In this document: positions 1-64,000 of the stretch, piece after piece
How the letters are laid out: the number at the start of each line of letters is the position of its first letter
Position numbering within the stretch: the stretch's first letter is position 1
Assembly: GCF_014201335.1 (NCBI RefSeq)
Contig: NZ_JACHEB010000012.1
Coordinates: 62,001 to 126,000, forward strand
From: Tunturiibacter gelidiferens
GTDB taxonomy: Bacteria; Acidobacteriota; Terriglobia; Terriglobales; Acidobacteriaceae
Direction: 5' to 3'
Length of the DNA stretch: 64,000 nt
Program-made: the position numbers and the translations under genes
Notes under the pieces: model-generated
What the model saw: only the letters and a program-made list of their open reading frames with translations
Told to the model about the DNA's origin: nothing
Databases searched by the model: none

Positions 1-761
1 CACCACCGCCACCCATGGCCCCCCAGCAGCTCGACCAGCTAGTCCAACGCATCGCCCTCTATCCCGATCCGCTCCTCGCGCAGGTCCTCACCGCATCCAC
101 CTTCTGGAACGAGATCCCCGATGCCGCCACCTGGGCCCAGCAACACAGCTTCATGACCGGCGACCCCCTCGCCCAGGCCATCCAGTCCGACAATCTCCCC
201 TGGGACCCCAGCGTCCTCGCCCTCCTGCCCTTCCCTAACGTCCTCGACACGATGGCTCGCGACCCACAATGGACCGGTACCCTCGGCAACGCCGTCCTCA
301 GCCAGCGCCCTGACGTGATGGACGCTGTCCAGCGCCAACGCCGCCTCGCCCACGACTACGGCTACCTGGTTCCCAACGCCTACAACACCGTCGCCGACAA
401 CGGCGGCTACCTCGAGGTCCAGCCCATCAACCCCGCCTACTTCTACGTACCCGTCTACAGCCCCGCAGTCGTCTTCTACCGCCCGCGCCCCGGATTCATC
501 ATCAGCACAGGAATCCGCTTCGGCCCCGCCGTCACCATCGGCCCTGCTTTCGGAGTCTACGGCTGGTACGGTGCAGGCTTCGGCTGGGGAGGTCACGCCA
601 TCATCATCGACCACCACCCCTGGACCCGCACCTACTACAACCGCAACGTCTACGTTCACCCTTACGCCCATCCCTACGCCCACCCAGCCGCTCCACGTGT
701 AGAGAGCCACGCCCACTACGAAGAACACGGCAGCGATCACGGCGGAGATCACCACCACTAA
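1..761 (+). CDS. DUF3300 domain protein, 5'-truncated by window edge
   Basis: The reading frame is open at the left edge, where it reads as a run of prolines, so the true start and any signal peptide lie outside the window. The first internal ATG is at 15. The visible part begins with the typical DUF3300 pattern: a QLDQLV segment, then IALYPDPLLAQVL, an Ala/Trp-rich helix, PWDPSVLALLPFP and DVMDAVQRQR. The second half is rich in Tyr, Gly and Pro and then in His (HPYAHPYAHP and a final HHH). DUF3300 proteins are secreted or envelope proteins of unknown function in Gram-negative bacteria. The His-rich tail could bind metal, but that is a guess. A strong terminator hairpin follows the stop codon, so this is probably the last gene of its transcript. 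Confidence 0.85.
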   Translation, partial: PPPPMAPQQLDQLVQRIALYPDPLLAQVLTASTFWNEIPDAATWAQQHSFMTGDPLAQAIQSDNLPWDPSVLALLPFPNVLDTMARDPQWTGTLGNAVLSQRPDVMDAVQRQRRLAHDYGYLVPNAYNTVADNGGYLEVQPINPAYFYVPVYSPAVVFYRPRPGFIISTGIRFGPAVTIGPAFGVYGWYGAGFGWGGHAIIIDHHPWTRTYYNRNVYVHPYAHPYAHPAAPRVESHAHYEEHGSDHGGDHHH

Positions 762-779
762 TCTCCGCCTGAAAACAAA

Positions 780-816
780 CATGTCCGGCAGACCTCCACT
801 GCCGGACATGCTCTTT
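780..816 (+). terminator. Rho-independent terminator after the DUF3300 gene
   Basis: A perfect 12-bp inverted repeat (CATGTCCGGCAG, 780-791, and its complement 799-810) encloses a 7-nt loop and is followed by CTCTTT. A second, 9-bp inverted repeat (741-749 with 761-769) lies just upstream and spans the stop codon. Confidence 0.8.
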
Positions 817-911
817 AATCCCGATCAACAATTCATTGCTACTCTTATTCTTCACCAGACCCACGGACGATCATTGAACCCCAACCCTAACTACAGAACA
901 CCCGAGGAAAC

Positions 912-1697
912 ATGATCATCGTCAACGACGAATATGTCACGCTCGACACCCTCAACGGCCCGATGCGGACCCACATCGTCCGCCCCGCCGCCCCCGGCCG
1001 CTATCCCGGCATCGTCTTCTACTCCGAGATCTTCCAGATCACCGCGCCCATCCGTCGCACCGCCGCAATGCTCGCCGGCCACGGCTACATCATCGCCATG
1101 CCCGAGATCTACCACGAGTTCGAACCCGCGGGCACCGTCTTCTCCTACGACCAGGCCGGCTCGGACCGCGGCAACGCCCTCAAAACCACCAAAGAACTTT
1201 CCAGCTACGACGCCGACGCCCGCGCCGCACTCGACCACCTCAAATCCCGCCCCGACTGCACCGGCCATCTCGGAGCCATGGGCATCTGCATCGGCGGCCA
1301 CCTCGCCTTCCGCGCCGCAATGAACCCCGACGTCCTAGCCACCGCCTGCTTCTACGCCACCGACATTCACAAAGGCTCTCTCAGCAAAGGCGGAGACAAC
1401 TCTCTCGAACGCACAAAAGACATCAAGGGCGAACTCCTCATGATCTGGGGTCGCCAGGACCCTCACATCCCCCTCGAAGGCCGCATGGCCGTCCTCGCCC
1501 GCCTCAATGAACTCGAAAAGCGGTTTAGCTGGCACGAGGTCAACGGAGCCCACGCCTTCATGCGAGACGAAGGCCTCCGCTACGACCCCGAACTAGCCCA
1601 CACCCTCTACGGCCTCGTCTTCAACTTCTTCCACCGCAAGCTAGGCGAAGGCGACCAGTCCGCGCAACCCACCGCCTCCACGGAAACCCGTCACTAA
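912..1697 (+). CDS. Dienelactone hydrolase family protein
   Basis: Alpha/beta hydrolase of the dienelactone hydrolase family (261 residues, normal length). The nucleophile is the cysteine in G-I-C-I-G-G (Cys126). The other triad members fit Asp183 (in GRQDPHIP) and His214 (in NGAHAF). Family members hydrolyse lactones or esters, classically dienelactone in chloroaromatic breakdown, but many act on other substrates and nothing here fixes the substrate. No signal peptide is seen, so it is probably cytoplasmic. It is convergent with the AraC-type regulator that ends 5 nt beyond its stop. A second paralogue lies at 8894-9583. Confidence 0.88.
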   Translation: MIIVNDEYVTLDTLNGPMRTHIVRPAAPGRYPGIVFYSEIFQITAPIRRTAAMLAGHGYIIAMPEIYHEFEPAGTVFSYDQAGSDRGNALKTTKELSSYDADARAALDHLKSRPDCTGHLGAMGICIGGHLAFRAAMNPDVLATACFYATDIHKGSLSKGGDNSLERTKDIKGELLMIWGRQDPHIPLEGRMAVLARLNELEKRFSWHEVNGAHAFMRDEGLRYDPELAHTLYGLVFNFFHRKLGEGDQSAQPTASTETRH

Positions 1698-1701
1698 CCG
1701 G

Positions 1702-2685
1702 CTACAGCCCGAACCTTTGCCGATAAGCACTAGGAGAAACTCCCGTGTGTCGCTGGAACACTTCACGGAAGAAAGCGAGATCCTGATACCCCACAGCATC
1801 ACCGATCTCTTGCATCGAGCGATGGCCACCCTCAAGCAGGCGTTTGGCGGCGGCGATTCGCAGTTTCTGCAAGTAGATCAAAGGAGTATCTCCCGTAGCC
1901 TGTTTAAAGCGCCGAACGAAGTTGCGCAAGCTCATCCCTACTTTCTTTGCCGGCTCCTCAAGCGGAAAGTCTTTATTGAAATTCTGATGGAACCACTCCT
2001 GTGCACTTGAGATCGTTCCATCGGAGTGCTCGGTCTTCAAGTGGACGATTGCATACCCTGACTGCCACGCCCGTGGTGTCTCGATCAACATCGCCTTCGC
2101 GCTCTGCACCGCGACCTCATGTCCGCAGAATCGCTCCACTAGATAGAGGCTGAGGTCGAGCGCGGCATGCAATCCTCCGCCGCAGTAAAAGTTGTGATCC
2201 TCCGTGACCATCAATTCGGGCATCCATCGCACCTTGGGATACTTCACGCGAAACCGTTCCGCAAGGCTCCAGTGCGTCGTGGCCCGCTTATCATCGAGCA
2301 GCCCCGTCGCAGCCACTAAACCCACACCCGAGCACACACTTGCAATTGCAGCTCCACGCATGTGCCAACGCTCCAGCCACGGCACCACCTCTGCATTGCG
2401 CTCAACTACGTCCTCTACGCTCAGTCCCGTCGACGGAATAAAGATGAGATCGGTCTTGCGGATCTGTTTGAGAGATGCAGCAGGCGTGATATGTATCGGC
2501 CCATCGCAACGCACCGCACGTCCATCGACAGACGCAGTCGTTACACGAAAACGAGAGACAGGCTTTTGTCCCGCGAATGCATTCCACAACGTGCCCGCGT
2601 GACGAAAGACTTCCATCGGACCTGTAGCTGTGGAGGAGAAAGTTTCGTCGAGAAACAAAACTGTGACATCTTTAAGACCTGTCAT
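1702..2685 (-). CDS. GlxA-type transcriptional regulator (DJ-1/PfpI domain plus AraC HTH)
   Basis: Residues about 5-190 form a DJ-1/PfpI-like (class I glutamine amidotransferase-like) domain with the elbow CSGVGLVAATGLL. Residues about 215-325 form an AraC/XylS double helix-turn-helix (MSLRNFVRRFKQATG, then DAVGYQDLAFFREVFQRHTG, ending PSAYRQRF). Proteins of this GlxA-like architecture are usually activators. The ATG at 2685 is chosen over the TTG two codons upstream because GGAGAGG precedes it at a normal distance. The gene is divergent from the DUF4242 gene, and the shared 132-nt gap contains a 14-bp perfect palindrome, so it may control that neighbour. Confidence 0.88.
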   Translation of the reverse strand: MTGLKDVTVLFLDETFSSTATGPMEVFRHAGTLWNAFAGQKPVSRFRVTTASVDGRAVRCDGPIHITPAASLKQIRKTDLIFIPSTGLSVEDVVERNAEVVPWLERWHMRGAAIASVCSGVGLVAATGLLDDKRATTHWSLAERFRVKYPKVRWMPELMVTEDHNFYCGGGLHAALDLSLYLVERFCGHEVAVQSAKAMLIETPRAWQSGYAIVHLKTEHSDGTISSAQEWFHQNFNKDFPLEEPAKKVGMSLRNFVRRFKQATGDTPLIYLQKLRIAAAKRLLEGGHRSMQEIGDAVGYQDLAFFREVFQRHTGVSPSAYRQRFGL

Positions 2686-2726
2686 TTGCAACCACCTCTC
2701 CCGATGGCCGAATCACCTACGTAGAA

Positions 2727-2740
2727 TGGCATATATGCCA
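2727..2740. promoter_or_regulatory. 14-bp palindrome, candidate operator
   Basis: TGGCATATATGCCA is its own reverse complement and sits in the middle of the divergent intergenic region between the GlxA-type regulator and the DUF4242 gene. A shorter palindrome, CTACGTAG, lies just upstream at 2717-2724. The position suggests a regulatory site. The binding protein is not known. Confidence 0.4.
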
Positions 2741-2817
2741 CCTTGTAGCAAGGCGCATTACCCCGTACCTTGAAAACATCCAAAGCAACCAATGCTGAGG
2801 AACTTACGGAGGAGAGT

Positions 2818-3090
2818 ATGAAACGTTACGTCATCGAACGTGATATCCCAATGGTTGGAACACTCGAGCGGCAACAACTGAAGGAAGCCGCAGCCAAATC
2901 AAACGACGCACTGCGCAAGCTCGCTCCGGATATTCAATGGGTCGAATCCTTCGTCGCTGCGGACAAGACGTTCTGTATCTACCTCGCCAAAGATGAAGCC
3001 GTCATTCATCGCCACGCAGAGCTAAGTGGCTTCCCTGCTTCCAAAATCACAGAGATCGGGAAGAAGTTCGATCCCACAACCGCTTCGTAA
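2818..3090 (+). CDS. DUF4242 family small protein
   Basis: A 90-residue protein starting MKRYVIERDIP, with alternating strands and helices and the segment WVESFVAADKTFCIYLA followed by IHRHAELSGFPASKITEIGKKFDP. This matches the DUF4242 (SCO4226-like, reported as nickel-binding) family. The ATG at 2818 is chosen because GGAGGAGA lies right upstream. A longer frame from a TTG at 2770 has no such site and adds residues atypical of the family. It is probably a cytoplasmic ferredoxin-fold protein. The function is unknown; regulation by the divergent GlxA-type regulator is plausible. Confidence 0.8.
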   Translation: MKRYVIERDIPMVGTLERQQLKEAAAKSNDALRKLAPDIQWVESFVAADKTFCIYLAKDEAVIHRHAELSGFPASKITEIGKKFDPTTAS

Positions 3091-3264
3091 GTGTTCGCAA
3101 GGGCTCTGAAAGATTAAATGCAGAGCATTGTGACCGCGAAACATCTCTCTTTATGTCTTCGTATTTGGGTTTCGCATCACTGCCGCATTGGCATCGATCA
3201 CTTTAACTTCTGCAGGACTGCCCAGGGCCAAGGAGTCAAATGACTAAGTCGAAGGATTGAAGAA

Positions 3265-3996
3265 ATGGAGCTCTATCAACCCATCAACGTACTGCGGGTC
3301 CAGCTTGTTGAGATGTCACGATTGTCACAACGCGCTCTCGATTACTCCATCAAAGGGTACCAGCTAGGCTCTCCGGAGTTCAGCCGCTCTGTACGCACCA
3401 CCGAGCGTGAACTGGAACAGCATCACCAGCGAATCAAAGATATCTGTCGCAAGCTCGCTGCCCGCAAGGTAACCGATTCTGCAGACTGCCGTTTCGTTCT
3501 GATTGCGATGCGTCTCAGCAGCGCTCTCCGCGCTATCTCCCGCGCAGCAATCCAGATCGCACAAGACACACCGTCATTCTTCGAAAGCAGCCGCATGCCC
3601 AAACACGCTGCACTGTGCAATCTCGGAGATCTTGTGAACTCTCTGGTGCGGCTGTGCATCGTCGCTCTGTTCAAACAGGAAGCCCGGTACGCCGAGACAG
3701 TTCTTCAGAGTCAGGCAGTGTGGCGGCGGTGCGAGTTCGTCTTCGAGAGCATGCACGAGTCCGACCATCAGGTCACCGACGAAGAAGATACCTTCGAGCC
3801 AGCCATCGCACGCAGCCTGGGCACAGTCGCCAGACAAGCTCACGACATGGCCGATGCAATCCTGTTCTGGCTCAACGAGAGCGACCGCGAACTCTTCCAT
3901 GCTAATGGACACGACACCCTGAACTTCCTCTTCGTGGGCAGCCGTATCCCTGCGAAGACTCTGCCCGGACTTCTACCGCTCTCGTTGGCCCACTGA
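3265..3996 (+). CDS. PhoU-like helical protein
   Basis: 243 residues, almost entirely helical by composition. The central stretch (DADCRFVLIAMRLSSALRAI followed by ...IQIAQ) resembles the second helix pair of PhoU domains, and the N-terminal part (VEMSRLSQRALDYSI) resembles the first. PhoU proteins couple phosphate transport to PhoR/PhoB signalling, but no pst or pho genes are nearby, so the role here is uncertain. The last 30 residues leave the PhoU pattern. The start follows a GAAGGATTGAAG region that can act as ribosome binding site. No membrane segment is seen. Confidence 0.65.
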   Translation: MELYQPINVLRVQLVEMSRLSQRALDYSIKGYQLGSPEFSRSVRTTERELEQHHQRIKDICRKLAARKVTDSADCRFVLIAMRLSSALRAISRAAIQIAQDTPSFFESSRMPKHAALCNLGDLVNSLVRLCIVALFKQEARYAETVLQSQAVWRRCEFVFESMHESDHQVTDEEDTFEPAIARSLGTVARQAHDMADAILFWLNESDRELFHANGHDTLNFLFVGSRIPAKTLPGLLPLSLAH

Positions 3997-4205
3997 AGGT
4001 AAACTTGCGGCGGCGGCGGCGGCCGTGCCTTTGCCGTTGCATGTCCTTTTGTTGTCGTCCCGAAAGAGATCTGCTTCTGTCTTGCCATTGTGGAAGCTGT
4101 CGAAATCCTGTCAAGCCCCTGCATCACGAAAATCCGCTCCAATCCAGCACATTCGTGTGGCGTATGAGTTATGGCCCAGTCACTATAATGGATATAGAAC
4201 ATAGC

Positions 4206-4239
4206 GAAGATCCCGGCATCCCGCCGGGGTCTTCTACTT
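4206..4239. terminator. Hairpin in the 3997-4392 gap, probable terminator
   Basis: GAAGATCCCGGC (4206-4217) pairs with GCCGGGGTCTTC (4223-4234) over 12 bp including one T-G wobble, with a 5-nt loop and TACTTT after it. It can end transcripts from the PhoU-like gene. The rest of the roughly 400-nt gap 3997-4392 holds a (CGG)n-like run near 4004-4024 and AT-rich sequence, with no convincing gene. Confidence 0.5.
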
Positions 4240-4392
4240 TAAGCTTATAACGTTTTCAGAAAGAAGACTTTACGCCTAACCTATTTGAAATGAATACTTT
4301 GCAAACCAACTCAACCGTATATATTTGAAACAAAGGAGTTTACCTATACCAGACCGGGAGGGGGTATCCCCGGGAAGAAGATGTGCGCAGAA

Positions 4393-4803
4393 CTATCGCC
4401 AGCTCACCGCAAGATGCCAGCGCATCTTCCGGTCCAGCGTCTTCTCAAGCACGCACGCATACTCAAGCAACTCCGAGAGCACCTGCTCCCCCTCGGTCCC
4501 CAGTTGCTGGGGATCAGCCTCCAGCGTCCTGAGAAGCGCGCCCACCGTCTTCAGGCCGTCTGCTGGTGAGTACCACTGTGGCGGAGGCAGCCGGCGCATC
4601 AGCTCCTGGTTCCCCGCACCCTCTTCAATGAGGAGTGACATGGAGTTTTCATCCGCCGAGAAAAATTCAATCAGCGGACGCACGCCAAGCCGCAGTGCCA
4701 GACGCTCCAGCGCATCTTCATGCCGAGCCAGGAAGCGTCCATTCACAAAAATATCGAACCCAGGGTCCTCACCCTCGACCACAATGTACATGGAAGCAGC
4801 CAT
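4393..4803 (-). CDS. Conserved hypothetical protein
   Basis: About 136 residues from the ATG at 4803; another ATG four codons in gives MYIVVEGEDPG. The pattern of an initial strand, then FDIFVNGRFLARHEDALERLALRLGVRPLIEFFSADE and a helical C-terminal half with PPPQWYSPADGLKTVGALLRTL looks like a genuine folded protein rather than a shadow reading frame. I do not recognise a named domain. No signal peptide or membrane segment is seen. It lies downstream of the EamA transporter gene on the same strand, 39 nt apart, so co-transcription is possible. Start choice is uncertain because no strong ribosome binding site is visible. Confidence 0.6.
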   Translation of the reverse strand: MAASMYIVVEGEDPGFDIFVNGRFLARHEDALERLALRLGVRPLIEFFSADENSMSLLIEEGAGNQELMRRLPPPQWYSPADGLKTVGALLRTLEADPQQLGTEGEQVLSELLEYACVLEKTLDRKMRWHLAVSWR

Positions 4804-4842
4804 TGACCGAAGTGTACCCTGCAAAATCATCGCAGAAAAGTA

Positions 4843-5718
4843 TCACCTGAGAGACAGCACCGTCTCTTCTTCACCAACCTCCAAAAACAGAAGCATTCCT
4901 GCACCAGCCGCAAGCAACACCAATCCGCTAATGACCCGAACCGTCAGCCCAGGCCGGATCAGCCCATAACCCTCGATCAAAGTCAGCAACGGAATCACCA
5001 GATATCGCGAGGCAAAGCGAACCGGCATCATCTCCCGCAACAGCCAAACCAGCAAAACCACCTCAACCAAATCCACCAGCGACGAAAGTGACACCACCGA
5101 AGCCAACTCGTTCCACTGCCAAACCAACTCGCCTCGGACCGCAGTCGACGCCAGCAGAAACGCCGCGTTGCTCAGACACACCGCCGCCAAAGCCTCCGCG
5201 AGAGTCCATCCACGCAGCAGCCGATATAGCCAGACACTCGACAACCCAACCAGAATCACCACAAGACACACCGCAGCCTGCATCAACCGCCCGCGAACCG
5301 ACCCCGAGAACTGAAGCGGCAGCAATAGCAGCAACCCACCAAGTCCCACCAAAGCCGGAACCAGGAACCTTCGAACCCCACGCTCCTCATCTCCAGCCGC
5401 AACCACCATCACCACAACCACAGGAACCATAGCGAACAGAGCTGACCTGCTAGTCTCAGGCACACCAAACCGCGCCCACTCCCCAACCACTATCGGCACC
5501 CCAAAGAACCCCATCCCGGCCGCCGCCACCCGCAACCCCACCCTCCCGAATCGCACCCGCCCCCGAGCCTCCAAGAACGCAAACACCCCAATCAACCCAT
5601 AACGAATCCCCTGCAACTCCAATGTAGGCAATCCCTCAGAACGCGGAACAATCCACGATGTAGCCGACAAGACACAAACCGCCGCAAAGGCAATCCACAC
5701 CGCGCGTCTCATCATCAC
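4843..5718 (-). CDS. EamA/DMT superfamily membrane transporter-like protein
   Basis: 291 residues dominated by roughly ten hydrophobic segments with short Arg-containing loops, the size and layout of drug/metabolite transporter (EamA) proteins. The segment TLELQGIRYGLIGVFAFLEA near residues 32-51 fits the first EamA repeat. The substrate cannot be told. The start codon is GTG at 5718 or one of the two ATGs right after it (5715, 5712); TGGGGTGAG upstream can serve as ribosome binding site. It lies downstream of pnp on the same strand, separated by a terminator hairpin. Confidence 0.65.
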   Translation of the reverse strand: MMMRRAVWIAFAAVCVLSATSWIVPRSEGLPTLELQGIRYGLIGVFAFLEARGRVRFGRVGLRVAAAGMGFFGVPIVVGEWARFGVPETSRSALFAMVPVVVVMVVAAGDEERGVRRFLVPALVGLGGLLLLLPLQFSGSVRGRLMQAAVCLVVILVGLSSVWLYRLLRGWTLAEALAAVCLSNAAFLLASTAVRGELVWQWNELASVVSLSSLVDLVEVVLLVWLLREMMPVRFASRYLVIPLLTLIEGYGLIRPGLTVRVISGLVLLAAGAGMLLFLEVGEEETVLSLR

Positions 5719-5730
5719 GACTCACCCCAG

Positions 5731-5761
5731 AGACAGAAAGACCGCGCAAAGTGCGCGGTCT
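5731..5761 (-). terminator. Terminator downstream of pnp
   Basis: On the minus strand AGACCGCGCA (5761-5752) and TGCGCGGTCT (5748-5739) form a 10-bp stem with a 3-nt loop, followed by TTCTGTC. It lies 20 nt after the pnp stop. Confidence 0.6.
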
Positions 5762-5780
5762 CACTGGACATCAATCTACC

Positions 5781-8207
5781 TTACCGATTGCCGCCACCCG
5801 AAGGCGCACCGGAACCGGAACCGGAACCCGGCCGACGACCACCGCGACGACGCCTTCCGCCACCTGGCCGCCTCTGGCCGCCAGGTCCATTTGACCCCGG
5901 AGCCCCGGCCGCTTGAACAGGAACGGCATCCTCGGCACGGTTGAAGTTAGGCTCTTCTGCAGACTCGTCTCCATCATCGTCGAAGTCCTCAGCGTCATCA
6001 TCGCCTCCGGCAACATCACCAGCAACAGCGTCCTGATGACTCTGGCCGCCAGCTGCACCAGCAGCAACCGCGCCCTCATCCGTACCAATCTGACCTGGCT
6101 CCGGAAGACCGAGCTTAGCGCGTTGTTCGCGCAAAACAGCTTTTCTCGAAAGCTTGATGCGATTACCTTCAATCGCAAGAACCTTCACCAGAATCTGATC
6201 ACCTTCGCGAAGTTCGTCCTTCACTTCCTTCACGCGGTGTTCTGCAATCTCCGAAACATGCAAAAGCCCATCAGTTCCGGGGAATATCTCGACAAACGCA
6301 CCAAACTCGGCGAGACGAACCACCTTACCAAGGTAGGTCTTCCCAATCTCAGGTACGGCCGTCAGGTCGCTGATCATCTGTATCGCGCGAGCAAGACCAT
6401 CGGCATCGCTCGACGCAACATTCACACGCCCGGAATCGTCGACGTCAATCTTCACACCAGTAGCATCAATGATGCCGCGAATGACTTTGCCTCCGGGTCC
6501 GATCAGATCGCGAATCTTATCAGTAGGAATCTGCAGCGTATGAATTCGCGGAGCGAACTGCGATTTCTCCTGGTTTGCACCCGATATCACACCATCCATC
6601 GTATCGAGCAGGAAGAGCCGACCTTTGCGTGCCTGCTCCAGAGCCTCCCGCATAATCTGCGGAGTAATCCCCATGATCTTGATATCCATCTGCAGCGCAG
6701 TGATTCCGTTGCGTGTACCTGCGACTTTGAAGTCCATATCGCCATAGTGATCTTCCGCACCGGCAATATCCGTCAGGACGGCGTAGTTATCGCCTTCCTT
6801 CACCAGACCCATCGCGACACCCGCGACCGATCCTTTGATCGCAATTCCAGCCTGCATTAGCGCGAGCGACGCACCGCACACAGTAGCCATTGAGGACGAT
6901 CCATTCGACTCAAGAATGTCCGAGACCACCCGCAAAGTGTAAGGCGACTCATCTTCCGCGGGCAGCACAGCTTCAATCGCACGGTAAGCCAACGCACCAT
7001 GGCCGATCTCTCGTCGCCCTACGCCAGTCATGCGTCCAACCTCACCAACCGAGAACGGAGGGAAGTTGTAATGCAGCATGAAGCGACGCTTCTGCTCTCC
7101 CTCATAACTCTCAAGTCGCTGAGCATCATCTGTTGTACCAAGGGTCGCGCTCACAAGCGCTTGAGTCTCACCACGTGTAAAGAGCGCGGACCCATGAACA
7201 CGGGGCAGCACACCAACCTCTATGCTCAGATCTCGAATTTTATCGAAAGCCCGGTGATCCGGACGGATCCGGTCGTTCAAAACCTGGTCGCGGAAGATCT
7301 TCTCGCGCAAAAGCTCATAGTATTTGCTAAGCTTCTTCGCCGCAGCCCCATCGTCCTCAGGCAAACCCTTCTTCAGTTCATCCTTGATGGACTTGACCAA
7401 TGCATAGCTTTCGAACTTCGGATGCTTCTCTGTGTCGAGAGCATCTTTCAACTGCGCACCAGCCTTTGCCGTTAGCTCATTCAGATATTCGTGATCGATC
7501 TCAACCGCGTTGACGTTACGCTTCGTTTTGCCCGCGCGAGCAACGAGGTCTTCGATAGCCGAGCAAATCTTCTTGATCTGCTCGTGAGCAAACTCAATTG
7601 CATCAACGACACGGTTTTCCGCAACTTCCTTCGCGCCAGACTCGATCATTACGATGCCGTCTTTCGTCCCGACGACCATAATGTTCAACTTGCTCTGCGC
7701 CCGTTCGGCGTAAGTAGGATTCACGACAAACTGCTCGTCGATCAATCCAATCCGAACCGCACCAACTGGTCCGTGAAAGGGAATATCGCTCAAAGCCAAT
7801 GCGCAGCTGGCACCATTGATGCCAAGCACATCGGGATCATTTTCCTTATCCGCAGAGTAGACGAACGCAACGACCTGGGTCTCATTCCGAAACGCCTCAG
7901 GAAACAGTGGGCGAATAGGACGATCTATCTGACGGCTTGTAAGAATTTCCTTCTCACTCGGACGCCCTTCACGCTTGATGAATCCACCGGGAATACGGCC
8001 GCCAGCATAGGTAAATTCACGATATTCGACGGTGAGCGGGAAAAAATCGATCCCTTCTTTCGGATCGGGCGATGCAGTTGCGGTAGCCAAAACTACGTTG
8101 TCGCCGCTTGAGGTAAGTGCCGCGCCGGGGGCTTGTTTCGCCATGCGCCCGGTCTCGAATTTAATTTGCTTGCCGCCGGCAAGCTCAACTGTCACATCTT
8201 GTTTCAT
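5781..8207 (-). CDS. pnp: Polyribonucleotide nucleotidyltransferase (PNPase)
   Basis: 3'-5' phosphorolytic exoribonuclease of the degradosome or free trimer. 808 residues, against about 700-750 in most bacteria. Two RNase PH-like domains with the conserved FIKREGRPSEKEILTSR segment near residues 75-95 are separated by a helical domain. A KH domain follows (GPGGKVIRGI), then an S1 domain (GKVVRLAEFGAFVEI to LLHVSEI). The extra length is a C-terminal tail that is first acidic (DDDAEDFDDDGDES) and then Gly/Arg-rich, which may bind RNA or mediate partner contacts. The gene lies downstream of rpsO, as in many bacteria, with an intrinsic terminator between them. Confidence 0.98.
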   Translation of the reverse strand: MKQDVTVELAGGKQIKFETGRMAKQAPGAALTSSGDNVVLATATASPDPKEGIDFFPLTVEYREFTYAGGRIPGGFIKREGRPSEKEILTSRQIDRPIRPLFPEAFRNETQVVAFVYSADKENDPDVLGINGASCALALSDIPFHGPVGAVRIGLIDEQFVVNPTYAERAQSKLNIMVVGTKDGIVMIESGAKEVAENRVVDAIEFAHEQIKKICSAIEDLVARAGKTKRNVNAVEIDHEYLNELTAKAGAQLKDALDTEKHPKFESYALVKSIKDELKKGLPEDDGAAAKKLSKYYELLREKIFRDQVLNDRIRPDHRAFDKIRDLSIEVGVLPRVHGSALFTRGETQALVSATLGTTDDAQRLESYEGEQKRRFMLHYNFPPFSVGEVGRMTGVGRREIGHGALAYRAIEAVLPAEDESPYTLRVVSDILESNGSSSMATVCGASLALMQAGIAIKGSVAGVAMGLVKEGDNYAVLTDIAGAEDHYGDMDFKVAGTRNGITALQMDIKIMGITPQIMREALEQARKGRLFLLDTMDGVISGANQEKSQFAPRIHTLQIPTDKIRDLIGPGGKVIRGIIDATGVKIDVDDSGRVNVASSDADGLARAIQMISDLTAVPEIGKTYLGKVVRLAEFGAFVEIFPGTDGLLHVSEIAEHRVKEVKDELREGDQILVKVLAIEGNRIKLSRKAVLREQRAKLGLPEPGQIGTDEGAVAAGAAGGQSHQDAVAGDVAGGDDDAEDFDDDGDESAEEPNFNRAEDAVPVQAAGAPGSNGPGGQRRPGGGRRRRGGRRPGSGSGSGAPSGGGNR

Positions 8208-8273
8208 GTTGCCTCTCTTCTCTCGTCTTCTGTCGTTTTAAGCTCGAATCGCGACATCCTTTGATCGGGCGCG

Positions 8274-8323
8274 AAAAAGCGCAGCTTGGCGCTGGCGGTT
8301 ATTGAGCCGCCAGCGAGCTGCGC
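8274..8323 (-). terminator. rpsO-pnp intergenic terminator
   Basis: On the minus strand GCGCAGCT-CGCTGGCGG pairs with CCGCCAGCG and AGCTGCGC around a short loop, a long two-part stem ending in TTTTT (complement of 8274-8278). It ends rpsO transcripts, with partial read-through into pnp as in the classical rpsO-pnp arrangement. Confidence 0.85.
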
Positions 8324-8507
8324 TGGAATAGGTTCTTTAGGAACCGACATTCGCCGGAGTTGAAAACCGTGGAGACAACGCCTCGCGCTCTCACTGTCAG
8401 CAACCCCGGCGACAAGGTCTTGCGTGACCTTGCACGAAGTTAGCAGCCGAGTGAGAACAGGCCGTGTGTACTTCCATAGTTTGTAGGGTTTCTCCGGGAT
8501 AGTGCGG

Positions 8508-8774
8508 TTACTTGCGGATTCCGAGTTTGCCGATGACCTCGCGATATCGGTCTGCGTCACACTTCTTCAGGTAATCAAGCAAGCGTCGACGCTTGCTCAC
8601 GAGCATAAGAAGCCCGCGGCGCGATCCGTGGTCCTTCTTGTGTGCCTTGAAGTGTTCCGTCAACTCGCCAATACGCTCGCTCAAAATAGCGATCTGGACC
8701 TCAGGACTCCCGGTATCTGAGTCATGCGTGCGGAACTTCTCAATAATGTCTGTCTTTTTAGCGGATGCCAACAC
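8508..8774 (-). CDS. rpsO: 30S ribosomal protein S15
   Basis: 88 residues, normal length. It contains the S15 signatures [29 protein letters not shown] and [11 protein letters not shown]. It binds 16S rRNA in the platform of the small subunit. The start is GTG at 8774 (or TTG at 8771), preceded by AGGAGTAGGAAT. It may regulate its own translation as in other bacteria; no structure was verified here. A candidate promoter lies at 8826-8854. Confidence 0.97.
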
Positions 8775-8825
8775 AGCTATTCCTACTCCTAATCTTCTTT
8801 CTAGTTCACTCTTAGTGTCCCAATA

Positions 8826-8854
8826 AGGATAGCACCGCTGGCCAAACCCGGCAA
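8826..8854 (-). promoter_or_regulatory. Candidate promoter of rpsO-pnp
   Basis: Minus-strand TTGCCG (-35) and TATCCT (-10) are spaced by exactly 17 nt, about 50 nt before the rpsO start. Each box matches 4 of 6 consensus positions. Confidence 0.4.
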
Positions 8855-8893
8855 TCGTGGGCAGCCAGCAGTGATAACGATTTAGAACACTTT

Positions 8894-9583
8894 TTAGGCG
8901 ATATGGGCCTTCAAAAACTCGAGGGAACGTTCCCGCGCCAGCTTTGCCGAGGCTGCATGGAAGCTATTCGGATCAACATCGCGGTTAAACGCATGCCCTG
9001 CACCCTCATAGACGAATATCTCCACCTCTGGATGAGCTGAACGAACGGCCTCAATCTGATCCTGTCCGATGTGGGTATCGTTGGCCCCAAAATGCAGCAT
9101 CACTGGGCAGCTCGGATCCTCTTTCGCCACTGACCCTATCCCGCCCGCATAGTAACCAACGCAGCAGGCAGGCTGCATCTTGTATTTCTCGCCACGCGTT
9201 GCAACCAGCCAGCTCGTCAAACCACCGTAGCAGTAGCCGATCACACCGATTCCCTTCCCAGCCTTCTTCGCCCACTCATACGCCGCCGCCACGTCCAACA
9301 GCGTCGTCTCGGGTTTCAGCATCCCATAGAACTCATACGCCCGCTTCATATCATCGGGCTGGTACGTTAGCTGTACGCCGGGCTCAAACCGGTCAAAGAT
9401 CGCAGGCGCTACCACAAGAAATCCATCCTTCGCATACCCATCCGCCACACTGCGGATATGCGCGTTGACACCGAATATCTCCTGTACAAGAACCAGAACT
9501 CCAACTGTTACTCCCGTGGGCCGTGCAACATACGCACTTAGCTCATGACCATCGTTTGCCTTTAGTTTAATCCACTCGCTCAT
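8894..9583 (-). CDS. Dienelactone hydrolase family protein (second copy)
   Basis: 229 residues. It shows [10 protein letters not shown] near residues 29-38, the nucleophile elbow G-Y-C-Y-G-G (Cys118), Asp169 (GANDTHIG) and His197 (GAGHAFN), the full Cys-Asp-His triad of dienelactone hydrolases. It is shorter and closer to the classical family than the copy at 912-1697. Cytoplasmic, substrate unknown. It lies upstream of rpsO on the same strand, but a candidate promoter in the 119-nt gap makes rpsO independent. Confidence 0.92.
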
Positions 9584-9697
9584 AGGTCAATCATAGCGAT
9601 ACACCAAAGAACTTTGCCGATGTGAGGTGTCAAATAAAAGTAAAATTGTCCGTTTTTAGCGAGGACGAATTTCAGACACGCAGAAGTCGCGCTCTGC

Positions 9698-9940
9698 CTA
9701 TTTATCTCCGGATTTGGAGTAGCTCTTGATCTCCCGCGTCCACCGCAAAAACCGGAAGAGCTGTCTCTTCTCCTTCCAAAACAGGTTCCAGAAGTCGCGC
9801 GCTCGCACAGACTCCGCGCGCTGACCAGAGTAGGTTTCCAACCTCCATCGCAAATAGGGGCTTCGCCACGGCCGTAATCTATTCCCACGCGTAGCATTCC
9901 AAAGAAACCCGATCTCATCCCCCAAGGGAGCCTTCATCAT
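9698..9940 (-). CDS. Small conserved hypothetical protein
   Basis: 80 residues (start ATG 9940 or 9937). The composition (LRPWRSPYLRWRLETYSG, then FWNLFWKEKRQLFRFLRWTREI) is basic and Trp/Arg-rich and reads like a conserved soluble protein; I believe similar small proteins occur in Acidobacteria, but I cannot name a domain. It is on the same strand as the downstream dienelactone hydrolase, 114 nt away. The overlapping frame 9580-9918 has no protein-like character and is taken as a shadow. Confidence 0.55.
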   Translation of the reverse strand: MMKAPLGDEIGFLWNATRGNRLRPWRSPYLRWRLETYSGQRAESVRARDFWNLFWKEKRQLFRFLRWTREIKSYSKSGDK

Positions 9941-10032
9941 TCAAGTATAGGCACTCGGAGCCCCAAATGTTCTCTCCACAATCGCCCAGCCGCGTCTCCC
10001 ACAACTCCTAAAAGCATTTAAGCTTGTAGCAA

Positions 10033-11352
10033 ATGTCCTCCACATCAAGCACGCAGATAATCCGCCCGGCCCGTACTCTGCAAGGCTCGCTAACCCTCCC
10101 TGGCGACAAATCCATCTCGCATCGCTATGCCTTGCTGGCAGGCCTAGCGGAAGGCACCACCCGCCTATCCAACTTTTCAACTGGTGCCGATCCCCACTCC
10201 TCGCTCGCCTGCATGGAGGCCCTCGGCGCAACGGTCGTCCACAAAGAAGACAAGACCATCGAGATAACCGGCACTGCCGGAAAATTCAAGCAGCCCTCAG
10301 CTCCTCTCGACTGCGGCAACTCTGGCTCTACCATGCGCATGCTCTCCGGCCTCATCGCCCCCCATCCTCGCACCTTCACGCTCACTGGTGACCACTCCCT
10401 GACCCGCCGCCCCATGGAGCGCATCCGCAAACCACTCAGCCTCATGGGCGCAAAAATTGACCTTGCCGAAGGACACGCCCCCATCACCATTCACGGCACC
10501 CCCCTCCATGCAATTGACTTCGACACCCCCATCCCCAGCGCTCAGGTCAAAACCGCCGTACTCTTCGCCGGCCTTCAGGCCAACGGCACCACCAGCCTTA
10601 CCGAAGCCATTCGCACACGCGACCATTCCGAGCAAGCCCTTAAAGCTTTCGGCGCCACACTCAACCGCACAACCGCTGCTTCAGGTGACGTCGCCAAACT
10701 CAGCATCCCCGGCAATCAAACCCTCAAAGCAATCGACGCCACCATCCCGGGTGATATCTCCTCCGCAGCCTTCTTCCTCTGCGCGGCGTTGCTCTTTCCC
10801 GACTCCAATCTCATTCTCGACGGAGTCGGCATGAACCCCACGCGCGCCTCCCTGCTCGATGTCATCACGTCCCTCGGCGGCAAGATCAAGGTCCTTAACG
10901 TCGAAGAACATCACGGCGAACTCGTAGGCACCCTACAGGTCAACGTCTCCCCCAACGGTCTCCGCGGTATGCACATCGAAGGAGCCCTCGCCGCGCAGAT
11001 CATCGACGAGTTGCCTGTCCTTGCAGCCATCGCGCCTTACACCAGCGACGGCATCACCATTCGCGACGCTCGCGAACTCCGCGTCAAAGAGTCCGACCGC
11101 ATCGCCCTGGTCGCCAAAAACCTTCGCGCCATGGGAGCCAAACTCACTGAACACGAGGACGGGCTCGTCATTCCCGGCAATCAGAAACTTCACGGTGCAC
11201 AGATCGACTCAGGAACAGATCATCGCATCGCTATGGCCTTCTCCATCGCAGCTCTTCGCGCCACCGGCGACACGGAGATCCACGGAGCCGAATCCGCCGC
11301 CATCAGCTTTCCCGAGTTCTTCACACACCTCAACGATCTTTGCCAACGCTAA
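10033..11352 (+). CDS. aroA: 3-phosphoshikimate 1-carboxyvinyltransferase (EPSP synthase)
   Basis: Sixth step of the shikimate pathway: phosphoenolpyruvate plus shikimate-3-phosphate gives EPSP. 439 residues, normal length. The N-terminal LPGDKSISHR (Lys26) is the shikimate-3-phosphate/PEP binding signature. C-G-N-S-G-S-T-M-R near residues 94-102 is the second PEP-binding loop, and RVKESDR lies in the C-terminal half. The loop resembles the GNSGT form of class II enzymes more than the GNAGTA form of class I. No strong ribosome binding site is visible before the ATG. Confidence 0.97.
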   Translation: MSSTSSTQIIRPARTLQGSLTLPGDKSISHRYALLAGLAEGTTRLSNFSTGADPHSSLACMEALGATVVHKEDKTIEITGTAGKFKQPSAPLDCGNSGSTMRMLSGLIAPHPRTFTLTGDHSLTRRPMERIRKPLSLMGAKIDLAEGHAPITIHGTPLHAIDFDTPIPSAQVKTAVLFAGLQANGTTSLTEAIRTRDHSEQALKAFGATLNRTTAASGDVAKLSIPGNQTLKAIDATIPGDISSAAFFLCAALLFPDSNLILDGVGMNPTRASLLDVITSLGGKIKVLNVEEHHGELVGTLQVNVSPNGLRGMHIEGALAAQIIDELPVLAAIAPYTSDGITIRDARELRVKESDRIALVAKNLRAMGAKLTEHEDGLVIPGNQKLHGAQIDSGTDHRIAMAFSIAALRATGDTEIHGAESAAISFPEFFTHLNDLCQR

Positions 11353-11407
11353 TTTGGCCTCCCCACCGCCGCACTTGCTAAGCTGACTCGAACCTCCCAA
11401 CTGGTCC

Positions 11408-12523
11408 ATGCAGACACCCCTAGGCGACTCACGCCCCATCATCATCTCGGAGATCGAGCAGTTCGGAGGTGCTGAGCGCAGCGTCGTCGCTCTCTCCGGT
11501 TGGCTCTATCAACGCAACCTGCCGAATCACATCGTCACCTACTTCGACCGTTGCAATCTAGCTCGATACGCCACCCACCCTCTGCAGGTTGTCCAACTAA
11601 AGCCCGGAGCCGGAGCACGAAAAAAGATCGCGTCGCTCCGCGCATATTTTAACCAACAGCCCGCTAACTCACCTAAACCGCTTGCCTCCGGCTACCAACC
11701 CGCACTGCACGCAACCCTCACCGGACAGCGTGGCTTTCACACCCTCATGCATGACACACCCTCTCTATTCGGCGACCAGGAAACCCGCAGCCTCTCTACT
11801 AAGCTACGTATCGCTGTCTCGAATCGCATCATTGGCTATGGTCTGCGTTCCGGTGGCAACACCATAGTTACCAGCGAATATCTCCGCAGCGAATGCCGCA
11901 AAGACTTCAACATCGACGGCAAGATCGCCCGTATGGGCGGCCTCGGGCCCACTGTATCCATCCCTTCCGCTCACCCAGTACGCGACCAGCTCCGAATGTT
12001 CTCCGTCTGCCGCATCGAGCCAAACAAGCGAATCGACTGGATCATCCGTTCCCTCGCCCAACTCGAGCGCGCCGACAAACCCCTCTCCGCCACCATCGAC
12101 TGGAGACTCGACCTCGCCGGCAAGGGTTCTCTTATCCCAGCACTACGCGACATGGCTCAGAACCTCGGCATAGGCGAACGGATTCACTTCCACGGCTTTG
12201 TCCCCGACGAAGATCTCGAGCAGCTCTTCGCGCAAACCCACCTGTTCCTCATGCCCGCCGTCCAGGGCTATGGAATTCCCGCCATCGAATCGCTCCAGCG
12301 CGGGATCCCTGTCCTGCTCCATCAAGAGTCAGGGGTCAGCGACATCCTACTCGACACCCCCTGGGCAACCGTTCTCACCGGAGGCGAAGAGAATATGACT
12401 CCTGCTCTCCGATCAGCGATCGAAGGCATCCTCCATGGCACACATCACGCCGTCGCGCAGCCTCACCTTCCTACAGAAGACGAGTGGGCCGAACGTGTTG
12501 CAACACTTTGCAATTGGTTGTAA
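11408..12523 (+). CDS. Family 4-like glycosyltransferase
   Basis: 371 residues with a GT-B fold. The N-terminal domain opens with IIISEIEQFGGAERSVVALS, an acceptor-side glycine-rich loop, and the C-terminal domain has FSVCRIEPNKRIDWIIRSL, the donor-binding part GKGSLIPAL, and HFHGFVPDEDLEQLF with PAVQGYGIPAIESLQRGIPVL, the usual EX7E-type region of GT4 enzymes. It probably transfers a sugar from a nucleotide donor to a cell-surface glycan. Donor and acceptor are unknown. It lies 55 nt after aroA and is convergent with the nuclease gene 9 nt away. Confidence 0.85.
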   Translation: MQTPLGDSRPIIISEIEQFGGAERSVVALSGWLYQRNLPNHIVTYFDRCNLARYATHPLQVVQLKPGAGARKKIASLRAYFNQQPANSPKPLASGYQPALHATLTGQRGFHTLMHDTPSLFGDQETRSLSTKLRIAVSNRIIGYGLRSGGNTIVTSEYLRSECRKDFNIDGKIARMGGLGPTVSIPSAHPVRDQLRMFSVCRIEPNKRIDWIIRSLAQLERADKPLSATIDWRLDLAGKGSLIPALRDMAQNLGIGERIHFHGFVPDEDLEQLFAQTHLFLMPAVQGYGIPAIESLQRGIPVLLHQESGVSDILLDTPWATVLTGGEENMTPALRSAIEGILHGTHHAVAQPHLPTEDEWAERVATLCNWL

Positions 12524-12532
12524 CTCCCACAA

Positions 12533-13057
12533 TTACATCTTGTAGCGGCCCATGTCGTCGTCGTTCAGATTCTCAAGCCACCGACGCATCTCCTCAGCAT
12601 TCACATTCGGTGAGCTACTGGTAGCCTGCTTTGAGCTCTCGAGGACCTCGCGATTGACGTAGATCGGACAATCCCACCGCAGCGCAAGCGCAATCGCATC
12701 GGACGGCCGCGCATCCATCGTCACAGTCTCCCCCGCATGATCCAGCCAGATGACCGCGTAGAACGTGTCATCGCGCAACTCAGACACGACAACCTTGCGC
12801 ACCACCGCATTCAGCCCACGAGCCATGTTCTGCAACAGATCGTGCGTCATAGGCCGCGGCGTAGCCGTCTTCTCCAACTCCAGCGCAATCGCATTCGCCT
12901 CGAAGATACCCACCCAGATGGGCAGCACCAGGTCGCTCCCCACGTCTTTCAGCACGATGATCGGCATATTCGTGACTGGGTCCATCATGAGCCCGCGAAT
13001 CTGCATCTCCACTTCATCCGGAGCCTGAACGACGGGTTGAACCGAAGAGGGATTCAT
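12533..13057 (-). CDS. Bifunctional nuclease family protein (DUF151)
   Basis: 174 residues. MQIRGLMMDPVTNMPIIVLKD, LPIWVGIFEANAIALELE and the ARPSDAIALALR motif are typical of the bifunctional nuclease (BFN/DUF151) family, whose characterised members act on RNA and DNA. The final part (after about residue 140) is a polar tail. Its start codon overlaps the miaB stop codon (TGATG), so the two are translationally coupled; a conserved miaB-BFN link is plausible but not checked. Confidence 0.9.
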   Translation of the reverse strand: MNPSSVQPVVQAPDEVEMQIRGLMMDPVTNMPIIVLKDVGSDLVLPIWVGIFEANAIALELEKTATPRPMTHDLLQNMARGLNAVVRKVVVSELRDDTFYAVIWLDHAGETVTMDARPSDAIALALRWDCPIYVNREVLESSKQATSSSPNVNAEEMRRWLENLNDDDMGRYKM

Positions 13058-14439
13058 CAGTTGAGCACCACAAAATCCAAACCACCTTGCACGGAAACCA
13101 GTGGCATCGCCTCTGCATCCGCTATCGCTTCACCCACCAGGCAATTGGGCAATGTCTGCGTAATCCGAACCGGCAGATAGCTCCCAACCGGCGGCTGTGC
13201 CTGCACGATCTGCGCCGTCGAAAAGTTCACCGTCTTGTTCTGCGAGCTACGGCCAACGACCTGGTTGCGCGATGGATTGTAACTCTCCACCATCACTTCC
13301 TGCACCTCACCCAGGTGCCGTCCGTAGTGCGTTCGCTGAATCTCCCGCTGCCGATCCATCAGAATCCGCAACCGCTCTGACTTCACTTCATCCGGAATAC
13401 TATCCGCCATCGTCACCGCCGGCGTATTCGGTCGCGGCGAAAACTTGAACGCGAACACGGCGTCGTACTTCACCTCGCCAACTAGCGTGATGGTCTCCTC
13501 AAAGTCCGCATCACTCTCACCGGGAAAGCCAACGATCATGTCACTCGTAATGCTGATATCGCGTTTAGCCGCCTTAATCCAGCTCATACGCTCCAGATAC
13601 CACTCTCGCGTATACTCCCGCGACATCGCCTTCAGCACCGCAGTCGAACCCGACTGCACCGGAAGATGAATATGATCGCAAAGCGTCGGCGTATCGTCGA
13701 TCGCCTGCACAATATCCCGTGTAAAGTCGCGTGGATGCGACGTCGTAAAACGCACTCGCCGAATTCCCGGCAGCTCCCCAACCGCAACCAACAACTCCGC
13801 AAATGACATCCGCCCCGAAGGGTCACGATAAGAGTTCACGTTCTGCCCAAGAAACTGGATCTCAGTGAACCCGAGATCCACCATCTTCTTAGCCTCCACC
13901 ATCACCGAAGCAGCAGTCCGGCTACGCTCCTTGCCACGCGTATAAGGCACCACACAGTAAGCGCAGAACTTGTCGCAACCCTCGATGATTGTGATGTACC
14001 CGCGATGCGGATTCGACCGCGCCGTGAACTCCGTCTCAAACGTCAGCTCTGTCTGTCGGTCATCGAGCCCTGTAATCCGCTCTTCCCCAGCTTCGAGCCT
14101 CCGCAACATCTCCGGCAGATTCCGATACGACGCCGACCCCGCCACCATCGACACATACGGAGCCTTCTCAAAGATCTTCTCGCCCTCCTGCTGTGCAACA
14201 CACCCCAGCACGGCGAACTTCTTCCCCTCGCCCTGCAACCTCTTGTATTCATTCAGCCGATGAAACACCTTCTGCTCCGCCTTGTCGCGAATAGAGCAGG
14301 TGTTATACAAGATCAACCCAGCTGCATCTTCATCCTGCACCCGCGCATAACCCTGCTGCTCCAGCGTCCCGATGACCTTCTCCGAGTCATGGGCATTCAT
14401 CTGGCAGCCAAACGTCTCAATATAAAAAGTCTTACTCAC
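13057..14439 (-). CDS. miaB: tRNA-2-methylthio-N6-dimethylallyladenosine synthase
   Basis: Radical SAM methylthiotransferase acting on A37 of tRNAs. From GTG 14439 it begins MSKTFYIETFGCQMN, the UPF0004 domain with its three auxiliary-cluster cysteines (ETFGCQMN, YNTCSIRDKA, AVLGCVAQ). The radical SAM motif G-C-D-K-F-C-A-Y-C and a C-terminal TRAM domain follow. Longer starts exist (ATG 14478, TTG 14481, ATG 14469) and would overlap the upstream AraC-type gene; GTG 14439 is chosen because the conserved domain begins right there, though no strong ribosome binding site is visible. Confidence 0.93.
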   Translation of the reverse strand: MSKTFYIETFGCQMNAHDSEKVIGTLEQQGYARVQDEDAAGLILYNTCSIRDKAEQKVFHRLNEYKRLQGEGKKFAVLGCVAQQEGEKIFEKAPYVSMVAGSASYRNLPEMLRRLEAGEERITGLDDRQTELTFETEFTARSNPHRGYITIIEGCDKFCAYCVVPYTRGKERSRTAASVMVEAKKMVDLGFTEIQFLGQNVNSYRDPSGRMSFAELLVAVGELPGIRRVRFTTSHPRDFTRDIVQAIDDTPTLCDHIHLPVQSGSTAVLKAMSREYTREWYLERMSWIKAAKRDISITSDMIVGFPGESDADFEETITLVGEVKYDAVFAFKFSPRPNTPAVTMADSIPDEVKSERLRILMDRQREIQRTHYGRHLGEVQEVMVESYNPSRNQVVGRSSQNKTVNFSTAQIVQAQPPVGSYLPVRITQTLPNCLVGEAIADAEAMPLVSVQGGLDFVVLN

Positions 14440-14477
14440 ACAATCAGTATATCGCCCATGGTCTAGCATCGCTTCCA

Positions 14478-15452
14478 TCAAACTGCGATCGGTGCAAGCT
14501 GATTGGCGCGGGCACCTTCGCCCTCGCTATAAGTAGGGGAAACCAAATTCTGCCCACGTCTATGTTGCCGCGGTGAACAACCCATTGCTCTCCTGAAGGC
14601 TTTGCTGAAAGCGCTCTCCGATTCATAACCGAGCGAGAGGGCGATGATCGAGATGGGATCATCAGAATTCGTCAGTTTGTCCCCGGCCAGCAACATCCGC
14701 CAACGTGCCAGGTATTCCATCGGAGATGTCCCCACAGTAGCTTTGAACTTTAGCGCAAAGATCGATCGCGACATCCCGGCACGCTCCGCCAGCTTCTGCA
14801 AAGTCCAGCGATGTCCCGGATCGTCGTGCATAGAGGTGATCGCCGCATTCATCTGTTTATCTGCCAGCGCGAACAACCACCCAATCCCTCCTTGCTGCCC
14901 TTCGGCCATATGTAGTCGGAGTGCCTGCACCAGCATCATGGTTGCGAGTTGTTGTGCAATCAGAAAGCCCCCTGGTTGCGGCTCGCTTAGCTCCTGCATC
15001 ATCCGCTCTAAAGACCAGCGCATCGCCATCTTGTCCGATTCCTTCCGGATATGCACGATGGGCGGTAGAACCTCCAACAGAATGTCGGCATGATTGCCGC
15101 TGAGGACAAAATGTCCGCCAACAAGAAAGCAACTCCCGCCCCCGCCGTGCGATTTGATGCTGCCATTGGGCCGCGTGGAAAGAAACGCAAGGAAGTCGAC
15201 AGGCGTCAGCGTTAGATCGGTGGCAAGGCTGAAGGACAACCCACGCGGCAAAAGGAAACAGTCTCCGGTCGTCAGACGCACGGCGTCTGGAAGCCCTTCC
15301 AGGGACAGCCAGCACTGGCCAGACACCACGGCATAGCACTTGATGCCTGCATGCTTTGGGAATTTAACCGCTAGGTCTCCGCCCACGTCAAAACCGCCTG
15401 ACCTATAACTACGTGGTTTCAGCAGCGACAGCACATCTGAAAGTGGGTCCAT
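14478..15452 (-). CDS. AraC family regulator with cupin N-terminus
   Basis: 324 residues. The N-terminal 180 residues form the cupin-type ligand domain (Cupin_6-like: a VVSGQCWLSLEG strand pair, then GDCFLLPRG). The C-terminal 100 residues hold two helix-turn-helix units (WTLQKLAERAGMSRSIFALKFK and SIIALSLGYESESAFSKAFRRAMG). It is divergent from the NAD-dependent epimerase-like gene across 124 nt, a common arrangement in which the regulator controls the neighbouring oxidoreductase. The inducer is unknown. Confidence 0.92.
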   Translation of the reverse strand: MDPLSDVLSLLKPRSYRSGGFDVGGDLAVKFPKHAGIKCYAVVSGQCWLSLEGLPDAVRLTTGDCFLLPRGLSFSLATDLTLTPVDFLAFLSTRPNGSIKSHGGGGSCFLVGGHFVLSGNHADILLEVLPPIVHIRKESDKMAMRWSLERMMQELSEPQPGGFLIAQQLATMMLVQALRLHMAEGQQGGIGWLFALADKQMNAAITSMHDDPGHRWTLQKLAERAGMSRSIFALKFKATVGTSPMEYLARWRMLLAGDKLTNSDDPISIIALSLGYESESAFSKAFRRAMGCSPRQHRRGQNLVSPTYSEGEGARANQLAPIAV

Positions 15453-15576
15453 AGCTTCTCCGGACGATTGAGCTAATATTACGGACTTACAACATAGATC
15501 GTATCGCTATCATCCTCATCTTGCTTAGTACAGGATGCGTATGCGCCTAAGTTCACGTAACAAGGGAGATTGCGAA

Positions 15577-16464
15577 ATGCGGATTTTTGTCACGGGCGCC
15601 ACAGGTTTTATCGGTTCAGCCGTCGTTCCGGAACTCATCAACGCCGGCCATCAGGTAATTGGACTGACACGTTCGGATGCGGGAGCTCAGTCTCTCACCG
15701 CCGCCGGTGCTGAGGTGCATCGAGGGAATCTCGAAGACCCGGAGAGTCTGCGCAGCGGGGCTGCCAAGTCGGACGGAGTGATTCACCTCGCCTTCGACCA
15801 CGATTTCTCTAATTTTGTCGCGATTTGCGAGAAGGACAGGCGCGCCATCGAGGCTCTTGGCGATGCGCTCGTCGGATCTGACCGCCCGTTGGTCATCACC
15901 TCTGGGACAGGAATGGGGAACGCTTTACCGGGTGAGCCTGCGACCGAAGATCACTTCGATCCCAACCACCCCAACCCACGTAAATCTTCGGAATTAGCAG
16001 GAGCGTCCGTGGCAACGCGCGGTGTCAACGTGTCGGTTGTGCGCCTTCCTCAAGTTCACGACACGGTCAAGCAGGGTCTTATCACCTATGCAATAGCGGT
16101 GGCTCGCGAGAAAGGCGTCTCTGCGTACGTCGGTGACGGGCTCAACCGTTGGCCCGCGGCTCACGTCCTCGACACGGCTCGTCTTTACAGGCTCGCCCTG
16201 GAGAAGCGGGAAACAGGTGCCAGATACCACGCGGTCGCTGAAGAAGGAGTACCTGTCCGCGACATCGCTGAAGTTGTTGGCCGAGGTCTAAAGGTGCCGG
16301 TGGTCAGTCTGTCTCCAGACGAGGCAGCAGCTCATTTTGGATGGCTCGCGCCGTTCGCAGGTTGGGATATGCCAGCCTCAAGCGCACAAACGAAGAAACA
16401 GCTTGGATGGCACCCGACCGGACCGGGATTAATCGCCGATCTCAAAGAAATGCGCTACTCCTAA
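15577..16464 (+). CDS. NAD(P)-binding extended SDR / epimerase-like protein
   Basis: 295 residues from the ATG at 15577, which has AAGGGAG at the right distance; a longer frame from 15535 lacks this. MRIFVTGATGFIGSAVV is the Rossmann nucleotide-binding motif (G-A-T-G-F-I-G). The usual YxxxK catalytic motif is not evident (NPRKSSELAG stands in that region), so it is an atypical SDR whose catalysis is uncertain. The C-terminal half (GDGLNRWPAAHVLDTARLYRLALE) is typical of this group. Probably controlled by the divergent AraC-type gene. Confidence 0.87.
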   Translation: MRIFVTGATGFIGSAVVPELINAGHQVIGLTRSDAGAQSLTAAGAEVHRGNLEDPESLRSGAAKSDGVIHLAFDHDFSNFVAICEKDRRAIEALGDALVGSDRPLVITSGTGMGNALPGEPATEDHFDPNHPNPRKSSELAGASVATRGVNVSVVRLPQVHDTVKQGLITYAIAVAREKGVSAYVGDGLNRWPAAHVLDTARLYRLALEKRETGARYHAVAEEGVPVRDIAEVVGRGLKVPVVSLSPDEAAAHFGWLAPFAGWDMPASSAQTKKQLGWHPTGPGLIADLKEMRYS

Positions 16465-16488
16465 GCACGACAGGCATGAACAGGCGGG

Positions 16489-16518
16489 GTCCCAGCGGCT
16501 CGTTTGCGCCGCTGGGAC
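16489..16518. other. Hairpin between SDR and tannase genes
   Basis: GTCCCAGCGGC and its complement form an 11-bp perfect stem with an 8-nt loop. No T-run follows, so it is not a standard intrinsic terminator. It could stabilise the upstream mRNA end or weaken read-through into the esterase gene that starts 26 nt later. Confidence 0.4.
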
Positions 16519-16544
16519 ACGCCAGTGATAGACTCGCTGAAATT

Positions 16545-18122
16545 ATGCGACGTATCTTGTTCTGCTCCTTGGCTCTTCTCGTCTCTTCTGCAATCGGACA
16601 CGCTGCGACCTGCGCAAGTCTTGCTTCTTTGACCATGCCGGATACAACGATCACCGGAGCAGAGACTATGGCTGCGGGTTCGCTTAAACCACCCTACGGC
16701 CCAACCCTCTCGGACCTTCCAGCCTTCTGCCGAGTCACTGGCGTTTTACACCCGACCTCGGACTCTCACATCCTGTTCGAGGTATGGCTGCCTGAGAAGC
16801 AGGCAGCAAAGGGGCAGCAGGGATGGAACCGCAGGTTGCTGGATGTGGGCAATGGGGGCTTCGCAGGCACAATCTACTACGAAGGAATGGCAGGCAATCT
16901 TCGAAAGGGTTACGCAACGGCTGGTACAGACACTGGCCACCAGGCCGACGCAGAGGATGCAAGCTGGGCCTACCGGCATCCTGAAAAGATCAAGGATTTC
17001 GGGTATCGCGCACTGCACCTGACAACCGAACGAGCGAAAGTTATCGTCGCCGCATTCTACGAGACTGCGCCGATGAAGGTTTACTTCGACGCTTGCTCGG
17101 ACGGTGGTCGTGAGGCCTTGGTGGAAGCGCAGCGCTATCCCGAGGACTACGATGGCATTCTGGCAGGTGCTCCGGCGAATGATTGGACCCATCTAATAAG
17201 CTCGGGGTTAGACGTCGGGCATTCCCTTGTGGCAGATCCGGCGGCTTATATTTCGTCTCTCAAGCTGCCCGCGATTACCGCCGCGGTCCTCGCGGCCTGC
17301 GATGCGCAGGACGGATTGAAAGACGGAATCTTGAACGACCCACGTGAATGCCACTTTGATCCGGGCACTCTGCTGTGCAAGTCGGGCGATGAGCTGACCT
17401 GTCTCACGGCACCGCAAGTCGGCGCACTGCGCAAGCTCTACGCGGGTGGCAACGACAGCGAAGGTAGACTGATCAGTCCAGGACTGATGCCCGGCGACGA
17501 GTCCAGCTGGAAGGCCTGGGCAATCGGGAATGCGCCGAGCGAGAGCAATTACGTGCAGAATTTTTTCCGCTATATGGTCTATGACGACCCAACCTGGAGC
17601 GGGCTAACAGCGAATGTTGATACATCGCTACGCGCGGCAAACGAGAAGATGGCTGAACCGCTCAATGCGACGGACCCCGACCTTAGCCGGTTCATCGCAC
17701 ATGGGGGCAAGCTGATCCTGTATCACGGCTGGAATGACCCCGCGATCTCGCCCCTGAATACGATTGCCTACTATGACAGTGTCGTTGCGAAGCTGGGTCC
17801 AGCTCAGGCCGAGAGCTCCGTGAAGCTGTACATGGTGCCTGGAATGGCTCATTGTGCAGGCGGCCCTGGGCCGAGTGCATTCGGTCAGCTCGGTATTCCA
17901 ACCGCGAAAGGTCCGGGAATGCTGAGCCTGCTCGAAGACTGGGTTGAAACTGGAAAAGCACCGACCGAGCTGGTCGCCACTAAATACTCTGCAGACAAAA
18001 AAGTGCAGATGACACGACCGCTGTGTCCCTATCCACAGATCGCAAAATACGCAGGCCACGGAGATCCCGATGACAGCACGAGCTTCTCCTGCGTGATGCC
18101 CGCGAAAGCAAATAACAAATAA
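16545..18122 (+). CDS. Tannase/feruloyl esterase family protein, secreted
   Basis: 525 residues from the ATG at 16545, chosen because a signal peptide begins there (MRRILFCSLALLVSSAIGHA, cleavage likely about residue 20). The 68 residues encoded upstream in frame overlap the SDR gene and look non-coding. The serine nucleophile lies in A-C-S-D-G-G-R-E (Ser185). HGWNDPAIS supplies the Asp and GMAHCAGG the His of the triad, as in PF07519 enzymes that cleave gallate or ferulate esters of plant polyphenols and polysaccharides. Paired cysteines suggest a periplasmic or extracellular protein. The exact substrate is unknown. Confidence 0.92.
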   Translation: MRRILFCSLALLVSSAIGHAATCASLASLTMPDTTITGAETMAAGSLKPPYGPTLSDLPAFCRVTGVLHPTSDSHILFEVWLPEKQAAKGQQGWNRRLLDVGNGGFAGTIYYEGMAGNLRKGYATAGTDTGHQADAEDASWAYRHPEKIKDFGYRALHLTTERAKVIVAAFYETAPMKVYFDACSDGGREALVEAQRYPEDYDGILAGAPANDWTHLISSGLDVGHSLVADPAAYISSLKLPAITAAVLAACDAQDGLKDGILNDPRECHFDPGTLLCKSGDELTCLTAPQVGALRKLYAGGNDSEGRLISPGLMPGDESSWKAWAIGNAPSESNYVQNFFRYMVYDDPTWSGLTANVDTSLRAANEKMAEPLNATDPDLSRFIAHGGKLILYHGWNDPAISPLNTIAYYDSVVAKLGPAQAESSVKLYMVPGMAHCAGGPGPSAFGQLGIPTAKGPGMLSLLEDWVETGKAPTELVATKYSADKKVQMTRPLCPYPQIAKYAGHGDPDDSTSFSCVMPAKANNK

Positions 18123-18135
18123 CGTGGATTGTGGC

Positions 18136-19011
18136 CTAACGAGTGCGGCTGGCTGCAACTAGATTTTGCCATCCGGTTTTGCTCATCCGCAGACGCAGCC
18201 CGCTGGTTAGAATCACGGCACCTTCACTGCGGCCCTCGCGGGCGATCTCGCGGACGTAGTCCATATTGACAATCGTCGAACGATGAATGCGAACAAACTG
18301 GCCGGGACGCAGAATGTTGGCGAGTTGCTTGACGCTCTCACGCAGCATGAAGCTCTTCGCCCCAACGTGCAGGCACGCGTAGTAATCAGCGGCCTCAATC
18401 CACTCGATCTCATGAATGTTGACCACCGCATCCTTCTGGCCATTCGGAATCAGCAGGCGCTTCGGATACTCAGGCGTGCCGGATTCGGGTAGATCTCCCG
18501 ATTGAGATCCGGTCAGGACGCCGCCTATGGGCTCACTGGAAGACGAGATCGAGTGGAGATCAGATAAGACCTTAAGCAGGCGCTCCTGGTTCCGAAGTGC
18601 ATGATTCGATGCGATGCGCTCTTTGACGCATGAGAGGGTTGCGATGAGACGTTCTGCCTCGACAGGCTTGGTGAGGTAGTCAAGCGCATGAATCTTGAAC
18701 GCGCGAATCGCATACTGATCGTGCGCGGTTACAAATACCACAATTGGTGTCTGCTTAGTGTTGTTCTGCTCGTTCTGCAAAGCTCGCCGTATCTGCTCGA
18801 TGGCCTCGAAGCCTCCGCGTCCGGGCATCTGGATATCGAGGAACAGCACGTCGATATGCTTGAAGTCCGGCTGGACGCGAAGGAAGGAGACGACTTCGTC
18901 ACCATTCCTGCACTCACCGACGACCTCGATGTCCGGGTCGCTAGCGAGCTGGAAGCGCAGGCGCTCGCGGGCAAGCGGCTCATCGTCTGCGATCAGTGCG
19001 CGAACTTTCAT
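18136..19011 (-). CDS. LytTR-family response regulator
   Basis: 291 residues. An N-terminal receiver domain (IADDEPLARERLRF, phospho-acceptor Asp59 in VLFLDIQMPG) is linked to a C-terminal LytTR DNA-binding domain (IHEIEWIEAADYYACLHVG, then GQFVRIHRSTIVNMDYVREI). Its start overlaps the stop of the histidine kinase gene by 4 nt, so the two form one two-component operon. It is divergent, via the kinase gene, from the RND efflux genes, which are likely targets. Confidence 0.93.
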   Translation of the reverse strand: MKVRALIADDEPLARERLRFQLASDPDIEVVGECRNGDEVVSFLRVQPDFKHIDVLFLDIQMPGRGGFEAIEQIRRALQNEQNNTKQTPIVVFVTAHDQYAIRAFKIHALDYLTKPVEAERLIATLSCVKERIASNHALRNQERLLKVLSDLHSISSSSEPIGGVLTGSQSGDLPESGTPEYPKRLLIPNGQKDAVVNIHEIEWIEAADYYACLHVGAKSFMLRESVKQLANILRPGQFVRIHRSTIVNMDYVREIAREGRSEGAVILTSGLRLRMSKTGWQNLVAASRTR

Positions 19012-20195
19012 CGTGACACTGACTCATAAGGGATCGAGATGGCGACCTCGAAGCCGCCCTCGCTATGCGGCTCAGCGCGCATTTGGAAGTTTTCCTGATA
19101 GAAGTGAACGAGGCGCTCGCGGGTGTTCCGTAAACCGATACCGTGTCCATCGTGAGTGCGAACCACTATCGATGCAGTATCGGTATCAGTCGGCATTCCG
19201 GGATCCGACTCACCTCCACCCGAGCCTGTATCGCGTACACGTAGGTGAAGTGTCGAACCTTCGCGACGTGCTGAGGCCACAACGATTCCCTCATTGATTG
19301 ACGGTGCGATGCCGTGGCGGATGGCGTTTTCGACGATGGGTTGGAGGAGAAAGCAAGGCACAAGACCATCGAGCGCGCCGGGATCGACCTTGATCTCCAC
19401 CCGCAAGCGGTCTGCGAAACGTACCTGCTCGATCGAAAGGTAGTTGTCGATCATCTCAAGCTCCTGGGCGAGCGGAACCTTCTCCGGGGTGGTGCGCTTG
19501 AGCGTACTCTTGAGGATCGCGTTAAGGTGGAAGAGTATTTCGACGGCCTGTTGCTGGCGGCCCAGTTCCACGAGCGTTGTGATCGCGTTGAGCGTGTTGA
19601 AAAGGAAGTGTGGCTCGAGTTGTGCTTGGAGTGCACGCAGGTGCGCAGTGGAGAGTTGTTTCTCAAGCTCGAGCGAGCGCATACTCTCGCGTTGCGCTCG
19701 CAGCTGGTATTGGAGAACTCCGGTGATGCCTATGATGAACCCGTAGATAAGGTACTCGATGCCGAAGCGGTTGATGTTGAAGAGGTATCCCCACATGAAC
19801 TTAGAGCCCTCGGGGCCCCAACCCAGGGGAAATCCTATGGCCCACAAAAAATAGAGATGCGATAGAGCAAGCGCGGAGCCTATGGCCAGATGACTGAGAA
19901 CACCCTTGACAGAGAGGTTCGAGACAAGGGGAAGGTGTGGCGCGAGTCTCCCCAGAACGCAGGCGAAGACCGCCCACCAACCCCAAAGCACCGCACCATA
20001 GACGAGCGAAGCGGGATGCAAAATCGAGCCGCCACACTCTAACGCCGTCAGCAGAGCAAGCGCGGTCGCGAGCGGAATGATGACAAAGTAGCCGTTGAAC
20101 GCTCGAGGAGCCTGGGATGTAGATGACTGCTGCGCCTCGCGGTTGGATAGCGCGATCGGAGGCGAATCAGCGGGGGTAGTTGTCAAAGCGTTCAT
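19008..20195 (-). CDS. LytS-type sensor histidine kinase
   Basis: 395 residues. Four membrane segments lie in the first 180 residues (for example PLATALALLTALECGG and GIEYLIYGFIIGITGVL). A short coiled linker leads to the His_kinase (PF06580) block QLEPHFLFNTLNAITTLV with the phospho-acceptor His, and a HATPase domain (LLQPIVENAIRHGI, then GIGLRNTRERL) follows. No separate extracellular sensor domain is seen. It is the first gene of the operon with the LytTR regulator. Confidence 0.93.
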   Translation of the reverse strand: MNALTTTPADSPPIALSNREAQQSSTSQAPRAFNGYFVIIPLATALALLTALECGGSILHPASLVYGAVLWGWWAVFACVLGRLAPHLPLVSNLSVKGVLSHLAIGSALALSHLYFLWAIGFPLGWGPEGSKFMWGYLFNINRFGIEYLIYGFIIGITGVLQYQLRAQRESMRSLELEKQLSTAHLRALQAQLEPHFLFNTLNAITTLVELGRQQQAVEILFHLNAILKSTLKRTTPEKVPLAQELEMIDNYLSIEQVRFADRLRVEIKVDPGALDGLVPCFLLQPIVENAIRHGIAPSINEGIVVASARREGSTLHLRVRDTGSGGGESDPGMPTDTDTASIVVRTHDGHGIGLRNTRERLVHFYQENFQMRAEPHSEGGFEVAISIPYESVSR

Positions 20196-20555
20196 ATGCC
20201 GCCTCTGGTCTCTCCTATGATTCTGGGGGAGCTGCTGAACTCAAATTTACGCCGCCTATGAATCATCGCGCCAGTTTACTCAAGGATCAGGATCGGCTGT
20301 TCTGACAGTTGAACCAACTGATTTGCAGCGAACGGCGCAGATTTTGCAGCCAATGCACAGGGTATTGCGTTTTGGGTCTTACATGCCCGCAAGAAGTGGT
20401 GGATTTCGGGCCTGTTCGCAATTGGTTTCCTTGAAGATCACTGCATTCAGTTGCGAGCCGCAGCGTGTGACTCCCTGCAAATTCTGCATCCTTGGCTGCA
20501 TATCGGTTTCGATGCAGAGCAGAATGCGGGATGCTGAAGCTGAGGTGCTGCCACG
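20196..20555. promoter_or_regulatory. 360-nt divergent regulatory region
   Basis: This gap separates the kinase/LytTR operon (leftward) from the RND efflux operon (rightward). It contains an inverted repeat CAGTT-GAACC-AACTG at 20306-20320, the kind of short paired site LytTR regulators can use. No gene-like frame with a ribosome binding site was found. The site is a candidate only. Confidence 0.35.
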
Positions 20556-21770
20556 ATGCATAGAGAGTATATATGGGCGAGTTTGTGCACACTGCTCATC
20601 TTCCCGCTCGCGTCGTGCTCGCGTGTGGTAGCGCACGCGAACACGACGCCTTCCGAAGGCGTGCCAATACGTTCGGCGGTGGCTGTGCTTGAAGATGTAC
20701 CGCTTGAAATCGCAGCTGTAGGAAACGTGGAGGCGATCGAAAGCGTGGAGGTGAAGCCGCGTATCGGTGGCCAAATTAAGAGGGTCGCCTTCACCGAAGG
20801 GCAACAGGTCACGAAGGGACAGCTTCTGTTCATAGTCGATCGCGACACGCTATATCGTCAGCAAGCGCAGCAGCAGGCGGAGTTGGATCGTGACTCGGCG
20901 ATGGAACAGCAGGCAGAGGCGCTGGCGGCGCGGGATGCGGCTTCAGAGAAGCAACGCAAATCCGAGGCAGAAACTGCAAAGAAGCTGGGCGACCTGGGCG
21001 TCCTCTCGGGCCAGAGTGTTAGCCAGGCTGTCTCGACAAGCGATTCGGCGAGCGCCGGTCTGCACGCAGACAAGGCGGCGATGGCGGCCGCAGCGGGAGC
21101 CGTCAAGGCCGATCGCGCGCGGCTGGCCCAGACCCGGTTACAGATGAACTTCGCCGATGTGGTGGCCCCGATCTCCGGCCGCGCTGGTGCCGCGATGGTA
21201 AAGGCTGGCAACGTAGTACGGGAGAACGACACAACGCTGGTGACGCTCCTCCAGCTTGCCCCGATTCACGTGACGTTTGGGATTCCGGAACAGGCACTGG
21301 TAGATGTCCAACGCTTGAGCGCGCAGGGACCGCTCGAGGTGGAAGCGGGTACAGGTACCGGGGCACTGGCGAAGGGTCGTCTCGACTTTATCGACAACAC
21401 AGTGGATGCGGGAACCGGGACAATTCGGCTCAAGGCCAGCTTCGCGAACGTCGATGGTGCGTTGTGGCCGGGGGAGTTCGTCAATGTGCGGCTGCGGCTT
21501 CGAGTGGAGAACGGAAAACTTGTCGTACCGGAATCGGCGGTACAGCAGGGTGTGGATGGACGATATGCGTGGCGGGTGGAGGCGAACCTCGCGACGGTGG
21601 TGCCCATAACGGTAGAACGAAGCTTCAAGCGGCAGGCTGCAAACGGCAGTGTAACCTCACTTGCCGTGCTGGGAGTCGGCGGTCTGCAACCAGACGACGC
21701 GGTCGTAACGGAAGGCCAACTTCGTCTCACGCCGGGCGCACGAGTAACCACGATCGGAGATAGGCGATGA
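20556..21770 (+). CDS. RND efflux periplasmic adaptor (membrane fusion protein)
   Basis: 404 residues. The N-terminus (MHREYIWASLCTLLIFPLASC) is a lipoprotein signal with Cys21 as likely lipidated residue. Then come the lipoyl half (VEAIESVEVKPRIGGQIKRVAFTEGQQVTKGQ), an Ala-rich alpha-hairpin about residues 100-190, the second lipoyl half with DVVAPISGRAGAAMVKAGNVV, a beta-barrel and the membrane-proximal domain (VVPESAVQQGVDGRYAW). It links the inner-membrane pump encoded next to an outer-membrane channel, which is not encoded nearby. MdtA-like in layout. Confidence 0.92.
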   Translation: MHREYIWASLCTLLIFPLASCSRVVAHANTTPSEGVPIRSAVAVLEDVPLEIAAVGNVEAIESVEVKPRIGGQIKRVAFTEGQQVTKGQLLFIVDRDTLYRQQAQQQAELDRDSAMEQQAEALAARDAASEKQRKSEAETAKKLGDLGVLSGQSVSQAVSTSDSASAGLHADKAAMAAAAGAVKADRARLAQTRLQMNFADVVAPISGRAGAAMVKAGNVVRENDTTLVTLLQLAPIHVTFGIPEQALVDVQRLSAQGPLEVEAGTGTGALAKGRLDFIDNTVDAGTGTIRLKASFANVDGALWPGEFVNVRLRLRVENGKLVVPESAVQQGVDGRYAWRVEANLATVVPITVERSFKRQAANGSVTSLAVLGVGGLQPDDAVVTEGQLRLTPGARVTTIGDRR

Positions 21771-21836
21771 CCTCTCTCCGTGATGAATCGGGCCGCCACG
21801 CGCCTATTTTCTCTTAGCCGTTCAACGAGGGATGAC

Positions 21837-24800
21837 ATGCGATCTTCCGAATTCTTCATCCGGCGCGCGACTACGACCACACTGCTTATCACCGCAATCG
21901 CGGGTTTCGGCCTGTTAAGTTACCTGTCGTTGCCAGTCAGCAATTTGCCGGAGGTGGAATATCCAACGATCTACGTGTCGGCGGAGCTACCGGGAGCTAA
22001 TCCAGATGCAATGGCCGCAACAGTGGCGACCCCTCTCGAAAGTGAGTTTTCTCGTATACCCGGTATCGAAGGGATGACCTCGTCAAGCACCGCTGGAAGC
22101 ACGAACATCACCGTGCACTTTGCGCTAAATCGCAGCATCGATGCGGCTGCGCAAGACGTACAGGCGGCAATCTCGCGCGCAGGAGGAACTCTTCCCTCGG
22201 GAATGCCAGCGCCACCGTCGTACTCCAAGGTCAATCCGACAGACAACCCGATAGTCTGGCTTGAGCTCCACTCGCAGACGATGTCCTACGAGGAGTTTTC
22301 GCGTTACGCGGCGCAGATCGTCTCGAAGCAGATCTCGATGGTGAACGGCGTATCGCAGGTAGAGGTATATGGGCCGGAGCGGCCCGCGATCCGAGTTCAG
22401 GCCGATCCTGCTCGACTTGCCGCTTACGGGCTTGATCTTGAACAGGTTCGTGCAGCGCTGACATCAAACAGCGCAAGTCTGCCGACGGGCACACTATACG
22501 GCGCAACGCGTGACTACTCGCTCGAAGCCAAGAGCCAGATGACGACAGCGATCGAGTTTTCTGATCTGGTAGTCGCCTATAGGCAAGGCGCGCCGCTGCG
22601 TCTGAACCAGGTGGCGACGGTCCTCAACAGCACGAGCAACGACAAGCGGACGTTCTGGATCAACGGGCAGCGCAGCGTGATTCTGGCGGTGCGTAAGCAG
22701 CCCGGCGCTAACACGGTGCAGGTGGCGGACGCGGTCCAGGCCGCGGTACGTGGGTTGGTTGGTACCCTCCCGCCGGGAGTAGCATTTGGACGCGTCTCAG
22801 ATGACTCAGGGATTGTGCGCGATTCGATCGCTGAGGTGAACCGCACACTCCTGTTGACGGTCGTACTGGTAGTCCTGGTGATCTTTACCTTCCTGGGCAC
22901 GCTCTCGTCCACCCTGATCGCGAGCGCGACGATCCCGGTCTCGATTCTCGGATCCTTCATTGTGATGCGTCTATTGAATTATACGGTCGACATGTTCTCG
23001 ATGATGGCGGTGACCTTGTCAGTAGGGTTTATCGTTGATGATGCGATCGTGATGATCGAGAACATCGTGCGTCATCGCGAGATGGGCAAGTCGAAGTTGG
23101 TGGCTGCGCTCGACGGTGCGAATGAGGTAGGGTTCACCATCCTGTCGATGACTGTGTCTCTGGTCGCCGTATTTCTCCCAATTCTCTTTTTGAACGGTGT
23201 GCTTGGGCGCCTGCTCCGCGAGTTTGCAGTGACAATTTCTGTGTCGGTTCTGTTGTCCGGAATCTCAGCGCTAACGCTGACGCCGATGCTTTGCAGCCGC
23301 TTCCTAAATACGGAAAAGAAGGACGACCACTGGTTTCATCGCTGGTCGGAACGCATCTATGGAGCCCTCGAGACTGGCTATCGGCGCTCGCTCGACTGGG
23401 TGCTGAAGAATGCGAGAGCAGTGCTGGTCGCAAGTCTCGTAATGACAGCAATGACTGTATGGCTATTCTTCATGGTGCCGAAAAGCTTTATGCCTGCGGT
23501 GGATATCGGAGGGTTCTCGGGAACGATGGAGTCAGCCGACGACAACTCGTTTGCTCAGATGATCGCGTATGGAGAACAAGTAAATCACGAGTTGGCCAAA
23601 ACGCCGTGGATGGACAGCAACCTATCTGGCGTCTTCGCTCAAAACCAGGGATGGTTGTGGGTGAACCTGAAGAACGATCCACACCGTCCAAACGTGAAGA
23701 CGATCATCGCGGATCTCCAGAAGAGGCTTGATCGAATACCAGGGTTGAAAGTGTATCTGCAGCCGGCGGATCTTGTTGACCTCGGCGAGAACGAGACGCG
23801 GTCGCAGTACTCTGCAGCGCTCTCGGGGCCAAATGCAGAAGATATCGATCGCTGGGCTCCGCGGCTAAAGCAGACGTTGGAAGAGGTAAAAGAGCTGACG
23901 AATGTCTCGACGGATCTGCAGATGAGCGCGCCACGCGTAAACGTAGATATCCGTCGCGACCTCGCAATGTCATTGAAGGTAGATCCGGAGAAGATCGCAA
24001 ATACCTTGTATGACGCGTATGGGAACCGGCGTTCGAATACGATCACCGTAGCTTCGCAGCAGTACGATGTCGTGCTGGAGGTGGCGCCGGAGTATCAACG
24101 CGACACTGCGTCGCTTGGGAGCATCTACGTGGCGTCCGATACAGGGCGACTGGTGCCATTGTCGACAATAACCACTCTGAACCAGACGGTGGCTCCGCTA
24201 ACCGTGAACCACTTGGGACAGTTCCCTTCGGTCACGTTTCACTTTGATCTGCGCCCGGGCATGTCCCTCGGTGCAGCAACAGATGCAGTAAGGCGAGCGG
24301 CCGCCCAGTCGGGACTCCCCGCGTCGATGAACTTTACGTTTCGTGGGACGGCGGCGCAGTTTCAGAGTTCCCTGAAGGGCCTGGGACTTCTCTTGGTGAT
24401 CGCTGTGACGGTGATCTACATAGTGCTGGGCGCATTGTACGAGAGCTTCATACACCCCATCACGATTTTATCGGGGCTGCCGCCCGCAGCGATCGGCGCG
24501 TTGCTGACGCTCCTTGCATTCGGGCAAGACCTGAATCTCTACTCGTTCCTGGGGATCATTCTGCTGATCGGCATCGTGAAGAAGAACGCGATCATGATCG
24601 TGGACTTTGCGCTGGCTGCCGAACGCGAAAGAGGAATGCTACCCGAGGAGGCAATCTATAAAGGCTGTCTGCAGCGCTTCCGCCCGATCATGATGACGAC
24701 TATGGCCGCTCTGCTGGGCGCTGCTCCGATTGCGTGGGGTCACGGCGTCGGCGGAGAGGCGCGGCGTCCCTTAGGGATCGCGGTCGTCGGCGGTTTACTG

Positions 24801-24917
24801 CTCTCTCAGTCCCTCACTCTCTACGTAACCCCGGTAGTGTACCTATACCTTGATCGCTTTCAGCGGCGCAAAGAGCACACACTCAAAGAACCTGAGTTGG
24901 CAGCGGCCGAAAGGTGA
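21837..24917 (+). CDS. RND multidrug efflux permease (HAE1/MdtB-like)
   Basis: 1026 residues from the ATG at 21837, which follows GAGGG and gives the family-typical start MRSSEFFIRRATTTTLL. The longer frame from 21780 adds 19 atypical residues. Twelve transmembrane segments and two large periplasmic loops fit the hydrophobe/amphiphile efflux family. Conserved features include LPEVEYPTI, the GFIVDDAIVMIENI segment of TM4 carrying the proton-relay Asp pair, and GIVKKNAIMIVDFA in TM10. It works with the adaptor encoded 66 nt upstream. Control by the divergent LytS/LytTR pair is likely; efflux substrates are unknown. Confidence 0.95.
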   Translation: MRSSEFFIRRATTTTLLITAIAGFGLLSYLSLPVSNLPEVEYPTIYVSAELPGANPDAMAATVATPLESEFSRIPGIEGMTSSSTAGSTNITVHFALNRSIDAAAQDVQAAISRAGGTLPSGMPAPPSYSKVNPTDNPIVWLELHSQTMSYEEFSRYAAQIVSKQISMVNGVSQVEVYGPERPAIRVQADPARLAAYGLDLEQVRAALTSNSASLPTGTLYGATRDYSLEAKSQMTTAIEFSDLVVAYRQGAPLRLNQVATVLNSTSNDKRTFWINGQRSVILAVRKQPGANTVQVADAVQAAVRGLVGTLPPGVAFGRVSDDSGIVRDSIAEVNRTLLLTVVLVVLVIFTFLGTLSSTLIASATIPVSILGSFIVMRLLNYTVDMFSMMAVTLSVGFIVDDAIVMIENIVRHREMGKSKLVAALDGANEVGFTILSMTVSLVAVFLPILFLNGVLGRLLREFAVTISVSVLLSGISALTLTPMLCSRFLNTEKKDDHWFHRWSERIYGALETGYRRSLDWVLKNARAVLVASLVMTAMTVWLFFMVPKSFMPAVDIGGFSGTMESADDNSFAQMIAYGEQVNHELAKTPWMDSNLSGVFAQNQGWLWVNLKNDPHRPNVKTIIADLQKRLDRIPGLKVYLQPADLVDLGENETRSQYSAALSGPNAEDIDRWAPRLKQTLEEVKELTNVSTDLQMSAPRVNVDIRRDLAMSLKVDPEKIANTLYDAYGNRRSNTITVASQQYDVVLEVAPEYQRDTASLGSIYVASDTGRLVPLSTITTLNQTVAPLTVNHLGQFPSVTFHFDLRPGMSLGAATDAVRRAAAQSGLPASMNFTFRGTAAQFQSSLKGLGLLLVIAVTVIYIVLGALYESFIHPITILSGLPPAAIGALLTLLAFGQDLNLYSFLGIILLIGIVKKNAIMIVDFALAAERERGMLPEEAIYKGCLQRFRPIMMTTMAALLGAAPIAWGHGVGGEARRPLGIAVVGGLLLSQSLTLYVTPVVYLYLDRFQRRKEHTLKEPELAAAER

Positions 24918-24935
24918 GCGTGAGGAAGGCGTGCA

Positions 24936-24989
24936 TCGTCAACGGGGATCGAACGCGTACTTTCTGCCTTGAAAGGGCGTCTCCTGAGC
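24936..24989 (-). pseudogene. tRNA-Glu(UUC)-like 3' remnant
   Basis: Read on the minus strand, GCCCTTTCAAGGC resembles the anticodon arm of tRNA-Glu (anticodon TTC). About 14 nt later GCGTTCGATCCCCGT resembles the T-arm with its conserved TTCGA loop. The anticodon stem keeps only three pairs, the T-stem has a mismatch, and I find no matching 5' acceptor strand or proper D-arm, so it is not an intact tRNA. It may be a decayed tRNA or the tRNA end left by an integrated element. Confidence 0.4.
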
Positions 24990-25029
24990 TTTTCTAAGCC
25001 TTTAAAATCGCATTGTGACAACTAACGCT

Positions 25030-26643
25030 TCAGAAACGTGAGAGCCCGTCGTCAGATGTTCCGGTGTCTTTCAACACAACCATTGCAGCGTTTCGTCCGT
25101 TAATTCCGATGACGCTGCCGCCTGGGTGTGTGCACGCTCCGCAGAGGTAGACGCCTTGCATCGGCGTTCGTACGGACAGTCGATTAGACCACATGTATTG
25201 AGGCAGACATTCGCCTTGGAATATATGGCCTCCAGTAAGGCCCACCTTGCGTTCGATATCTGGAGGGCCGAGGACCTGAGAGTCCAGCACCGCATCGTTG
25301 ATATTAGAGCAGAAGCGGGAGAGCGATCCAAGTGCAAGTTGGCGAACTTCTTCGCGTCGTTCATCCCACGTACCGCGCGAAAATGCGTAGGGAACGTATT
25401 GGGCAAAGATGCTCATAGTGTGCAGCCCCTCCGGGGTAACCGTTGCATCGTGAATGCTCTGAAAGTACAATTCGCACCATAAGTAGTCTGGCAGTTCGCC
25501 TAGTTGTGAAGCGACGAAGCCGGTCTTCCATTCAGCTTTGGTAAGCGGCGCATTTATCTGCCCATAATGATGCGGTTGATTCTTTCCTGGACGGGCTGTA
25601 AAGTCAGGCAGCTCACGCAACAGGACATTCAGTTTCACAGTGCAACCCTCAATTGGAATCTTCTCGACACACTTGCTCCACAGTGGATCCGCCGCGATTC
25701 CGAGCAGCTTCTGCGTTCGCCGCGGATCAGCATTCGAAATCACAACTGGAGCAAAGATACGCTCCCCGCCCTCGAGGATTACACCTTGTCCAGGTATGAT
25801 CTGCCCGACGGGAACACCAGTCGCTACGATTGCGCCCGCTTCACGTGCAGCATCACAGAAGTAAAACGAGACCATGCCCATACCGCCTTTTACATAGCCC
25901 CACATACCAGGCATTCCGCCGAGCCGGCCTGAAGAATGGTGGAATCGGATTGAAGCCGTGCCAGGAGTGAATGGGCTCGCATTTGTACCAATAACTCCTT
26001 GACCCAGGTACGCAATCTGCAGACGTTCATCATTCAGATAGTGCTCGACAAACTCAGCCATCGACCAATCGAAGAGGACATGCCTCGCCTCCTGATCGGT
26101 ATTGAGCCGCTCTTCAATCTGTTCGCGAGTAGGAGGTTCGCCGATCCACAAGTCTCTGTCACCTGCAGGCCGCAAAGCGTCACGCAATCTGCGGATAACA
26201 TCGTTCATTGCGCGCCAACCTTCTACATCCCCAGGAGCGAAGTTGCGAATCTCTTCCTCGCACCGCTGATCATCATCCCACAGTTGAACGCTGGAGCCGT
26301 CGAGGAACGGAACAAAGAGTCCATTAATCGCAGGAGTCCACTGAAAACCCCGTCCGGGCAGGTCCAACTCTGAGACGACCAGTGGATGCAGTAGGCCCGC
26401 GAGATAGGCGCATGGAGACATGCGCACCCCGGGAAACGGTTCTTCAATCGTGCAGGCACCGCCTACTCGGTTACGGCTCTCAAGCACGAGCACGCGCTTG
26501 CCCGCCCTTGATAGATAGGTTGCACAGGCAAGCCCGTTGTGGCCTGCCCCAACTACGATTGCGTCCCACCTGCGTAAGGCGAGTTCGTGTATCGGTGCGG
26601 GCAAGCCGATTTCCCCGAGTTCAGCCGCTGTTGGTGATCGCAT
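25030..26643 (-). CDS. Phytoene desaturase-like FAD oxidoreductase
   Basis: 537 residues. The FAD-binding Rossmann motif AIVVGAGHNGLACATYLSRAG is at residues 29-49, followed by VLVLESRNRVGGACT. The C-terminal GACTHPGGSVIGINGRNAA is typical of CrtI/PYROXD2-type amine or carotenoid oxidoreductases. It lacks a signal peptide. No carotenoid genes are nearby, and many proteins of this group have unknown substrates, so the reaction is not assigned. Start ATG 26643; the upstream 150 nt are divergent to a decayed response-regulator fragment. Confidence 0.87.
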   Translation of the reverse strand: MRSPTAAELGEIGLPAPIHELALRRWDAIVVGAGHNGLACATYLSRAGKRVLVLESRNRVGGACTIEEPFPGVRMSPCAYLAGLLHPLVVSELDLPGRGFQWTPAINGLFVPFLDGSSVQLWDDDQRCEEEIRNFAPGDVEGWRAMNDVIRRLRDALRPAGDRDLWIGEPPTREQIEERLNTDQEARHVLFDWSMAEFVEHYLNDERLQIAYLGQGVIGTNASPFTPGTASIRFHHSSGRLGGMPGMWGYVKGGMGMVSFYFCDAAREAGAIVATGVPVGQIIPGQGVILEGGERIFAPVVISNADPRRTQKLLGIAADPLWSKCVEKIPIEGCTVKLNVLLRELPDFTARPGKNQPHHYGQINAPLTKAEWKTGFVASQLGELPDYLWCELYFQSIHDATVTPEGLHTMSIFAQYVPYAFSRGTWDERREEVRQLALGSLSRFCSNINDAVLDSQVLGPPDIERKVGLTGGHIFQGECLPQYMWSNRLSVRTPMQGVYLCGACTHPGGSVIGINGRNAAMVVLKDTGTSDDGLSRF

Positions 26644-26796
26644 GCTGACAGTATCTACGTCGAAGTGGGGTGTGGGAAGCTCGTCTGAGAAAAGTTCGCG
26701 GTGCTCCAGAATGTGACGGGAAGCACGTCATCTTATATCCGTCGCTGAAGCCTATCCCTTAAGGTTGGCTAAGCATCCATCTGCGATACGATCTCC

Positions 26797-27012
26797 ATGC
26801 ATATTCTTCTTGTCGAAGATGAGGTCAGGTTGGCGGAGAACGTGGCGGCAGATCTTCGCGAGACTCCAGGTTACGCTGTTGACTGTGCCTCGGATGGTCA
26901 GATTGGTGCGTCGTTGGCAAGCAATCGTTGTTATGACCTCATCATTTTGGATTTGATGCCGGCGCAGCGCCCAGCGAGCGTGGAGCCGGTAATTGCTTTA
27001 CGCGCGGACTAA
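26797..27012 (+). pseudogene. Truncated response regulator receiver fragment
   Basis: 71 residues starting MHILLVEDEVRLAENVAADL and reaching the phospho-acceptor strand LIILDLMP, after which the sequence leaves the receiver pattern and stops. OmpR-type regulators continue for about 150 more residues, so this is the broken N-terminus of one. No DNA-binding domain follows downstream; instead a fragment of an RND pump appears at 27151-27369. Confidence 0.7.
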
Positions 27013-27150
27013 CTGAAACAGAGGGAGTTTTCTGCTCCAACAATTGCAACCCAGATCCTGCTGTTCATTCTCGAATGGCAGGCCTTCCTATTTCCACAAA
27101 CGAATATTGATAGGGACAGTATCTTTCCCGCGCTGCGCAAGGCGATCATC

Positions 27151-27369
27151 GTGGCGCCGCCATTGGCCTGCCTGATTCCCGCCCGATCGGCAATGGAAGT
27201 TGCGGAAATATCTACGGAATGCTTCCCCCTCGTATTCGGACTAGGTGCAGGTTCGCAGATGCTTCAACCTTTTGCTAGAGCTGTTATAGGCGTTCTGTTA
27301 CTCTCTATCTTTCTCAGTCTCGTCGTAACGCCGGTAATCTACGACAGCCTCACAAAAACCCCTCATTAG
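27151..27369 (+). pseudogene. RND permease C-terminal fragment
   Basis: The frame holds GAGSQMLQPFARAVIGVLLLSIFLSLVVTPVIYDSL, which matches the last transmembrane helix region of heavy-metal or drug RND permeases (compare VIGG...TPVIY of such pumps). The first 30 residues are not recognisable and the other roughly 1000 residues of a pump are missing. It is interpreted as a relic together with the response-regulator fragment upstream. Its stop codon lies inside a terminator hairpin. Confidence 0.65.
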
Positions 27370-27386
27370 AGGGGTCTAGTAATTTT
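27358..27386 (+). terminator. Terminator after the RND relic
   Basis: ACCCCTC (27358-27364) and GAGGGGT (27369-27375) form a 7-bp stem with loop ATTA, followed within a few bases by AATTTT. Its preservation supports the view that a complete gene once ended here. Confidence 0.6.
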
Positions 27387-27424
27387 GCGGACATTACCCA
27401 TCGCAGCAGGTCTCGACACGATCA

Positions 27425-28165
27425 CTAATATCGAATCTCTTGATTCGGTTTATATTCCTCGCCAAATTTGTTTTTATGGTTGGCTAGCGCGTCGGTTGTG
27501 GCTTGTAGCGTGATGTCGTCGAGGCGTAGAGGTTGCGATGCAACCTGGATGACGCGTTCCGCCGTCGTCTGGTCGGCCGGTTGACCGTTCTCGCTCCACA
27601 TATTCAGCCGGTAGCTTCCGGGCGGCACATTGTGAATGGAAACCGTGCCGTTCTCCCCGGAGATCCCATAGTAGGGAGTGCTCAGCGCCAGGATAACTGC
27701 TCCCATCTCCGGATGAATGTTACAGAAGATATAGGAGACACCTTCGCGATCGAAACGCACGGAGCGGGTTGTGCCCGATTCATATAGACCTAGATCGAAC
27801 CGTTTGCCGTTGAAAAGTGAAAAAACATTGTGAAAGAAAGGATCCTCATTAGGAAATTGGACGGAGGAGCCGGTGGCGACGACAAGCAGATGAGGTGTGA
27901 ACATTTTGTGCTTTTGGACAAGACGGTATACCGGTTGACTCACCGGCGACGGAGATATCGTAGTTATTGGCTTCAAGGAGGAGAGCCATATGACTACATT
28001 TCCAGCGCTGGGTGTCTGATGATCCTTCCTCGCACTTGGAGATGACGATGCACGCACGAGGATCTTTGTGGACACCTCCACGCCCTGGGCTCGTAGCTGG
28101 GGCACTGCAAGCGCCGCCAGGAGGCACCAGTATGGGACGGCTGTCGACCTTGGCAGCTTACTCAC
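27425..28165 (-). CDS. Cupredoxin-like periplasmic protein
   Basis: 246 residues with an N-terminal signal (about residues 10-27, ending LRAQG). A blue-copper-like domain shows FPNEDPFFHNVFS (His112) and C-N-I-H-P-E-M (Cys148, His151, Met154), a plausible type 1 copper site. It is followed by a short carboxypeptidase-regulatory-like beta domain (GTVSIHNVPPGSYRLNMW). Similar proteins occur beside methylamine-utilisation-like and metal-related genes. GTG start with AGGAG upstream. It is last in the operon with the barrel protein and the two-component genes. Confidence 0.8.
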   Translation of the reverse strand: MSKLPRSTAVPYWCLLAALAVPQLRAQGVEVSTKILVRASSSPSARKDHQTPSAGNVVIWLSSLKPITTISPSPVSQPVYRLVQKHKMFTPHLLVVATGSSVQFPNEDPFFHNVFSLFNGKRFDLGLYESGTTRSVRFDREGVSYIFCNIHPEMGAVILALSTPYYGISGENGTVSIHNVPPGSYRLNMWSENGQPADQTTAERVIQVASQPLRLDDITLQATTDALANHKNKFGEEYKPNQEIRY

Positions 28166-28177
28166 TTGCTCAATCTC

Positions 28178-29755
28178 CTAGAACTGATATCCCGCCGAAA
28201 GCGAGAAGATGTCCGCCGTGCTACCAGCACCATAAATGGGCCAGGTCCATATTCTTCGATACTCAGGGGAGAGGATGATGTAGGTCTTGGGCTTGAAGAT
28301 TAGGTTGGCGACGACCATCTTGTTACGTGCGCGCAGTTGCACCTCTGTAGCAGTCGCTGGAAATTGGAGGCTATGAAAATCGCCTGAGAAGCCGTCGTCC
28401 ACGCCAATACTAGCGTTCGCCTCGAGCGACCGGCCAAAATGCGTTTTGAACTGAGTCCAACCGCCAATCGCGTTCAAGCCGCGATAGGAGTTTCCTCCCG
28501 TGACCGGATTAACCCCGATGAGAATGTCTTTATAGACCCCGCCGCCCAACCCCCCCAGACCCAAGCCACGATATCCCTCTCCACTGACTTCAAAATGGTC
28601 GCCGAGTGGTACGCGCCAGTCCGTTGTAACCGCCCAAGTGTCCAGATTCTCTCCATAGGGATAATTCTCTCGGCTGTAATATCCGCTGAGTCCGATCTGA
28701 AAAGGATGTTCGTTGAAAGAATCTCCGTAAGAGTTTTTGGTCGCGGTCCCATAGGATATGCGCGATTCATAAGCTGGTTGTTTGGAATATTCCCCGGGGC
28801 TGGGAGCGCGGAATTGCAAATTTGTGCTGTAACCCGCGGCCGGCGGATCCCACAAACCTAACTCGAATTGCAGCTGCCTAGTCAAATGAAGCGGGATCTG
28901 ATGTGCATAGCGCAATTGAGGCGACCAAGTCCACAAGTTTCCCGAACCCGCCAGGCTGGGCTCGGCAACGGTTGCATAAGAGGACGGCGACAACGGAGAG
29001 ATCAAAGGCCCTACCAACCCTGCCTGAATCGAATCGTGATCCCAATCGAAATTGATACTAGCAGTCCGCATGCGGACGATGCCAGCTGAGGTTGCAGAGC
29101 TGCCATAAGCGAGTCCACCGAAGAAGTCCAGATTCACGTCGGCAGAAGTTCTAGCGCCAGCGATCCTAGGTCCAAAACCCTGCAGACCTAGGATCGTTTG
29201 ACGGAAACTTGCCCCAGCGCTGCCATCGCCCGAATCGTTGCTTCCTGCGAGGGCCACCTCAGGTAGATCGATATTATCGACAATGCCCTTGTTAATAAAC
29301 GAGTTGAAAAGGATTAGGCCAGTAACGCGGACGGGGTACTTCGATTCGCTTTCGACCTTCGTCTGCTCATGAAGTTTGACTTGCTCTTCCAGAGTTTGCT
29401 GTCTCTCCTGTAGATCTTCGATCGCCGAAGCTGTCGTCCTTGCCGTGTCGACTTCATCTTCGTGGATCGGCTGTTCGGAAATCGGCTCGGTTCCAGCGAG
29501 CTGTCCTTTGATCTGGGATAGCTCTTGTCGCAGTTTTTGAATTTCCCTTCGAGACTGCTCGAGCTGCTGATTAGCTTCATCTAGCGATGACGATATTGCT
29601 TGCAGCCTTTGCTCCAGCTTTGAAGATGGAACATTTGCAGGTGAAGAAGACGGAGATGCTGGGGCCTGAGCAAGTATTGTCGATTGCGCGTGCGATGAAG
29701 CGCACACTCCAACTAGTATCAGACAAGTGAGAAGTAAGAAACTAATCTCTCTCAT
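28178..29755 (-). CDS. Outer-membrane beta-barrel protein with coiled-coil N-terminus
   Basis: 525 residues. Signal peptide (MREISFLLLTCLILVGVCASSHAQ), then a Pro/Ser linker and a coiled coil about residues 45-130 (LEQRLQAISSSLDEANQQLEQSRREIQKL and on). The rest is alternating strands rich in Gly, Ser and aromatics ending in YQF, the terminal Phe typical of BAM substrates. The layout resembles periplasm-spanning porins such as DcaP-like proteins. Substrate unknown. It begins 3 nt after the kinase stop codon. Confidence 0.75.
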   Translation of the reverse strand: MREISFLLLTCLILVGVCASSHAQSTILAQAPASPSSSPANVPSSKLEQRLQAISSSLDEANQQLEQSRREIQKLRQELSQIKGQLAGTEPISEQPIHEDEVDTARTTASAIEDLQERQQTLEEQVKLHEQTKVESESKYPVRVTGLILFNSFINKGIVDNIDLPEVALAGSNDSGDGSAGASFRQTILGLQGFGPRIAGARTSADVNLDFFGGLAYGSSATSAGIVRMRTASINFDWDHDSIQAGLVGPLISPLSPSSYATVAEPSLAGSGNLWTWSPQLRYAHQIPLHLTRQLQFELGLWDPPAAGYSTNLQFRAPSPGEYSKQPAYESRISYGTATKNSYGDSFNEHPFQIGLSGYYSRENYPYGENLDTWAVTTDWRVPLGDHFEVSGEGYRGLGLGGLGGGVYKDILIGVNPVTGGNSYRGLNAIGGWTQFKTHFGRSLEANASIGVDDGFSGDFHSLQFPATATEVQLRARNKMVVANLIFKPKTYIILSPEYRRIWTWPIYGAGSTADIFSLSAGYQF

Positions 29756-29758
29756 TCT

Positions 29759-31579
29759 TCAACCTTTTTCATGGACGGGGATGTGTGCGACCGAGGTCTT
29801 CTTCTCAACCGCAGCGCCAAGCGCCTGCAACGCCGCTCTTGGCAGGTTAATCGTGAAAACGGTATTACCTGCCATGGTGTCCTCGAGTTCGATCCCGCCG
29901 CCATGCTCTTGCGCAATTTGTTGGGCAAGGGTTAAGCCAAGCCCCGTACCGCTTTCCCTGCTATCGCTGACAAACGGCAAGAATATCTTTTGACGAACAA
30001 GAACGGGTACACCTGGACCATTGTCGGCAATTCTAATCTGAATCGACCGCTCGCTTTCGAGGAGAGTCAGAGTCACGGCGGCCGGACCTTGACCTCGCTT
30101 TGCGGCCTGACATCCGTTAAGAAGCAGATTGTAAACCGCACGTCCCAGTTTTTTGGCGTCGACCCACACTTCAAGCGAAGATAGGCCGTTCAAAGTTATT
30201 TTGACTTCCCGGCCCGCAGGATGAGAGCGGACCAGGTTTACCGCTCTCTGGATCATAAGTGTAATCGATTCGAATTCCGGATGGAGTGCCCTGCCGGTTT
30301 GAGTAAAGAGAAGCAACGAATCGAGAAGGTCGGTCATTCCCTGAACGGCCGTCTGTACTTCGAGCATCAGCTCTTCTCGTTCCGCCTGAGATATATTGGC
30401 GCCGCTCATAAATTCGGCGTTTGCATACATTGCGGAAAGATAGTGCCTCAGATCATGTGAGATGGAACTCGCCATTCTTCCAATCGTCGCAAGTCTCTCC
30501 GAGTCCACAAGCTCCCGCTGGGTACGGCGTATCTGAATACGCATGCGTTCAAAAGCCCTGCTTAACTCCCTTACCTCCGATGCACCGTCTTCACTGAGTT
30601 GATAGTCAAAGTTGCCTTGAGCGAGAGCCCGAGTCCCTTCCACCAGCGCACCTATAGGGCGCGTGAGATTCCGTAAAATCGAGGCCAGCATTCCGGATCC
30701 CACGACCAGCGCTGCGAGAGCAAGCGCCAACACCCAACGGTTCACTCGGTTCAGCAATTGCGTTGCCTGTTCGAAGGACTTAAGCACAACAAGCTGAGGA
30801 ATCTCCGTCGGACTCTCCTCTCTGAGGGAAGTCGTGAGTCGTTCCGATGCCGCCAGATATTCCATCTTTCCGAGTTGAATTTTCTTGTCCTGGGTCGGTA
30901 TCTGCAACAGATCCCCGCCCCGCGCAACTAGCTGTTGCTGTAATCCCGGTCCTAGCGTGCTGACTACTACTCTGCCGTTAACTGCGAACGCAACCTGCGC
31001 CGCAGCTGCTTCACTCACCTCGCGGGCAACATACTCATCAATGGGGTATCCCACAGCCACGGATCCGAGAAAGGTCCCATGCTCCTTTGGTCCAAAGTAG
31101 AGTGGCTGGGTCGCTATTTCGTAGATACGGTCGCCGAGAGAGAGCAGAATTGGCTCGCCTGGTTTGTGGCGGTCTGCCTCCTCAAGCCCACGTGCCACGC
31201 CCGAACGATCTAGCCTCGCACCGCGATTGTAGGACACAATGAGCTTCCCGTTTTGATCAAGCAACGCGAAGAAATCGCATCCGCTCACCTGCCAGAACTC
31301 TATCCCACCGTCCGCGATCGTTCTCGGATCGTAGGTGGTCATCAGAGACTTTAGACTAGGCAAGTCGGCCAGGAGAGCTGATTCGCGGGCAAGCAGTTCA
31401 CGCTGCTGATGTTGAAGATTCTGGTAAGTCTTTACGGAGTGCCGGAGGTCGGATGCGAGGTCCGCCTTGGTCTGCTGCTGAACGATTGTTCGGATTACGA
31501 GAAGACTGAGTAGCGTGCAACCAAATGATAGGACGACCAGCGGAATAAGCAACGTCGTTCTCATCCGTAGCCTATCCAT
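29759..31579 (-). CDS. Sensor histidine kinase (periplasmic sensor, HAMP)
   Basis: About 606 residues from the ATG at 31579, preceded by GGGAGAAC; an in-frame ATG at 31645 overlaps the regulator gene and is less likely. A first membrane segment (TTLLIPLVVLSFGCTLLSLLVI) leads to a Cache-like periplasmic domain of about 240 residues, then a second membrane segment (VLALALAALVVGSGMLAS), a HAMP domain, a HisKA-like box (ASSISHDLRHYLSAMYANAEF with the phospho-His) and a HATPase domain (VYNLLLNGCQAA, then GTGLGLTLAQQIAQEHGG). It pairs with the OmpR-type regulator encoded directly upstream. Confidence 0.92.
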   Translation of the reverse strand: MDRLRMRTTLLIPLVVLSFGCTLLSLLVIRTIVQQQTKADLASDLRHSVKTYQNLQHQQRELLARESALLADLPSLKSLMTTYDPRTIADGGIEFWQVSGCDFFALLDQNGKLIVSYNRGARLDRSGVARGLEEADRHKPGEPILLSLGDRIYEIATQPLYFGPKEHGTFLGSVAVGYPIDEYVAREVSEAAAAQVAFAVNGRVVVSTLGPGLQQQLVARGGDLLQIPTQDKKIQLGKMEYLAASERLTTSLREESPTEIPQLVVLKSFEQATQLLNRVNRWVLALALAALVVGSGMLASILRNLTRPIGALVEGTRALAQGNFDYQLSEDGASEVRELSRAFERMRIQIRRTQRELVDSERLATIGRMASSISHDLRHYLSAMYANAEFMSGANISQAEREELMLEVQTAVQGMTDLLDSLLLFTQTGRALHPEFESITLMIQRAVNLVRSHPAGREVKITLNGLSSLEVWVDAKKLGRAVYNLLLNGCQAAKRGQGPAAVTLTLLESERSIQIRIADNGPGVPVLVRQKIFLPFVSDSRESGTGLGLTLAQQIAQEHGGGIELEDTMAGNTVFTINLPRAALQALGAAVEKKTSVAHIPVHEKG

Positions 31580-31610
31580 CAACTTCGTTCTCCCATGAGC
31601 TGCGGCCAGA

Positions 31611-32294
31611 TCAGTTTCCGCGGACGAATTTGTAGCCAATGCCATGGATAGTGCGGAAGTATACAGGCTTTCCTGGATCCACCTCCAACTTCTGCCTTAG
31701 CTTCATAATGTGGTTGTCTACTGTGCGCGTTGTCGGGTATGACGTGTAGTTCCAAACATCGTTGAGCAACTCTTCCCGCGTAATGACTCGCTCAGCATGT
31801 TCGACAAAATACTGCAGAAGCTTGATCTCGTGTGCTGTAAGGACCACTGGAGCACCGTCTTTGAAAACCTCCATCCCGGAGAAATCCGCTGTCACGTTTC
31901 CAAAACTAACCCGGCTGATCGCTGCCGGCTTTCGAGTTCTTCGAATTGCCGCCTGCACCCGTGCCATGAGCTCGCGCGGACTAAAGGGTTTTGTGACATA
32001 GTCGTCCGCGCCCAACTCCAACAACAGAACTTTATCGGCAACCTCAGAAACTGCGCTAAGAACAATAACTGGAGTGCTCGCGGACCAGCTTTTGATGCCT
32101 TTGCACACCTCGAGGCCCGACATGCTCGGTAGCATGAGATCGAGAACAACACCGGCAGGTTTTAGGCTCTTGCAGGTCGCTAAGCCCTGCGCTCCATCAC
32201 CGGTCACATATACATCATAACCTTCAGTGGTGAACTGCCGATGAAGCGCTTTCTGTATCCGAGGATCGTCTTCAATAACCAGAATCAAGCTCAC
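31611..32294 (-). CDS. OmpR/PhoB-family response regulator
   Basis: 227 residues: receiver domain with Asp52 (VVLDLMLPSMSG) and Lys in DDYVTKPFSPRELMARV, then a winged helix (LTAHEIKLLQYFVEHAERVITREELLNDVWN, ending IHGIGYKFV). It heads the minus-strand operon regulator-kinase-barrel-cupredoxin, so the operon probably responds to the signal sensed in the periplasm; copper is one possibility given the cupredoxin. The 276-nt region upstream (32295-32570) holds the presumed promoter and no convincing gene. Confidence 0.95.
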   Translation of the reverse strand: MSLILVIEDDPRIQKALHRQFTTEGYDVYVTGDGAQGLATCKSLKPAGVVLDLMLPSMSGLEVCKGIKSWSASTPVIVLSAVSEVADKVLLLELGADDYVTKPFSPRELMARVQAAIRRTRKPAAISRVSFGNVTADFSGMEVFKDGAPVVLTAHEIKLLQYFVEHAERVITREELLNDVWNYTSYPTTRTVDNHIMKLRQKLEVDPGKPVYFRTIHGIGYKFVRGN

Positions 32295-32570
32295 TTTTTT
32301 TGCTCCTCAGGAATCTCAATACCGGATCTGATTCCCAACTTCTTTTATTTTATCGAGATCATGCGGATTCTATGGCGGTTATCCGCACAAGTATTTCACT
32401 CCTATCATCAAATGACAAAGCCCTGACATCTCTGAGACATTCTGGGCCCAATTGAGAGATGCTCCAGCAAGCCAAATTGGCGTGAGTTAGGTCCTCAGGA
32501 GTCGAGAACAAAACACGCACAATCACTATTTCATTGAGGCTGCTACGAATATTATCGGAGGCGCGCCGAA

Positions 32571-33740
32571 TCAAGAACCGGCCGGGTGGAGCGCCGCCGT
32601 CTCATTTCTCTTCGCCACCTGCATCGATCCTTCTCGAAGGTCGACATAAACAACCATGAGCTTATTAGCAATTTCTCTCAGCGAAAATCTATCCAGATTC
32701 TCCGAGATTCGCCGGGGCGTCTCTAGTGCATCGCAAATTACCGTGGCCAGAGCTGACACATCTTTCCCCGAGTTGAGGTCAAAATAGTGACAGGACTCTC
32801 CTCCTATCTCACGAAACGTCGGAATATCAGAGCATACAACACGACTTCCGCAAAGCAATCCTTCGACTACAGGTAAGCCGAATCCCTCCATCAGAGATGG
32901 AGCTAATAATAAGTCACAGCTCTTGTAGAGCCACGCTAATTCTTCATCACTCACACTGTCCATCATCTTTACGCGATCTCCCAAGGCTTCTCGCTCGACG
33001 ACGGCTTTGATCGAGGCTGTCTCTGGACCGTGGTTTCCTAATAAAACCAACAACGTCCTACTTTCTATCCTCCCCTTTTCCAATAGCGCTCCAAATGCTC
33101 TAAGCGCCAGTGGTATATTTTTGTTCGCCCGGTGCTGAGCCACCATCAAGAAGAATGGTTGCCCCTCAATGACAGGCGCACTCGGCCTATCCGAGTTGAT
33201 GTTGACACAGTTGTGGACTACTACGCTCTTCCGTTGGGCTATCTTGGGAAATCGCGTCGCTAATCGGCACAACGTGGTCTCAGAAACACAGGCAACCAAA
33301 TCAGCCTCTTCGAGGCAACGTTGCAAGAACGCCCTATTGAAAAACACTTTCGGAAATCCGAAATTATGCGGCTCATCGTAAGGATACAAATCATGTAGCG
33401 ATACAACCACGGGACAATTTAACGCATTCCGGCGAATCGGCACAGGAAAGGAAAGATGAAGGATGTCTGCACCCAGAGCATCCAAGAGCTTTGGCAGCTC
33501 CCATAAATACCAGTAATTGCGCGTAAACGCATCATTGCGAGTGTCAATTGTTATGATATTTACTTTGGTGCCTTCTATCCGAAACGAGTGCCTGAAATAT
33601 TCCTCTTGCCATCTCCCGATGACCAAAGTGACTTCAGAGATCTCTCTACGGCTAGCCGCACAGCAGACGAGACTATACGCGTGCCTGCAGATGCCGGAAG
33701 GGCCAGTTGATGATGAGAGTGCGGTAATGAGAATATTCAT
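32571..33740 (-). CDS. Family 4-like glycosyltransferase (EPS locus)
   Basis: 389 residues from the ATG at 33740 (MNILITALSSSTGPSG). The frame is open 28 codons further but that part overlaps the GT2 gene. It shows HLSFPVPIRRNALNCPVVVSLHDLYPYD, the C-terminal donor domain FFLMVAQHRANKNIPLALRAF, and PSLMEGFGLPVVEGLLCGSRVVCSD, the family 4 EX7E region. Together with GT2 and the export genes it likely builds an exopolysaccharide. It is the last gene of the EPS run. Confidence 0.87.
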   Translation of the reverse strand: MNILITALSSSTGPSGICRHAYSLVCCAASRREISEVTLVIGRWQEEYFRHSFRIEGTKVNIITIDTRNDAFTRNYWYLWELPKLLDALGADILHLSFPVPIRRNALNCPVVVSLHDLYPYDEPHNFGFPKVFFNRAFLQRCLEEADLVACVSETTLCRLATRFPKIAQRKSVVVHNCVNINSDRPSAPVIEGQPFFLMVAQHRANKNIPLALRAFGALLEKGRIESRTLLVLLGNHGPETASIKAVVEREALGDRVKMMDSVSDEELAWLYKSCDLLLAPSLMEGFGLPVVEGLLCGSRVVCSDIPTFREIGGESCHYFDLNSGKDVSALATVICDALETPRRISENLDRFSLREIANKLMVVYVDLREGSMQVAKRNETAALHPAGS

Positions 33741-33750
33741 AACTCTGCTC

Positions 33751-34605
33751 TTACGATCCGAATCTGTCGTACGACTTCGCTTGTAACTGTGCCCAATAGG
33801 AGCCGCGGATTGCCTTTTCTCCATATCTTCTCAAGCCAGCGATAGGTCGACAGAAAAGCAGCGCGGCTCTTTGAAGTCGCTCAGACTTCAACCGACGAAA
33901 CAAAGGGACCGTGGCGAAAATTACGCGTCTGTGCTCCCATTGTTGCTTGTCTGGAGCGCGGCACGTCTTACTGGCGGGTTGCAATCGGAAATCGGCAAGA
34001 AGCTCCCGAATGTGCTTGAATCGGTATCCCTTTATGGCCAAACGAATGAAAAATTCCAGATCCATCACATATTGAAGATTTTCATCTATCCAATTTCCCT
34101 CATCAAATACTCGACGGCGAAAAAACGTAGCGGTGGTCGGGATATATAGCACTCGATGATAAAAGAGAACAAAGGCACTGAACGCTATTTCGGATTTAAT
34201 CCGAACGAGCCCGCCCAATTCGTCTACGACACGATAATCTCCGTACAAAATGTCGAGCCCCGGATCGTCCTCAAACATTTTTGCCACGTGCTGAAAGCAT
34301 CCCATCCGGTAGCGGTCATCCGCGTTCAGCCAACCAATAATGTCTCCCGTCGCCTGTCGAAATCCCTTGTTTAACGCCTCACTCTGACCACTATCAGGTT
34401 CGGAAACCCAAGCTATGCCTGATGAAGCCTTGTCGCTCCGAAAGTTCCGCAATAACTCTACAGTTCCGTCGGTTGACATCCCGTCGATCACTAAATGCTC
34501 GCAGTTCGGATAGTTCTGCATAAACACACTTTCCAAAGCGTCATGAATGAAGCTTGCCTGATTTAGTGATGGCGTCACAATCGAGATGGATAAAGGTTTG
34601 GTCAT
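33751..34605 (-). CDS. Family 2 glycosyltransferase (EPS locus)
   Basis: 284 residues with GT-A fold. SISIVTPSLNQASFIHDALESV at the N-terminus, HLVIDGMSTDGTVELL with the nucleotide-binding Asp, and the metal-binding D-x-D-like NADDRY near residues 95-100 (GWLNADDRYR). Inverting glycosyltransferase using a nucleotide sugar; cytoplasmic face. The last 60 residues are basic and may contact the membrane. It lies 27 nt after the Wzz-like gene, in the same transcript. Confidence 0.92.
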   Translation of the reverse strand: MTKPLSISIVTPSLNQASFIHDALESVFMQNYPNCEHLVIDGMSTDGTVELLRNFRSDKASSGIAWVSEPDSGQSEALNKGFRQATGDIIGWLNADDRYRMGCFQHVAKMFEDDPGLDILYGDYRVVDELGGLVRIKSEIAFSAFVLFYHRVLYIPTTATFFRRRVFDEGNWIDENLQYVMDLEFFIRLAIKGYRFKHIRELLADFRLQPASKTCRAPDKQQWEHRRVIFATVPLFRRLKSERLQRAALLFCRPIAGLRRYGEKAIRGSYWAQLQAKSYDRFGS

Positions 34606-34632
34606 ATAATTTCGATCTTCCGAAGGTGCAAT

Positions 34633-35949
34633 CTAATGCGGAGCCGATAGGTGGTCAATGTCTTTTTTGGAACTCCATTTACCGGTTATCGTAGATTTGA
34701 TGTGAGTCGCTAGTTCCCGCCGCGGATCGAAAGCATCCAATTCTCCCCAGAACCGCCTCGCCAAAAGGTATATTGCCGTCAGGATGATTGACAGCACCGT
34801 CGAGACCAGGACTATTAAGAATCGATGAGGACCAGACTTTCGCTCAGGAAGATTTGGGAAATCTATAACCCCGACCGTTGGAATCGACTTGGCTTCATCA
34901 ATACGAGCAGTTTCATATTCTTCAGAAAGCAGGTCAAATACCGTCTCGTGAATACGGACAGTTCTATAAAGATTCGCCCACTGCACGCCTAGCCGAGGAA
35001 GTTCTCTTAGCGCGGGATATGGATGAGTCACATCGAAACTCTGACCTTCCGTTCCCTGGACACTCTGTTCATTCGCACGTTGTAGCTCGCGGCGCAAAAT
35101 CGCATCCCTTGCCTCCGCCGCACGAACTCGAACATTTTGATCGCCATAAATCTGACGCAACGAGCTCAGTTCAGATTCGCCCGCTATTAGCTGACCTTCA
35201 AGCTTCGCTCCGGCGTCTACGGTAGCCTTGGTCTGTTCCTTTAGGTCAATCGTCGTGTTCTTGCTGGAGAAGTCACTGAGTTCAAGTTGGGCACGTTGCA
35301 GTTCTGCTTGGACGGTGTTGAGTCGCTGTTCAATAAATTCACGTTCACGATGAGCAGATGAAGTGTTGACTCTAGCGACTAATCCATTTAGCTCATCGAG
35401 GTAGGCCTGAGCTAACTCTTTTGCGCGGTTGGGATCTTCGTCTGTCACAACGATCGTGATGACGCCATTCTTGGGGTCCTCGGTTATCTTGGTCAAACGT
35501 ACGAGTTGTTTGGCAGTACTATCTCGATATCGTTTGTGATATACACGCTGCAGATCGAACTTATCGATGAGATGACCAGATATCGTTCCGCTATGCAATA
35601 GAGCAACGAACAAGGCGCTATTGTTTTTCGCTCCGATGAGACTTCCCGCTAGACCTGCGAGACCGCTCGCCGAACCTTTACCAACTAGTGCTGCGAGCAT
35701 CGCTGCGCCATTGCCACCACCTTGTTCGGGAGGCATAAGTCGCGCACCCGATTCATACTCTTTGGGTAAGATGAATGCTACTAACATACTAAGTACGAAG
35801 GCGACTCCAGCCAAACGGAGCATGAGATGTCGATTATCCCAAAACAATGACGTGTTCGTAATCCAGGTTGGTCTCTTCACAAGATCTGTAGGACTTACGC
35901 CATGACCTAGTGGAAATACTCGAGATGTCGGCTCTAATAGATTGTGCAT
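34633..35949 (-). CDS. Wzz/GumC-like chain-length determinant
   Basis: 438 residues. Wzz domain with the first membrane helix at about residues 46-62 (GVAFVLSMLVAFILP), a periplasmic region of about 310 residues rich in coiled coil (AHREREFIEQRLNTVQAELQRAQLELSDF), and a second helix near 375-395. It lacks the C-terminal tyrosine kinase seen in some relatives. A Gly/Ala-rich stretch (GSASGLAGLAGSLIGAK) lies in the first periplasmic part. It controls polymer length and co-operates with the Wza-like protein encoded next to it. Confidence 0.9.
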   Translation of the reverse strand: MHNLLEPTSRVFPLGHGVSPTDLVKRPTWITNTSLFWDNRHLMLRLAGVAFVLSMLVAFILPKEYESGARLMPPEQGGGNGAAMLAALVGKGSASGLAGLAGSLIGAKNNSALFVALLHSGTISGHLIDKFDLQRVYHKRYRDSTAKQLVRLTKITEDPKNGVITIVVTDEDPNRAKELAQAYLDELNGLVARVNTSSAHREREFIEQRLNTVQAELQRAQLELSDFSSKNTTIDLKEQTKATVDAGAKLEGQLIAGESELSSLRQIYGDQNVRVRAAEARDAILRRELQRANEQSVQGTEGQSFDVTHPYPALRELPRLGVQWANLYRTVRIHETVFDLLSEEYETARIDEAKSIPTVGVIDFPNLPERKSGPHRFLIVLVSTVLSIILTAIYLLARRFWGELDAFDPRRELATHIKSTITGKWSSKKDIDHLSAPH

Positions 35950-36056
35950 TGCTTACACCTCGGTAGTCGCTCGTAGGTTCGTCTTCAAATAACTGTCAGA
36001 GCTGCAGCCTCGAACGAGACTAATTGTTGTAACTCGTACGTTTGGCATGAATATTA

Positions 36057-39008
36057 TTAATGTAAAGCTAGTGCTGCTGCGAATCCGATCGAGGAGAATA
36101 CTTGCGCCGAAGCGAAAAGGTTTCGCCACAAAGCCGATCCACCAAACACTTTTTGGGGGACGACAACCACATCACCAGGACCTAACTTTGAGTCAAGCAC
36201 CCCTGGCTCGTGCCAATTGTTTGACCCCCTTCCGACCACTAGACCATTCGCTCGAATGACGAGAATTTCTTTTCTGTTGCCGCCTTCTGTACTACCCCCC
36301 GCGCGCTGGAGATACCACCCCGCGGTCTTCCCAGGAACAAACGTAATAGCGGAAGCGTTATAGACCTGGCCAGTAACTAAGACAAAACCTGGCCTCTTGG
36401 GTATAGTGAGAACATCTCCGTTACGCATTTCGATATCTGCAGGTGTGCCTTCCCAGCTTGCTATATCAGTGCTTATTTTGATAACCAGGCGGCCTATCGC
36501 AGATTGACCGCGCAACCGAGAAACCACCTCTTTCTGCTGTTGAACGAGTAACTGCAACGTCGCGGCGTCGTCTTGCGCAGAGAGACTTGGCGCCAGCTTC
36601 GCACCCGCTGACGTTGTCTCGATTTGACGTATCAATTCGTTTCGGCTCTTATCTTCAAGCTCTTTCACTTGGAGTCTGATCAGCACAGCTCCCGAGGGAT
36701 ATGCGGTTGATCGGAAGCCTCCCGCTCGTCTTAACACTGAGCTCAACCGCTCCCCTTCCTGTAGCCCATAGGACCCGGGATAGGTCACCTCACCCGTCAG
36801 GTTTACTGAAGCTCCAATATCGTTCCACCCAGATATCTGGTGGACTGTGAGCACGTCGCCAACTTTCAATGTTGCATCGGAGCTGGAATCATAAGTGTTC
36901 ACTGCTGCTCCAATCCGAACCGCCTGTCTTCGACTTATGACTTCTCTTCCATCTTTTACGTCATAACTAGCGAGGTCTGCATTATCGAGCAGCGCACTCC
37001 GTTTGAAACCTCCTGCCATACGAACAAGTTGTGCAGCCGTCATTCCCTGAGAAAGTGCATATTCTCCTGGATGAATGACTTCTCCATGTATCTGAACCTT
37101 TGGAGCATCCGCCTCATAGCGACCTACTATACGAATCGTGTCGAAAGGCTGCAGGCTCATCTCTTCATTACCAGCCAAGACGTCGGGAATGTTAAACGAG
37201 ATAGCTTCAGCACGTAGATCAGGAGGAAGTAAACGAATAACTTCTCCGCGATCGGCTGGCTCCGGAAGAAGGTCTTGATAAGAACGTAGAATGTCGGTCA
37301 GTTTCATACCGTCGTGATACGAAAATCTCCCCGGTCTAACAACATGCCCCTCTACGTAAATGGCCTTCTCGCTATACGGGAGAATCGGTTCCACAGTAAC
37401 CCGATCGCCGTCCTGAACCTCAAATTCGTCTATGGTTACTTGCGACGCCTCCCTTGTAGTTCCTTCAGGAAGGTTCAGGCTCAGCGTCACCCGATGACCC
37501 TGTGGGTCGATTCTCTCAATCTTGGTGCGGGTCACCGCAGCAGCCACAAGCAGCCCTCCGGCATCGTCTAAGAGCTCTGACAGCTTTTTCTCAGCCTTTA
37601 GTTCATAGATAGCAGGGCGCTTAACCATTCCGGTAATTGCAACCTGCCTTCCCACGGGGGGAATTAGAATCGTGTCGCCCGCTTCGAGCCGATCTTCTTC
37701 GGATCGAATACCGTGGAGAAGAAAATCGTAAAGATCGACCTCCCGCACCAGCTTTTGTCCGCGGTACTGACGAGCTATGCGCAATGAGCCGGATCGTGTC
37801 GGGCCGCCAGCTGCATAGAGGGCGTTGAGAGGGGTCGACAATGAACTGATGTCGTAAGCCCCCGGTCGTTGCACGTCGCCAACTACGTAGACTCGTATGG
37901 TCCGTAATCGCGAAATAGTGATGGCTACCTTCGCATCCCTGAACTGCCTACTCAGCTCCTGTTGGACCACCTCCTGAGCCCGTTGGATCGACAATCCAGC
38001 TACTGAAACTGCACCTGCTTCAGGGAGAACGATCTTTCCTTCGCGATCGATAGTTCTCGGAAGACTCTGCGAGATACCTCCCCAGAAATTGATAATCAGA
38101 CCGTCGCCAGAGCCTAAAATATAGTCTGGTCCGACGGGCACATCAATCGACATCTGTTTGGTAGCTAAGCCACGCTCAAGAAACACGTCCGAGCCAAAGC
38201 GCCTAAGTTTCGAAGTCTGTTCAGGAACCTGGGAGTAAAGATCACGGAGTGACTGAAGATTGTAGGGGGTCGCCTGATGAATGATTTCCGTAGTGTTGCC
38301 ACTATTCCGGTCTGACCTGCTCTGAGACGAACGACCTAGGTCGTCCCGCGACGACGTCGAATTTTTTCTTGTAGTCACATCTGAGTTAGGAGTCTCCGAT
38401 CTTCCGGAGTCAGTGGCGATTGTGCCTGTTAGACCAAGGCCTCCAGGAGAATCTATGCCCACTGGGCTTGATAACGTTGGAGAGCGGGTGATATCGTCGA
38501 CTCCTTGTGCTCCTATGCTCTGTCCTTCTAAATCGAGATCATCCAGATATCCACGCGCCCGCAACCACACGCTGATTGCTCCACGCAGTCCCGCGTTTGA
38601 AGATATGCCTTGATACAACATGTCGTCGGTAATGGAATCTACTTGAACAGTCGTTCCTCCTTGCTGTAGATAGTCGGCCATCACTTGCTTAAGATCTACG
38701 ACCAACTCTGGACGAGACTGCACAATCATCAGAATTTGGTTCGCCGTTAAGACGCCGTTCGGACTTTGACTAGCGCTATTCCCTGTTGTTTCTTCCTTTG
38801 TGCGGTCGCTCCCGTCATCATCGGAAGTATTAGTGTTCGGAGACACAGGAGTCGTAGGAACTGAGGGCGAAGCAGAAGGTAGTCCGGTCGGCAAACTGGG
38901 CGCCTGCAGTTGCTGTGAATGCACTGCTACTGTTGATAAAATCAGACAGCCAAGAGTGATCACACTCCGTTTCAATTGTTTGAAGACACTCATCTGGAGA
39001 GCTTTCAC
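36057..39008 (-). CDS. Wza-like polysaccharide export protein with multiple SLBB domains
   Basis: 983 residues, more than twice the length of Wza (about 380). Signal peptide in the first 30 residues, then a low-complexity Ser/Thr/Pro region to about 210. A Poly_export domain follows (YILGSGDGLIINFWGG, with REGKIVLPEAGAVSVAGLS), then a series of SLBB-type repeats (VYVVGDVQRPGAYDI, AITGMVKRPAIYEL, IYVEGHVVRPGRFSY, VQIHGEVIHPGEYAL, VNLTGEVTYPGSYGL, LVTGQVYNASAI) before a hydrophobic end. It forms the outer-membrane or periplasmic channel of the EPS exporter. The start is GTG 39008 (AGGGATAG upstream) or ATG 38993. Confidence 0.9.
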   Translation of the reverse strand: MKALQMSVFKQLKRSVITLGCLILSTVAVHSQQLQAPSLPTGLPSASPSVPTTPVSPNTNTSDDDGSDRTKEETTGNSASQSPNGVLTANQILMIVQSRPELVVDLKQVMADYLQQGGTTVQVDSITDDMLYQGISSNAGLRGAISVWLRARGYLDDLDLEGQSIGAQGVDDITRSPTLSSPVGIDSPGGLGLTGTIATDSGRSETPNSDVTTRKNSTSSRDDLGRSSQSRSDRNSGNTTEIIHQATPYNLQSLRDLYSQVPEQTSKLRRFGSDVFLERGLATKQMSIDVPVGPDYILGSGDGLIINFWGGISQSLPRTIDREGKIVLPEAGAVSVAGLSIQRAQEVVQQELSRQFRDAKVAITISRLRTIRVYVVGDVQRPGAYDISSLSTPLNALYAAGGPTRSGSLRIARQYRGQKLVREVDLYDFLLHGIRSEEDRLEAGDTILIPPVGRQVAITGMVKRPAIYELKAEKKLSELLDDAGGLLVAAAVTRTKIERIDPQGHRVTLSLNLPEGTTREASQVTIDEFEVQDGDRVTVEPILPYSEKAIYVEGHVVRPGRFSYHDGMKLTDILRSYQDLLPEPADRGEVIRLLPPDLRAEAISFNIPDVLAGNEEMSLQPFDTIRIVGRYEADAPKVQIHGEVIHPGEYALSQGMTAAQLVRMAGGFKRSALLDNADLASYDVKDGREVISRRQAVRIGAAVNTYDSSSDATLKVGDVLTVHQISGWNDIGASVNLTGEVTYPGSYGLQEGERLSSVLRRAGGFRSTAYPSGAVLIRLQVKELEDKSRNELIRQIETTSAGAKLAPSLSAQDDAATLQLLVQQQKEVVSRLRGQSAIGRLVIKISTDIASWEGTPADIEMRNGDVLTIPKRPGFVLVTGQVYNASAITFVPGKTAGWYLQRAGGSTEGGNRKEILVIRANGLVVGRGSNNWHEPGVLDSKLGPGDVVVVPQKVFGGSALWRNLFASAQVFSSIGFAAALALH

Positions 39009-39020
39009 CTATCCCTGTTT

Positions 39021-40319
39021 CTAAGTATCGAGATTTCTTATCTGTAGCTCGCCCTGGCGTGGATCTGTTTTTTGTAAAAACGCGACGTTCCTCTTCCAGC
39101 GGGCAGCTTCGATCATGTAATAGCAACCCTGCTCAAGATGAAAGTACAACCTAAACAGAAAGAACCGGCATTCCTCGAGCACCTTCCGTAGGTTCACTAG
39201 GAAACTTGTACTCTGGCTCTTAACAGTGATTCTTGCCGGTCTATGTAAGGGGAATGGTCTTTTAGTCTCTCGGGATCTCACAATTCCATCGCGAGCTATG
39301 GCCTTGTGAAGCAATAGATGAGTCTTTGTTCCAGGGAACGTCGCAAAAACGACTTTTTCCCCATATCGATCTAGCCACAAACTAACCGTTTGAGGCAGTT
39401 GCCGAATTGTCCACGCTAGCGAATCCGGCATTCGCCGTATGTCGAAAATCTGCTGCGAAATCCGCGTCGCAACCCCAATTGCCAACTTCGTTTCTTCGCT
39501 CTTCGAAGCACACTGCCAAACCTCGGCCCACAGTGCATCATTCTCCTCGTTAAAATTGACGAAGTTGACGTATTCGAGAATCCACGACGCACGCGTCCAT
39601 TCACTCTTGAGGTGCTTGAATAAGTGATGCGCAAGCGCGATAAATCGATCGCTATCAGAGAGGATTGGCAGTTCTAAGTCTTCCCAGAATCTTATACCCG
39701 CTTTGGCCAATCTATCGTGCTGGAGCGCCCTTCCATCTGGGTCATTAACATCGTCGAAATGGATTTCTACGCAACGTTGAAGTTTTGGCTTATAGAGATC
39801 TTTCAGAATGGGCAACTGTCCATTACCAGCCTTAAACTCTTTTACGTTGGGTCCCTCCCCGGTGAGCAAATACCCATGTCGCTCTAATGTCTGTTGGCAC
39901 CGAGAGACATGAGAGCGGTCCACCAAAAAATCGAGATCGAGCTGAAGACGCTGTCCAGCTTCCCTGAATGCATCGGGAGCCAAAGTAAAGCCTTTTAGGT
40001 TGGCGTAGCATAGGCCCGCTCGCCTGAACGCTCTATTAATCACCATGAACTCATCAAACAGTTGCTTCGTCTTCGCCTGATTATCCTGTGCATTCTCTTG
40101 GAGACGAAGCAAAACAGGCTCGGGAATCGCCGCTTGAATGCCGAACACTTGAAGGCGTTCCAGCAAATATAGCGTGAGGCCATTGGCATCCAGCCACCTA
40201 TAAGTCCCCCGCCACGCCCGGTAATTAAACTTGGAGAGGGCTTCATAGTGGCTGCTCGGATCCTTTTTTCGAAAGGTGGCAATTACTGCCTCTGCCAATT
40301 CATAGTTCATTTGTGGCAT
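39021..40319 (-). CDS. PF14907-type nucleotidyltransferase family protein
   Basis: 432 residues. Residues about 95-140 hold LKGFTLAPDAFREAGQRLQLDLDFLVD, the signature of the uncharacterised nucleotidyltransferase family PF14907 with the D-x-D pair (Asp128, Asp130). The rest is helical. In EPS and exosortase-type loci such proteins sit with HprK-related kinases; both are present here. The substrate is unknown; it may transfer a nucleotide or phosphate group to a small molecule or protein. It is 12 nt upstream of the Wza-like gene, in one transcript. Confidence 0.8.
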   Translation of the reverse strand: MPQMNYELAEAVIATFRKKDPSSHYEALSKFNYRAWRGTYRWLDANGLTLYLLERLQVFGIQAAIPEPVLLRLQENAQDNQAKTKQLFDEFMVINRAFRRAGLCYANLKGFTLAPDAFREAGQRLQLDLDFLVDRSHVSRCQQTLERHGYLLTGEGPNVKEFKAGNGQLPILKDLYKPKLQRCVEIHFDDVNDPDGRALQHDRLAKAGIRFWEDLELPILSDSDRFIALAHHLFKHLKSEWTRASWILEYVNFVNFNEENDALWAEVWQCASKSEETKLAIGVATRISQQIFDIRRMPDSLAWTIRQLPQTVSLWLDRYGEKVVFATFPGTKTHLLLHKAIARDGIVRSRETKRPFPLHRPARITVKSQSTSFLVNLRKVLEECRFFLFRLYFHLEQGCYYMIEAARWKRNVAFLQKTDPRQGELQIRNLDT

Positions 40320-40348
40320 GCTCCTTTTGGTGCTTTTCTTACGAATGA

Positions 40349-40819
40349 TTACTTGTCGTAAAGCACCGGATCACCGAGACTACCTGCGGGCGGCAGGTTT
40401 CGAATAAACAAAACAATCGACCATATCTCGTCATCGCTCAGAATCCCCCTCGAACCCGGCATGCCGGATGGAGCAACACCATAATCGATCACCCATTTGA
40501 GCTGTCCATCCGTGTAGGACTGAATCTTGCTAGAGCTAAGCAGAGGTACCGGAGGCGACATGGCATCTGCGAACGGGACACCGGTGTTTTGACCATCCAT
40601 CCCATGACATGCGACGCAATAGTGCGTGAAAGCTTCCCGCCCCGCAGTGATGTTTGCGTCAGAACGCTGGAGCGGATTACGTTGTGCGCGGTTGCGAACG
40701 AATAAAGAGTGCTTGCTCCAAGTCAAAACGCTGTCCTCTATCCTGCCGGGAGGAGCAGATTTACATCCAGTCATTGCCACTAGATAGAGCAGCATCAAGA
40801 TTGGAGTGGCCCTGTGCAT
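40349..40819 (-). CDS. Class I cytochrome c, probable lipoprotein
   Basis: 156 residues. N-terminal hydrophobic signal ending AMTGC (Cys19) suggests a lipid anchor, though the lipobox is not ideal. The heme-binding C-V-A-C-H is at residues 68-72 and the likely axial Met120 lies in SGMPGSRG. It is a periplasmic electron carrier. It is encoded 2 nt after a CuA-domain protein, which suggests the two pass electrons to each other. Confidence 0.9.
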   Translation of the reverse strand: MHRATPILMLLYLVAMTGCKSAPPGRIEDSVLTWSKHSLFVRNRAQRNPLQRSDANITAGREAFTHYCVACHGMDGQNTGVPFADAMSPPVPLLSSSKIQSYTDGQLKWVIDYGVAPSGMPGSRGILSDDEIWSIVLFIRNLPPAGSLGDPVLYDK

Positions 40820-40821
40820 CG

Positions 40822-41190
40822 CTAGTCTGTCACGTGAAGGGTTAATGTCATTGAGCCGTGACCGGATCCACAGAACACTGAACAGTGCCCTACAAAGTCG
40901 CCGGTTTGTGTGGGCGTGAATGCGAGTTCTGCCGTCTTTCCCTTTTCAATCTTCGTGTTAAGGTTCAATTCCTTGAATTTCAGACCATGCGCAACGTCTT
41001 CGGTTGTCAACTTGATTACTACCGGCTCACCTTTCTTCAGGGTGATTTGTGACGGCTCGTAGGCGAAGCGCTTAACCGAAACATTGACCGTGATGGGAGC
41101 ATCGGAGGTCGAAGCAAATCCCGGCGCAACAAATGAGCCGATAGATAAAATACTCACTAAAACTGCTTTGGCTGAAACCTTGTATGTCAT
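40822..41190 (-). CDS. CuA-type cupredoxin (cytochrome oxidase subunit II-like)
   Basis: 122 residues from the ATG at 41190 (AAAGGTGG upstream), with a signal peptide (about residues 1-26). The C-terminal C-S-V-F-C-G-S-G-H-G-S-M provides Cys103, Cys107, His111 and Met114, and His68 lies in DVAHGLKF: a full binuclear CuA ligand set as in oxidase subunit II and nitrous oxide reductase. There is no membrane-anchored oxidase subunit I nearby, so it is a stand-alone CuA protein. An ATG at 41247 in frame would bury the signal peptide. Confidence 0.88.
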   Translation of the reverse strand: MTYKVSAKAVLVSILSIGSFVAPGFASTSDAPITVNVSVKRFAYEPSQITLKKGEPVVIKLTTEDVAHGLKFKELNLNTKIEKGKTAELAFTPTQTGDFVGHCSVFCGSGHGSMTLTLHVTD

Positions 41191-41315
41191 TTCACGACAC
41201 CACCTTTTCCTGGGTTTTGCGAACATCATCAAAGCTACATCCGTCATTCATGTCGAGAATGGAATGTAGACATATCAATATTCTTGACCTTAGTTGACTC
41301 ACTTGGTTTAGTTGT

Positions 41316-41327
41316 CATTACGTAATG
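41316..41327. promoter_or_regulatory. 12-bp palindrome upstream of the CuA-cytochrome genes
   Basis: CATTACGTAATG is a perfect palindrome in the AT-rich 174-nt gap that precedes the CuA gene (41191-41364). It may be an operator for the cytochrome/EPS transcript. No clear promoter boxes were assigned. Confidence 0.35.
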
Positions 41328-41364
41328 TTCTATTTGTCACTTATTTGTAAAAGCCCTCGGTCTT

Positions 41365-41754
41365 TCAGATCTCCAGCAGGGTGGGAATTAATTCTGAAAC
41401 CAAGCGTTTAATCGTAATCCTGGAAGAGACAAATCCCAGACATTCCGATCTTTGGGCGTCGTAGAATAAGATGGTTTCCGTTCCAACAATCAACGTTCGT
41501 AGTTCTCCCGCGGAGAGTAGGGTGATTGGGGAAATATCATTGGCCGCCAATGCATCTCGAATAAGGTGCCAAGAAACCACAGCAGGCAGATTTTCAGCTC
41601 TTCGGGTACTCCAAGAGCGCCGAACTGCCAACGCGATTCCTAACTCATTTGATCGGACAGAACATCGGCTGGGGCCAACGCTATCGGCGAACACATATGG
41701 CGTTGCTACGAACCGTCGTAAAAGGTCTGGAGACCTCATCGCATCGAGCTTCAA
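41365..41754 (-). CDS. Hypothetical protein coupled to HprK-like kinase
   Basis: 129 residues. Its ATG overlaps the stop codon of the HprK-like kinase (ATGA), so it is translated with it. I do not recognise a named domain. The N-terminal region (FVATPYVFADSVGPSRCSVRSNELGIALAV) faintly resembles the N-terminal strand region of the kinase (LRFAGVVCDLITNSLELRALL), so it may be a duplicated N-terminal domain. No signal or membrane segment. It holds the slot where PqqD-like proteins sit in related HprK systems, but it is not clearly PqqD-like. Confidence 0.65.
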   Translation of the reverse strand: MKLDAMRSPDLLRRFVATPYVFADSVGPSRCSVRSNELGIALAVRRSWSTRRAENLPAVVSWHLIRDALAANDISPITLLSAGELRTLIVGTETILFYDAQRSECLGFVSSRITIKRLVSELIPTLLEI

Positions 41755-42731
41755 GCAAACATCTCCCGCGTTTGATTAGCGACAAACTCAACAAGATACT
41801 CCGCGGCGACCTGGGGAGTTCCTCCGTACCGCAGTAACCAACATGGTAGTCTTGATACCATTTCGAGCGTGAGATCTCGCATTGCAGAAGCTTCATATAG
41901 CTCCGGCGGCAATCTCTCCACGCTAGAATTGAGATAGCTTCTAGCTTTTCTCGATGCTACAGAAGCGAACTCAACCTTGAATTCTGGTATTCGCTCCAAA
42001 AAAATCAACCATCGCGGTTCACATGATTTTTCAACTCGGACCGTGAATGCTTCGGCGACGTCCACCTCGTAAGCTAACTCGCCATTCATCGATTTCTGTG
42101 GGCGATAGCTCGCCAAACGAGGAAAGTGATTGGTAGCATCTGGTAACAGCTTGACCGGAGCTGATGTGCCGAACGCTACCAGAGAGCTCTGATGTCGTGA
42201 CATGTAGGTCCAGTCATCGGAGACGTAGCTGAATCCATTTTGCGCAAGGGCGACAGACAACGTAGATTTTCCCGCACCTGACAATCCCGCTATTAGTAAT
42301 CCGTCACCACTTCGCTCAAGACACGCGCAATGCATGGGAACCAACCCCATGGCAGCACCTAACACTCCCAGAGAGATTGGGATAAGCTTCTCCCTCCAGA
42401 AACGGAGGTCTATGGCTGCTACTCTCGAGATACTGGCGCTAAGTGTGCGGCGCAGAACATCGAAGATGAAAATATTGCCAGTGCCAAACGAAGCTGTCAC
42501 GACGTGGCGTAAACCGCGGAAGTGGGGCTCTTCAATCGGGTCGAATGAAGATTCGTTCACTACAACGAGCATGCTAAATCGATTCCCAGATTCGCAGTTC
42601 TCGACGTGGGAAAGCTGGCTTAGTAGAGCTCGAAGTTCTAACGAGTTTGTGATCAGATCACACACCACACCCGCGAAACGAAGCTCTTGGGCGTAGGGCA
42701 GAATCGTTGGATCGACCGAAACTGACTTCAT
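41751..42731 (-). CDS. HprK-like P-loop kinase
   Basis: 326 residues. The C-terminal half carries the Walker A motif G-L-S-G-A-G-K-S-T (149-157) followed by YVSDDW (171-173 SDD), the arrangement of HPr kinase/phosphorylase-like proteins, with PMHCACLERSGDGLLIAG just before. The N-terminal half is a divergent beta domain. HPr and phosphotransferase genes are absent, so it belongs to the HprK-related kinases found in EPS, exosortase and some peptide clusters, whose targets are mostly unknown. It is divergent from the radical SAM operon over 140 nt. Confidence 0.85.
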   Translation of the reverse strand: MKSVSVDPTILPYAQELRFAGVVCDLITNSLELRALLSQLSHVENCESGNRFSMLVVVNESSFDPIEEPHFRGLRHVVTASFGTGNIFIFDVLRRTLSASISRVAAIDLRFWREKLIPISLGVLGAAMGLVPMHCACLERSGDGLLIAGLSGAGKSTLSVALAQNGFSYVSDDWTYMSRHQSSLVAFGTSAPVKLLPDATNHFPRLASYRPQKSMNGELAYEVDVAEAFTVRVEKSCEPRWLIFLERIPEFKVEFASVASRKARSYLNSSVERLPPELYEASAMRDLTLEMVSRLPCWLLRYGGTPQVAAEYLVEFVANQTREMFA

Positions 42732-42811
42732 CGGAACACCTGTCGAACTTCACTCTATCGCAAGGGATACGAGATTTTCACCGACCCAAAATAACTTTAC
42801 AAAGCGCTGAC

Positions 42812-42862
42812 ATGGATATGACAACTGCTGCCGCCGCAAGTCATATCGTCCAAAATAAGTGA
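42812..42862 (+). CDS. 16-codon mini-ORF upstream of the radical SAM operon
   Basis: ATG at 42812 opens MDMTTAAAASHIVQNK with a TGA at 42860 that overlaps the ribosome binding site of the first radical SAM gene. No ribosome binding site is visible before its own ATG. It could be a leader peptide or chance. Reported because the operon has no other visible peptide candidate. Confidence 0.15.
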   Translation: MDMTTAAAASHIVQNK

Positions 42863-42871
42863 GGAATCGAA

Positions 42872-44389
42872 TTGCCTAAAGCCCGCAAAGTCGTCTTCTT
42901 CTTTCCCTCTTTCGCGAGCTCTGATGCCACCGCACCACTGGGTATTCTCGCTGTTGCCACTCCCTTGATCCGTGCTGGCTATGAGGTTGTGCTCATTGAC
43001 TCCACGATCACCCCGAACTATAAGCTACGCGTACTAGAAGAAGTAAAGGATGCGATCTGTCTCGGAATTTCTTTGGTTACCGGACCGATGATTCGGGAAA
43101 CTGTCGAGATTGCCAAAGCGATAAAGGCTCGAGATTCCAAGTTCCCTATTGTCCTAGGCGGCTGGCACCCCTCCCTTCTACCTACACAGACACTTGAAGC
43201 CCCGTACATCGACTACGTTATTTGTGGGCAGGGAGAAGAGTCCTTCCTTGAATTGGTCGGACACATTGAGAATCAGTCCGCTCCGGATTTTGTCTCAGGT
43301 ATTGGTTTCAAGCGAGACAACAAACTGACATTCACACCCGAGCGTGCGCTTCGGCCCATTGTGGACCAGCCGCCCAAGGCCTATCAAATCGCAGACTTTG
43401 ATGCCTATGAGCGAATGTGTGGAAAGCGTTGGGCGATGTACACCTCCAGCCTGGCTTGTCCCTTCGATTGCGCTTATTGCACCAACGGCGCCGTCTATAA
43501 ACGCAAATGGAACGCGCTTCCAGCGGAGCAATTCGTTGAAGAGACCATCGACCTTAGCCGCAGGTACAACCTCAGTATGCTTTGGATAGTCGACGATAAT
43601 TTCCTCGTCGATTTGGAACGCGCGCGAGCCATAGGCGAGGGTCTGGTACGCGAAGGCGCAGAGTTTCAGTGGAGTATTCAAGCAACCACAAATCTGACCT
43701 CCCGGCTTTCTCTGGAAGACCTGAAATTGTTGCGTCGCAGCGGCCTTCACCAGATCTGCCAAGGTGTAGATTCCGGGTCTCCAAAGATCTTGAAGGCGAT
43801 GAACAAGACATTTCAAAACTTTGAGGATATTTACGAGAGCGCGGCAAGATGTTTAGCCGCAGGAATGCGGCCATCTTTCAATATTATTTTCGCCTACCCT
43901 GGAGAAGGCCCCAAAGAACGCCGAGAGACTATGAATTTCATTATGGATGTCTGCCGGCGCTTTCCAGGCACCGAGTTCTGGACGAACATCTTCACTCCGT
44001 ATCCCGGAACCAATGTGATGAACAGGGCTGCCGAACTTGGGATAGAAGTTCCCGACTCCCTCGAAAAGTGGGCCGAATTTTTTCCACGTTATACCAAGCT
44101 CCCATGGCTGAACGGGCGTGATCACGAAGAATTACAAATTATGCGCGATTACCTCCGAATTGCTTTTGATCGGATTCCTATCGGAGTTGACCGCCGAACT
44201 CGCATTACTCGTCTCGCTCAGAAATGCATTTCTTTCCCAGCGCGGTTCCGACTCGATCATGGACTGTATCGTTTTCCTGCCGAACTCTGGTTGAATGACA
44301 AACTAAAAGCAAGGACCGCCGGATTCAAACCGGTCGTCGACGCGCGCCGATTGGAGCCCAACCCTGAGCAGGTCGAGGCCGCATGCTGA
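42872..44389 (+). CDS. B12-binding domain radical SAM protein 1
   Basis: 505 residues from TTG 42872, with GAGGAA upstream. The N-terminal cobalamin-binding-like Rossmann domain spans about residues 5-135 (APLGILAVATPLIRAGYEVVLID, LGGWHPSLLPTQTL, ICGQGEE). The radical SAM core opens with C-P-F-D-C-A-Y-C (Cys196, 200, 203) binding the [4Fe-4S] cluster; DDNFLVD and GVDSGSPKIL are typical core strands. The C-terminal segment contains YRFPAELWL. Enzymes of this type (class B methylases, cyclases) use SAM and often methylcobalamin to modify unactivated carbon. Substrate unknown. First gene of a nine-gene run; overlaps the next by 7 nt. Confidence 0.9.
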   Translation: MPKARKVVFFFPSFASSDATAPLGILAVATPLIRAGYEVVLIDSTITPNYKLRVLEEVKDAICLGISLVTGPMIRETVEIAKAIKARDSKFPIVLGGWHPSLLPTQTLEAPYIDYVICGQGEESFLELVGHIENQSAPDFVSGIGFKRDNKLTFTPERALRPIVDQPPKAYQIADFDAYERMCGKRWAMYTSSLACPFDCAYCTNGAVYKRKWNALPAEQFVEETIDLSRRYNLSMLWIVDDNFLVDLERARAIGEGLVREGAEFQWSIQATTNLTSRLSLEDLKLLRRSGLHQICQGVDSGSPKILKAMNKTFQNFEDIYESAARCLAAGMRPSFNIIFAYPGEGPKERRETMNFIMDVCRRFPGTEFWTNIFTPYPGTNVMNRAAELGIEVPDSLEKWAEFFPRYTKLPWLNGRDHEELQIMRDYLRIAFDRIPIGVDRRTRITRLAQKCISFPARFRLDHGLYRFPAELWLNDKLKARTAGFKPVVDARRLEPNPEQVEAAC

Positions 44390-45885
44390 GCAAAGGTAAG
44401 GTCGTTCTCTTTTACCCGCCCTATGATGGACCTCCACTGGGCGCTCCGCTTTGCTTACTCGCCCTTGCCGCGAGCCTACGCGAAGCTAACTTCGACGCTG
44501 TCCTGATCGACGCCGCCATCGAACCGAACTACCTCTCTCGCGTTGAGTGCGAATCTGTGGACGCTCTCTGCGTTGGCATCTCCGTTTTGACGGGGCCGAT
44601 GATCCGCGGCGCCATAGAGGTTGCAAACACGATCAAGAACCAAAGCCCGTGGCTGCCGATTATTTTTGGTGGTTGGCACCCCTCTCTTCTGCCAGACCAA
44701 ACCCTAAGCGAGAGCTTCGTGGATATGGTTGTCCGTGGTCAGGGAGAAATTACACTTGTAGAAACAGTTCAAGCCTTGGCACAACACAGATCCCTCAACA
44801 ACATCGCTGGTCTTTCATGGAAAAGCGATGGGCGACGTGTCCACAATGCTGATCGTAGGGTAGAACCCCTTGATTCACTGCCACTCCCCGCGTTCGACCT
44901 CACCAATTTTGAAGCTTACGAAGAGATCTCTGGTGTGCGCAAACTCGCCTATGCCACCAGCGTTGGGTGTCCTTATGCATGCAATTACTGTACAGACATG
45001 GTCTTTTATAAACGCCGATTTAATGCACTCTCGGCGGACCGGACTGTGGCTGAGATGATTGACCTGGTAACTCGGTATCGCATCGACGAAGTAGCTTTGC
45101 TGGACTCTAACTTCCCGGTTCAGCTACCGCGAGCACTCCAGATTGCCCGTGGCATCATCGATTCGGGAGTCAAGTTCAAGTGGACCTTCCAGGCCTCCAC
45201 AGATTTCCTATGCCGCATGAGTGAAGATGATGTACGCCTCTTAGGCGCCAGCGGTGTTTCACACATGGGCTTCGGTACGGAGTCAACATCGGACTCCGTC
45301 CTCAAACTTATGAATAAGCGGCATCAGCGGGTCGATGAAATGTATGAAACTGCACGCAAGGCTCAGTTAGGTGGTATTCGTGTCACGTTCAATCTAATCT
45401 TCGGTTATCCGGGCGAGACAGAAGCGGATCGAATTATCACTTTTCAGACAATGAGCGACATTGGCCGCCAGTTCCCCAACGTCAGTTTCTCTCCAAATAT
45501 CTTCACTCCGTATCCAGGAATTCCGATTTGGCCTCAACTGCGAGACCTTGGTGTTCCCGAGCCGAAAAATCTACGCGAATGGATGGATATGCCATTGGGA
45601 GCCAACATGTTGCCGTGGCTCACGGGTAACGAGTTAGCGAGACTTCAACGCATGCTCAAATATTTTCTCCTCAACAATCAAATTGATCGCCAGCAAAATA
45701 GCTATTCGCGACTACGACGCACTGTCAGGGTTATCGTTCAAACGCCGATCAGGTGGCGACTCCGTTCGAGCAACTACTCATTCCCTTGGGAACTCTGGCT
45801 CTCTAACATATCCGAGCACATAGTACTCCGTCGTTCGCTGGTGACTGGTCAAGAGCTTCCAAAGGAGCCCGTCAATGCATGCTGA
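44383..45885 (+). CDS. B12-binding domain radical SAM protein 2
   Basis: 500 residues, close paralogue of protein 1 and collinear with it: the radical SAM cysteines (C-P-Y-A-C-N-Y-C) fall at the same residues 196, 200 and 203. The N-terminal half shares GPMIR, FGGWHPSLLPDQTL and RGQGE. The core has LLDSNFPV in place of DDNFLVD, and GTESTSDSVLKLMNK. The C-terminus keeps YSFPWELWL. Probably the same chemistry at a different position or substrate. The start codon overlaps the end of gene 1 (ATGCTGA), so translation is coupled. Confidence 0.9.
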   Translation: MLSKGKVVLFYPPYDGPPLGAPLCLLALAASLREANFDAVLIDAAIEPNYLSRVECESVDALCVGISVLTGPMIRGAIEVANTIKNQSPWLPIIFGGWHPSLLPDQTLSESFVDMVVRGQGEITLVETVQALAQHRSLNNIAGLSWKSDGRRVHNADRRVEPLDSLPLPAFDLTNFEAYEEISGVRKLAYATSVGCPYACNYCTDMVFYKRRFNALSADRTVAEMIDLVTRYRIDEVALLDSNFPVQLPRALQIARGIIDSGVKFKWTFQASTDFLCRMSEDDVRLLGASGVSHMGFGTESTSDSVLKLMNKRHQRVDEMYETARKAQLGGIRVTFNLIFGYPGETEADRIITFQTMSDIGRQFPNVSFSPNIFTPYPGIPIWPQLRDLGVPEPKNLREWMDMPLGANMLPWLTGNELARLQRMLKYFLLNNQIDRQQNSYSRLRRTVRVIVQTPIRWRLRSSNYSFPWELWLSNISEHIVLRRSLVTGQELPKEPVNAC

Positions 45886-45910
45886 CCCGACGAAGAGAGG
45901 GGGATAATCG

Positions 45911-47413
45911 ATGGCTGACGTTCTGCTGACACATTCTTACCATCTCCCTTACGATCCCAAGCAGGTGCGAAAGATGCAGCCGTATCCGCCTCTCGGGACG
46001 CTCTACGCTGCGTCCGCTCTAAGAGCCGGAGATATCGCTGTTGCCGTGTTCGACACCATGCTCGAAGATCCCAACTCGGGCTTTACAGCGGCCTTGCTAG
46101 AGCACTGCCCTAAGCTCGTTGTCATCTACGAAGATGATTTCAATTTTCTCTCGAAAATGTGCCTCACTCGCATGCGTCAACTCGCTTGGCAACTCGCTCA
46201 CCAAGCAAAGCAATCTGGTGCGGTTGTAATAGCGCATGGTTCGGACATGACAGATCAGGCCGAGTCTTACCTCCGCAACAACGTCGATTTCATTTTGCTG
46301 GGTGAAGCTGAAGAAACGCTCGTAGCTCTGTGTTCCGCGATTCTCTCCGGTGCCCCGCACTTGGACATACCAGGCCTCGCATATCTTGACGCGGCAGGAA
46401 CTCTCTCAAAAAGCGCAGGCGGCATCCCAAAGAACCCATCGTGGAATAGTCTGTCGCGACCCTCACGCGAGCTGATTGACCTAGCACCTTATCGCCAGGC
46501 GTGGTCCTCCGCGCACGGTCATTTCTCAACAAACATCGTGGCCAGTCGCGGATGTCCCTACCGATGTAACTGGTGTGCAAAGCCAATTTCTGGCAACAAG
46601 TTTCAGATCCGCTCGGCCAAAGCCGTAGCAGCTGAGATCCGGGAGCTGAAAGAAATTTATGGTGTTGAGCACATCTGGTTTGGCGATGATGTGTTCGCAT
46701 TAAATCATCAATGGGTGCAAGACCTCGCAGACGAAATTGAAGCGATGAAATGCGCTCTCCCTTTTAAGATACAGTCTCGTGCTGATTTAATGACACCGAA
46801 TACTGTTGCAGGGCTCAAAAGAGCAGGGTGCGCTGAGATATGGATGGGGGTCGAATCTGGGTCGCAGCGAATACTCGATGCGATGGACAAGGGACTAACT
46901 GTCAATGATGTGACCACTGCACGGACCCTGCTTGCCGACAACGATATGCGCGCGTGCTTTTTCCTGCAATTTGGTTATCCAGGCGAGACATGGGAAGACA
47001 TTCAACGAACTATTGACCTAGTACGTAGCATGCGCCCTGACGACATTGGCATCTCTTTCTCTTACCCACTTCCAGGGACAGCGTTCTATGAGCGCGTACG
47101 GGAGCAGATCGGAACTAAACGAAATTGGACCGATAGTGACGACCTATGCGTCATGTTTTCTGCCGCCTATAACAATGACTTTTACATGGCGCTACGAAAT
47201 GCACTTCACGCTGAGGTCGACTCTTGGAAAAATGACCCCGACACAGTTGCGAATTCAATTGACCCAGTGACTCTTTGGCAGCGTGTTTTTGAGCTCGAAG
47301 CCGTCAGCAAAAACTCCGCCGCAACATTCTCCGTCGGCGCAATGGCCGCTGGTTCAGGCAAACACGAGTTTGTTCCTCTGCAAACGCTACTCCCGCCTGA
47401 GAGGCAGGTTTAA
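45911..47413 (+). CDS. B12-binding domain radical SAM protein 3
   Basis: 500 residues of a second subgroup. The N-terminus is MADVLLTHSYHLPYDPKQVRK with YPPLGTLYAASAL, a cobalamin-binding-like domain in which the usual GGxHPS loop is replaced by AHGSDMT. The radical SAM motif is G-C-P-Y-R-C-N-W-C (Cys215, 219, 222), followed by IWFGDDVFALNHQWV and GVESGSQRILDAMDKG. About 40 unusual C-terminal residues (after RVFELEAVSK) are not shared with protein 4. GAGAGGGG precedes the ATG by 9 nt. The gene starts 25 nt after the previous stop, the largest gap within the operon. Confidence 0.9.
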   Translation: MADVLLTHSYHLPYDPKQVRKMQPYPPLGTLYAASALRAGDIAVAVFDTMLEDPNSGFTAALLEHCPKLVVIYEDDFNFLSKMCLTRMRQLAWQLAHQAKQSGAVVIAHGSDMTDQAESYLRNNVDFILLGEAEETLVALCSAILSGAPHLDIPGLAYLDAAGTLSKSAGGIPKNPSWNSLSRPSRELIDLAPYRQAWSSAHGHFSTNIVASRGCPYRCNWCAKPISGNKFQIRSAKAVAAEIRELKEIYGVEHIWFGDDVFALNHQWVQDLADEIEAMKCALPFKIQSRADLMTPNTVAGLKRAGCAEIWMGVESGSQRILDAMDKGLTVNDVTTARTLLADNDMRACFFLQFGYPGETWEDIQRTIDLVRSMRPDDIGISFSYPLPGTAFYERVREQIGTKRNWTDSDDLCVMFSAAYNNDFYMALRNALHAEVDSWKNDPDTVANSIDPVTLWQRVFELEAVSKNSAATFSVGAMAAGSGKHEFVPLQTLLPPERQV

Positions 47414-48811
47414 ATGGCAGAGCTTCTATTAACTCACGGCTACTTCCTATATGAAGACCCCAAGGAGCTTCAGATTCTGAAGCCCTACGCCCCACTCGGA
47501 ATCTTGTATTTGTGCTCTCATTTGCAGAAGCAAGGATTTGATGTAGATGTCTTTGACACCACATTCTCCAGTCGTGAAGCGCTCTTCAATCACCTGCGCA
47601 CCGAGACGCCCTCGGTCATTGGCATCTACGCCAATCTCATGACACGGAGCAATGTGGTGGAAATTCTGAGAGTAGCGCGTGAGGCAGGCTGGAAGACGAT
47701 CGTAGGTGGCCCCGAACCAGGTGCGTACGCTCTCGAGTATCTTGAGTCGGGCGCGAACTATGTCGTCTTCGGTGAGGGTGAACTCACAATGCAGGAGCTC
47801 CTAGAAGCTTTTCGCGCTGATGACACTGCCGCATGCACTACCATCTCCGGACTAGCCTACCTTGATGTCGCCGGAAACATGCAGGAAAACTCCCCGCGTA
47901 ATCAAATAGCCGATCTCGATAGTCAACCATGGCCAGCTCGTCACGCTATAGATATTGCCCGCTACGTCAAGACATGGCGCGACGCACACGGTAAAGGTTC
48001 GATCAACTTCATTACTGCTCGTGGATGCCCTTATAAATGTCGTTGGTGCAGTCATCAAGTCTTCGGTCAAACTCATCGTCGTCGTACCCCACGGCTCGTC
48101 GTCGATGAAGTGGAGTGGCTCCTCACAACCTATTCTCCGGACATGGTCTGGGTATCTGACGACGTCTTTACTATCAATCATCAGTGGCTTCGCGATTACG
48201 CTAGAGAGATGCAACTACGCGGCCTCCGCATTCCCTTCGAGTGCATCTCTCGCGCAGATCGTCTGAACCCAGAGATGCTTGACCTTCTCGCTGAACTTGG
48301 TTGTTTCCGGATCTGGATCGGCTCTGAAAGCGGGTCGCAACGCATCCTCGACTCCATGGATCGTGGCGTAAAAATCGAACAGGTACAACAAGCTGTCGCC
48401 ATGAGCCGCGAAAGAGGCATTGAAAGCGGCATGTTCCTTATGTGGGGCTACGAAGGTGAAGAGCTAGAAGACATCGAAGCAACGATCAAGCACGTCAGCA
48501 TCTCCAAACCAGATGTATTCTTTACGACCGTCTCTTATCCCATCAAAGGGACACCCTATTACCAGAAAATCTCCAGTCGCCTCGTACAGTTGAAGCCATG
48601 GGGAGTTAGTTCGGATCGCGAGATCAAGATCAAGGGACGTCACTCGCAGAAGTTTTACAGCTACGCAGACAAGCTCCTTCGAGATGAGGTCCAACTCGCT
48701 CGCATGGCCGAATCTCCCGACGCTGAATCCGAACGCGCATCCAGTCTGCGCCACGAGATCGCGCTCGCCCGCGCTGCTTTGCTCTCAATCCAGACCGAGG
48801 TGGAAGCATGA
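47414..48811 (+). CDS. B12-binding domain radical SAM protein 4
   Basis: 465 residues, paralogue of protein 3: the N-termini align (MAELLLTHGYFLYEDPKELQ, YAPLGILYLCS, VFDTTF) and the core has G-C-P-Y-K-C-R-W-C (Cys205, 209, 212), VWVSDDVFTINHQWLRD and GSESGSQRILDSMDRG. Unlike protein 3 it keeps a VGGPEPGAYALEYL loop in the cobalamin-binding domain. The start ATG directly abuts the TAA of the previous gene, and the end overlaps the first methyltransferase gene by ATGA, so translation is coupled on both sides. Confidence 0.9.
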   Translation: MAELLLTHGYFLYEDPKELQILKPYAPLGILYLCSHLQKQGFDVDVFDTTFSSREALFNHLRTETPSVIGIYANLMTRSNVVEILRVAREAGWKTIVGGPEPGAYALEYLESGANYVVFGEGELTMQELLEAFRADDTAACTTISGLAYLDVAGNMQENSPRNQIADLDSQPWPARHAIDIARYVKTWRDAHGKGSINFITARGCPYKCRWCSHQVFGQTHRRRTPRLVVDEVEWLLTTYSPDMVWVSDDVFTINHQWLRDYAREMQLRGLRIPFECISRADRLNPEMLDLLAELGCFRIWIGSESGSQRILDSMDRGVKIEQVQQAVAMSRERGIESGMFLMWGYEGEELEDIEATIKHVSISKPDVFFTTVSYPIKGTPYYQKISSRLVQLKPWGVSSDREIKIKGRHSQKFYSYADKLLRDEVQLARMAESPDAESERASSLRHEIALARAALLSIQTEVEA

Positions 48812-49626
48812 TTCCGACGGCGACGGCGCAGCCACAAGCCATTCTAGCCTTCGACCAATTGGCGAAGCGGTACGACGATCTGTTTACTAGATCTCTCATC
48901 GGGCGCGCTCAACGAAATGCGGTATGGAGAGTGATCGCAGAGACATTTCAATCCGGAGACCAAGTTCTGGAATTGAACTGTGGCACCGGCGAAGACGCCC
49001 TTTTCCTTGCCAGCAAAGGAGTCTCCGTGGTTGCCTGCGACGCTTCCGAACAAATGATCGAGTATGCCCAACAGCGCCTTCGTACCGAAGCTCCGACCAC
49101 TGTCGTGAAGTTCGCCCAACTGCCAATCGAGCAAATCGCTGAGATTCGCACGGAAGGCACTTTCGACGGGGTCTTCTCAAATTTTTCAGGTCTAAATTGC
49201 GTCGCTGATCTCAGCCAAACAGCAGAAGACTTGGCAACTCTCCTTGCGCCGGGCGCTCCCCTTATTATTTGTCTTTCAACCCGCTTTTGTATCTCAGAAA
49301 TCATCTGGTTTCTCATTCACGGAAGGCCCCACGAAGCGTTTCGAAGATGCTCGGGCCACGCTGCGGCTAAAGTAGGCGAATTCGTTGTAGATGTCTACTA
49401 TCCAACCCTGCGTCAGCTGCAAAAATCGTTCTCGCCCGCCTTCGTGATGCGTTCCTGCGCCGGCATCGGAATCACAGTTCCTCCTTCTTACGTTGAACCA
49501 TGGATCCGCAAATGCCCAAACTTGCTGCACGTCATGGAGACGATCGACAAAGCCCTCTCGGTGTGCCCGGGATTTCGGGTGATTGGCGATCACATGCTCA
49601 TTAGTTTCGAAAGAGTCCGGGTATGA
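48808..49626 (+). CDS. Class I SAM-dependent methyltransferase
   Basis: 272 residues. Motif I V-L-E-L-N-C-G-T-G is at 53-61, with the ribose-binding acidic residue in VVACDAS (Asp78) and FDGVFSNFSGLNCV as motif IV region. Small-molecule type (UbiE/BioC-like fold) without extra domains. About 100 residues after the Rossmann core may form the acceptor cap. The target is unknown, probably the product of the neighbouring radical SAM enzymes. ATGA overlaps couple it to the genes on both sides. Confidence 0.88.
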   Translation: MIPTATAQPQAILAFDQLAKRYDDLFTRSLIGRAQRNAVWRVIAETFQSGDQVLELNCGTGEDALFLASKGVSVVACDASEQMIEYAQQRLRTEAPTTVVKFAQLPIEQIAEIRTEGTFDGVFSNFSGLNCVADLSQTAEDLATLLAPGAPLIICLSTRFCISEIIWFLIHGRPHEAFRRCSGHAAAKVGEFVVDVYYPTLRQLQKSFSPAFVMRSCAGIGITVPPSYVEPWIRKCPNLLHVMETIDKALSVCPGFRVIGDHMLISFERVRV

Positions 49627-50621
49627 TCGCGATGGCTCACAAGGAATCCATCGATTTTCGTGCGGACGAAGACAATGACGTTCGTCTTCGATGCCCTCGA
49701 TGCGGGGGGTGGATCAGTAGTTTGTCAAATACGAATGTTACTGACGCTATATTGGTCTGTTCCGACTGTTGCCTAAAGCTGTCGAGCGAGGAGGGTATTT
49801 GGAGAGCTTTGCTTCCCGAACGCGTCTCTCACTTCTCCCGCTTCATTCGTGACTATGAGTTTATTCGCTCTGCGGAGGGCCGCGGCAGCGTGGATGCAGA
49901 GTACTATTTGGCGTTACCTAATCGCGACCTGTCAGGAAACAACAGTCAACAATGGATCATACGAGCCAGGACGTTTCGTTACATCGAGCGACATATTCTC
50001 CCTGGCTTGAAACCCGATAATGGAAAGCGGCTTCGAATTCTGGACCTTGGCGCAGGTAACGGATGGATGAGCTATCGGCTAGCTCTTGGAGGTTACGCGC
50101 CTGTGGCAGTGGATCTGCTTACCAACGACAGAGACGGGCTAGGCGCCGCAATTCACTATCAGAAGCAGCTTACTACTCTCTTTCCACGCGTCCAGGCAGA
50201 GCTCGACGTCCTTCCTCTCATGGACGACGCGTTTGATCTTGTCATCTTCAACGCTTCATTTCACTATTCCGAAGACTACGAGAAGACCATTGCTGAAGCA
50301 TTACGTTGCACGTGTGCGGGTGGCACAATTCTTATTGCCGACACCCCATGGTATCGCAACGAAGCAAGCGGACAACAAATGGTAAACGAACGGCGTAGGT
50401 CTTTCACTCAACGGTATGGCATTGCCTCTGACAGTCTCAACAGCCTCGAATTCCTCACCGATCAACGTCTCCAAAGACTGGAGGCGCGCTTCGGACTTCG
50501 TTGGCAGGCGCATACGCCGAGTTACGGCATCCGCTGGTTCATGCGGCCATTACTCGCCAAAGTGCAGGGCAGACGTGAACCATCTCAATTTCGAATCTAT
50601 AGTGCCCGAGTACAAAAATGA
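49623..50621 (+). CDS. Class I methyltransferase with N-terminal zinc ribbon
   Basis: 332 residues. Four cysteines in two pairs (Cys24, Cys27 in RCPRCGG and Cys46, Cys49 in CSDCC) form a likely Trm112-like zinc ribbon. Residues about 139-260 form the SAM-binding core with D-L-G-A-G-N-G (141-147), LPLMDDAFDLVIFNASFHY and a following ADTPWYR segment. The ribbon may bind zinc, structure the N-terminus or contact a partner. Function beyond methyl transfer is not seen. It overlaps genes on both sides by ATGA. Confidence 0.87.
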   Translation: MIAMAHKESIDFRADEDNDVRLRCPRCGGWISSLSNTNVTDAILVCSDCCLKLSSEEGIWRALLPERVSHFSRFIRDYEFIRSAEGRGSVDAEYYLALPNRDLSGNNSQQWIIRARTFRYIERHILPGLKPDNGKRLRILDLGAGNGWMSYRLALGGYAPVAVDLLTNDRDGLGAAIHYQKQLTTLFPRVQAELDVLPLMDDAFDLVIFNASFHYSEDYEKTIAEALRCTCAGGTILIADTPWYRNEASGQQMVNERRRSFTQRYGIASDSLNSLEFLTDQRLQRLEARFGLRWQAHTPSYGIRWFMRPLLAKVQGRREPSQFRIYSARVQK

Positions 50622-52081
50622 TCATTCTCTTTAATCCGCGAGCCACAAACCCACGCAACCGACGGCTTCCCCTTGCTGTATTGGCTATTGCCGCCGTACT
50701 CGAGGGATGCGAAGACTACGAGATTGTCGACGGTAACGTGGATGACAATCCCGTAGCCACCATTTCGCGGCTAATCGAACAATACGACGTTGAGCTACTC
50801 GGCGTCTCGGTCATGCCAGGACCACAGATGGTCGCGGCGATGGACGCTTCCCGTGAGATACGACGAGCCTATCCTCACGTCAAGATCGTTTGGGGTGGCT
50901 ACTTCCCTTCCGTCTATCCAGATGCCGCGCTCAATGCAAAATATGTAGACTACATCGTTCGCGGCCAAGGCGAAGAAACCCTACTTGAACTTCTGGACGC
51001 GATGCGCGGCAGGCGAGCTTTCGACTCCATTCTCGGCCTCTCCTACAAAGACATCTTCGGGCTCCCAAGGAATAACGCTGAGCGGCCTATGAAAGGACCT
51101 GATGAATTTCCTTGGTCGCCATTCCATCGACTGCCTGTCGAGAAATATCTTCGCCCCTCTTTTTTTGGAAAACGTACCGCCGTCCATCACGCCAGCATTG
51201 GCTGCCCGTTTAACTGCAGCTTCTGTGGTGTCCACGCTGCTTACGGAAACAAAGAGCGTATGGAGTCTCCAGAGCGTACCGCCGCCATTCTCTCCCATTT
51301 GGTGACCGAGTACGGTGCTGATTCGGTCCAGTTCTATGATATGAATTTCTTTCTTAGAGAAGATCACGCTCTCGAGCTTGCTAAGAGAATTGAACATCTC
51401 AATCTTCGCTGGTGGTGCGAAGCCAGGGTCGATGTGATGTCCCGGTACTCTGACGAAACCTTCGCTGCGCTCAAACGCGCCGGTTGCACGATGATCTTCT
51501 TCGGCGCAGAGTCAGGCTCCGACTGGGCTCTCAAAGAGATGAACAAGGGCATTAATACAGAGCAAACAGTCACAATCGCAGAGCGAACAAAACAATTCGG
51601 TATCATTCCTGAGTTCTCCTTCGTCATCGGAAACCCCGGCGATCCCGAACGTGACACACGGGAGACTCTCGCCTTCATTCGCAAATTGAAGAAGATTAAC
51701 CCTGACTCCGAGATCATCATCTACCACTACACGCCGGTGCCGCAGCCTGGAAACATGTATGGCAATGTGGACGGCCAGATAGCGTGGCCGTCGACGCCCG
51801 CAGAGTGGGCTTCAAAGCGGTGGATGGATTTCACTTTGCGCATCGACACACAAGCTCCGTGGCTTCAACGTAAAACGAAAGATCTCATAGACAACTTCGA
51901 GACTGTCATTGGCTCGCGATGGCCAACAGTACAGGACATCCGCGCGCCGAAGTGGAGCCGCATTCTCCTAAAAACTCTCAGTGCATGGCGATACGCTCTC
52001 GGAGTTTATCGCTTTCCGGTTGAACTTCAATGGGCCAACGAATTCATCAGCCTCCGCAAACCAAAGCGAGAAAGTCTGTGA
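50618..52081 (+). CDS. B12-binding domain radical SAM protein 5
   Basis: 487 residues, same subgroup as proteins 1 and 2: the radical SAM cysteines (G-C-P-F-N-C-S-F-C) again fall at residues 196, 200, 203, the cobalamin-binding domain has WGGYFPSVYPDAAL and RGQGEE, and the C-terminus ends with YRFPVELQWANEF. The core strands carry FYDMNFFL and GAESGSDWALKEMNKG. It is separated from its two paralogues by the group of proteins 3-4 and two methyltransferases. It ends in a GTGA overlap with the next gene. Confidence 0.9.
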   Translation: MIILFNPRATNPRNRRLPLAVLAIAAVLEGCEDYEIVDGNVDDNPVATISRLIEQYDVELLGVSVMPGPQMVAAMDASREIRRAYPHVKIVWGGYFPSVYPDAALNAKYVDYIVRGQGEETLLELLDAMRGRRAFDSILGLSYKDIFGLPRNNAERPMKGPDEFPWSPFHRLPVEKYLRPSFFGKRTAVHHASIGCPFNCSFCGVHAAYGNKERMESPERTAAILSHLVTEYGADSVQFYDMNFFLREDHALELAKRIEHLNLRWWCEARVDVMSRYSDETFAALKRAGCTMIFFGAESGSDWALKEMNKGINTEQTVTIAERTKQFGIIPEFSFVIGNPGDPERDTRETLAFIRKLKKINPDSEIIIYHYTPVPQPGNMYGNVDGQIAWPSTPAEWASKRWMDFTLRIDTQAPWLQRKTKDLIDNFETVIGSRWPTVQDIRAPKWSRILLKTLSAWRYALGVYRFPVELQWANEFISLRKPKRESL

Positions 52082-54027
52082 CTGCAACTGCTTTGTCCTC
52101 CTTTGATGTCTTCGATACCTGGGCGCAGGTCTACGATGAGCAGCCTAATCCGCTCCTCATGCTGGAGCAACGTTTTCTAAGTCAGATGCTCCCAGATATC
52201 AACGGCCTGCACGTGCTGGATGCCGGCTGTGGCACCGGCCGGTGGCTCCAGTTCCTGGCGCCACGTGGCGCCGCGAGTTTGACTGGCGTGGACTCGTCAA
52301 CAAAGATGCTGCGCCGCGCCGAAGAAAAAATTGGAACCACCTGCTCCCTGCGACAAGGAACTTGCACGGCTCTGCCCATACCTGACAACAGAATTGACCT
52401 CGTCGTGTCTTCTTTCGTTTTAAGCTATCTCGAAAACTTGAAAGACGTCGCTAGGGAACTGCACCGAGTTACCCGTCCAGGTGCCAATGTCTTTTTGACA
52501 GATATGCATCCAGGCACTGCAATCTCCTGTAATTGGACAAGGTCATTCACTCACGATGGGTCAACAGAGAAACTCCGTGTGCATGGACACTCCCTGCAGG
52601 CGATAGTTAATACTTTCAAAGCTTACGGCTTCGAACTACTTGCGAACGTCCAGCCCGCTTTCGATTTAGAGGAGAGAAAAATATTCGAGGAAAACGACAG
52701 GCTGGCGTTTTATGAAGAATCCGCAGACTTCCCTGCTGTATACATTCTGCAGTTACAAAAAAAAACGCTCACGTCGAAGTTCGCTGATGCAAGCGAAAGC
52801 TCTCAGTCGCTTCGCCTCTCGGGAGGCAGATATGCTCTCGGGCCTAGCTCTGCAGCCGAAGGGTCGATTGAGATCGAACGCGGGCATATACGCTCTCTCT
52901 TGGCCAAAGGGCCTGTCACCGGGGAGACGCAAACAGGGCGGAAGGAAACCGTAGACTTGTCCCGCTACATATTGCTTCCGGGTTTGATCAACGCTCACGA
53001 TCATCTTGAGTTCAGCCTCTTCCCAAACCTCGGCGTCGGACCATATCTGAATTCAACCGAGTGGGCGAGGGAGATCCATCGGACCCACGCGGCCACAATT
53101 GCCTCCCATCGCAAGGTGCCAAAGCAAACCCGATTGCGATGGGGGGCGATCCGCAATCTCCTCTGCGGGGTGACTACCGTCTGCCATCACAACCCTCTCT
53201 CGCGCGAACTGGTCGCCCCCGATTTTCCAGTTCGGGTACTCGCCAGATTCGGGTGGGCACACTCTCTGGCGATGGATCCGAATCTCCTGCACAACTTTGA
53301 CCATACGCCACCGAATCTTCCCTTCGTAGTTCACGCCGCTGAAGGCGTCGATGCAAAAAGCGCGCAGGAGATCTTTGATTTGGATCGGCTGGAAATTCTC
53401 GATGAACGAACTATACTTGTACATGGTCTGGCCCTGAATCACAAAGCGATTTCACTTCTTAATCAACGTCGCTCAGCACTCGTGATTTGCCCCACTTCGA
53501 ATCAATTCCTCTTTCATTCTTCTCTTTCCGCAACCCTGATCAAATCAATTAACACAGTCGTTCTAGGCAGCGACTCTCCACTCACCTCTGCTGGTGATCT
53601 GCTCGACGAAATAAATTTTGCGCGCAATGAAATTGGCCTCGATGCGGAGTCTCTCTTCGACATGGTTACCGTAAGATCGGCCAGGGTCCTGCGGCTCCGG
53701 AACGGAGAGGGGCGTCTTCGTCCGGGAGCCATAGCCGATCTTATCGCCGTGCCCGACAAGGGCCTTACACCGGCAGAAACCGTTGCGCAACTTACGGTAG
53801 ATCAGGTTGAACTAGTCATATTAGAAGGCAGGGTCCAACTCGCAAGCGATTCTCTATTTGCTTCTCTTCCCAACTCACTTCAAGTCGGACTGCAGCCCCT
53901 ATTCGTCGACGGCATAAGGCGATGGTTACGGGCTCCAATTGAGAGTCTGTTGGCCCAGGCAAGAAAAACTCTTGGACGAGACATTCGAGTCGGCGGAAAG
54001 AAGGTGGAACATGCCAGTGCTGCATGA
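52078..54027 (+). CDS. Fusion of class I methyltransferase and metal-dependent amidohydrolase
   Basis: 649 residues from GTG 52078, chosen because it forms the GTGA overlap with the previous gene, in line with this operon. An ATG at 52030 gives 16 more residues. Residues 1-235 are a SAM methyltransferase (V-L-D-A-G-C-G-T-G 46-54, LPIPDNRIDLVVSSFVLSYL). After a short linker, residues about 245-630 are an amidohydrolase of the chlorohydrolase/deaminase superfamily: GLINAHDHLEF (His307, His309), VVHAAEG (His419), LVHGLAL (His449) and LGSDSPL (Asp499). The relatives include MTA/SAH deaminases. It could remove SAH or 5'-deoxyadenosine made by its neighbours, or deaminate the product; both are inference. 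Confidence 0.85.
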   Translation: MTATALSSFDVFDTWAQVYDEQPNPLLMLEQRFLSQMLPDINGLHVLDAGCGTGRWLQFLAPRGAASLTGVDSSTKMLRRAEEKIGTTCSLRQGTCTALPIPDNRIDLVVSSFVLSYLENLKDVARELHRVTRPGANVFLTDMHPGTAISCNWTRSFTHDGSTEKLRVHGHSLQAIVNTFKAYGFELLANVQPAFDLEERKIFEENDRLAFYEESADFPAVYILQLQKKTLTSKFADASESSQSLRLSGGRYALGPSSAAEGSIEIERGHIRSLLAKGPVTGETQTGRKETVDLSRYILLPGLINAHDHLEFSLFPNLGVGPYLNSTEWAREIHRTHAATIASHRKVPKQTRLRWGAIRNLLCGVTTVCHHNPLSRELVAPDFPVRVLARFGWAHSLAMDPNLLHNFDHTPPNLPFVVHAAEGVDAKSAQEIFDLDRLEILDERTILVHGLALNHKAISLLNQRRSALVICPTSNQFLFHSSLSATLIKSINTVVLGSDSPLTSAGDLLDEINFARNEIGLDAESLFDMVTVRSARVLRLRNGEGRLRPGAIADLIAVPDKGLTPAETVAQLTVDQVELVILEGRVQLASDSLFASLPNSLQVGLQPLFVDGIRRWLRAPIESLLAQARKTLGRDIRVGGKKVEHASAA

Positions 54028-55054
54028 GCCATCAACCAAACGATCTCCGCAGGCCGAGCGGATCGCACAGCTGCCGATCTTGATATTGAATGTGCATAGC
54101 CTCTGTAACTGTCGCTGTGTCATGTGCGACATCTGGAAACGTGAAAGTAAAGAACAGATTCGCCTGGAGAATCTGGAGCGCCACCGTCTTTCGTTGCAAC
54201 GACTCGGAGTCCGACAAATAGTCTTAACCGGAGGCGAACCGCTCCTCCATAACGATCTCGCAGCGCTTTGTACATTTTTCCGCGATCAGAGAATTCGGAT
54301 AACCCTCCTGACCACGGGTCTTCTGTTGTTGAAGCGTGCCTTTGAGATTGCAACCCTTTTCGACGACATCATCATTTCCCTGGACGGTCCCCGAGAGGTT
54401 CACGACGGTATCCGCCGTGTCAATGGAGCTTTCGATCTCATCCACAAGGGCGTCGGCGCGGTTCGCCGATCGAATCCATCCATACCCATAACTTGCCGGA
54501 CCACCGTCCAAAAAGCCAACCATCGTCATCTGCGAGAGACAGTAACTGCAGCCAAGAGTTGGGGCTTGAATTCCATCTCGTTTCTCGCAGCGGATCTAAC
54601 CTCCGAAGCCTTCAATCGTCTTCAGATATGGCCTGCCGAGAAACAAAACCAAATTGGTCTGACCCTCAAAGAGACAATCGATCTTGAAGTTGAAATCGAA
54701 CAGATGATTCAAGAGTTTGAGATCGACCTCAACCGAAGATTCATCGCCGAGTCACCGGCGAAGTTGCGAAGGATCACACGTCGCTTCCGCGAGCATCTCG
54801 GACAATTTTCTCCCGAGGCTCCCCTCTGCAACGCTCCCTGGGTCTCAGCCGTCGTTGAAATCGATGGCGATGTCCGTCCTTGCTTCTTTCACAACTCAAT
54901 AGGAAATATGACTCACTCGACTCTAGAAGACGTAGTCAACGGAGATCGGGCAAGGGAGTTCAGGGCTTCACTCGATGTGGAGACCAACGAAATCTGCAAG
55001 CGATGTGTGTGTTCGTTGAATTACAGTCTGGCAAGGAACACTCCGGTCGCCTAG
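54011..55054 (+). CDS. SPASM/twitch-type radical SAM protein
   Basis: 347 residues from ATG 54011 with AAGGTGG upstream; a longer frame from 53939 is unlikely. Radical SAM motif: Cys32, Cys36 and Cys39 (with an extra Cys34) in SLCNCRCVMCD. VLTGGEPLLHNDL is the SAM-binding GGEPLL motif and DIIISLDGPREVHDGIR the following core. The C-terminus has Cys273, Gly286, Cys291 (CX12GX4C) and Cys329, Cys332, Cys334: SPASM/twitch-like auxiliary cluster ligands. Such enzymes modify peptides, proteins or small molecules. No cobalamin domain. It overlaps the fusion gene by 17 nt and ends the operon. Confidence 0.9.
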   Translation: MPVLHEPSTKRSPQAERIAQLPILILNVHSLCNCRCVMCDIWKRESKEQIRLENLERHRLSLQRLGVRQIVLTGGEPLLHNDLAALCTFFRDQRIRITLLTTGLLLLKRAFEIATLFDDIIISLDGPREVHDGIRRVNGAFDLIHKGVGAVRRSNPSIPITCRTTVQKANHRHLRETVTAAKSWGLNSISFLAADLTSEAFNRLQIWPAEKQNQIGLTLKETIDLEVEIEQMIQEFEIDLNRRFIAESPAKLRRITRRFREHLGQFSPEAPLCNAPWVSAVVEIDGDVRPCFFHNSIGNMTHSTLEDVVNGDRAREFRASLDVETNEICKRCVCSLNYSLARNTPVA

Positions 55055-55134
55055 GTTCTGGTCTGATTCTTTTGAATGCTAATTATTGCACGAACTTCTG
55101 CTGCGTCCAATTAAACGCCCAGCCCCATGACGGG

Positions 55135-58100
55135 CTATTTATTCCTAGCCAGTGCTTCAGTTACTAGAGGATCCTTCTGATCAGCGTCTTTCCACAACTT
55201 CAAAAACCTACGGTAAACCTCGACGCTTGCTGATTGATTACGACTGCTTTTGTAGGCCCGCGCTGCGTCTATCTCCGCCATCGGATAAACATCTCCTTGC
55301 TGCATCGACGCCTCACCCTGGCGAGCCAACAACGACTCAAACTCAAGGCCGGCTAGCGGCGCTTGGCCCAATGCAGCATAAGCCATCCCGCGCAAATATG
55401 TTGCCAATAATGACCGGTCGTATTGTGCGCTCGTGTCTAAACCCGGGAGAGCCTTCTCTGGCTCGTTCATCCCTATCTCAGCCGCAGCCTGCAACTCTGG
55501 GACATAGTTCTGGACGGCCACAGTATTTCGCGGGAAATCCTGTTGAAGCGTAGCGGCAGTCTTCACCGCATACGGCTGATCACCGCAAAGAGCGGCTGCC
55601 ATCCCTGCGACGAACATCGCATTAGGTCCTTTTTGCAAGCCCTTCACCTCCTCAACCATTGAGAGCGCGACAGTGCAATTCTCAGCCAAAGCTTGATCCA
55701 GTGCGCCCTGCGCCAAAAAATATGCTTGCGTGCCCAAAAGTTGTCTATCGTCGCCAGCTCTCGCAGCGGTCTTCCGCCACAGTTCCACTGCAGTGCTCCT
55801 CCTTCCTGTGTTATCTAGAAACAGGACGTAATTGGCCAAATTCGCATACGTTGTCTGCATGCGATCGGCCGACGTTGTGATAGTGAGAGCATTTTCCAAC
55901 TCTGCTACCTGCGTCGTCACCAGATCTTCCCTCCCATTCAGGTGAGCCGCCGTCAAGATGTTGGCATTCCGCGCAACGCCAGTGTGTTGCGCTTGTGAAC
56001 TCAATTCGAGAACACTGCCGTAGCGATTCATCCCTATCAGATCGCGTTCTGCCTCCACGTATGTCTCCGCGTCGAAGGGATTCTCCGCATAGCCTTTTTG
56101 CGCTGCCTGTAGGGCCTCTTGAAATCGCTCCTGCGTTCGCAACGTCAACGCTAGACCTTTTTGCCCGTCAACACTGAGCGGATACCTCATCACATATTCG
56201 TGGATCGTCCGGGTAGCATGTGTCAGGTCTCCACTTGCGTTCATCTCAAAACAAAACTGCGCCAGCAGCTTCACCGCGTCACTAGCGCGAGCAGCCGCTT
56301 CCCGAGCCATTCCAGCTGCATTTGCCGATGAAACTTCGGCCTTCTCTTCGCGATAGAGCCACGCCAACCTCATCTGTGCTTGGACAAACTTAGGATCAAA
56401 GCCGACGGCTTCTCGATACGACTTCAATGCATCAACGATCCGACCATTTCGCTCAGCCGTTGCACCTGAGGAATATGCATGTAACGCTTCCAGATTCGCC
56501 GAAGCATCATCGCCAAATGAAACACTTTTTTGGACGTCGGCTTTACTATCCACACTGATCTCTTTTCGCACCGCCACGGCCAGTTGACCGATCGCCGCCG
56601 GAATCTCTTCCCTCCTCGCAGCAATCACATCAAGACTCGCCACTTTGTCGTTCGAGTCTGCTCTCAGAACATCCACACTAATCGTGTAGGGTGCCTCCGA
56701 TCCAGTGATCTCTCCATACAAATAGACCCTCGCGCCAACTTTCTGCGCGACACTCTGCACAGGTGCCGTCATCACCACATCGCTGCTCTCTGTCTCGAGC
56801 TGACGCGACCCCGCATGATATGCGTCACCACCACGCACATTCAAACTCTTTGACTGATGCAGTGCAATCTCGAGACCCTGCATCACCGTTCCGTCCAGCG
56901 TTTGATCGCCGGTCTTGTTCTGGATAACAGTCAGCAGCAAACGATCACTCGGTTTTAGCACCATCGGTCGCAAGAGACTTCTACCCATCAGCAGAAAGGC
57001 ACCCGCCACCACGCCAAGAACTACGACCACTATGACTGCCATCCGCACACGCGTTTTTTTCGCCTGCTCCGCCACCAACTCTGCGAAGAATTCGTCCTCG
57101 GAACGCGACCACTCCGGTAGCGCTTTCTCGACGACGTCCTCAGTGCCGTCTTCAAAGCTCGTTAGTACGGCGGAAGGCTGTAGCGGAACCGATTCTCCGT
57201 ATCGCAAACTCGGCGCCGCCGACGCAACATGATCAAACTCCTCGTCGACAGCGTCCTTCGAAGAGTCGCCTCGCGTCGAAACACTGTACGTCGAACGAAG
57301 CTGCAACTGATACTCATTTTCATCTGCCGGAGCTTCAGCTTGTATCGAACGCGCGCCCTCTATAGCGCCCGCATAATCTTTTCCAGGACCGGCAGCCGTA
57401 CGGACCAGTTTGTTGTTATCGCTTGAAGACTTTGTTCGCGGCGACGCCGGTTTACCGCCATGGCCCGACTCGGACCTGCGTTTCGGCCCCTTATGCGGAG
57501 CCACCGGGTCATAAGCACGAACAAGCGGAACGGCCGACATCGGCCCCTTGTGCAGCCATCCGCCTCGACCTAATTTGCCGCCGGCCTTAGTCAGGGCCTC
57601 CTGCAACTCCTTCGTCGTTTGAAATCGGTCTGTCCGATCCTTGGCCATCAGTTTAAAGATGACGCGCTCAAGTTCACGAGGAATCGATTCGTTCCAGGTG
57701 CGCACCGAATCCGGCGTGTGACTGAGAAGTTGAACAAACATCAGCGCACTCGTCGTTCCCTCAAATGGAACTCGCCGAGTCGCCATCTCGTACAATACGA
57801 CACCCAGTGAAAACAAGTCCGAGCGTGCGTCCAGCGACTCGCCCCGTGCCTGTTCCGGTGACATGTACGCCACCGTTCCCACCGTCGCCCCGGAAAGCGT
57901 CATATCCAGCGTCCGCGACTCCCACCCCCCACGTTCTTCAAGCCCGATCTTCGCCAAGCCAAAATCCAGCACCTTCGCCTGGCTCTTTCCATTCGGCATC
58001 TTTACCAGAAAGATATTTGCCGGCTTAATATCTCTGTGCACGATGCCCTTGGTGTTCGCAGCCGCCAGCGCGTCGGAGATCTCCAACGCATAGCGGACAA

Positions 58101-58428
58101 TCTCGTCCGGCGAAAGCGCGCCCCGCTCAATTCGGGACTTCACTGTCTCGCCCTCGAGCAACTCCATCACCAGGTAAGGCGTGCCATCCTGAGCGCCGAT
58201 ATCGAAGACCGTACAAATATTCGGGTGATTTAACGCAGATGCGGCCCGCGCCTCCTGCAGAAAGCGCTCTCGCATCCCGGGCATCTTGTAGCTCTCATGC
58301 AGTAGCTTCACAGCAACCTGGCGATGCAGCCGCTCATCCCACGCACGAAAGACGAGGCCCATACCGCCGCTGCCCAGCCTGCCCAGGATCTCGTACGGAC
58401 CGAACCTCTGGCCACTCTCTGGAATCAT
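55135..58428 (-). CDS. Membrane Ser/Thr protein kinase with TPR-like tail
   Basis: 1097 residues from ATG 58428 (AGGGGC upstream; a TTG at 58467 is possible). Hanks-type kinase domain: GRLGSGGMGLVFRA, the VAVKLL lysine, HRDIKPANIFL and DFGLAKI. A basic linker with low-complexity sequence follows, then a single membrane helix about residues 470-490 (MAVIVVVVLGVVAGAFLLMG). The extracytoplasmic part begins with a TolB/FlgO-like stretch (LLLTVIQNKTGDQTLDGTVMQGL) and continues as helical TPR-like repeats. The architecture is common in Acidobacteriota. It is convergent with the radical SAM operon over 80 nt; no functional link is evident. Confidence 0.9.
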   Translation of the reverse strand: MIPESGQRFGPYEILGRLGSGGMGLVFRAWDERLHRQVAVKLLHESYKMPGMRERFLQEARAASALNHPNICTVFDIGAQDGTPYLVMELLEGETVKSRIERGALSPDEIVRYALEISDALAAANTKGIVHRDIKPANIFLVKMPNGKSQAKVLDFGLAKIGLEERGGWESRTLDMTLSGATVGTVAYMSPEQARGESLDARSDLFSLGVVLYEMATRRVPFEGTTSALMFVQLLSHTPDSVRTWNESIPRELERVIFKLMAKDRTDRFQTTKELQEALTKAGGKLGRGGWLHKGPMSAVPLVRAYDPVAPHKGPKRRSESGHGGKPASPRTKSSSDNNKLVRTAAGPGKDYAGAIEGARSIQAEAPADENEYQLQLRSTYSVSTRGDSSKDAVDEEFDHVASAAPSLRYGESVPLQPSAVLTSFEDGTEDVVEKALPEWSRSEDEFFAELVAEQAKKTRVRMAVIVVVVLGVVAGAFLLMGRSLLRPMVLKPSDRLLLTVIQNKTGDQTLDGTVMQGLEIALHQSKSLNVRGGDAYHAGSRQLETESSDVVMTAPVQSVAQKVGARVYLYGEITGSEAPYTISVDVLRADSNDKVASLDVIAARREEIPAAIGQLAVAVRKEISVDSKADVQKSVSFGDDASANLEALHAYSSGATAERNGRIVDALKSYREAVGFDPKFVQAQMRLAWLYREEKAEVSSANAAGMAREAAARASDAVKLLAQFCFEMNASGDLTHATRTIHEYVMRYPLSVDGQKGLALTLRTQERFQEALQAAQKGYAENPFDAETYVEAERDLIGMNRYGSVLELSSQAQHTGVARNANILTAAHLNGREDLVTTQVAELENALTITTSADRMQTTYANLANYVLFLDNTGRRSTAVELWRKTAARAGDDRQLLGTQAYFLAQGALDQALAENCTVALSMVEEVKGLQKGPNAMFVAGMAAALCGDQPYAVKTAATLQQDFPRNTVAVQNYVPELQAAAEIGMNEPEKALPGLDTSAQYDRSLLATYLRGMAYAALGQAPLAGLEFESLLARQGEASMQQGDVYPMAEIDAARAYKSSRNQSASVEVYRRFLKLWKDADQKDPLVTEALARNK

Positions 58429-58757
58429 GCCCCTGGTCTGCCTTTTATTTTTTTCAGCGTCGATCAAATCTCACGAGATTCGCGCAGCGGTCATTTCACA
58501 ACAGATATCGAGCTCTTAACACCTTGTGCGACTTGATCATACTGACCGTCGGTGGAAGCTCTCAGTTCTACTTCGAAAGGGTTCCATACTCTATAACCCA
58601 CATTCACAGAGGGTTTGCGATCGTGAGTAAATCCTGCATTCGACATTTCCATATGCGCGAGAACAGTACTAATCATTGCTTTCAACTCTGGCATACCCCA
58701 CTCCGGGGATACATCCCCCAAGCGTGGCATCCCCCTTTGCTTGTTCTCTGAGTGTGT

Positions 58758-58786
58758 CGAATCGGAACCTCGATTCGCCTTATAAT
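58758..58786 (+). promoter_or_regulatory. Inverted repeat and TATAAT box before the HAD gene
   Basis: CGAATCG (58758-58764) and CGATTCG (58771-58777) flank a 6-nt spacer, directly followed by TATAAT at 58781-58786, only 6 nt before the GTG start of the HAD gene. The remaining divergent gap from the kinase start (58429-58757) is C-rich around 58690-58735 and shows no gene. Confidence 0.4.
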
Positions 58787-58792
58787 CAGCCT

Positions 58793-59515
58793 GTGAACTC
58801 CCCCAATCAGGTCACTCGCCGCCCCGCCAACCAGACCCTCCTCGTCGACGCCGACGACACTCTCTGGGAGAACAACATCTACTTCGAACGTGCGATTACC
58901 AGTTTCGTCTCCTACCTCGATCATCGCGTCCACACAGCCGAAGAGGTGCGAAGCCATCTCAATCAAGTCGAGCACGACACCATCCGTACCCACGGCTACG
59001 GACTTCACAGCTTCCGCCAATCATTGATCGCCTGCTTCGAGCAGCTCACCGACACCCCGATGACGGATGAGAAACACCGCCGCATCGAAAGCTTCGCCCA
59101 ATCCATCGCCGAGCAGGAGATCGAGCTCCTACCCAACGTGGCACCCACCCTCAGCGAACTTGCCACCCGCCATCGTCTCATCCTGGTCACCAAGGGAGAT
59201 CAGACCGAACAGACCGACAAACTGCATCGTTCCGGCCTCGCCGCCCACTTCACTGCAGTCGAGGTGCTCCCTGAAAAACATCATCAGGCCTATCTCTCGC
59301 TAGCCTCTCAGCACGGCTGCGACGCCTGCAATACCTGGATGATCGGCAATAGTCCACGCTCGGACGTCAATCCCGCTCTCTCAGCCGGCCTGAACGCCAT
59401 CTTCATCCCCCACGACTTCACCTGGGTCCTCGAACACGAAGTCGTCAACCAGCCCCCCGCTGGCCAACAACTCATCGAGCTGGCAAGCTTCGCCGATCTC
59501 ACCCGACACTTTTAG
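58793..59515 (+). CDS. HAD-superfamily hydrolase
   Basis: 240 residues from GTG 58793. The catalytic motif I L-V-D-A-D-D-T-L-W has nucleophile Asp19 and acid/base Asp21. ILVTKGD is motif II, LPEKHH carries the motif III lysine, and MIGNSPRSDVNPALSAG is motif IV with metal-binding Asp. The helical cap (residues about 30-105) classifies it with small-molecule phosphatases and dehalogenase-like enzymes; substrate unknown. Codons upstream in frame (from 58676) are not protein-like. TATAAT lies so close to the start that the mRNA may have almost no leader. Confidence 0.85.
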   Translation: MNSPNQVTRRPANQTLLVDADDTLWENNIYFERAITSFVSYLDHRVHTAEEVRSHLNQVEHDTIRTHGYGLHSFRQSLIACFEQLTDTPMTDEKHRRIESFAQSIAEQEIELLPNVAPTLSELATRHRLILVTKGDQTEQTDKLHRSGLAAHFTAVEVLPEKHHQAYLSLASQHGCDACNTWMIGNSPRSDVNPALSAGLNAIFIPHDFTWVLEHEVVNQPPAGQQLIELASFADLTRHF

Positions 59516-59608
59516 CGGCCCCTCTCCACTCTCCAACTGTAATGATTTCGCCCTTCGTCCGTCCTCTACTTTGTTCGGATCCTAAAGCCGGACACAAGGA
59601 GAGTTTTT

Positions 59609-59707
59609 ATGACCACGAAAAACTGTGAATGCTCTTGCTGGCCCATCTGCACATGCGCCGAATGCTCGTGTTGCGACGCTGACTGTACTTGCAATGCATC
59701 CAAATAA
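59609..59707 (+). CDS. 32-residue cysteine-rich peptide (metallothionein-like)
   Basis: MTTKNCECSC... encodes 32 residues with ten cysteines at 6, 8, 10, 14, 16, 19, 21, 22, 26 and 28, mostly as C-x-C pairs, ending NASK. AAGGAG lies 8 nt before the ATG, so it is very likely translated. The density and spacing resemble metallothioneins that bind Zn, Cu or Cd, though I recognise no named family. Its end overlaps the likely start of the sigma factor gene, whose product also ends in a Cys-rich tail. The peptide may buffer or sense metal for the sigma factor; that is inference. Confidence 0.75.
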   Translation: MTTKNCECSCWPICTCAECSCCDADCTCNASK

Positions 59708-60308
59708 CGAACAGGAGCGGTGTGGAGACGATCTCGCACCGCTTCCTACCTCTCGAAACATGTCCACGACCGTCCTCACCGGGCTTTTGCAGCAGCGGGA
59801 GCACTTTCTTCGCTTCCTGCGCAGACGAGTTGACTCCACTGCGACTGCGGAAGATATTCTGCAAAGCGCTTATCTCCGCGCCATGGAACAGACCTCAAAT
59901 CTCCGGCGGGATGAGTCAGCGATCGCTTGGTTTTACAGCACCCTTCGCAATAGTGTCATCGACTACTATCGCCATCGAGCTGCCGAAGATCGTGCGCTGG
60001 AACGATGGGCTGAAGATCTAAACCGCGAAGCGGGGGAAGACGCGCGCACTCGTGAAATTGTCTGCGCGTGTATCGACGACGTCCTCCACACACTGAAACC
60101 GACGTACGCTGAGATACTTCGTGACGTAGACCTTGCAGAAGGCAGCCTGCAGGCCTTCGCACTCAAAGCCGGAATCACGCAAAGCAACGCCACTGTTCGC
60201 GTTCATCGTGCACGTCAAGCCCTCAAGAAGCAGCTCACTCTCGTCTGCGGCACCTGCTCGAAGCACGGTTGTCTCGACTGCCGCTGCGTCGAAACAAAGC
60301 TATCCTGA
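59694..60308 (+). CDS. ECF-like sigma factor with Cys-rich C-terminus
   Basis: About 204 residues from ATG 59694, which overlaps the Cys-rich peptide gene by 14 nt; ATG 59760 and ATG 59625 are alternatives. Region 2: LLQQREHFLRFLRRRVDSTATAEDILQSAYLRAM and IAWFYSTLRNSVIDYYRH. Region 4: LKPTYAEILRDVDLAEGSLQAFALKAGITQSNATVRVHRARQALK. The last 30 residues add CGTCSKHGCLDCRC, a possible metal site. It directs RNA polymerase to an unknown regulon. No anti-sigma gene is visible next to it, so the tail or the peptide may replace it. Confidence 0.85.
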   Translation: MHPNNEQERCGDDLAPLPTSRNMSTTVLTGLLQQREHFLRFLRRRVDSTATAEDILQSAYLRAMEQTSNLRRDESAIAWFYSTLRNSVIDYYRHRAAEDRALERWAEDLNREAGEDARTREIVCACIDDVLHTLKPTYAEILRDVDLAEGSLQAFALKAGITQSNATVRVHRARQALKKQLTLVCGTCSKHGCLDCRCVETKLS

Positions 60309-60463
60309 ACGCCGTGGCCGAAGACCGAAGACTGCTCCTTGCGTTCTTCCGGTGCGCCAGTGCCGTAAAACAATAAAATCCCCCACGTTAACACTCCATA
60401 AACCTCCCACAAAACTTCCCTGTACCATCTAAGAGGACTAAAAGAGAAGAAGTGAGAGGTGTA

Positions 60464-62896
60464 ATGAGCGAAGGTCGTTGGGTTTTATTGATTGCGAGTG
60501 AAGTTGGCGGTACGGATTCCGTTTCAGATCGCGCCATGGAGCGCCTCGTCGAGGCAATCCGTCTCGAAGGCTACGAGGTCGTCCGCACCTCGACTCCAGA
60601 AGATGGTCTGTCTTTGGTCACATCCGATCCGTCCTACAGCGCCATCCTGTTGGACTGGGACCTCGAAGGCGAGAACCAGTTTGCTGAAGGAGCCGCACTG
60701 GCCATCCTCCGCGCCGTTCGTCGCCGCAACAAAAAAATCCCCATCTTTCTCATCGCCGACCGTACTCTGGTCAGCGAACTTCCTCTCGAAGTGGTCAAAC
60801 AGGTCCACGAGTACATCCATCTCTTCGGCGACACCCCCGCCTTCATCGCCAACCGCGTCGACTTCGCCGTTGAGCGCTACCACGAGCAACTCCTCCCGCC
60901 CTACTTTCGCGAGCTGAAGAAGTACAACGACCAGGGCGCCTACTCTTGGGACGCGCCCGGCCACATGGGCGGCGTGGCCTATCTCAAGCATCCCGTCGGC
61001 ATGGAGTTTCACAAGTTCTTCGGCGAAAACATTATGCGCTCGGACCTCGGCATCTCTACCGCGCCGCTGGGCTCCTGGCTCGATCATCTCGGCCCCCCAG
61101 GCGAATCCGAACGCAACGCCGCCCGCATCTTCGGCGCTGACTGGACCTTCTACGTCCTCGGTGGCTCCAGCACCTCTAACCAGATCGTCGGCCACGGCGT
61201 CATCGCGCAGGACGACATCGTCGTAGCCGACGCCAACTGCCACAAGTCCATCTGCCACTCCCTCACCGTCACCGGCGCACGCCCCGTCTATATGAAGCCC
61301 ACGCGCAATGGCTACGGCATGATCGGACTCGTACCACTCAAGCGATTCAGTCCCGAGTTCATCCGCGGCATCATAGATAAGAGCCCCCTTACCACCGGCG
61401 TCGCCAACCAGAACCCCACCTACGCCGTCGTCACCAACTCCACCTACGACGGCCTCTGTTACGACGTCAATAAAGTCGTCTCCGAGCTCTCGAAATCCGT
61501 CCCCCGCATCCACTTCGACGAGGCTTGGTACGCCTACGCCAAGTTCCACGAGATCTACCAGGGCCGCTTCGCGATGGGCGTACCGGACGACATGCCCGAT
61601 CGCCCCACCATCTTCGCCGTGCAGTCCACCCACAAGATGCTGGCCGCCTTCTCCATGGGTTCCATGATCCACGTCAAGCTAAGCCCCCGCGCCAATCTCG
61701 ACTTCGATCAGTTCAACGAGTCCTTCATGATGCACGGCACCACCTCGCCGTTCTACCCTTTGATCGCCTCACTCGACGTAGCCGCCGCAATGATGGACGA
61801 GCCCGCCGGCCCCACCCTGATGAGTGAGACCCTGCAGGATGCCATCAGCTTCCGCAAGGCCATGTCCTCGATCGGTCACCGTCTCCGCGCAGCCGAGCAA
61901 GGCTGGTTCTTCCGGCTATATCAGCCCGAGTACGTCTTCGATCCCCTCGACGGACAGACCTATCTCCTCGAAGAAGCCGCAGACGGACTCCTCACCAACC
62001 GCTCCAGCGCCTGGACCCTCAAAGTCGGCGAAGAGTGGCATGGCTATCAGGACGAGGACATCGCCGACGACTACTGCATGCTCGACCCCACCAAAGTCAC
62101 CATCCTCACCCCTGGAGTCAACGCCCAGGGTGTCGTCAGCGACTGGGGAATCCCCGCAGCCATCATCACCGAATTCCTCGACGGCCGCCGCGTCGAGATC
62201 GCCCGTACTGGCGACTACACCGTTCTTGTCCTCTTCTCCGTTGGCACCTCCAAAGGCAAGTGGGGCGCCCTGCTTGAAAACCTCTTCGAGTTCAAACGTC
62301 TCTACGACTCAGAAGCCTCGCTCGAAGAAGCGTTGCCTGAGCTCGTCACCCGCTATCCCCACCGCTATCGCAACGTTTCCCTCAAAGAGCTCTCCGACGA
62401 GATGCACGCCGCGATGATTCAGCTCAACCTCTCAGGCCTCGTCAATGACGCCTGCGACGAAGACTTCGACCCCATCCTGACTCCTGCACAGACTTACCAG
62501 AAGCTCCTTCGCCATGAAACGGAAAAAATTCGCTTCTCCGAGATGGCCGGCCGAATCGCCGCTGTCATGCTCGTTCCCTACCCTCCAGGCATTCCAATGT
62601 CGATGCCCGGCGAGCGCCTCGGCGGCTCTGAAAGCCCTGTCATCAAGCTCATTCTGGCAATGGAGGAGTTCGGCAAGCGCTTCCCCGGCTTCGAGCGCGA
62701 AGTTCACGGCATAGAGTCCGACGCCGAAGGAAACTACTGGATGCGCGCCGTGATCGAAACTCCCGGCAAGAAAAAAAACGGTAATGGCCACGGAAAACAA
62801 CGCCCGCCAAACGCCGCACCGCCGGTCAAAAAGAGGAAACGTACACCTGCTACCTCCGTGATCGTCCCGGGAAGCGGGTTAGGGTCCGAAAGGTAA
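60464..62896 (+). CDS. Orn/Lys/Arg decarboxylase (fold type I PLP)
   Basis: About 810 residues from ATG 60464, preceded by GAGAGG; GTG 60452 is an alternative. An N-terminal receiver-like wing domain (residues about 5-130) precedes the PLP core: SWDAPGHMGG, LGGSSTSNQIVGHGV, HFDEAWYAYAKF and STHKMLAAF with the Schiff-base lysine, then a C-terminal domain with LVPYPPGIPMSMPGE. The product is a diamine (putrescine, cadaverine or agmatine). It is longer than typical (about 715-755) owing to a Lys/Pro-rich tail of about 45 residues (GKKKNGNGHGK, then KKRKRTP) that may bind nucleic acid or membrane. Confidence 0.93.
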   Translation: MSEGRWVLLIASEVGGTDSVSDRAMERLVEAIRLEGYEVVRTSTPEDGLSLVTSDPSYSAILLDWDLEGENQFAEGAALAILRAVRRRNKKIPIFLIADRTLVSELPLEVVKQVHEYIHLFGDTPAFIANRVDFAVERYHEQLLPPYFRELKKYNDQGAYSWDAPGHMGGVAYLKHPVGMEFHKFFGENIMRSDLGISTAPLGSWLDHLGPPGESERNAARIFGADWTFYVLGGSSTSNQIVGHGVIAQDDIVVADANCHKSICHSLTVTGARPVYMKPTRNGYGMIGLVPLKRFSPEFIRGIIDKSPLTTGVANQNPTYAVVTNSTYDGLCYDVNKVVSELSKSVPRIHFDEAWYAYAKFHEIYQGRFAMGVPDDMPDRPTIFAVQSTHKMLAAFSMGSMIHVKLSPRANLDFDQFNESFMMHGTTSPFYPLIASLDVAAAMMDEPAGPTLMSETLQDAISFRKAMSSIGHRLRAAEQGWFFRLYQPEYVFDPLDGQTYLLEEAADGLLTNRSSAWTLKVGEEWHGYQDEDIADDYCMLDPTKVTILTPGVNAQGVVSDWGIPAAIITEFLDGRRVEIARTGDYTVLVLFSVGTSKGKWGALLENLFEFKRLYDSEASLEEALPELVTRYPHRYRNVSLKELSDEMHAAMIQLNLSGLVNDACDEDFDPILTPAQTYQKLLRHETEKIRFSEMAGRIAAVMLVPYPPGIPMSMPGERLGGSESPVIKLILAMEEFGKRFPGFEREVHGIESDAEGNYWMRAVIETPGKKKNGNGHGKQRPPNAAPPVKKRKRTPATSVIVPGSGLGSER

Positions 62897-63149
62897 ATTG
62901 CATAAACCACGCCTCTTCCGACAAGTCAAATGACCTTTTTTGTTGACATAGGAGGCCGTTCCCTTTAACTTCCTCCATAGTCGATGGCGGTTGATTTCCG
63001 TATTACCGTTGCCGTACTCTTCCTCCCGTTGCATCACGGCCTGGTACTTTCGATAAGTTTCACCGGTTAAGACTGGTCAGTCCTATGTGCATCGAACCAG
63101 CTACGACGATCGGCCAATATTCCAGAAAGCAACCAAGAAAGGTTCCACA

Positions 63150-63845
63150 ATGAAAAAGAACTTCCTACTCGCTCTGGTATGCACTGCAGTCACCTTCCCC
63201 GCCGTCGCGCAATCCAAGATCGACAATCGCCTGGGTGATTCAGCAGAGGTTCTGAGACAAATCCTCGCCAAACCTGACGGCATCCCCCAAAATCTGCTCG
63301 ATAAATCCGTATGTGTCCTCGTCTTCCCTGCTGTCAAAAAAGTTGGGATCGGCATCGGCGTAACCTACGGTCGTGGGGTCATTGTCTGCCGCTCCGGCAC
63401 GGACATGAACGGTCCCTGGTCGGCTCCCGCGATGTACAAACTGGATGTTGGCAGCTTGGGAGTGCAGCTCGGCAGCTCTTCCACAGACTACGTCCTACTG
63501 GTCGAAACCAAAACCGGAGCCCAGAAGATTCTATCCGGCAAGGCCAAACTGGGTGCTGACGCAACCGCGGTTGCCGGGCCAACCGGAGCCAAGGCGGTCG
63601 CTGCCAACGATCCAGGCGTCGACGTCCTCACCTACTCTAGAGCCAAAGGCGGACTGTTCGCCGGAGCCTCGATCGCTAGCGCCTCGATGGACACCGACGA
63701 CGACGCCAACAAGGCTGTCTACGGCAAAAACATCACTGCAACCGAGATCGTCCGCGAGGGAGCCGTAACCGTAACGCCTGCAGGGAAGGCTTTGGACAGC
63801 GTGCTCCGCAAAGCATCACCGAAGCGTTCCGCATCAGCCAACTAG
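63150..63845 (+). CDS. Secreted SYLF (Ysc84-like) lipid-binding domain protein
   Basis: 231 residues from ATG 63150 (AAGAAAGG upstream), with a signal peptide ending about residue 20 (FPAVAQ). SVCVLVFPAVKKVGIGIGVTYGRGVIVCR is the SYLF domain core, and SRAKGGLFAGASIASASM is the second conserved block. SYLF proteins bind phosphoinositides in eukaryotes; the bacterial role is unknown, probably envelope lipid binding. An in-frame ATG at 63087 adds residues before the signal and is not favoured. The 253-nt region upstream (62897-63149) holds no gene; after the stop codon nothing recognisable is seen to the window end. Confidence 0.88.
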   Translation: MKKNFLLALVCTAVTFPAVAQSKIDNRLGDSAEVLRQILAKPDGIPQNLLDKSVCVLVFPAVKKVGIGIGVTYGRGVIVCRSGTDMNGPWSAPAMYKLDVGSLGVQLGSSSTDYVLLVETKTGAQKILSGKAKLGADATAVAGPTGAKAVAANDPGVDVLTYSRAKGGLFAGASIASASMDTDDDANKAVYGKNITATEIVREGAVTVTPAGKALDSVLRKASPKRSASAN

Positions 63846-64000
63846 AAATAGTCCGCCAAACCTCGCCCGGAAGGGTGGCGTCAGCTCGCACCAGACGCCG
63901 TCCTCCGGGTGTTGTTCGCTTGGTTCACCATCTTCCTCGCCGGTGAGTTCTCGCTTTCGCAAAACCTTATCCACACCCGCTCTCATTCAACCCATCGCAG

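Follow-up and report, generated by a model that had tools for sequence, protein, structure and literature searches.

SPASM and B12-type radical SAM enzymes frequently modify peptides, and GTP cyclohydrolase II and DHBP synthase are early riboflavin enzymes. Known cobalamin-dependent radical SAM enzymes include MgmA, OxsB, TsrM, CysS, TokK and AprD4, and one paper calls this subgroup a largely untapped reservoir of chemistry (PMC8992657). Two other described systems share components with the locus reported here or with its relatives. The pseudoiodinine operon combines GTP cyclohydrolase II, a RibD-like deaminase and methyltransferases, and a toxoflavin-like route has been proposed for it (PMC9911603); lasso peptide clusters are accompanied by HPr kinase and nucleotidyltransferase genes (PMC7533575). 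The operon described here occupies positions 42872-55054 of a 64,000-nucleotide stretch of DNA from Tunturiibacter gelidiferens (the window) and consists of the following genes:

42872..44389, +, R1, B12-binding/radical SAM enzyme (TTG start, 505 aa; PF02310 67.5 bits, PF04055 73.1 bits; CxxxCxxC at 196)
44383..45885, +, R2, B12-binding/radical SAM enzyme (R1 paralogue, 39% identity; lost or relocated in some relatives)
45911..47413, +, R3, radical SAM enzyme with a divergent B12-binding-like domain (domain under the Pfam cut-off)
47414..48811, +, R4, B12-binding/radical SAM enzyme (R3 paralogue, 34% identity)
48808..49626, +, M5, class I SAM methyltransferase (Pfam, NCBIfam, alignment)
49623..50621, +, M6, class I SAM methyltransferase (N-terminal CxxC...CxxC zinc-ribbon-like segment)
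50618..52081, +, R7, B12-binding/radical SAM enzyme (AF2 model, pLDDT 91.0)
52078..54027, +, X8, methyltransferase (X8m) fused to a TRZ/ATZ-type amidohydrolase (X8a) (Pfam, alignment, model of X8a)
54011..55054, +, S9, radical SAM enzyme with a SPASM domain (Pfam, alignment)

All nine open reading frames lie on one strand and are tightly packed. R1 and R2 overlap by 7 nt (ATGCTGA), R2 and R3 are separated by 25 nt, R3 and R4 abut (0 nt), R4/M5, M5/M6 and M6/R7 each overlap by 4 nt (ATGA), R7/X8 by 4 nt (GTGA) and X8/S9 by 17 nt, counting S9 from the ATG at 54011. The first-pass annotation had described a coupled biosynthetic unit with several radical steps, built from five B12-type and one SPASM-type radical SAM enzymes and three methyltransferase domains, and both the Pfam and the motif analyses agree with this description. 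Five of the eight B12-binding-domain matches of the whole genome fall inside the operon, and the presence of five such enzymes in one operon sets it apart from known cobalamin-dependent radical SAM systems. The annotation's statement that PKS, NRPS and terpene synthase genes are lacking holds for the nine operon proteins and 15 window neighbours scanned with Pfam, the remaining window proteins having been read as translations, and supports a scaffold made outside the operon. Likewise, we found no described pathway with this composition or product in the open-access literature. We are about evenly inclined to regard the operon as the committed middle part of a conserved, undescribed multi-enzyme pathway of non-peptide type.

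Among the long-type loci mapped in the class, 29 of 33 have the genes from R1 onwards collinear and on the same strand, apart from losses (R2, M6, S9) and one move. This runs counter to the possibility, named in the first-pass annotation, that related genomes never keep these genes together, and the conserved order excludes a chance arrangement. Of 299 genomes in the class, 44 have an X8 match, which is missing from 10 of the 29 genus members. R2 and M6 are dispensable, being missing in some relatives; S9 is absent from loci L045, L046 and L052, and L046 holds only R7 and the X8 pair, the other operon genes being absent within ~8 kb upstream and 3 kb downstream. At the best 80 R7 loci, at least two other core genes were found in 52 cases, at least four in 36 and fewer than two in 28. 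A large part of the core is also present in Bacteroidota, Proteobacteria and a subset of Chloroflexota. A short variant of the locus retains R3, M5, M6 and the amidohydrolase. Of the operon's five B12-type radical SAM enzymes, R3 alone was seen in the seven loci of short or intermediate type.

All six radical SAM proteins have a Pfam Radical_SAM match and, as noted earlier, a CxxxCxxC motif, which is invariant in alignments of R1, R2, R3, R4 and R7. The N-terminal cobalamin-binding-like domain previously assigned to all five of these scores above the curated Pfam cut-off in R1, R2, R4 and R7, which thus carry the domain pair of the known cobalamin-dependent enzymes, but stays below it in R3 (22.1 vs 32.1 bits). 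The 15 best PDB matches of the R7 model are all B12-type radical SAM proteins, among them those named above, with a common fold and CxxxCxxC motif but an identity of 15-21%; the nearest solved sequence relative is AprD4 (63 bits). R1-R4 and R7 are predicted to bind cobalamin and to carry out radical rearrangements or methyl transfers. The SPASM domain of S9 (PF13186) scores 49.1 bits against a cut-off of 21.5, and its three radical SAM cysteines together with C297, C315, C353, C356 and C358 are invariant in 72 aligned rows. Its closest sequence relatives among the matches listed are the cytosylglucuronate decarboxylase BlsE, the nearest solved one (55 bits), and the PTO1314 and twitch radical SAM families (85 bits), whose cut-offs lie far above the S9 scores.

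None of the operon's matches among those listed (at most 25 families per protein, the best-scoring ones) reached an NCBIfam curated cut-off; membership in the named B12 radical SAM families (BchE, HpnJ, HpnR, ApyD, PhpK, AprD4 and others) was not found among these matches, the best score being that of R4 against BchE (156.5 of 481.35 bits). As the top relatives include HpnJ, BchE and a model labelled "lipid biosynthesis" (TIGR04072), a membrane lipid or a cofactor of known type, as the first-pass annotation suggested, might be the target. However, all these scores are far under cut-off (R7 vs HpnJ, 118 of 577.6 bits), the genus members lacking an X8 match argue against an essential cofactor, and lipid-synthesis families were not prominent among the neighbours scanned, making this alternative very improbable.

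M5 and M6 match methyltransferase families, as does X8 in its N-terminal part, and Amidohydro_1 matches X8 residues 434-601. The most likely start of X8 is the GTG at 52078; residues are numbered here from the ATG at 52030, and X8a was modelled from 52765. The model matches AtzA, TrzN and adenosine/SAH, guanine, isocytosine and aminofutalosine deaminases, sharing with TRZ/ATZ amidohydrolases the fold and the HxH-HxxE-H-D set (H323, H325, H435, E438, H465, D515), which is invariant in 72 rows. It differs from them in its identity of 14-20% and in its partner methyltransferase, fused or adjacent, within a radical SAM operon. X8a thus models as a heterocycle deaminase, and deamination of an N-heterocycle would be its predicted reaction. 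The interleaving of two methyltransferases with a methyltransferase-amidohydrolase fusion, as first annotated, is correct for the window but not general: fused versions belong to long-type loci in two families, one of them the window's own, and the short type and all other loci have a free-standing amidohydrolase gene.

The only sizeable gap before the operon is the following region, the DNA of which is conserved in siblings:

42732..42871, no strand, divergent intergenic region, probable promoter/operator (inverted repeat GATATGAC/GTCATATC at 42815-42822 and 42840-42847)

Longer frames in this gap are interrupted, and a precursor peptide is unlikely there, although a very short one is possible; the earlier statement that no clear precursor is present is consistent with the lack of a convincing one in this gap. 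We nevertheless considered RiPP maturation, in which S9 and the B12 enzymes would act on a ribosomal peptide, as peptides are frequent substrates of both enzyme types. The best NCBIfam relative of R2 among the matches listed is the RiPP enzyme ApyD (129.2 bits, cut-off 750), the window and five siblings have a frame that stays open over the ~22 codons directly before R1, and a kinase and nucleotidyltransferase pair lies near this operon as in lasso peptide clusters (PMC7533575). Yet the ~22-codon stretch has no common start or stop, and peptidase, transglutaminase-like and asparagine-synthase families, and with them the cyclase and peptidase of lasso systems, are absent from the nine operon and 10 flanking proteins scanned with Pfam. 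Of all the alternatives we regard this one as the most remote.

Upstream of the gap, the opposite strand carries these genes:

41751..42731, -, HprK-related kinase, divergent from the operon (homologues recur at related loci)
40349..41247, -, COX2/CuA-like cupredoxin and cytochrome c genes (recur near the operon)
39021..40319, -, NTP_transf_5 nucleotidyltransferase (homologues recur at related loci)
36057..39008, -, SLBB/Poly_export polysaccharide exporter (Pfam)
34633..35949, -, KpsE/Wzz-like chain-length protein (GNVR above cut-off, Wzz just under)
32571..34605, -, two glycosyltransferases (GT4 32571-33824, GT2 33751-34605; Pfam)
27425..29755, -, secreted cupredoxin-like protein (by eye, no Pfam match) and coiled-coil/barrel-like protein (homologues after S9 in L025, L028, L031, L042-L044)

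Glycosyltransferase or export genes are linked to the operon across unrelated taxa. Glycan labels were assigned at 41 of 52 core-rich R7 loci vs 11 of 28 core-poor ones; within the class, glycan-type neighbours were found at 22 of 36 loci vs 1 of 20 arbitrary regions, a comparison biased by several query proteins having been taken from these loci. Matches to M6, GT2 and GT4 outside Acidobacteriota are mostly weak (~45-90 bits in Bacteroidota). Of the 27 family members that have an X8 match, 25 encode a GT87 protein, vs 2 of 20 without such a match; beyond the family, the figure for genomes with an X8 match is 4 of 17. In the window's genome the GT87 gene is unlinked to the operon. "Natural product, cofactor or lipid", as the product was first described, was thus too unspecific: the neighbouring genes favour a unit that is glycosylated or is displayed alongside surface polysaccharide, and some relatives suggest a riboflavin-precursor scaffold. 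The glycan neighbours, together with the nucleotidyltransferases, PIG-L and polysaccharide deacetylases at related loci and the action of AprD4 on paromamine, would also suit a sugar or cyclitol substrate, with a deoxygenated, branched or C-methylated sugar as exopolysaccharide precursor. This is decidedly improbable, as X8a matches heterocycle deaminases, no recurring sugar-nucleotide genes were seen at the loci and the riboflavin-type genes would be left unexplained.

These riboflavin-type genes occur at a subset of related loci. GTP cyclohydrolase II was found at 8 of 40 neighbourhoods. Six short-type loci hold their own copy, and it adjoins the long-type operons at L019 and L020; none was found at the best 80 R7 loci. 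A second DHBP synthase is present in 6 of 64 genomes, five of which belong to the six short-type genomes with GTP cyclohydrolase II, and in four of these five it is adjacent to the locus. The sixth genome is long-type and of another family, with RibA-, RibB-, HprK- and NTP5-like genes abutting on one strand ~17 kb from the operon. Unlike the riboflavin pathway proper, these loci come with no second lumazine synthase (20 genomes, one copy each), and in most operon-bearing genomes, including the window's own, neither GTP cyclohydrolase II nor DHBP synthase is present in an extra copy. Given the small number of genomes with extra copies, the lack of GTP cyclohydrolase II at the best 80 R7 loci and the missing second lumazine synthase, the riboflavin genes may have another role where they do occur.

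GTP cyclohydrolase II yields a 2-amino-pyrimidinone, a target of the isocytosine-/guanine-deaminase type, and DHBP synthase a four-carbon unit; early riboflavin precursors are accordingly our tentative first choice of scaffold, at clearly less than an even chance. For the pathway as a whole, a small non-peptide scaffold, most likely such a heterocycle, that is radically modified, methylated, deaminated and then glycosylated for surface display is a reading that we hold with about half of our belief. The radical SAM enzymes would act one after another: the B12-type enzymes (R3/R4, R7, R1/R2) would place methyl groups on unactivated carbons or rearrange the skeleton, with one further radical step by S9. 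M5, M6 and X8m may add heteroatom methyl groups, and X8a may remove an amino group from the nitrogen heterocycle. HprK-like and NTP_transf_5 or pol-beta-like partners would phosphorylate or nucleotidylate the unit, GT87, GT4 and GT1 would glycosylate it, and delivery with the surface-polysaccharide machinery would follow. More speculatively, and rather improbably, the product could belong to a class of redox heterocycles bound to the cell surface that is widespread but undescribed. Such a compound would be a flavin-/lumazine-like unit assembled from DHBP and a GTP-derived pyrimidine and reshaped by as many as five B12 radical SAM enzymes. It would also be methylated, deaminated, processed by kinase and nucleotidyltransferase, glycosylated, and shown with exopolysaccharide beside copper proteins, cytochromes and outer-membrane barrels, possibly for cell-surface electron transfer. 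With up to five cobalamin radical SAM enzymes in one conserved pathway whose core occurs in several phyla, the product should be generally useful to bacteria, and if the surface link is true, radical C-methylation or rearrangement would join bacterial glycoconjugate chemistry. The short-type loci, which combine a single B12-type radical SAM enzyme with two methyltransferases, a deaminase-like amidohydrolase and GTP cyclohydrolase II, are of a size that allows whole expression, and they name a testable scaffold.

The same genes could instead make a diffusible flavin-, pteridine- or toxoflavin-like metabolite from GTP, perhaps with DHBP, that is secreted free, the polysaccharide genes being mere neighbours. 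Consistent with this, the short-type cyclohydrolases are 63-68% identical to that of L019 vs at most 61% for copies unlinked to such loci, and they keep the HSQC...RCDC motif (three copies read). The second DHBP synthases, the X8a fold and BlsE as nearest solved relative of S9 also fit, and the combination of GTP cyclohydrolase II with methyltransferases and a deaminase-type enzyme at short-type loci resembles that in the pseudoiodinine operon (psdABCDEFG) as described in the text of PMC9911603. However, the psd genes named there include no radical SAM enzyme and their deaminase is RibD-like, whereas a dedicated cyclohydrolase is absent from the window; the recurrence of glycan genes, of the kinase and nucleotidyltransferase and of GT87 is too frequent to dismiss, and neither a second lumazine synthase nor, in most genomes, extra riboflavin genes are present. 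We therefore consider a free metabolite unlikely. The sulphatase-modifying-factor and WD-40 proteins that the same text associates with toxoflavin/pseudoiodinine-type systems are absent among the nine operon and 10 flanking proteins. The GT87 protein of one relative bears a PD40 propeller repeat, which is distinct from WD-40.

The operon under study has the following position and content.

42872-55054 (+), nine-gene operon encoding five cobalamin-type radical SAM enzymes (R1, R2, R3, R4 and R7), one SPASM radical SAM enzyme (S9), two methyltransferases (M5 and M6) and a methyltransferase-amidohydrolase fusion (X8)

Its nine frames, their shared strand and the gene junctions agree with the first-pass annotation, which had also assigned a cobalamin-binding-like domain to all five cobalamin-type enzymes; four of these scored over the Pfam cut-off for B12-binding, and R3 lies below it. 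In alignments whose rows were selected by score (80-150 bits), leaving out distant members, the radical SAM cysteines were invariant, as were five additional cysteines of S9 and, in 72 rows, residues H323, H325, H435, E438, H465 and D515 of X8. The R7 model (pLDDT 91.0) found B12-type radical SAM enzymes as its first structure matches, and the amidohydrolase model (pLDDT 92.8) matched heterocycle deaminases and dechlorinases, including an isocytosine deaminase. In such heterocycle deaminases, HxxE serves as the proton carrier. R1 and R2 (39% identity) and R3 and R4 (34% identity) form paralogue pairs, and R7 clusters with R1/R2 in a quick FastTree phylogeny. We rejected identity with known B12 radical SAM equivalogs because none of the listed NCBIfam matches reached its own cut-off, the top radical SAM score among them being that of R4 against BchE (156.5 bits; cut-off 481.35). 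Five of the eight B12-binding matches in the genome fall within the operon, and those elsewhere include frames of 167 aa and 946 aa, whose sizes would suit a mutase subunit and methionine synthase.

Riboswitch control was rejected since no Rfam family reached its gathering threshold within the window, and promoter and terminator scans of the sequence returned no more sites than shuffles did. Two features were considered with regard to control.

42815-42847, inverted repeat GATATGAC-17-GTCATATC upstream of R1
29759-32294, histidine kinase/response regulator pair

The repeat is perfect in the window and at locus L013, and not perfect at L014, L016 and L017. Homologues of the regulator also occur at loci L023, L024, L030, L043 and L076, and the regulator is a candidate controller. 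GC skew is clearly negative over 1-16000 and near zero over most of 16000-56000, and GC content is lower from about 32 to 56 kb.

X8 matches were present in 44 of 299 genomes of the class (E <= 1e-60), and the 40 neighbourhoods fetched comprised 33 long-type loci, six short-type loci and one intermediate (L038). Genes per locus were counted by tblastn, as initial gene calling produced too many antisense frames, and core-gene counts rest on score thresholds that we set. The run of genes from R1 keeps a single order and strand in 29 of the 33 long-type loci. At three others (L025, L031 and L045) the contigs end upstream, and L046 is a counter-example that holds only R7 and the X8 pair, no other operon gene lying in the roughly 8 kb before them or the 3 kb after. 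L045, L046 and L052 lack S9, and M6 was not found above 100 bits in five of the 29 ordered loci. The X8 fusion is seen at long-type loci in two families, the window's own and one other; elsewhere the methyltransferase and amidohydrolase are adjoining genes. R2 is absent from eight of the ordered loci and has moved to between X8 and S9 in another (L027). A search of 13 genomes located R2 unlinked in five (G179, G095, G060, G099 and G093) and found no orthologue in a further five (G187, G040 and the fragmented assemblies G028, G088 and G181), and on these grounds an essential role for R2 was rejected. Given this variable presence and placement, we read R2 as a probable tailoring enzyme and expect variation among the products. 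In one genus a cytochrome P450 family lies beside the relocated R2 (L179:7908-8993; L180, about 8484-9566); the same family lies downstream of S9 in another family (L047, L048 and L051) and had no match in the other loci compared, controls included (E <= 1e-8).

Across the phylum, R7 matches occurred in 34 of 396 genomes (E <= 1e-70), and a scan of genome contigs yielded at least 509 confirmed R7 relatives, of which 80 loci were retained for study. According to record titles, which may be wrong for MAGs, these 80 belong to Bacteroidota (36), Chloroflexota (15), Acidobacteriota, Alphaproteobacteria (Nitrospirillum, Azospirillum), one Gammaproteobacterium, Elusimicrobiota, Myxococcota, Latescibacterota, KSB1 and a cyanobacterial MAG. 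Within this retained sample, at least two other core genes accompany R7 at 52 loci and at least four at 36; R3 is present at 24/36 Bacteroidota, 4/4 alphaproteobacterial and 3/15 Chloroflexota loci. Since R4 occurs at only 7 and the amidohydrolase at 12 of the 36 Bacteroidota loci, R7 can occur alone beyond the class, or the gene set can be unlinked there. Mucilaginibacter and Dyadobacter are among the carriers of the core. A plasmid collection held 162 records matching R7, all below 60% identity, the 15 listed lying at 24-28%. One record titled as a Bifidobacterium breve MAG (L113) carries an R7 homologue of 47% identity and is probably mislabelled or contaminated.

The six short-type loci (L035-L037 and L039-L041) contain a nucleotidyltransferase, M5, GTP cyclohydrolase II, R3, M6, the amidohydrolase, a GT1-type glycosyltransferase and a GT87 protein, and the intermediate contains R3, M6, the amidohydrolase, S9 and GT87. 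R3, which at these loci is 59-63% identical to that of the window, M6 and the amidohydrolase are their common minimum.

The first-pass annotation had known of no described pathway with this composition, and we likewise found none in the open-access library that was searched. We assign the operon enzymes to known superfamilies and treat their pathway as an uncharacterised form of multi-radical-SAM biosynthetic cluster. Taking as established the gene set, its coupling, the motifs, the two folds, the recurrence and the neighbours, our best explanation is a non-peptide small scaffold, on which the radical SAM enzymes would carry out C-methylation or rearrangement, the methyltransferases would methylate heteroatoms and the amidohydrolase would deaminate, with activation, glycosylation and surface display as putative later steps.

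Genes flanking the operon in the window encode an HprK-like kinase, an NTP_transf_5 nucleotidyltransferase (NTP5), an SLBB exporter, a KpsE/Wzz-like protein, GT2, GT4, a CuA-like protein and a cytochrome c. At related loci the neighbours include O-antigen ligase, GT87, GT1, GT4, PIG-L, P450, an ABC exporter, polysaccharide deacetylase, Wzi and phosphoglucose isomerase, together with FkbM methyltransferases (scan of 93 of 118 neighbour proteins) and a pol-beta-like nucleotidyltransferase cluster at 26 loci, whose Pfam match is borderline. Among the 80 retained R7 loci, glycan labels were found at 41 of 52 core-rich versus 11 of 28 core-poor loci. In the class, 36 loci (29 long-type and seven short-type or intermediate, without L025, L031, L045 and L046) were compared with 20 arbitrary 20-kb regions from 14 of the same genomes: glycan labels occurred at 22/36 versus 1/20 and HprK/NTP5 at 20/36 versus 0/20, a comparison biased by queries that originated from the tested loci. 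With the five closest siblings removed, the counts were 22/31 and 15/31. Of the 27 family members in which X8 matched, 25 have GT87, versus 2 of the 20 listed without a match (the X8-negative set here and below being 20 listed genomes of 255), kinship not being corrected; outside the family GT87 is present in 4 of 17 X8-match genomes, and in the window's genome its gene is unlinked to the operon. A second GT87 gene lies in pieces, some with internal stop codons (G000:C7:334472-336054, locus L074), and is apparently a decayed copy.

An early riboflavin precursor is the likeliest candidate for the scaffold, though at less than even odds. The final set of analyses, mainly on riboflavin-type genes, raised the probability of this reading and slightly lowered that of a sugar as substrate. 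GTP cyclohydrolase II occurs at 8 of the 40 neighbourhoods: within the locus at all six of the short type, and adjoining the operon at two of the long type. Short-type copies share 63-68% identity with that of L019, versus at most 61% for copies not tied to these loci, and the cysteine motif is kept in the three copies read. According to an excerpt of PMC9911603, the product of GTP cyclohydrolase II is a diamino-pyrimidinone. An amidohydrolase modelled with an isocytosine/guanine-deaminase fold would fit this product. The idea that an additional GTP cyclohydrolase II generally accompanies the pathway was rejected; extra copies occur in the six short-type genomes, G179, G095, G060, G099 and G181. 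A second DHBP synthase was present in 6 of 64 genomes (G191, G218, G033, G215, G083 and G181), that is in 5/6 short-type genomes versus 1/58 others (Fisher 4.7e-6, kinship not corrected); its association with X8 was not significant (6/44 positive versus 0/20 negative genomes, p 0.09). In G215, G191 and G083 the second copy lies within a few kb of the short-type HprK gene; in G033 its distance to the locus is about 13 kb, and G218 has it on another contig. G181, which is long-type but comes from a different family, has genes for GTP cyclohydrolase II, DHBP synthase, an HprK-like kinase and an NTP5-like protein directly adjoining one another on the same strand (L189:12186-15819, G181:C16), about 17 kb from the radical SAM operon. 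A search of 20 genomes for a second lumazine synthase gave one copy in each, and RibD_C matches were too numerous to be informative. Speaking against a riboflavin-precursor scaffold, extra riboflavin-type copies are absent from the window's genome and most others, so housekeeping enzymes would need to provide the precursor there. Fused RibB-RibA type proteins are encoded at L182:13960-15213 and L183:7719-8942, and by eye their cyclohydrolase half departs from RibA at several positions that are as a rule conserved.

Copper-type proteins, cytochromes c and outer-membrane barrels recur near the pathway at the following sites.

window 40349-41247
window 27425-29755
L048:15660-17159
L089:16461-18968
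loci L182, L183 and L186

A redox role for these proteins is possible. The barrels include DUF5777 and, in Nitrospirillum, MtrB/PioB close to an amidohydrolase match of 31% identity.
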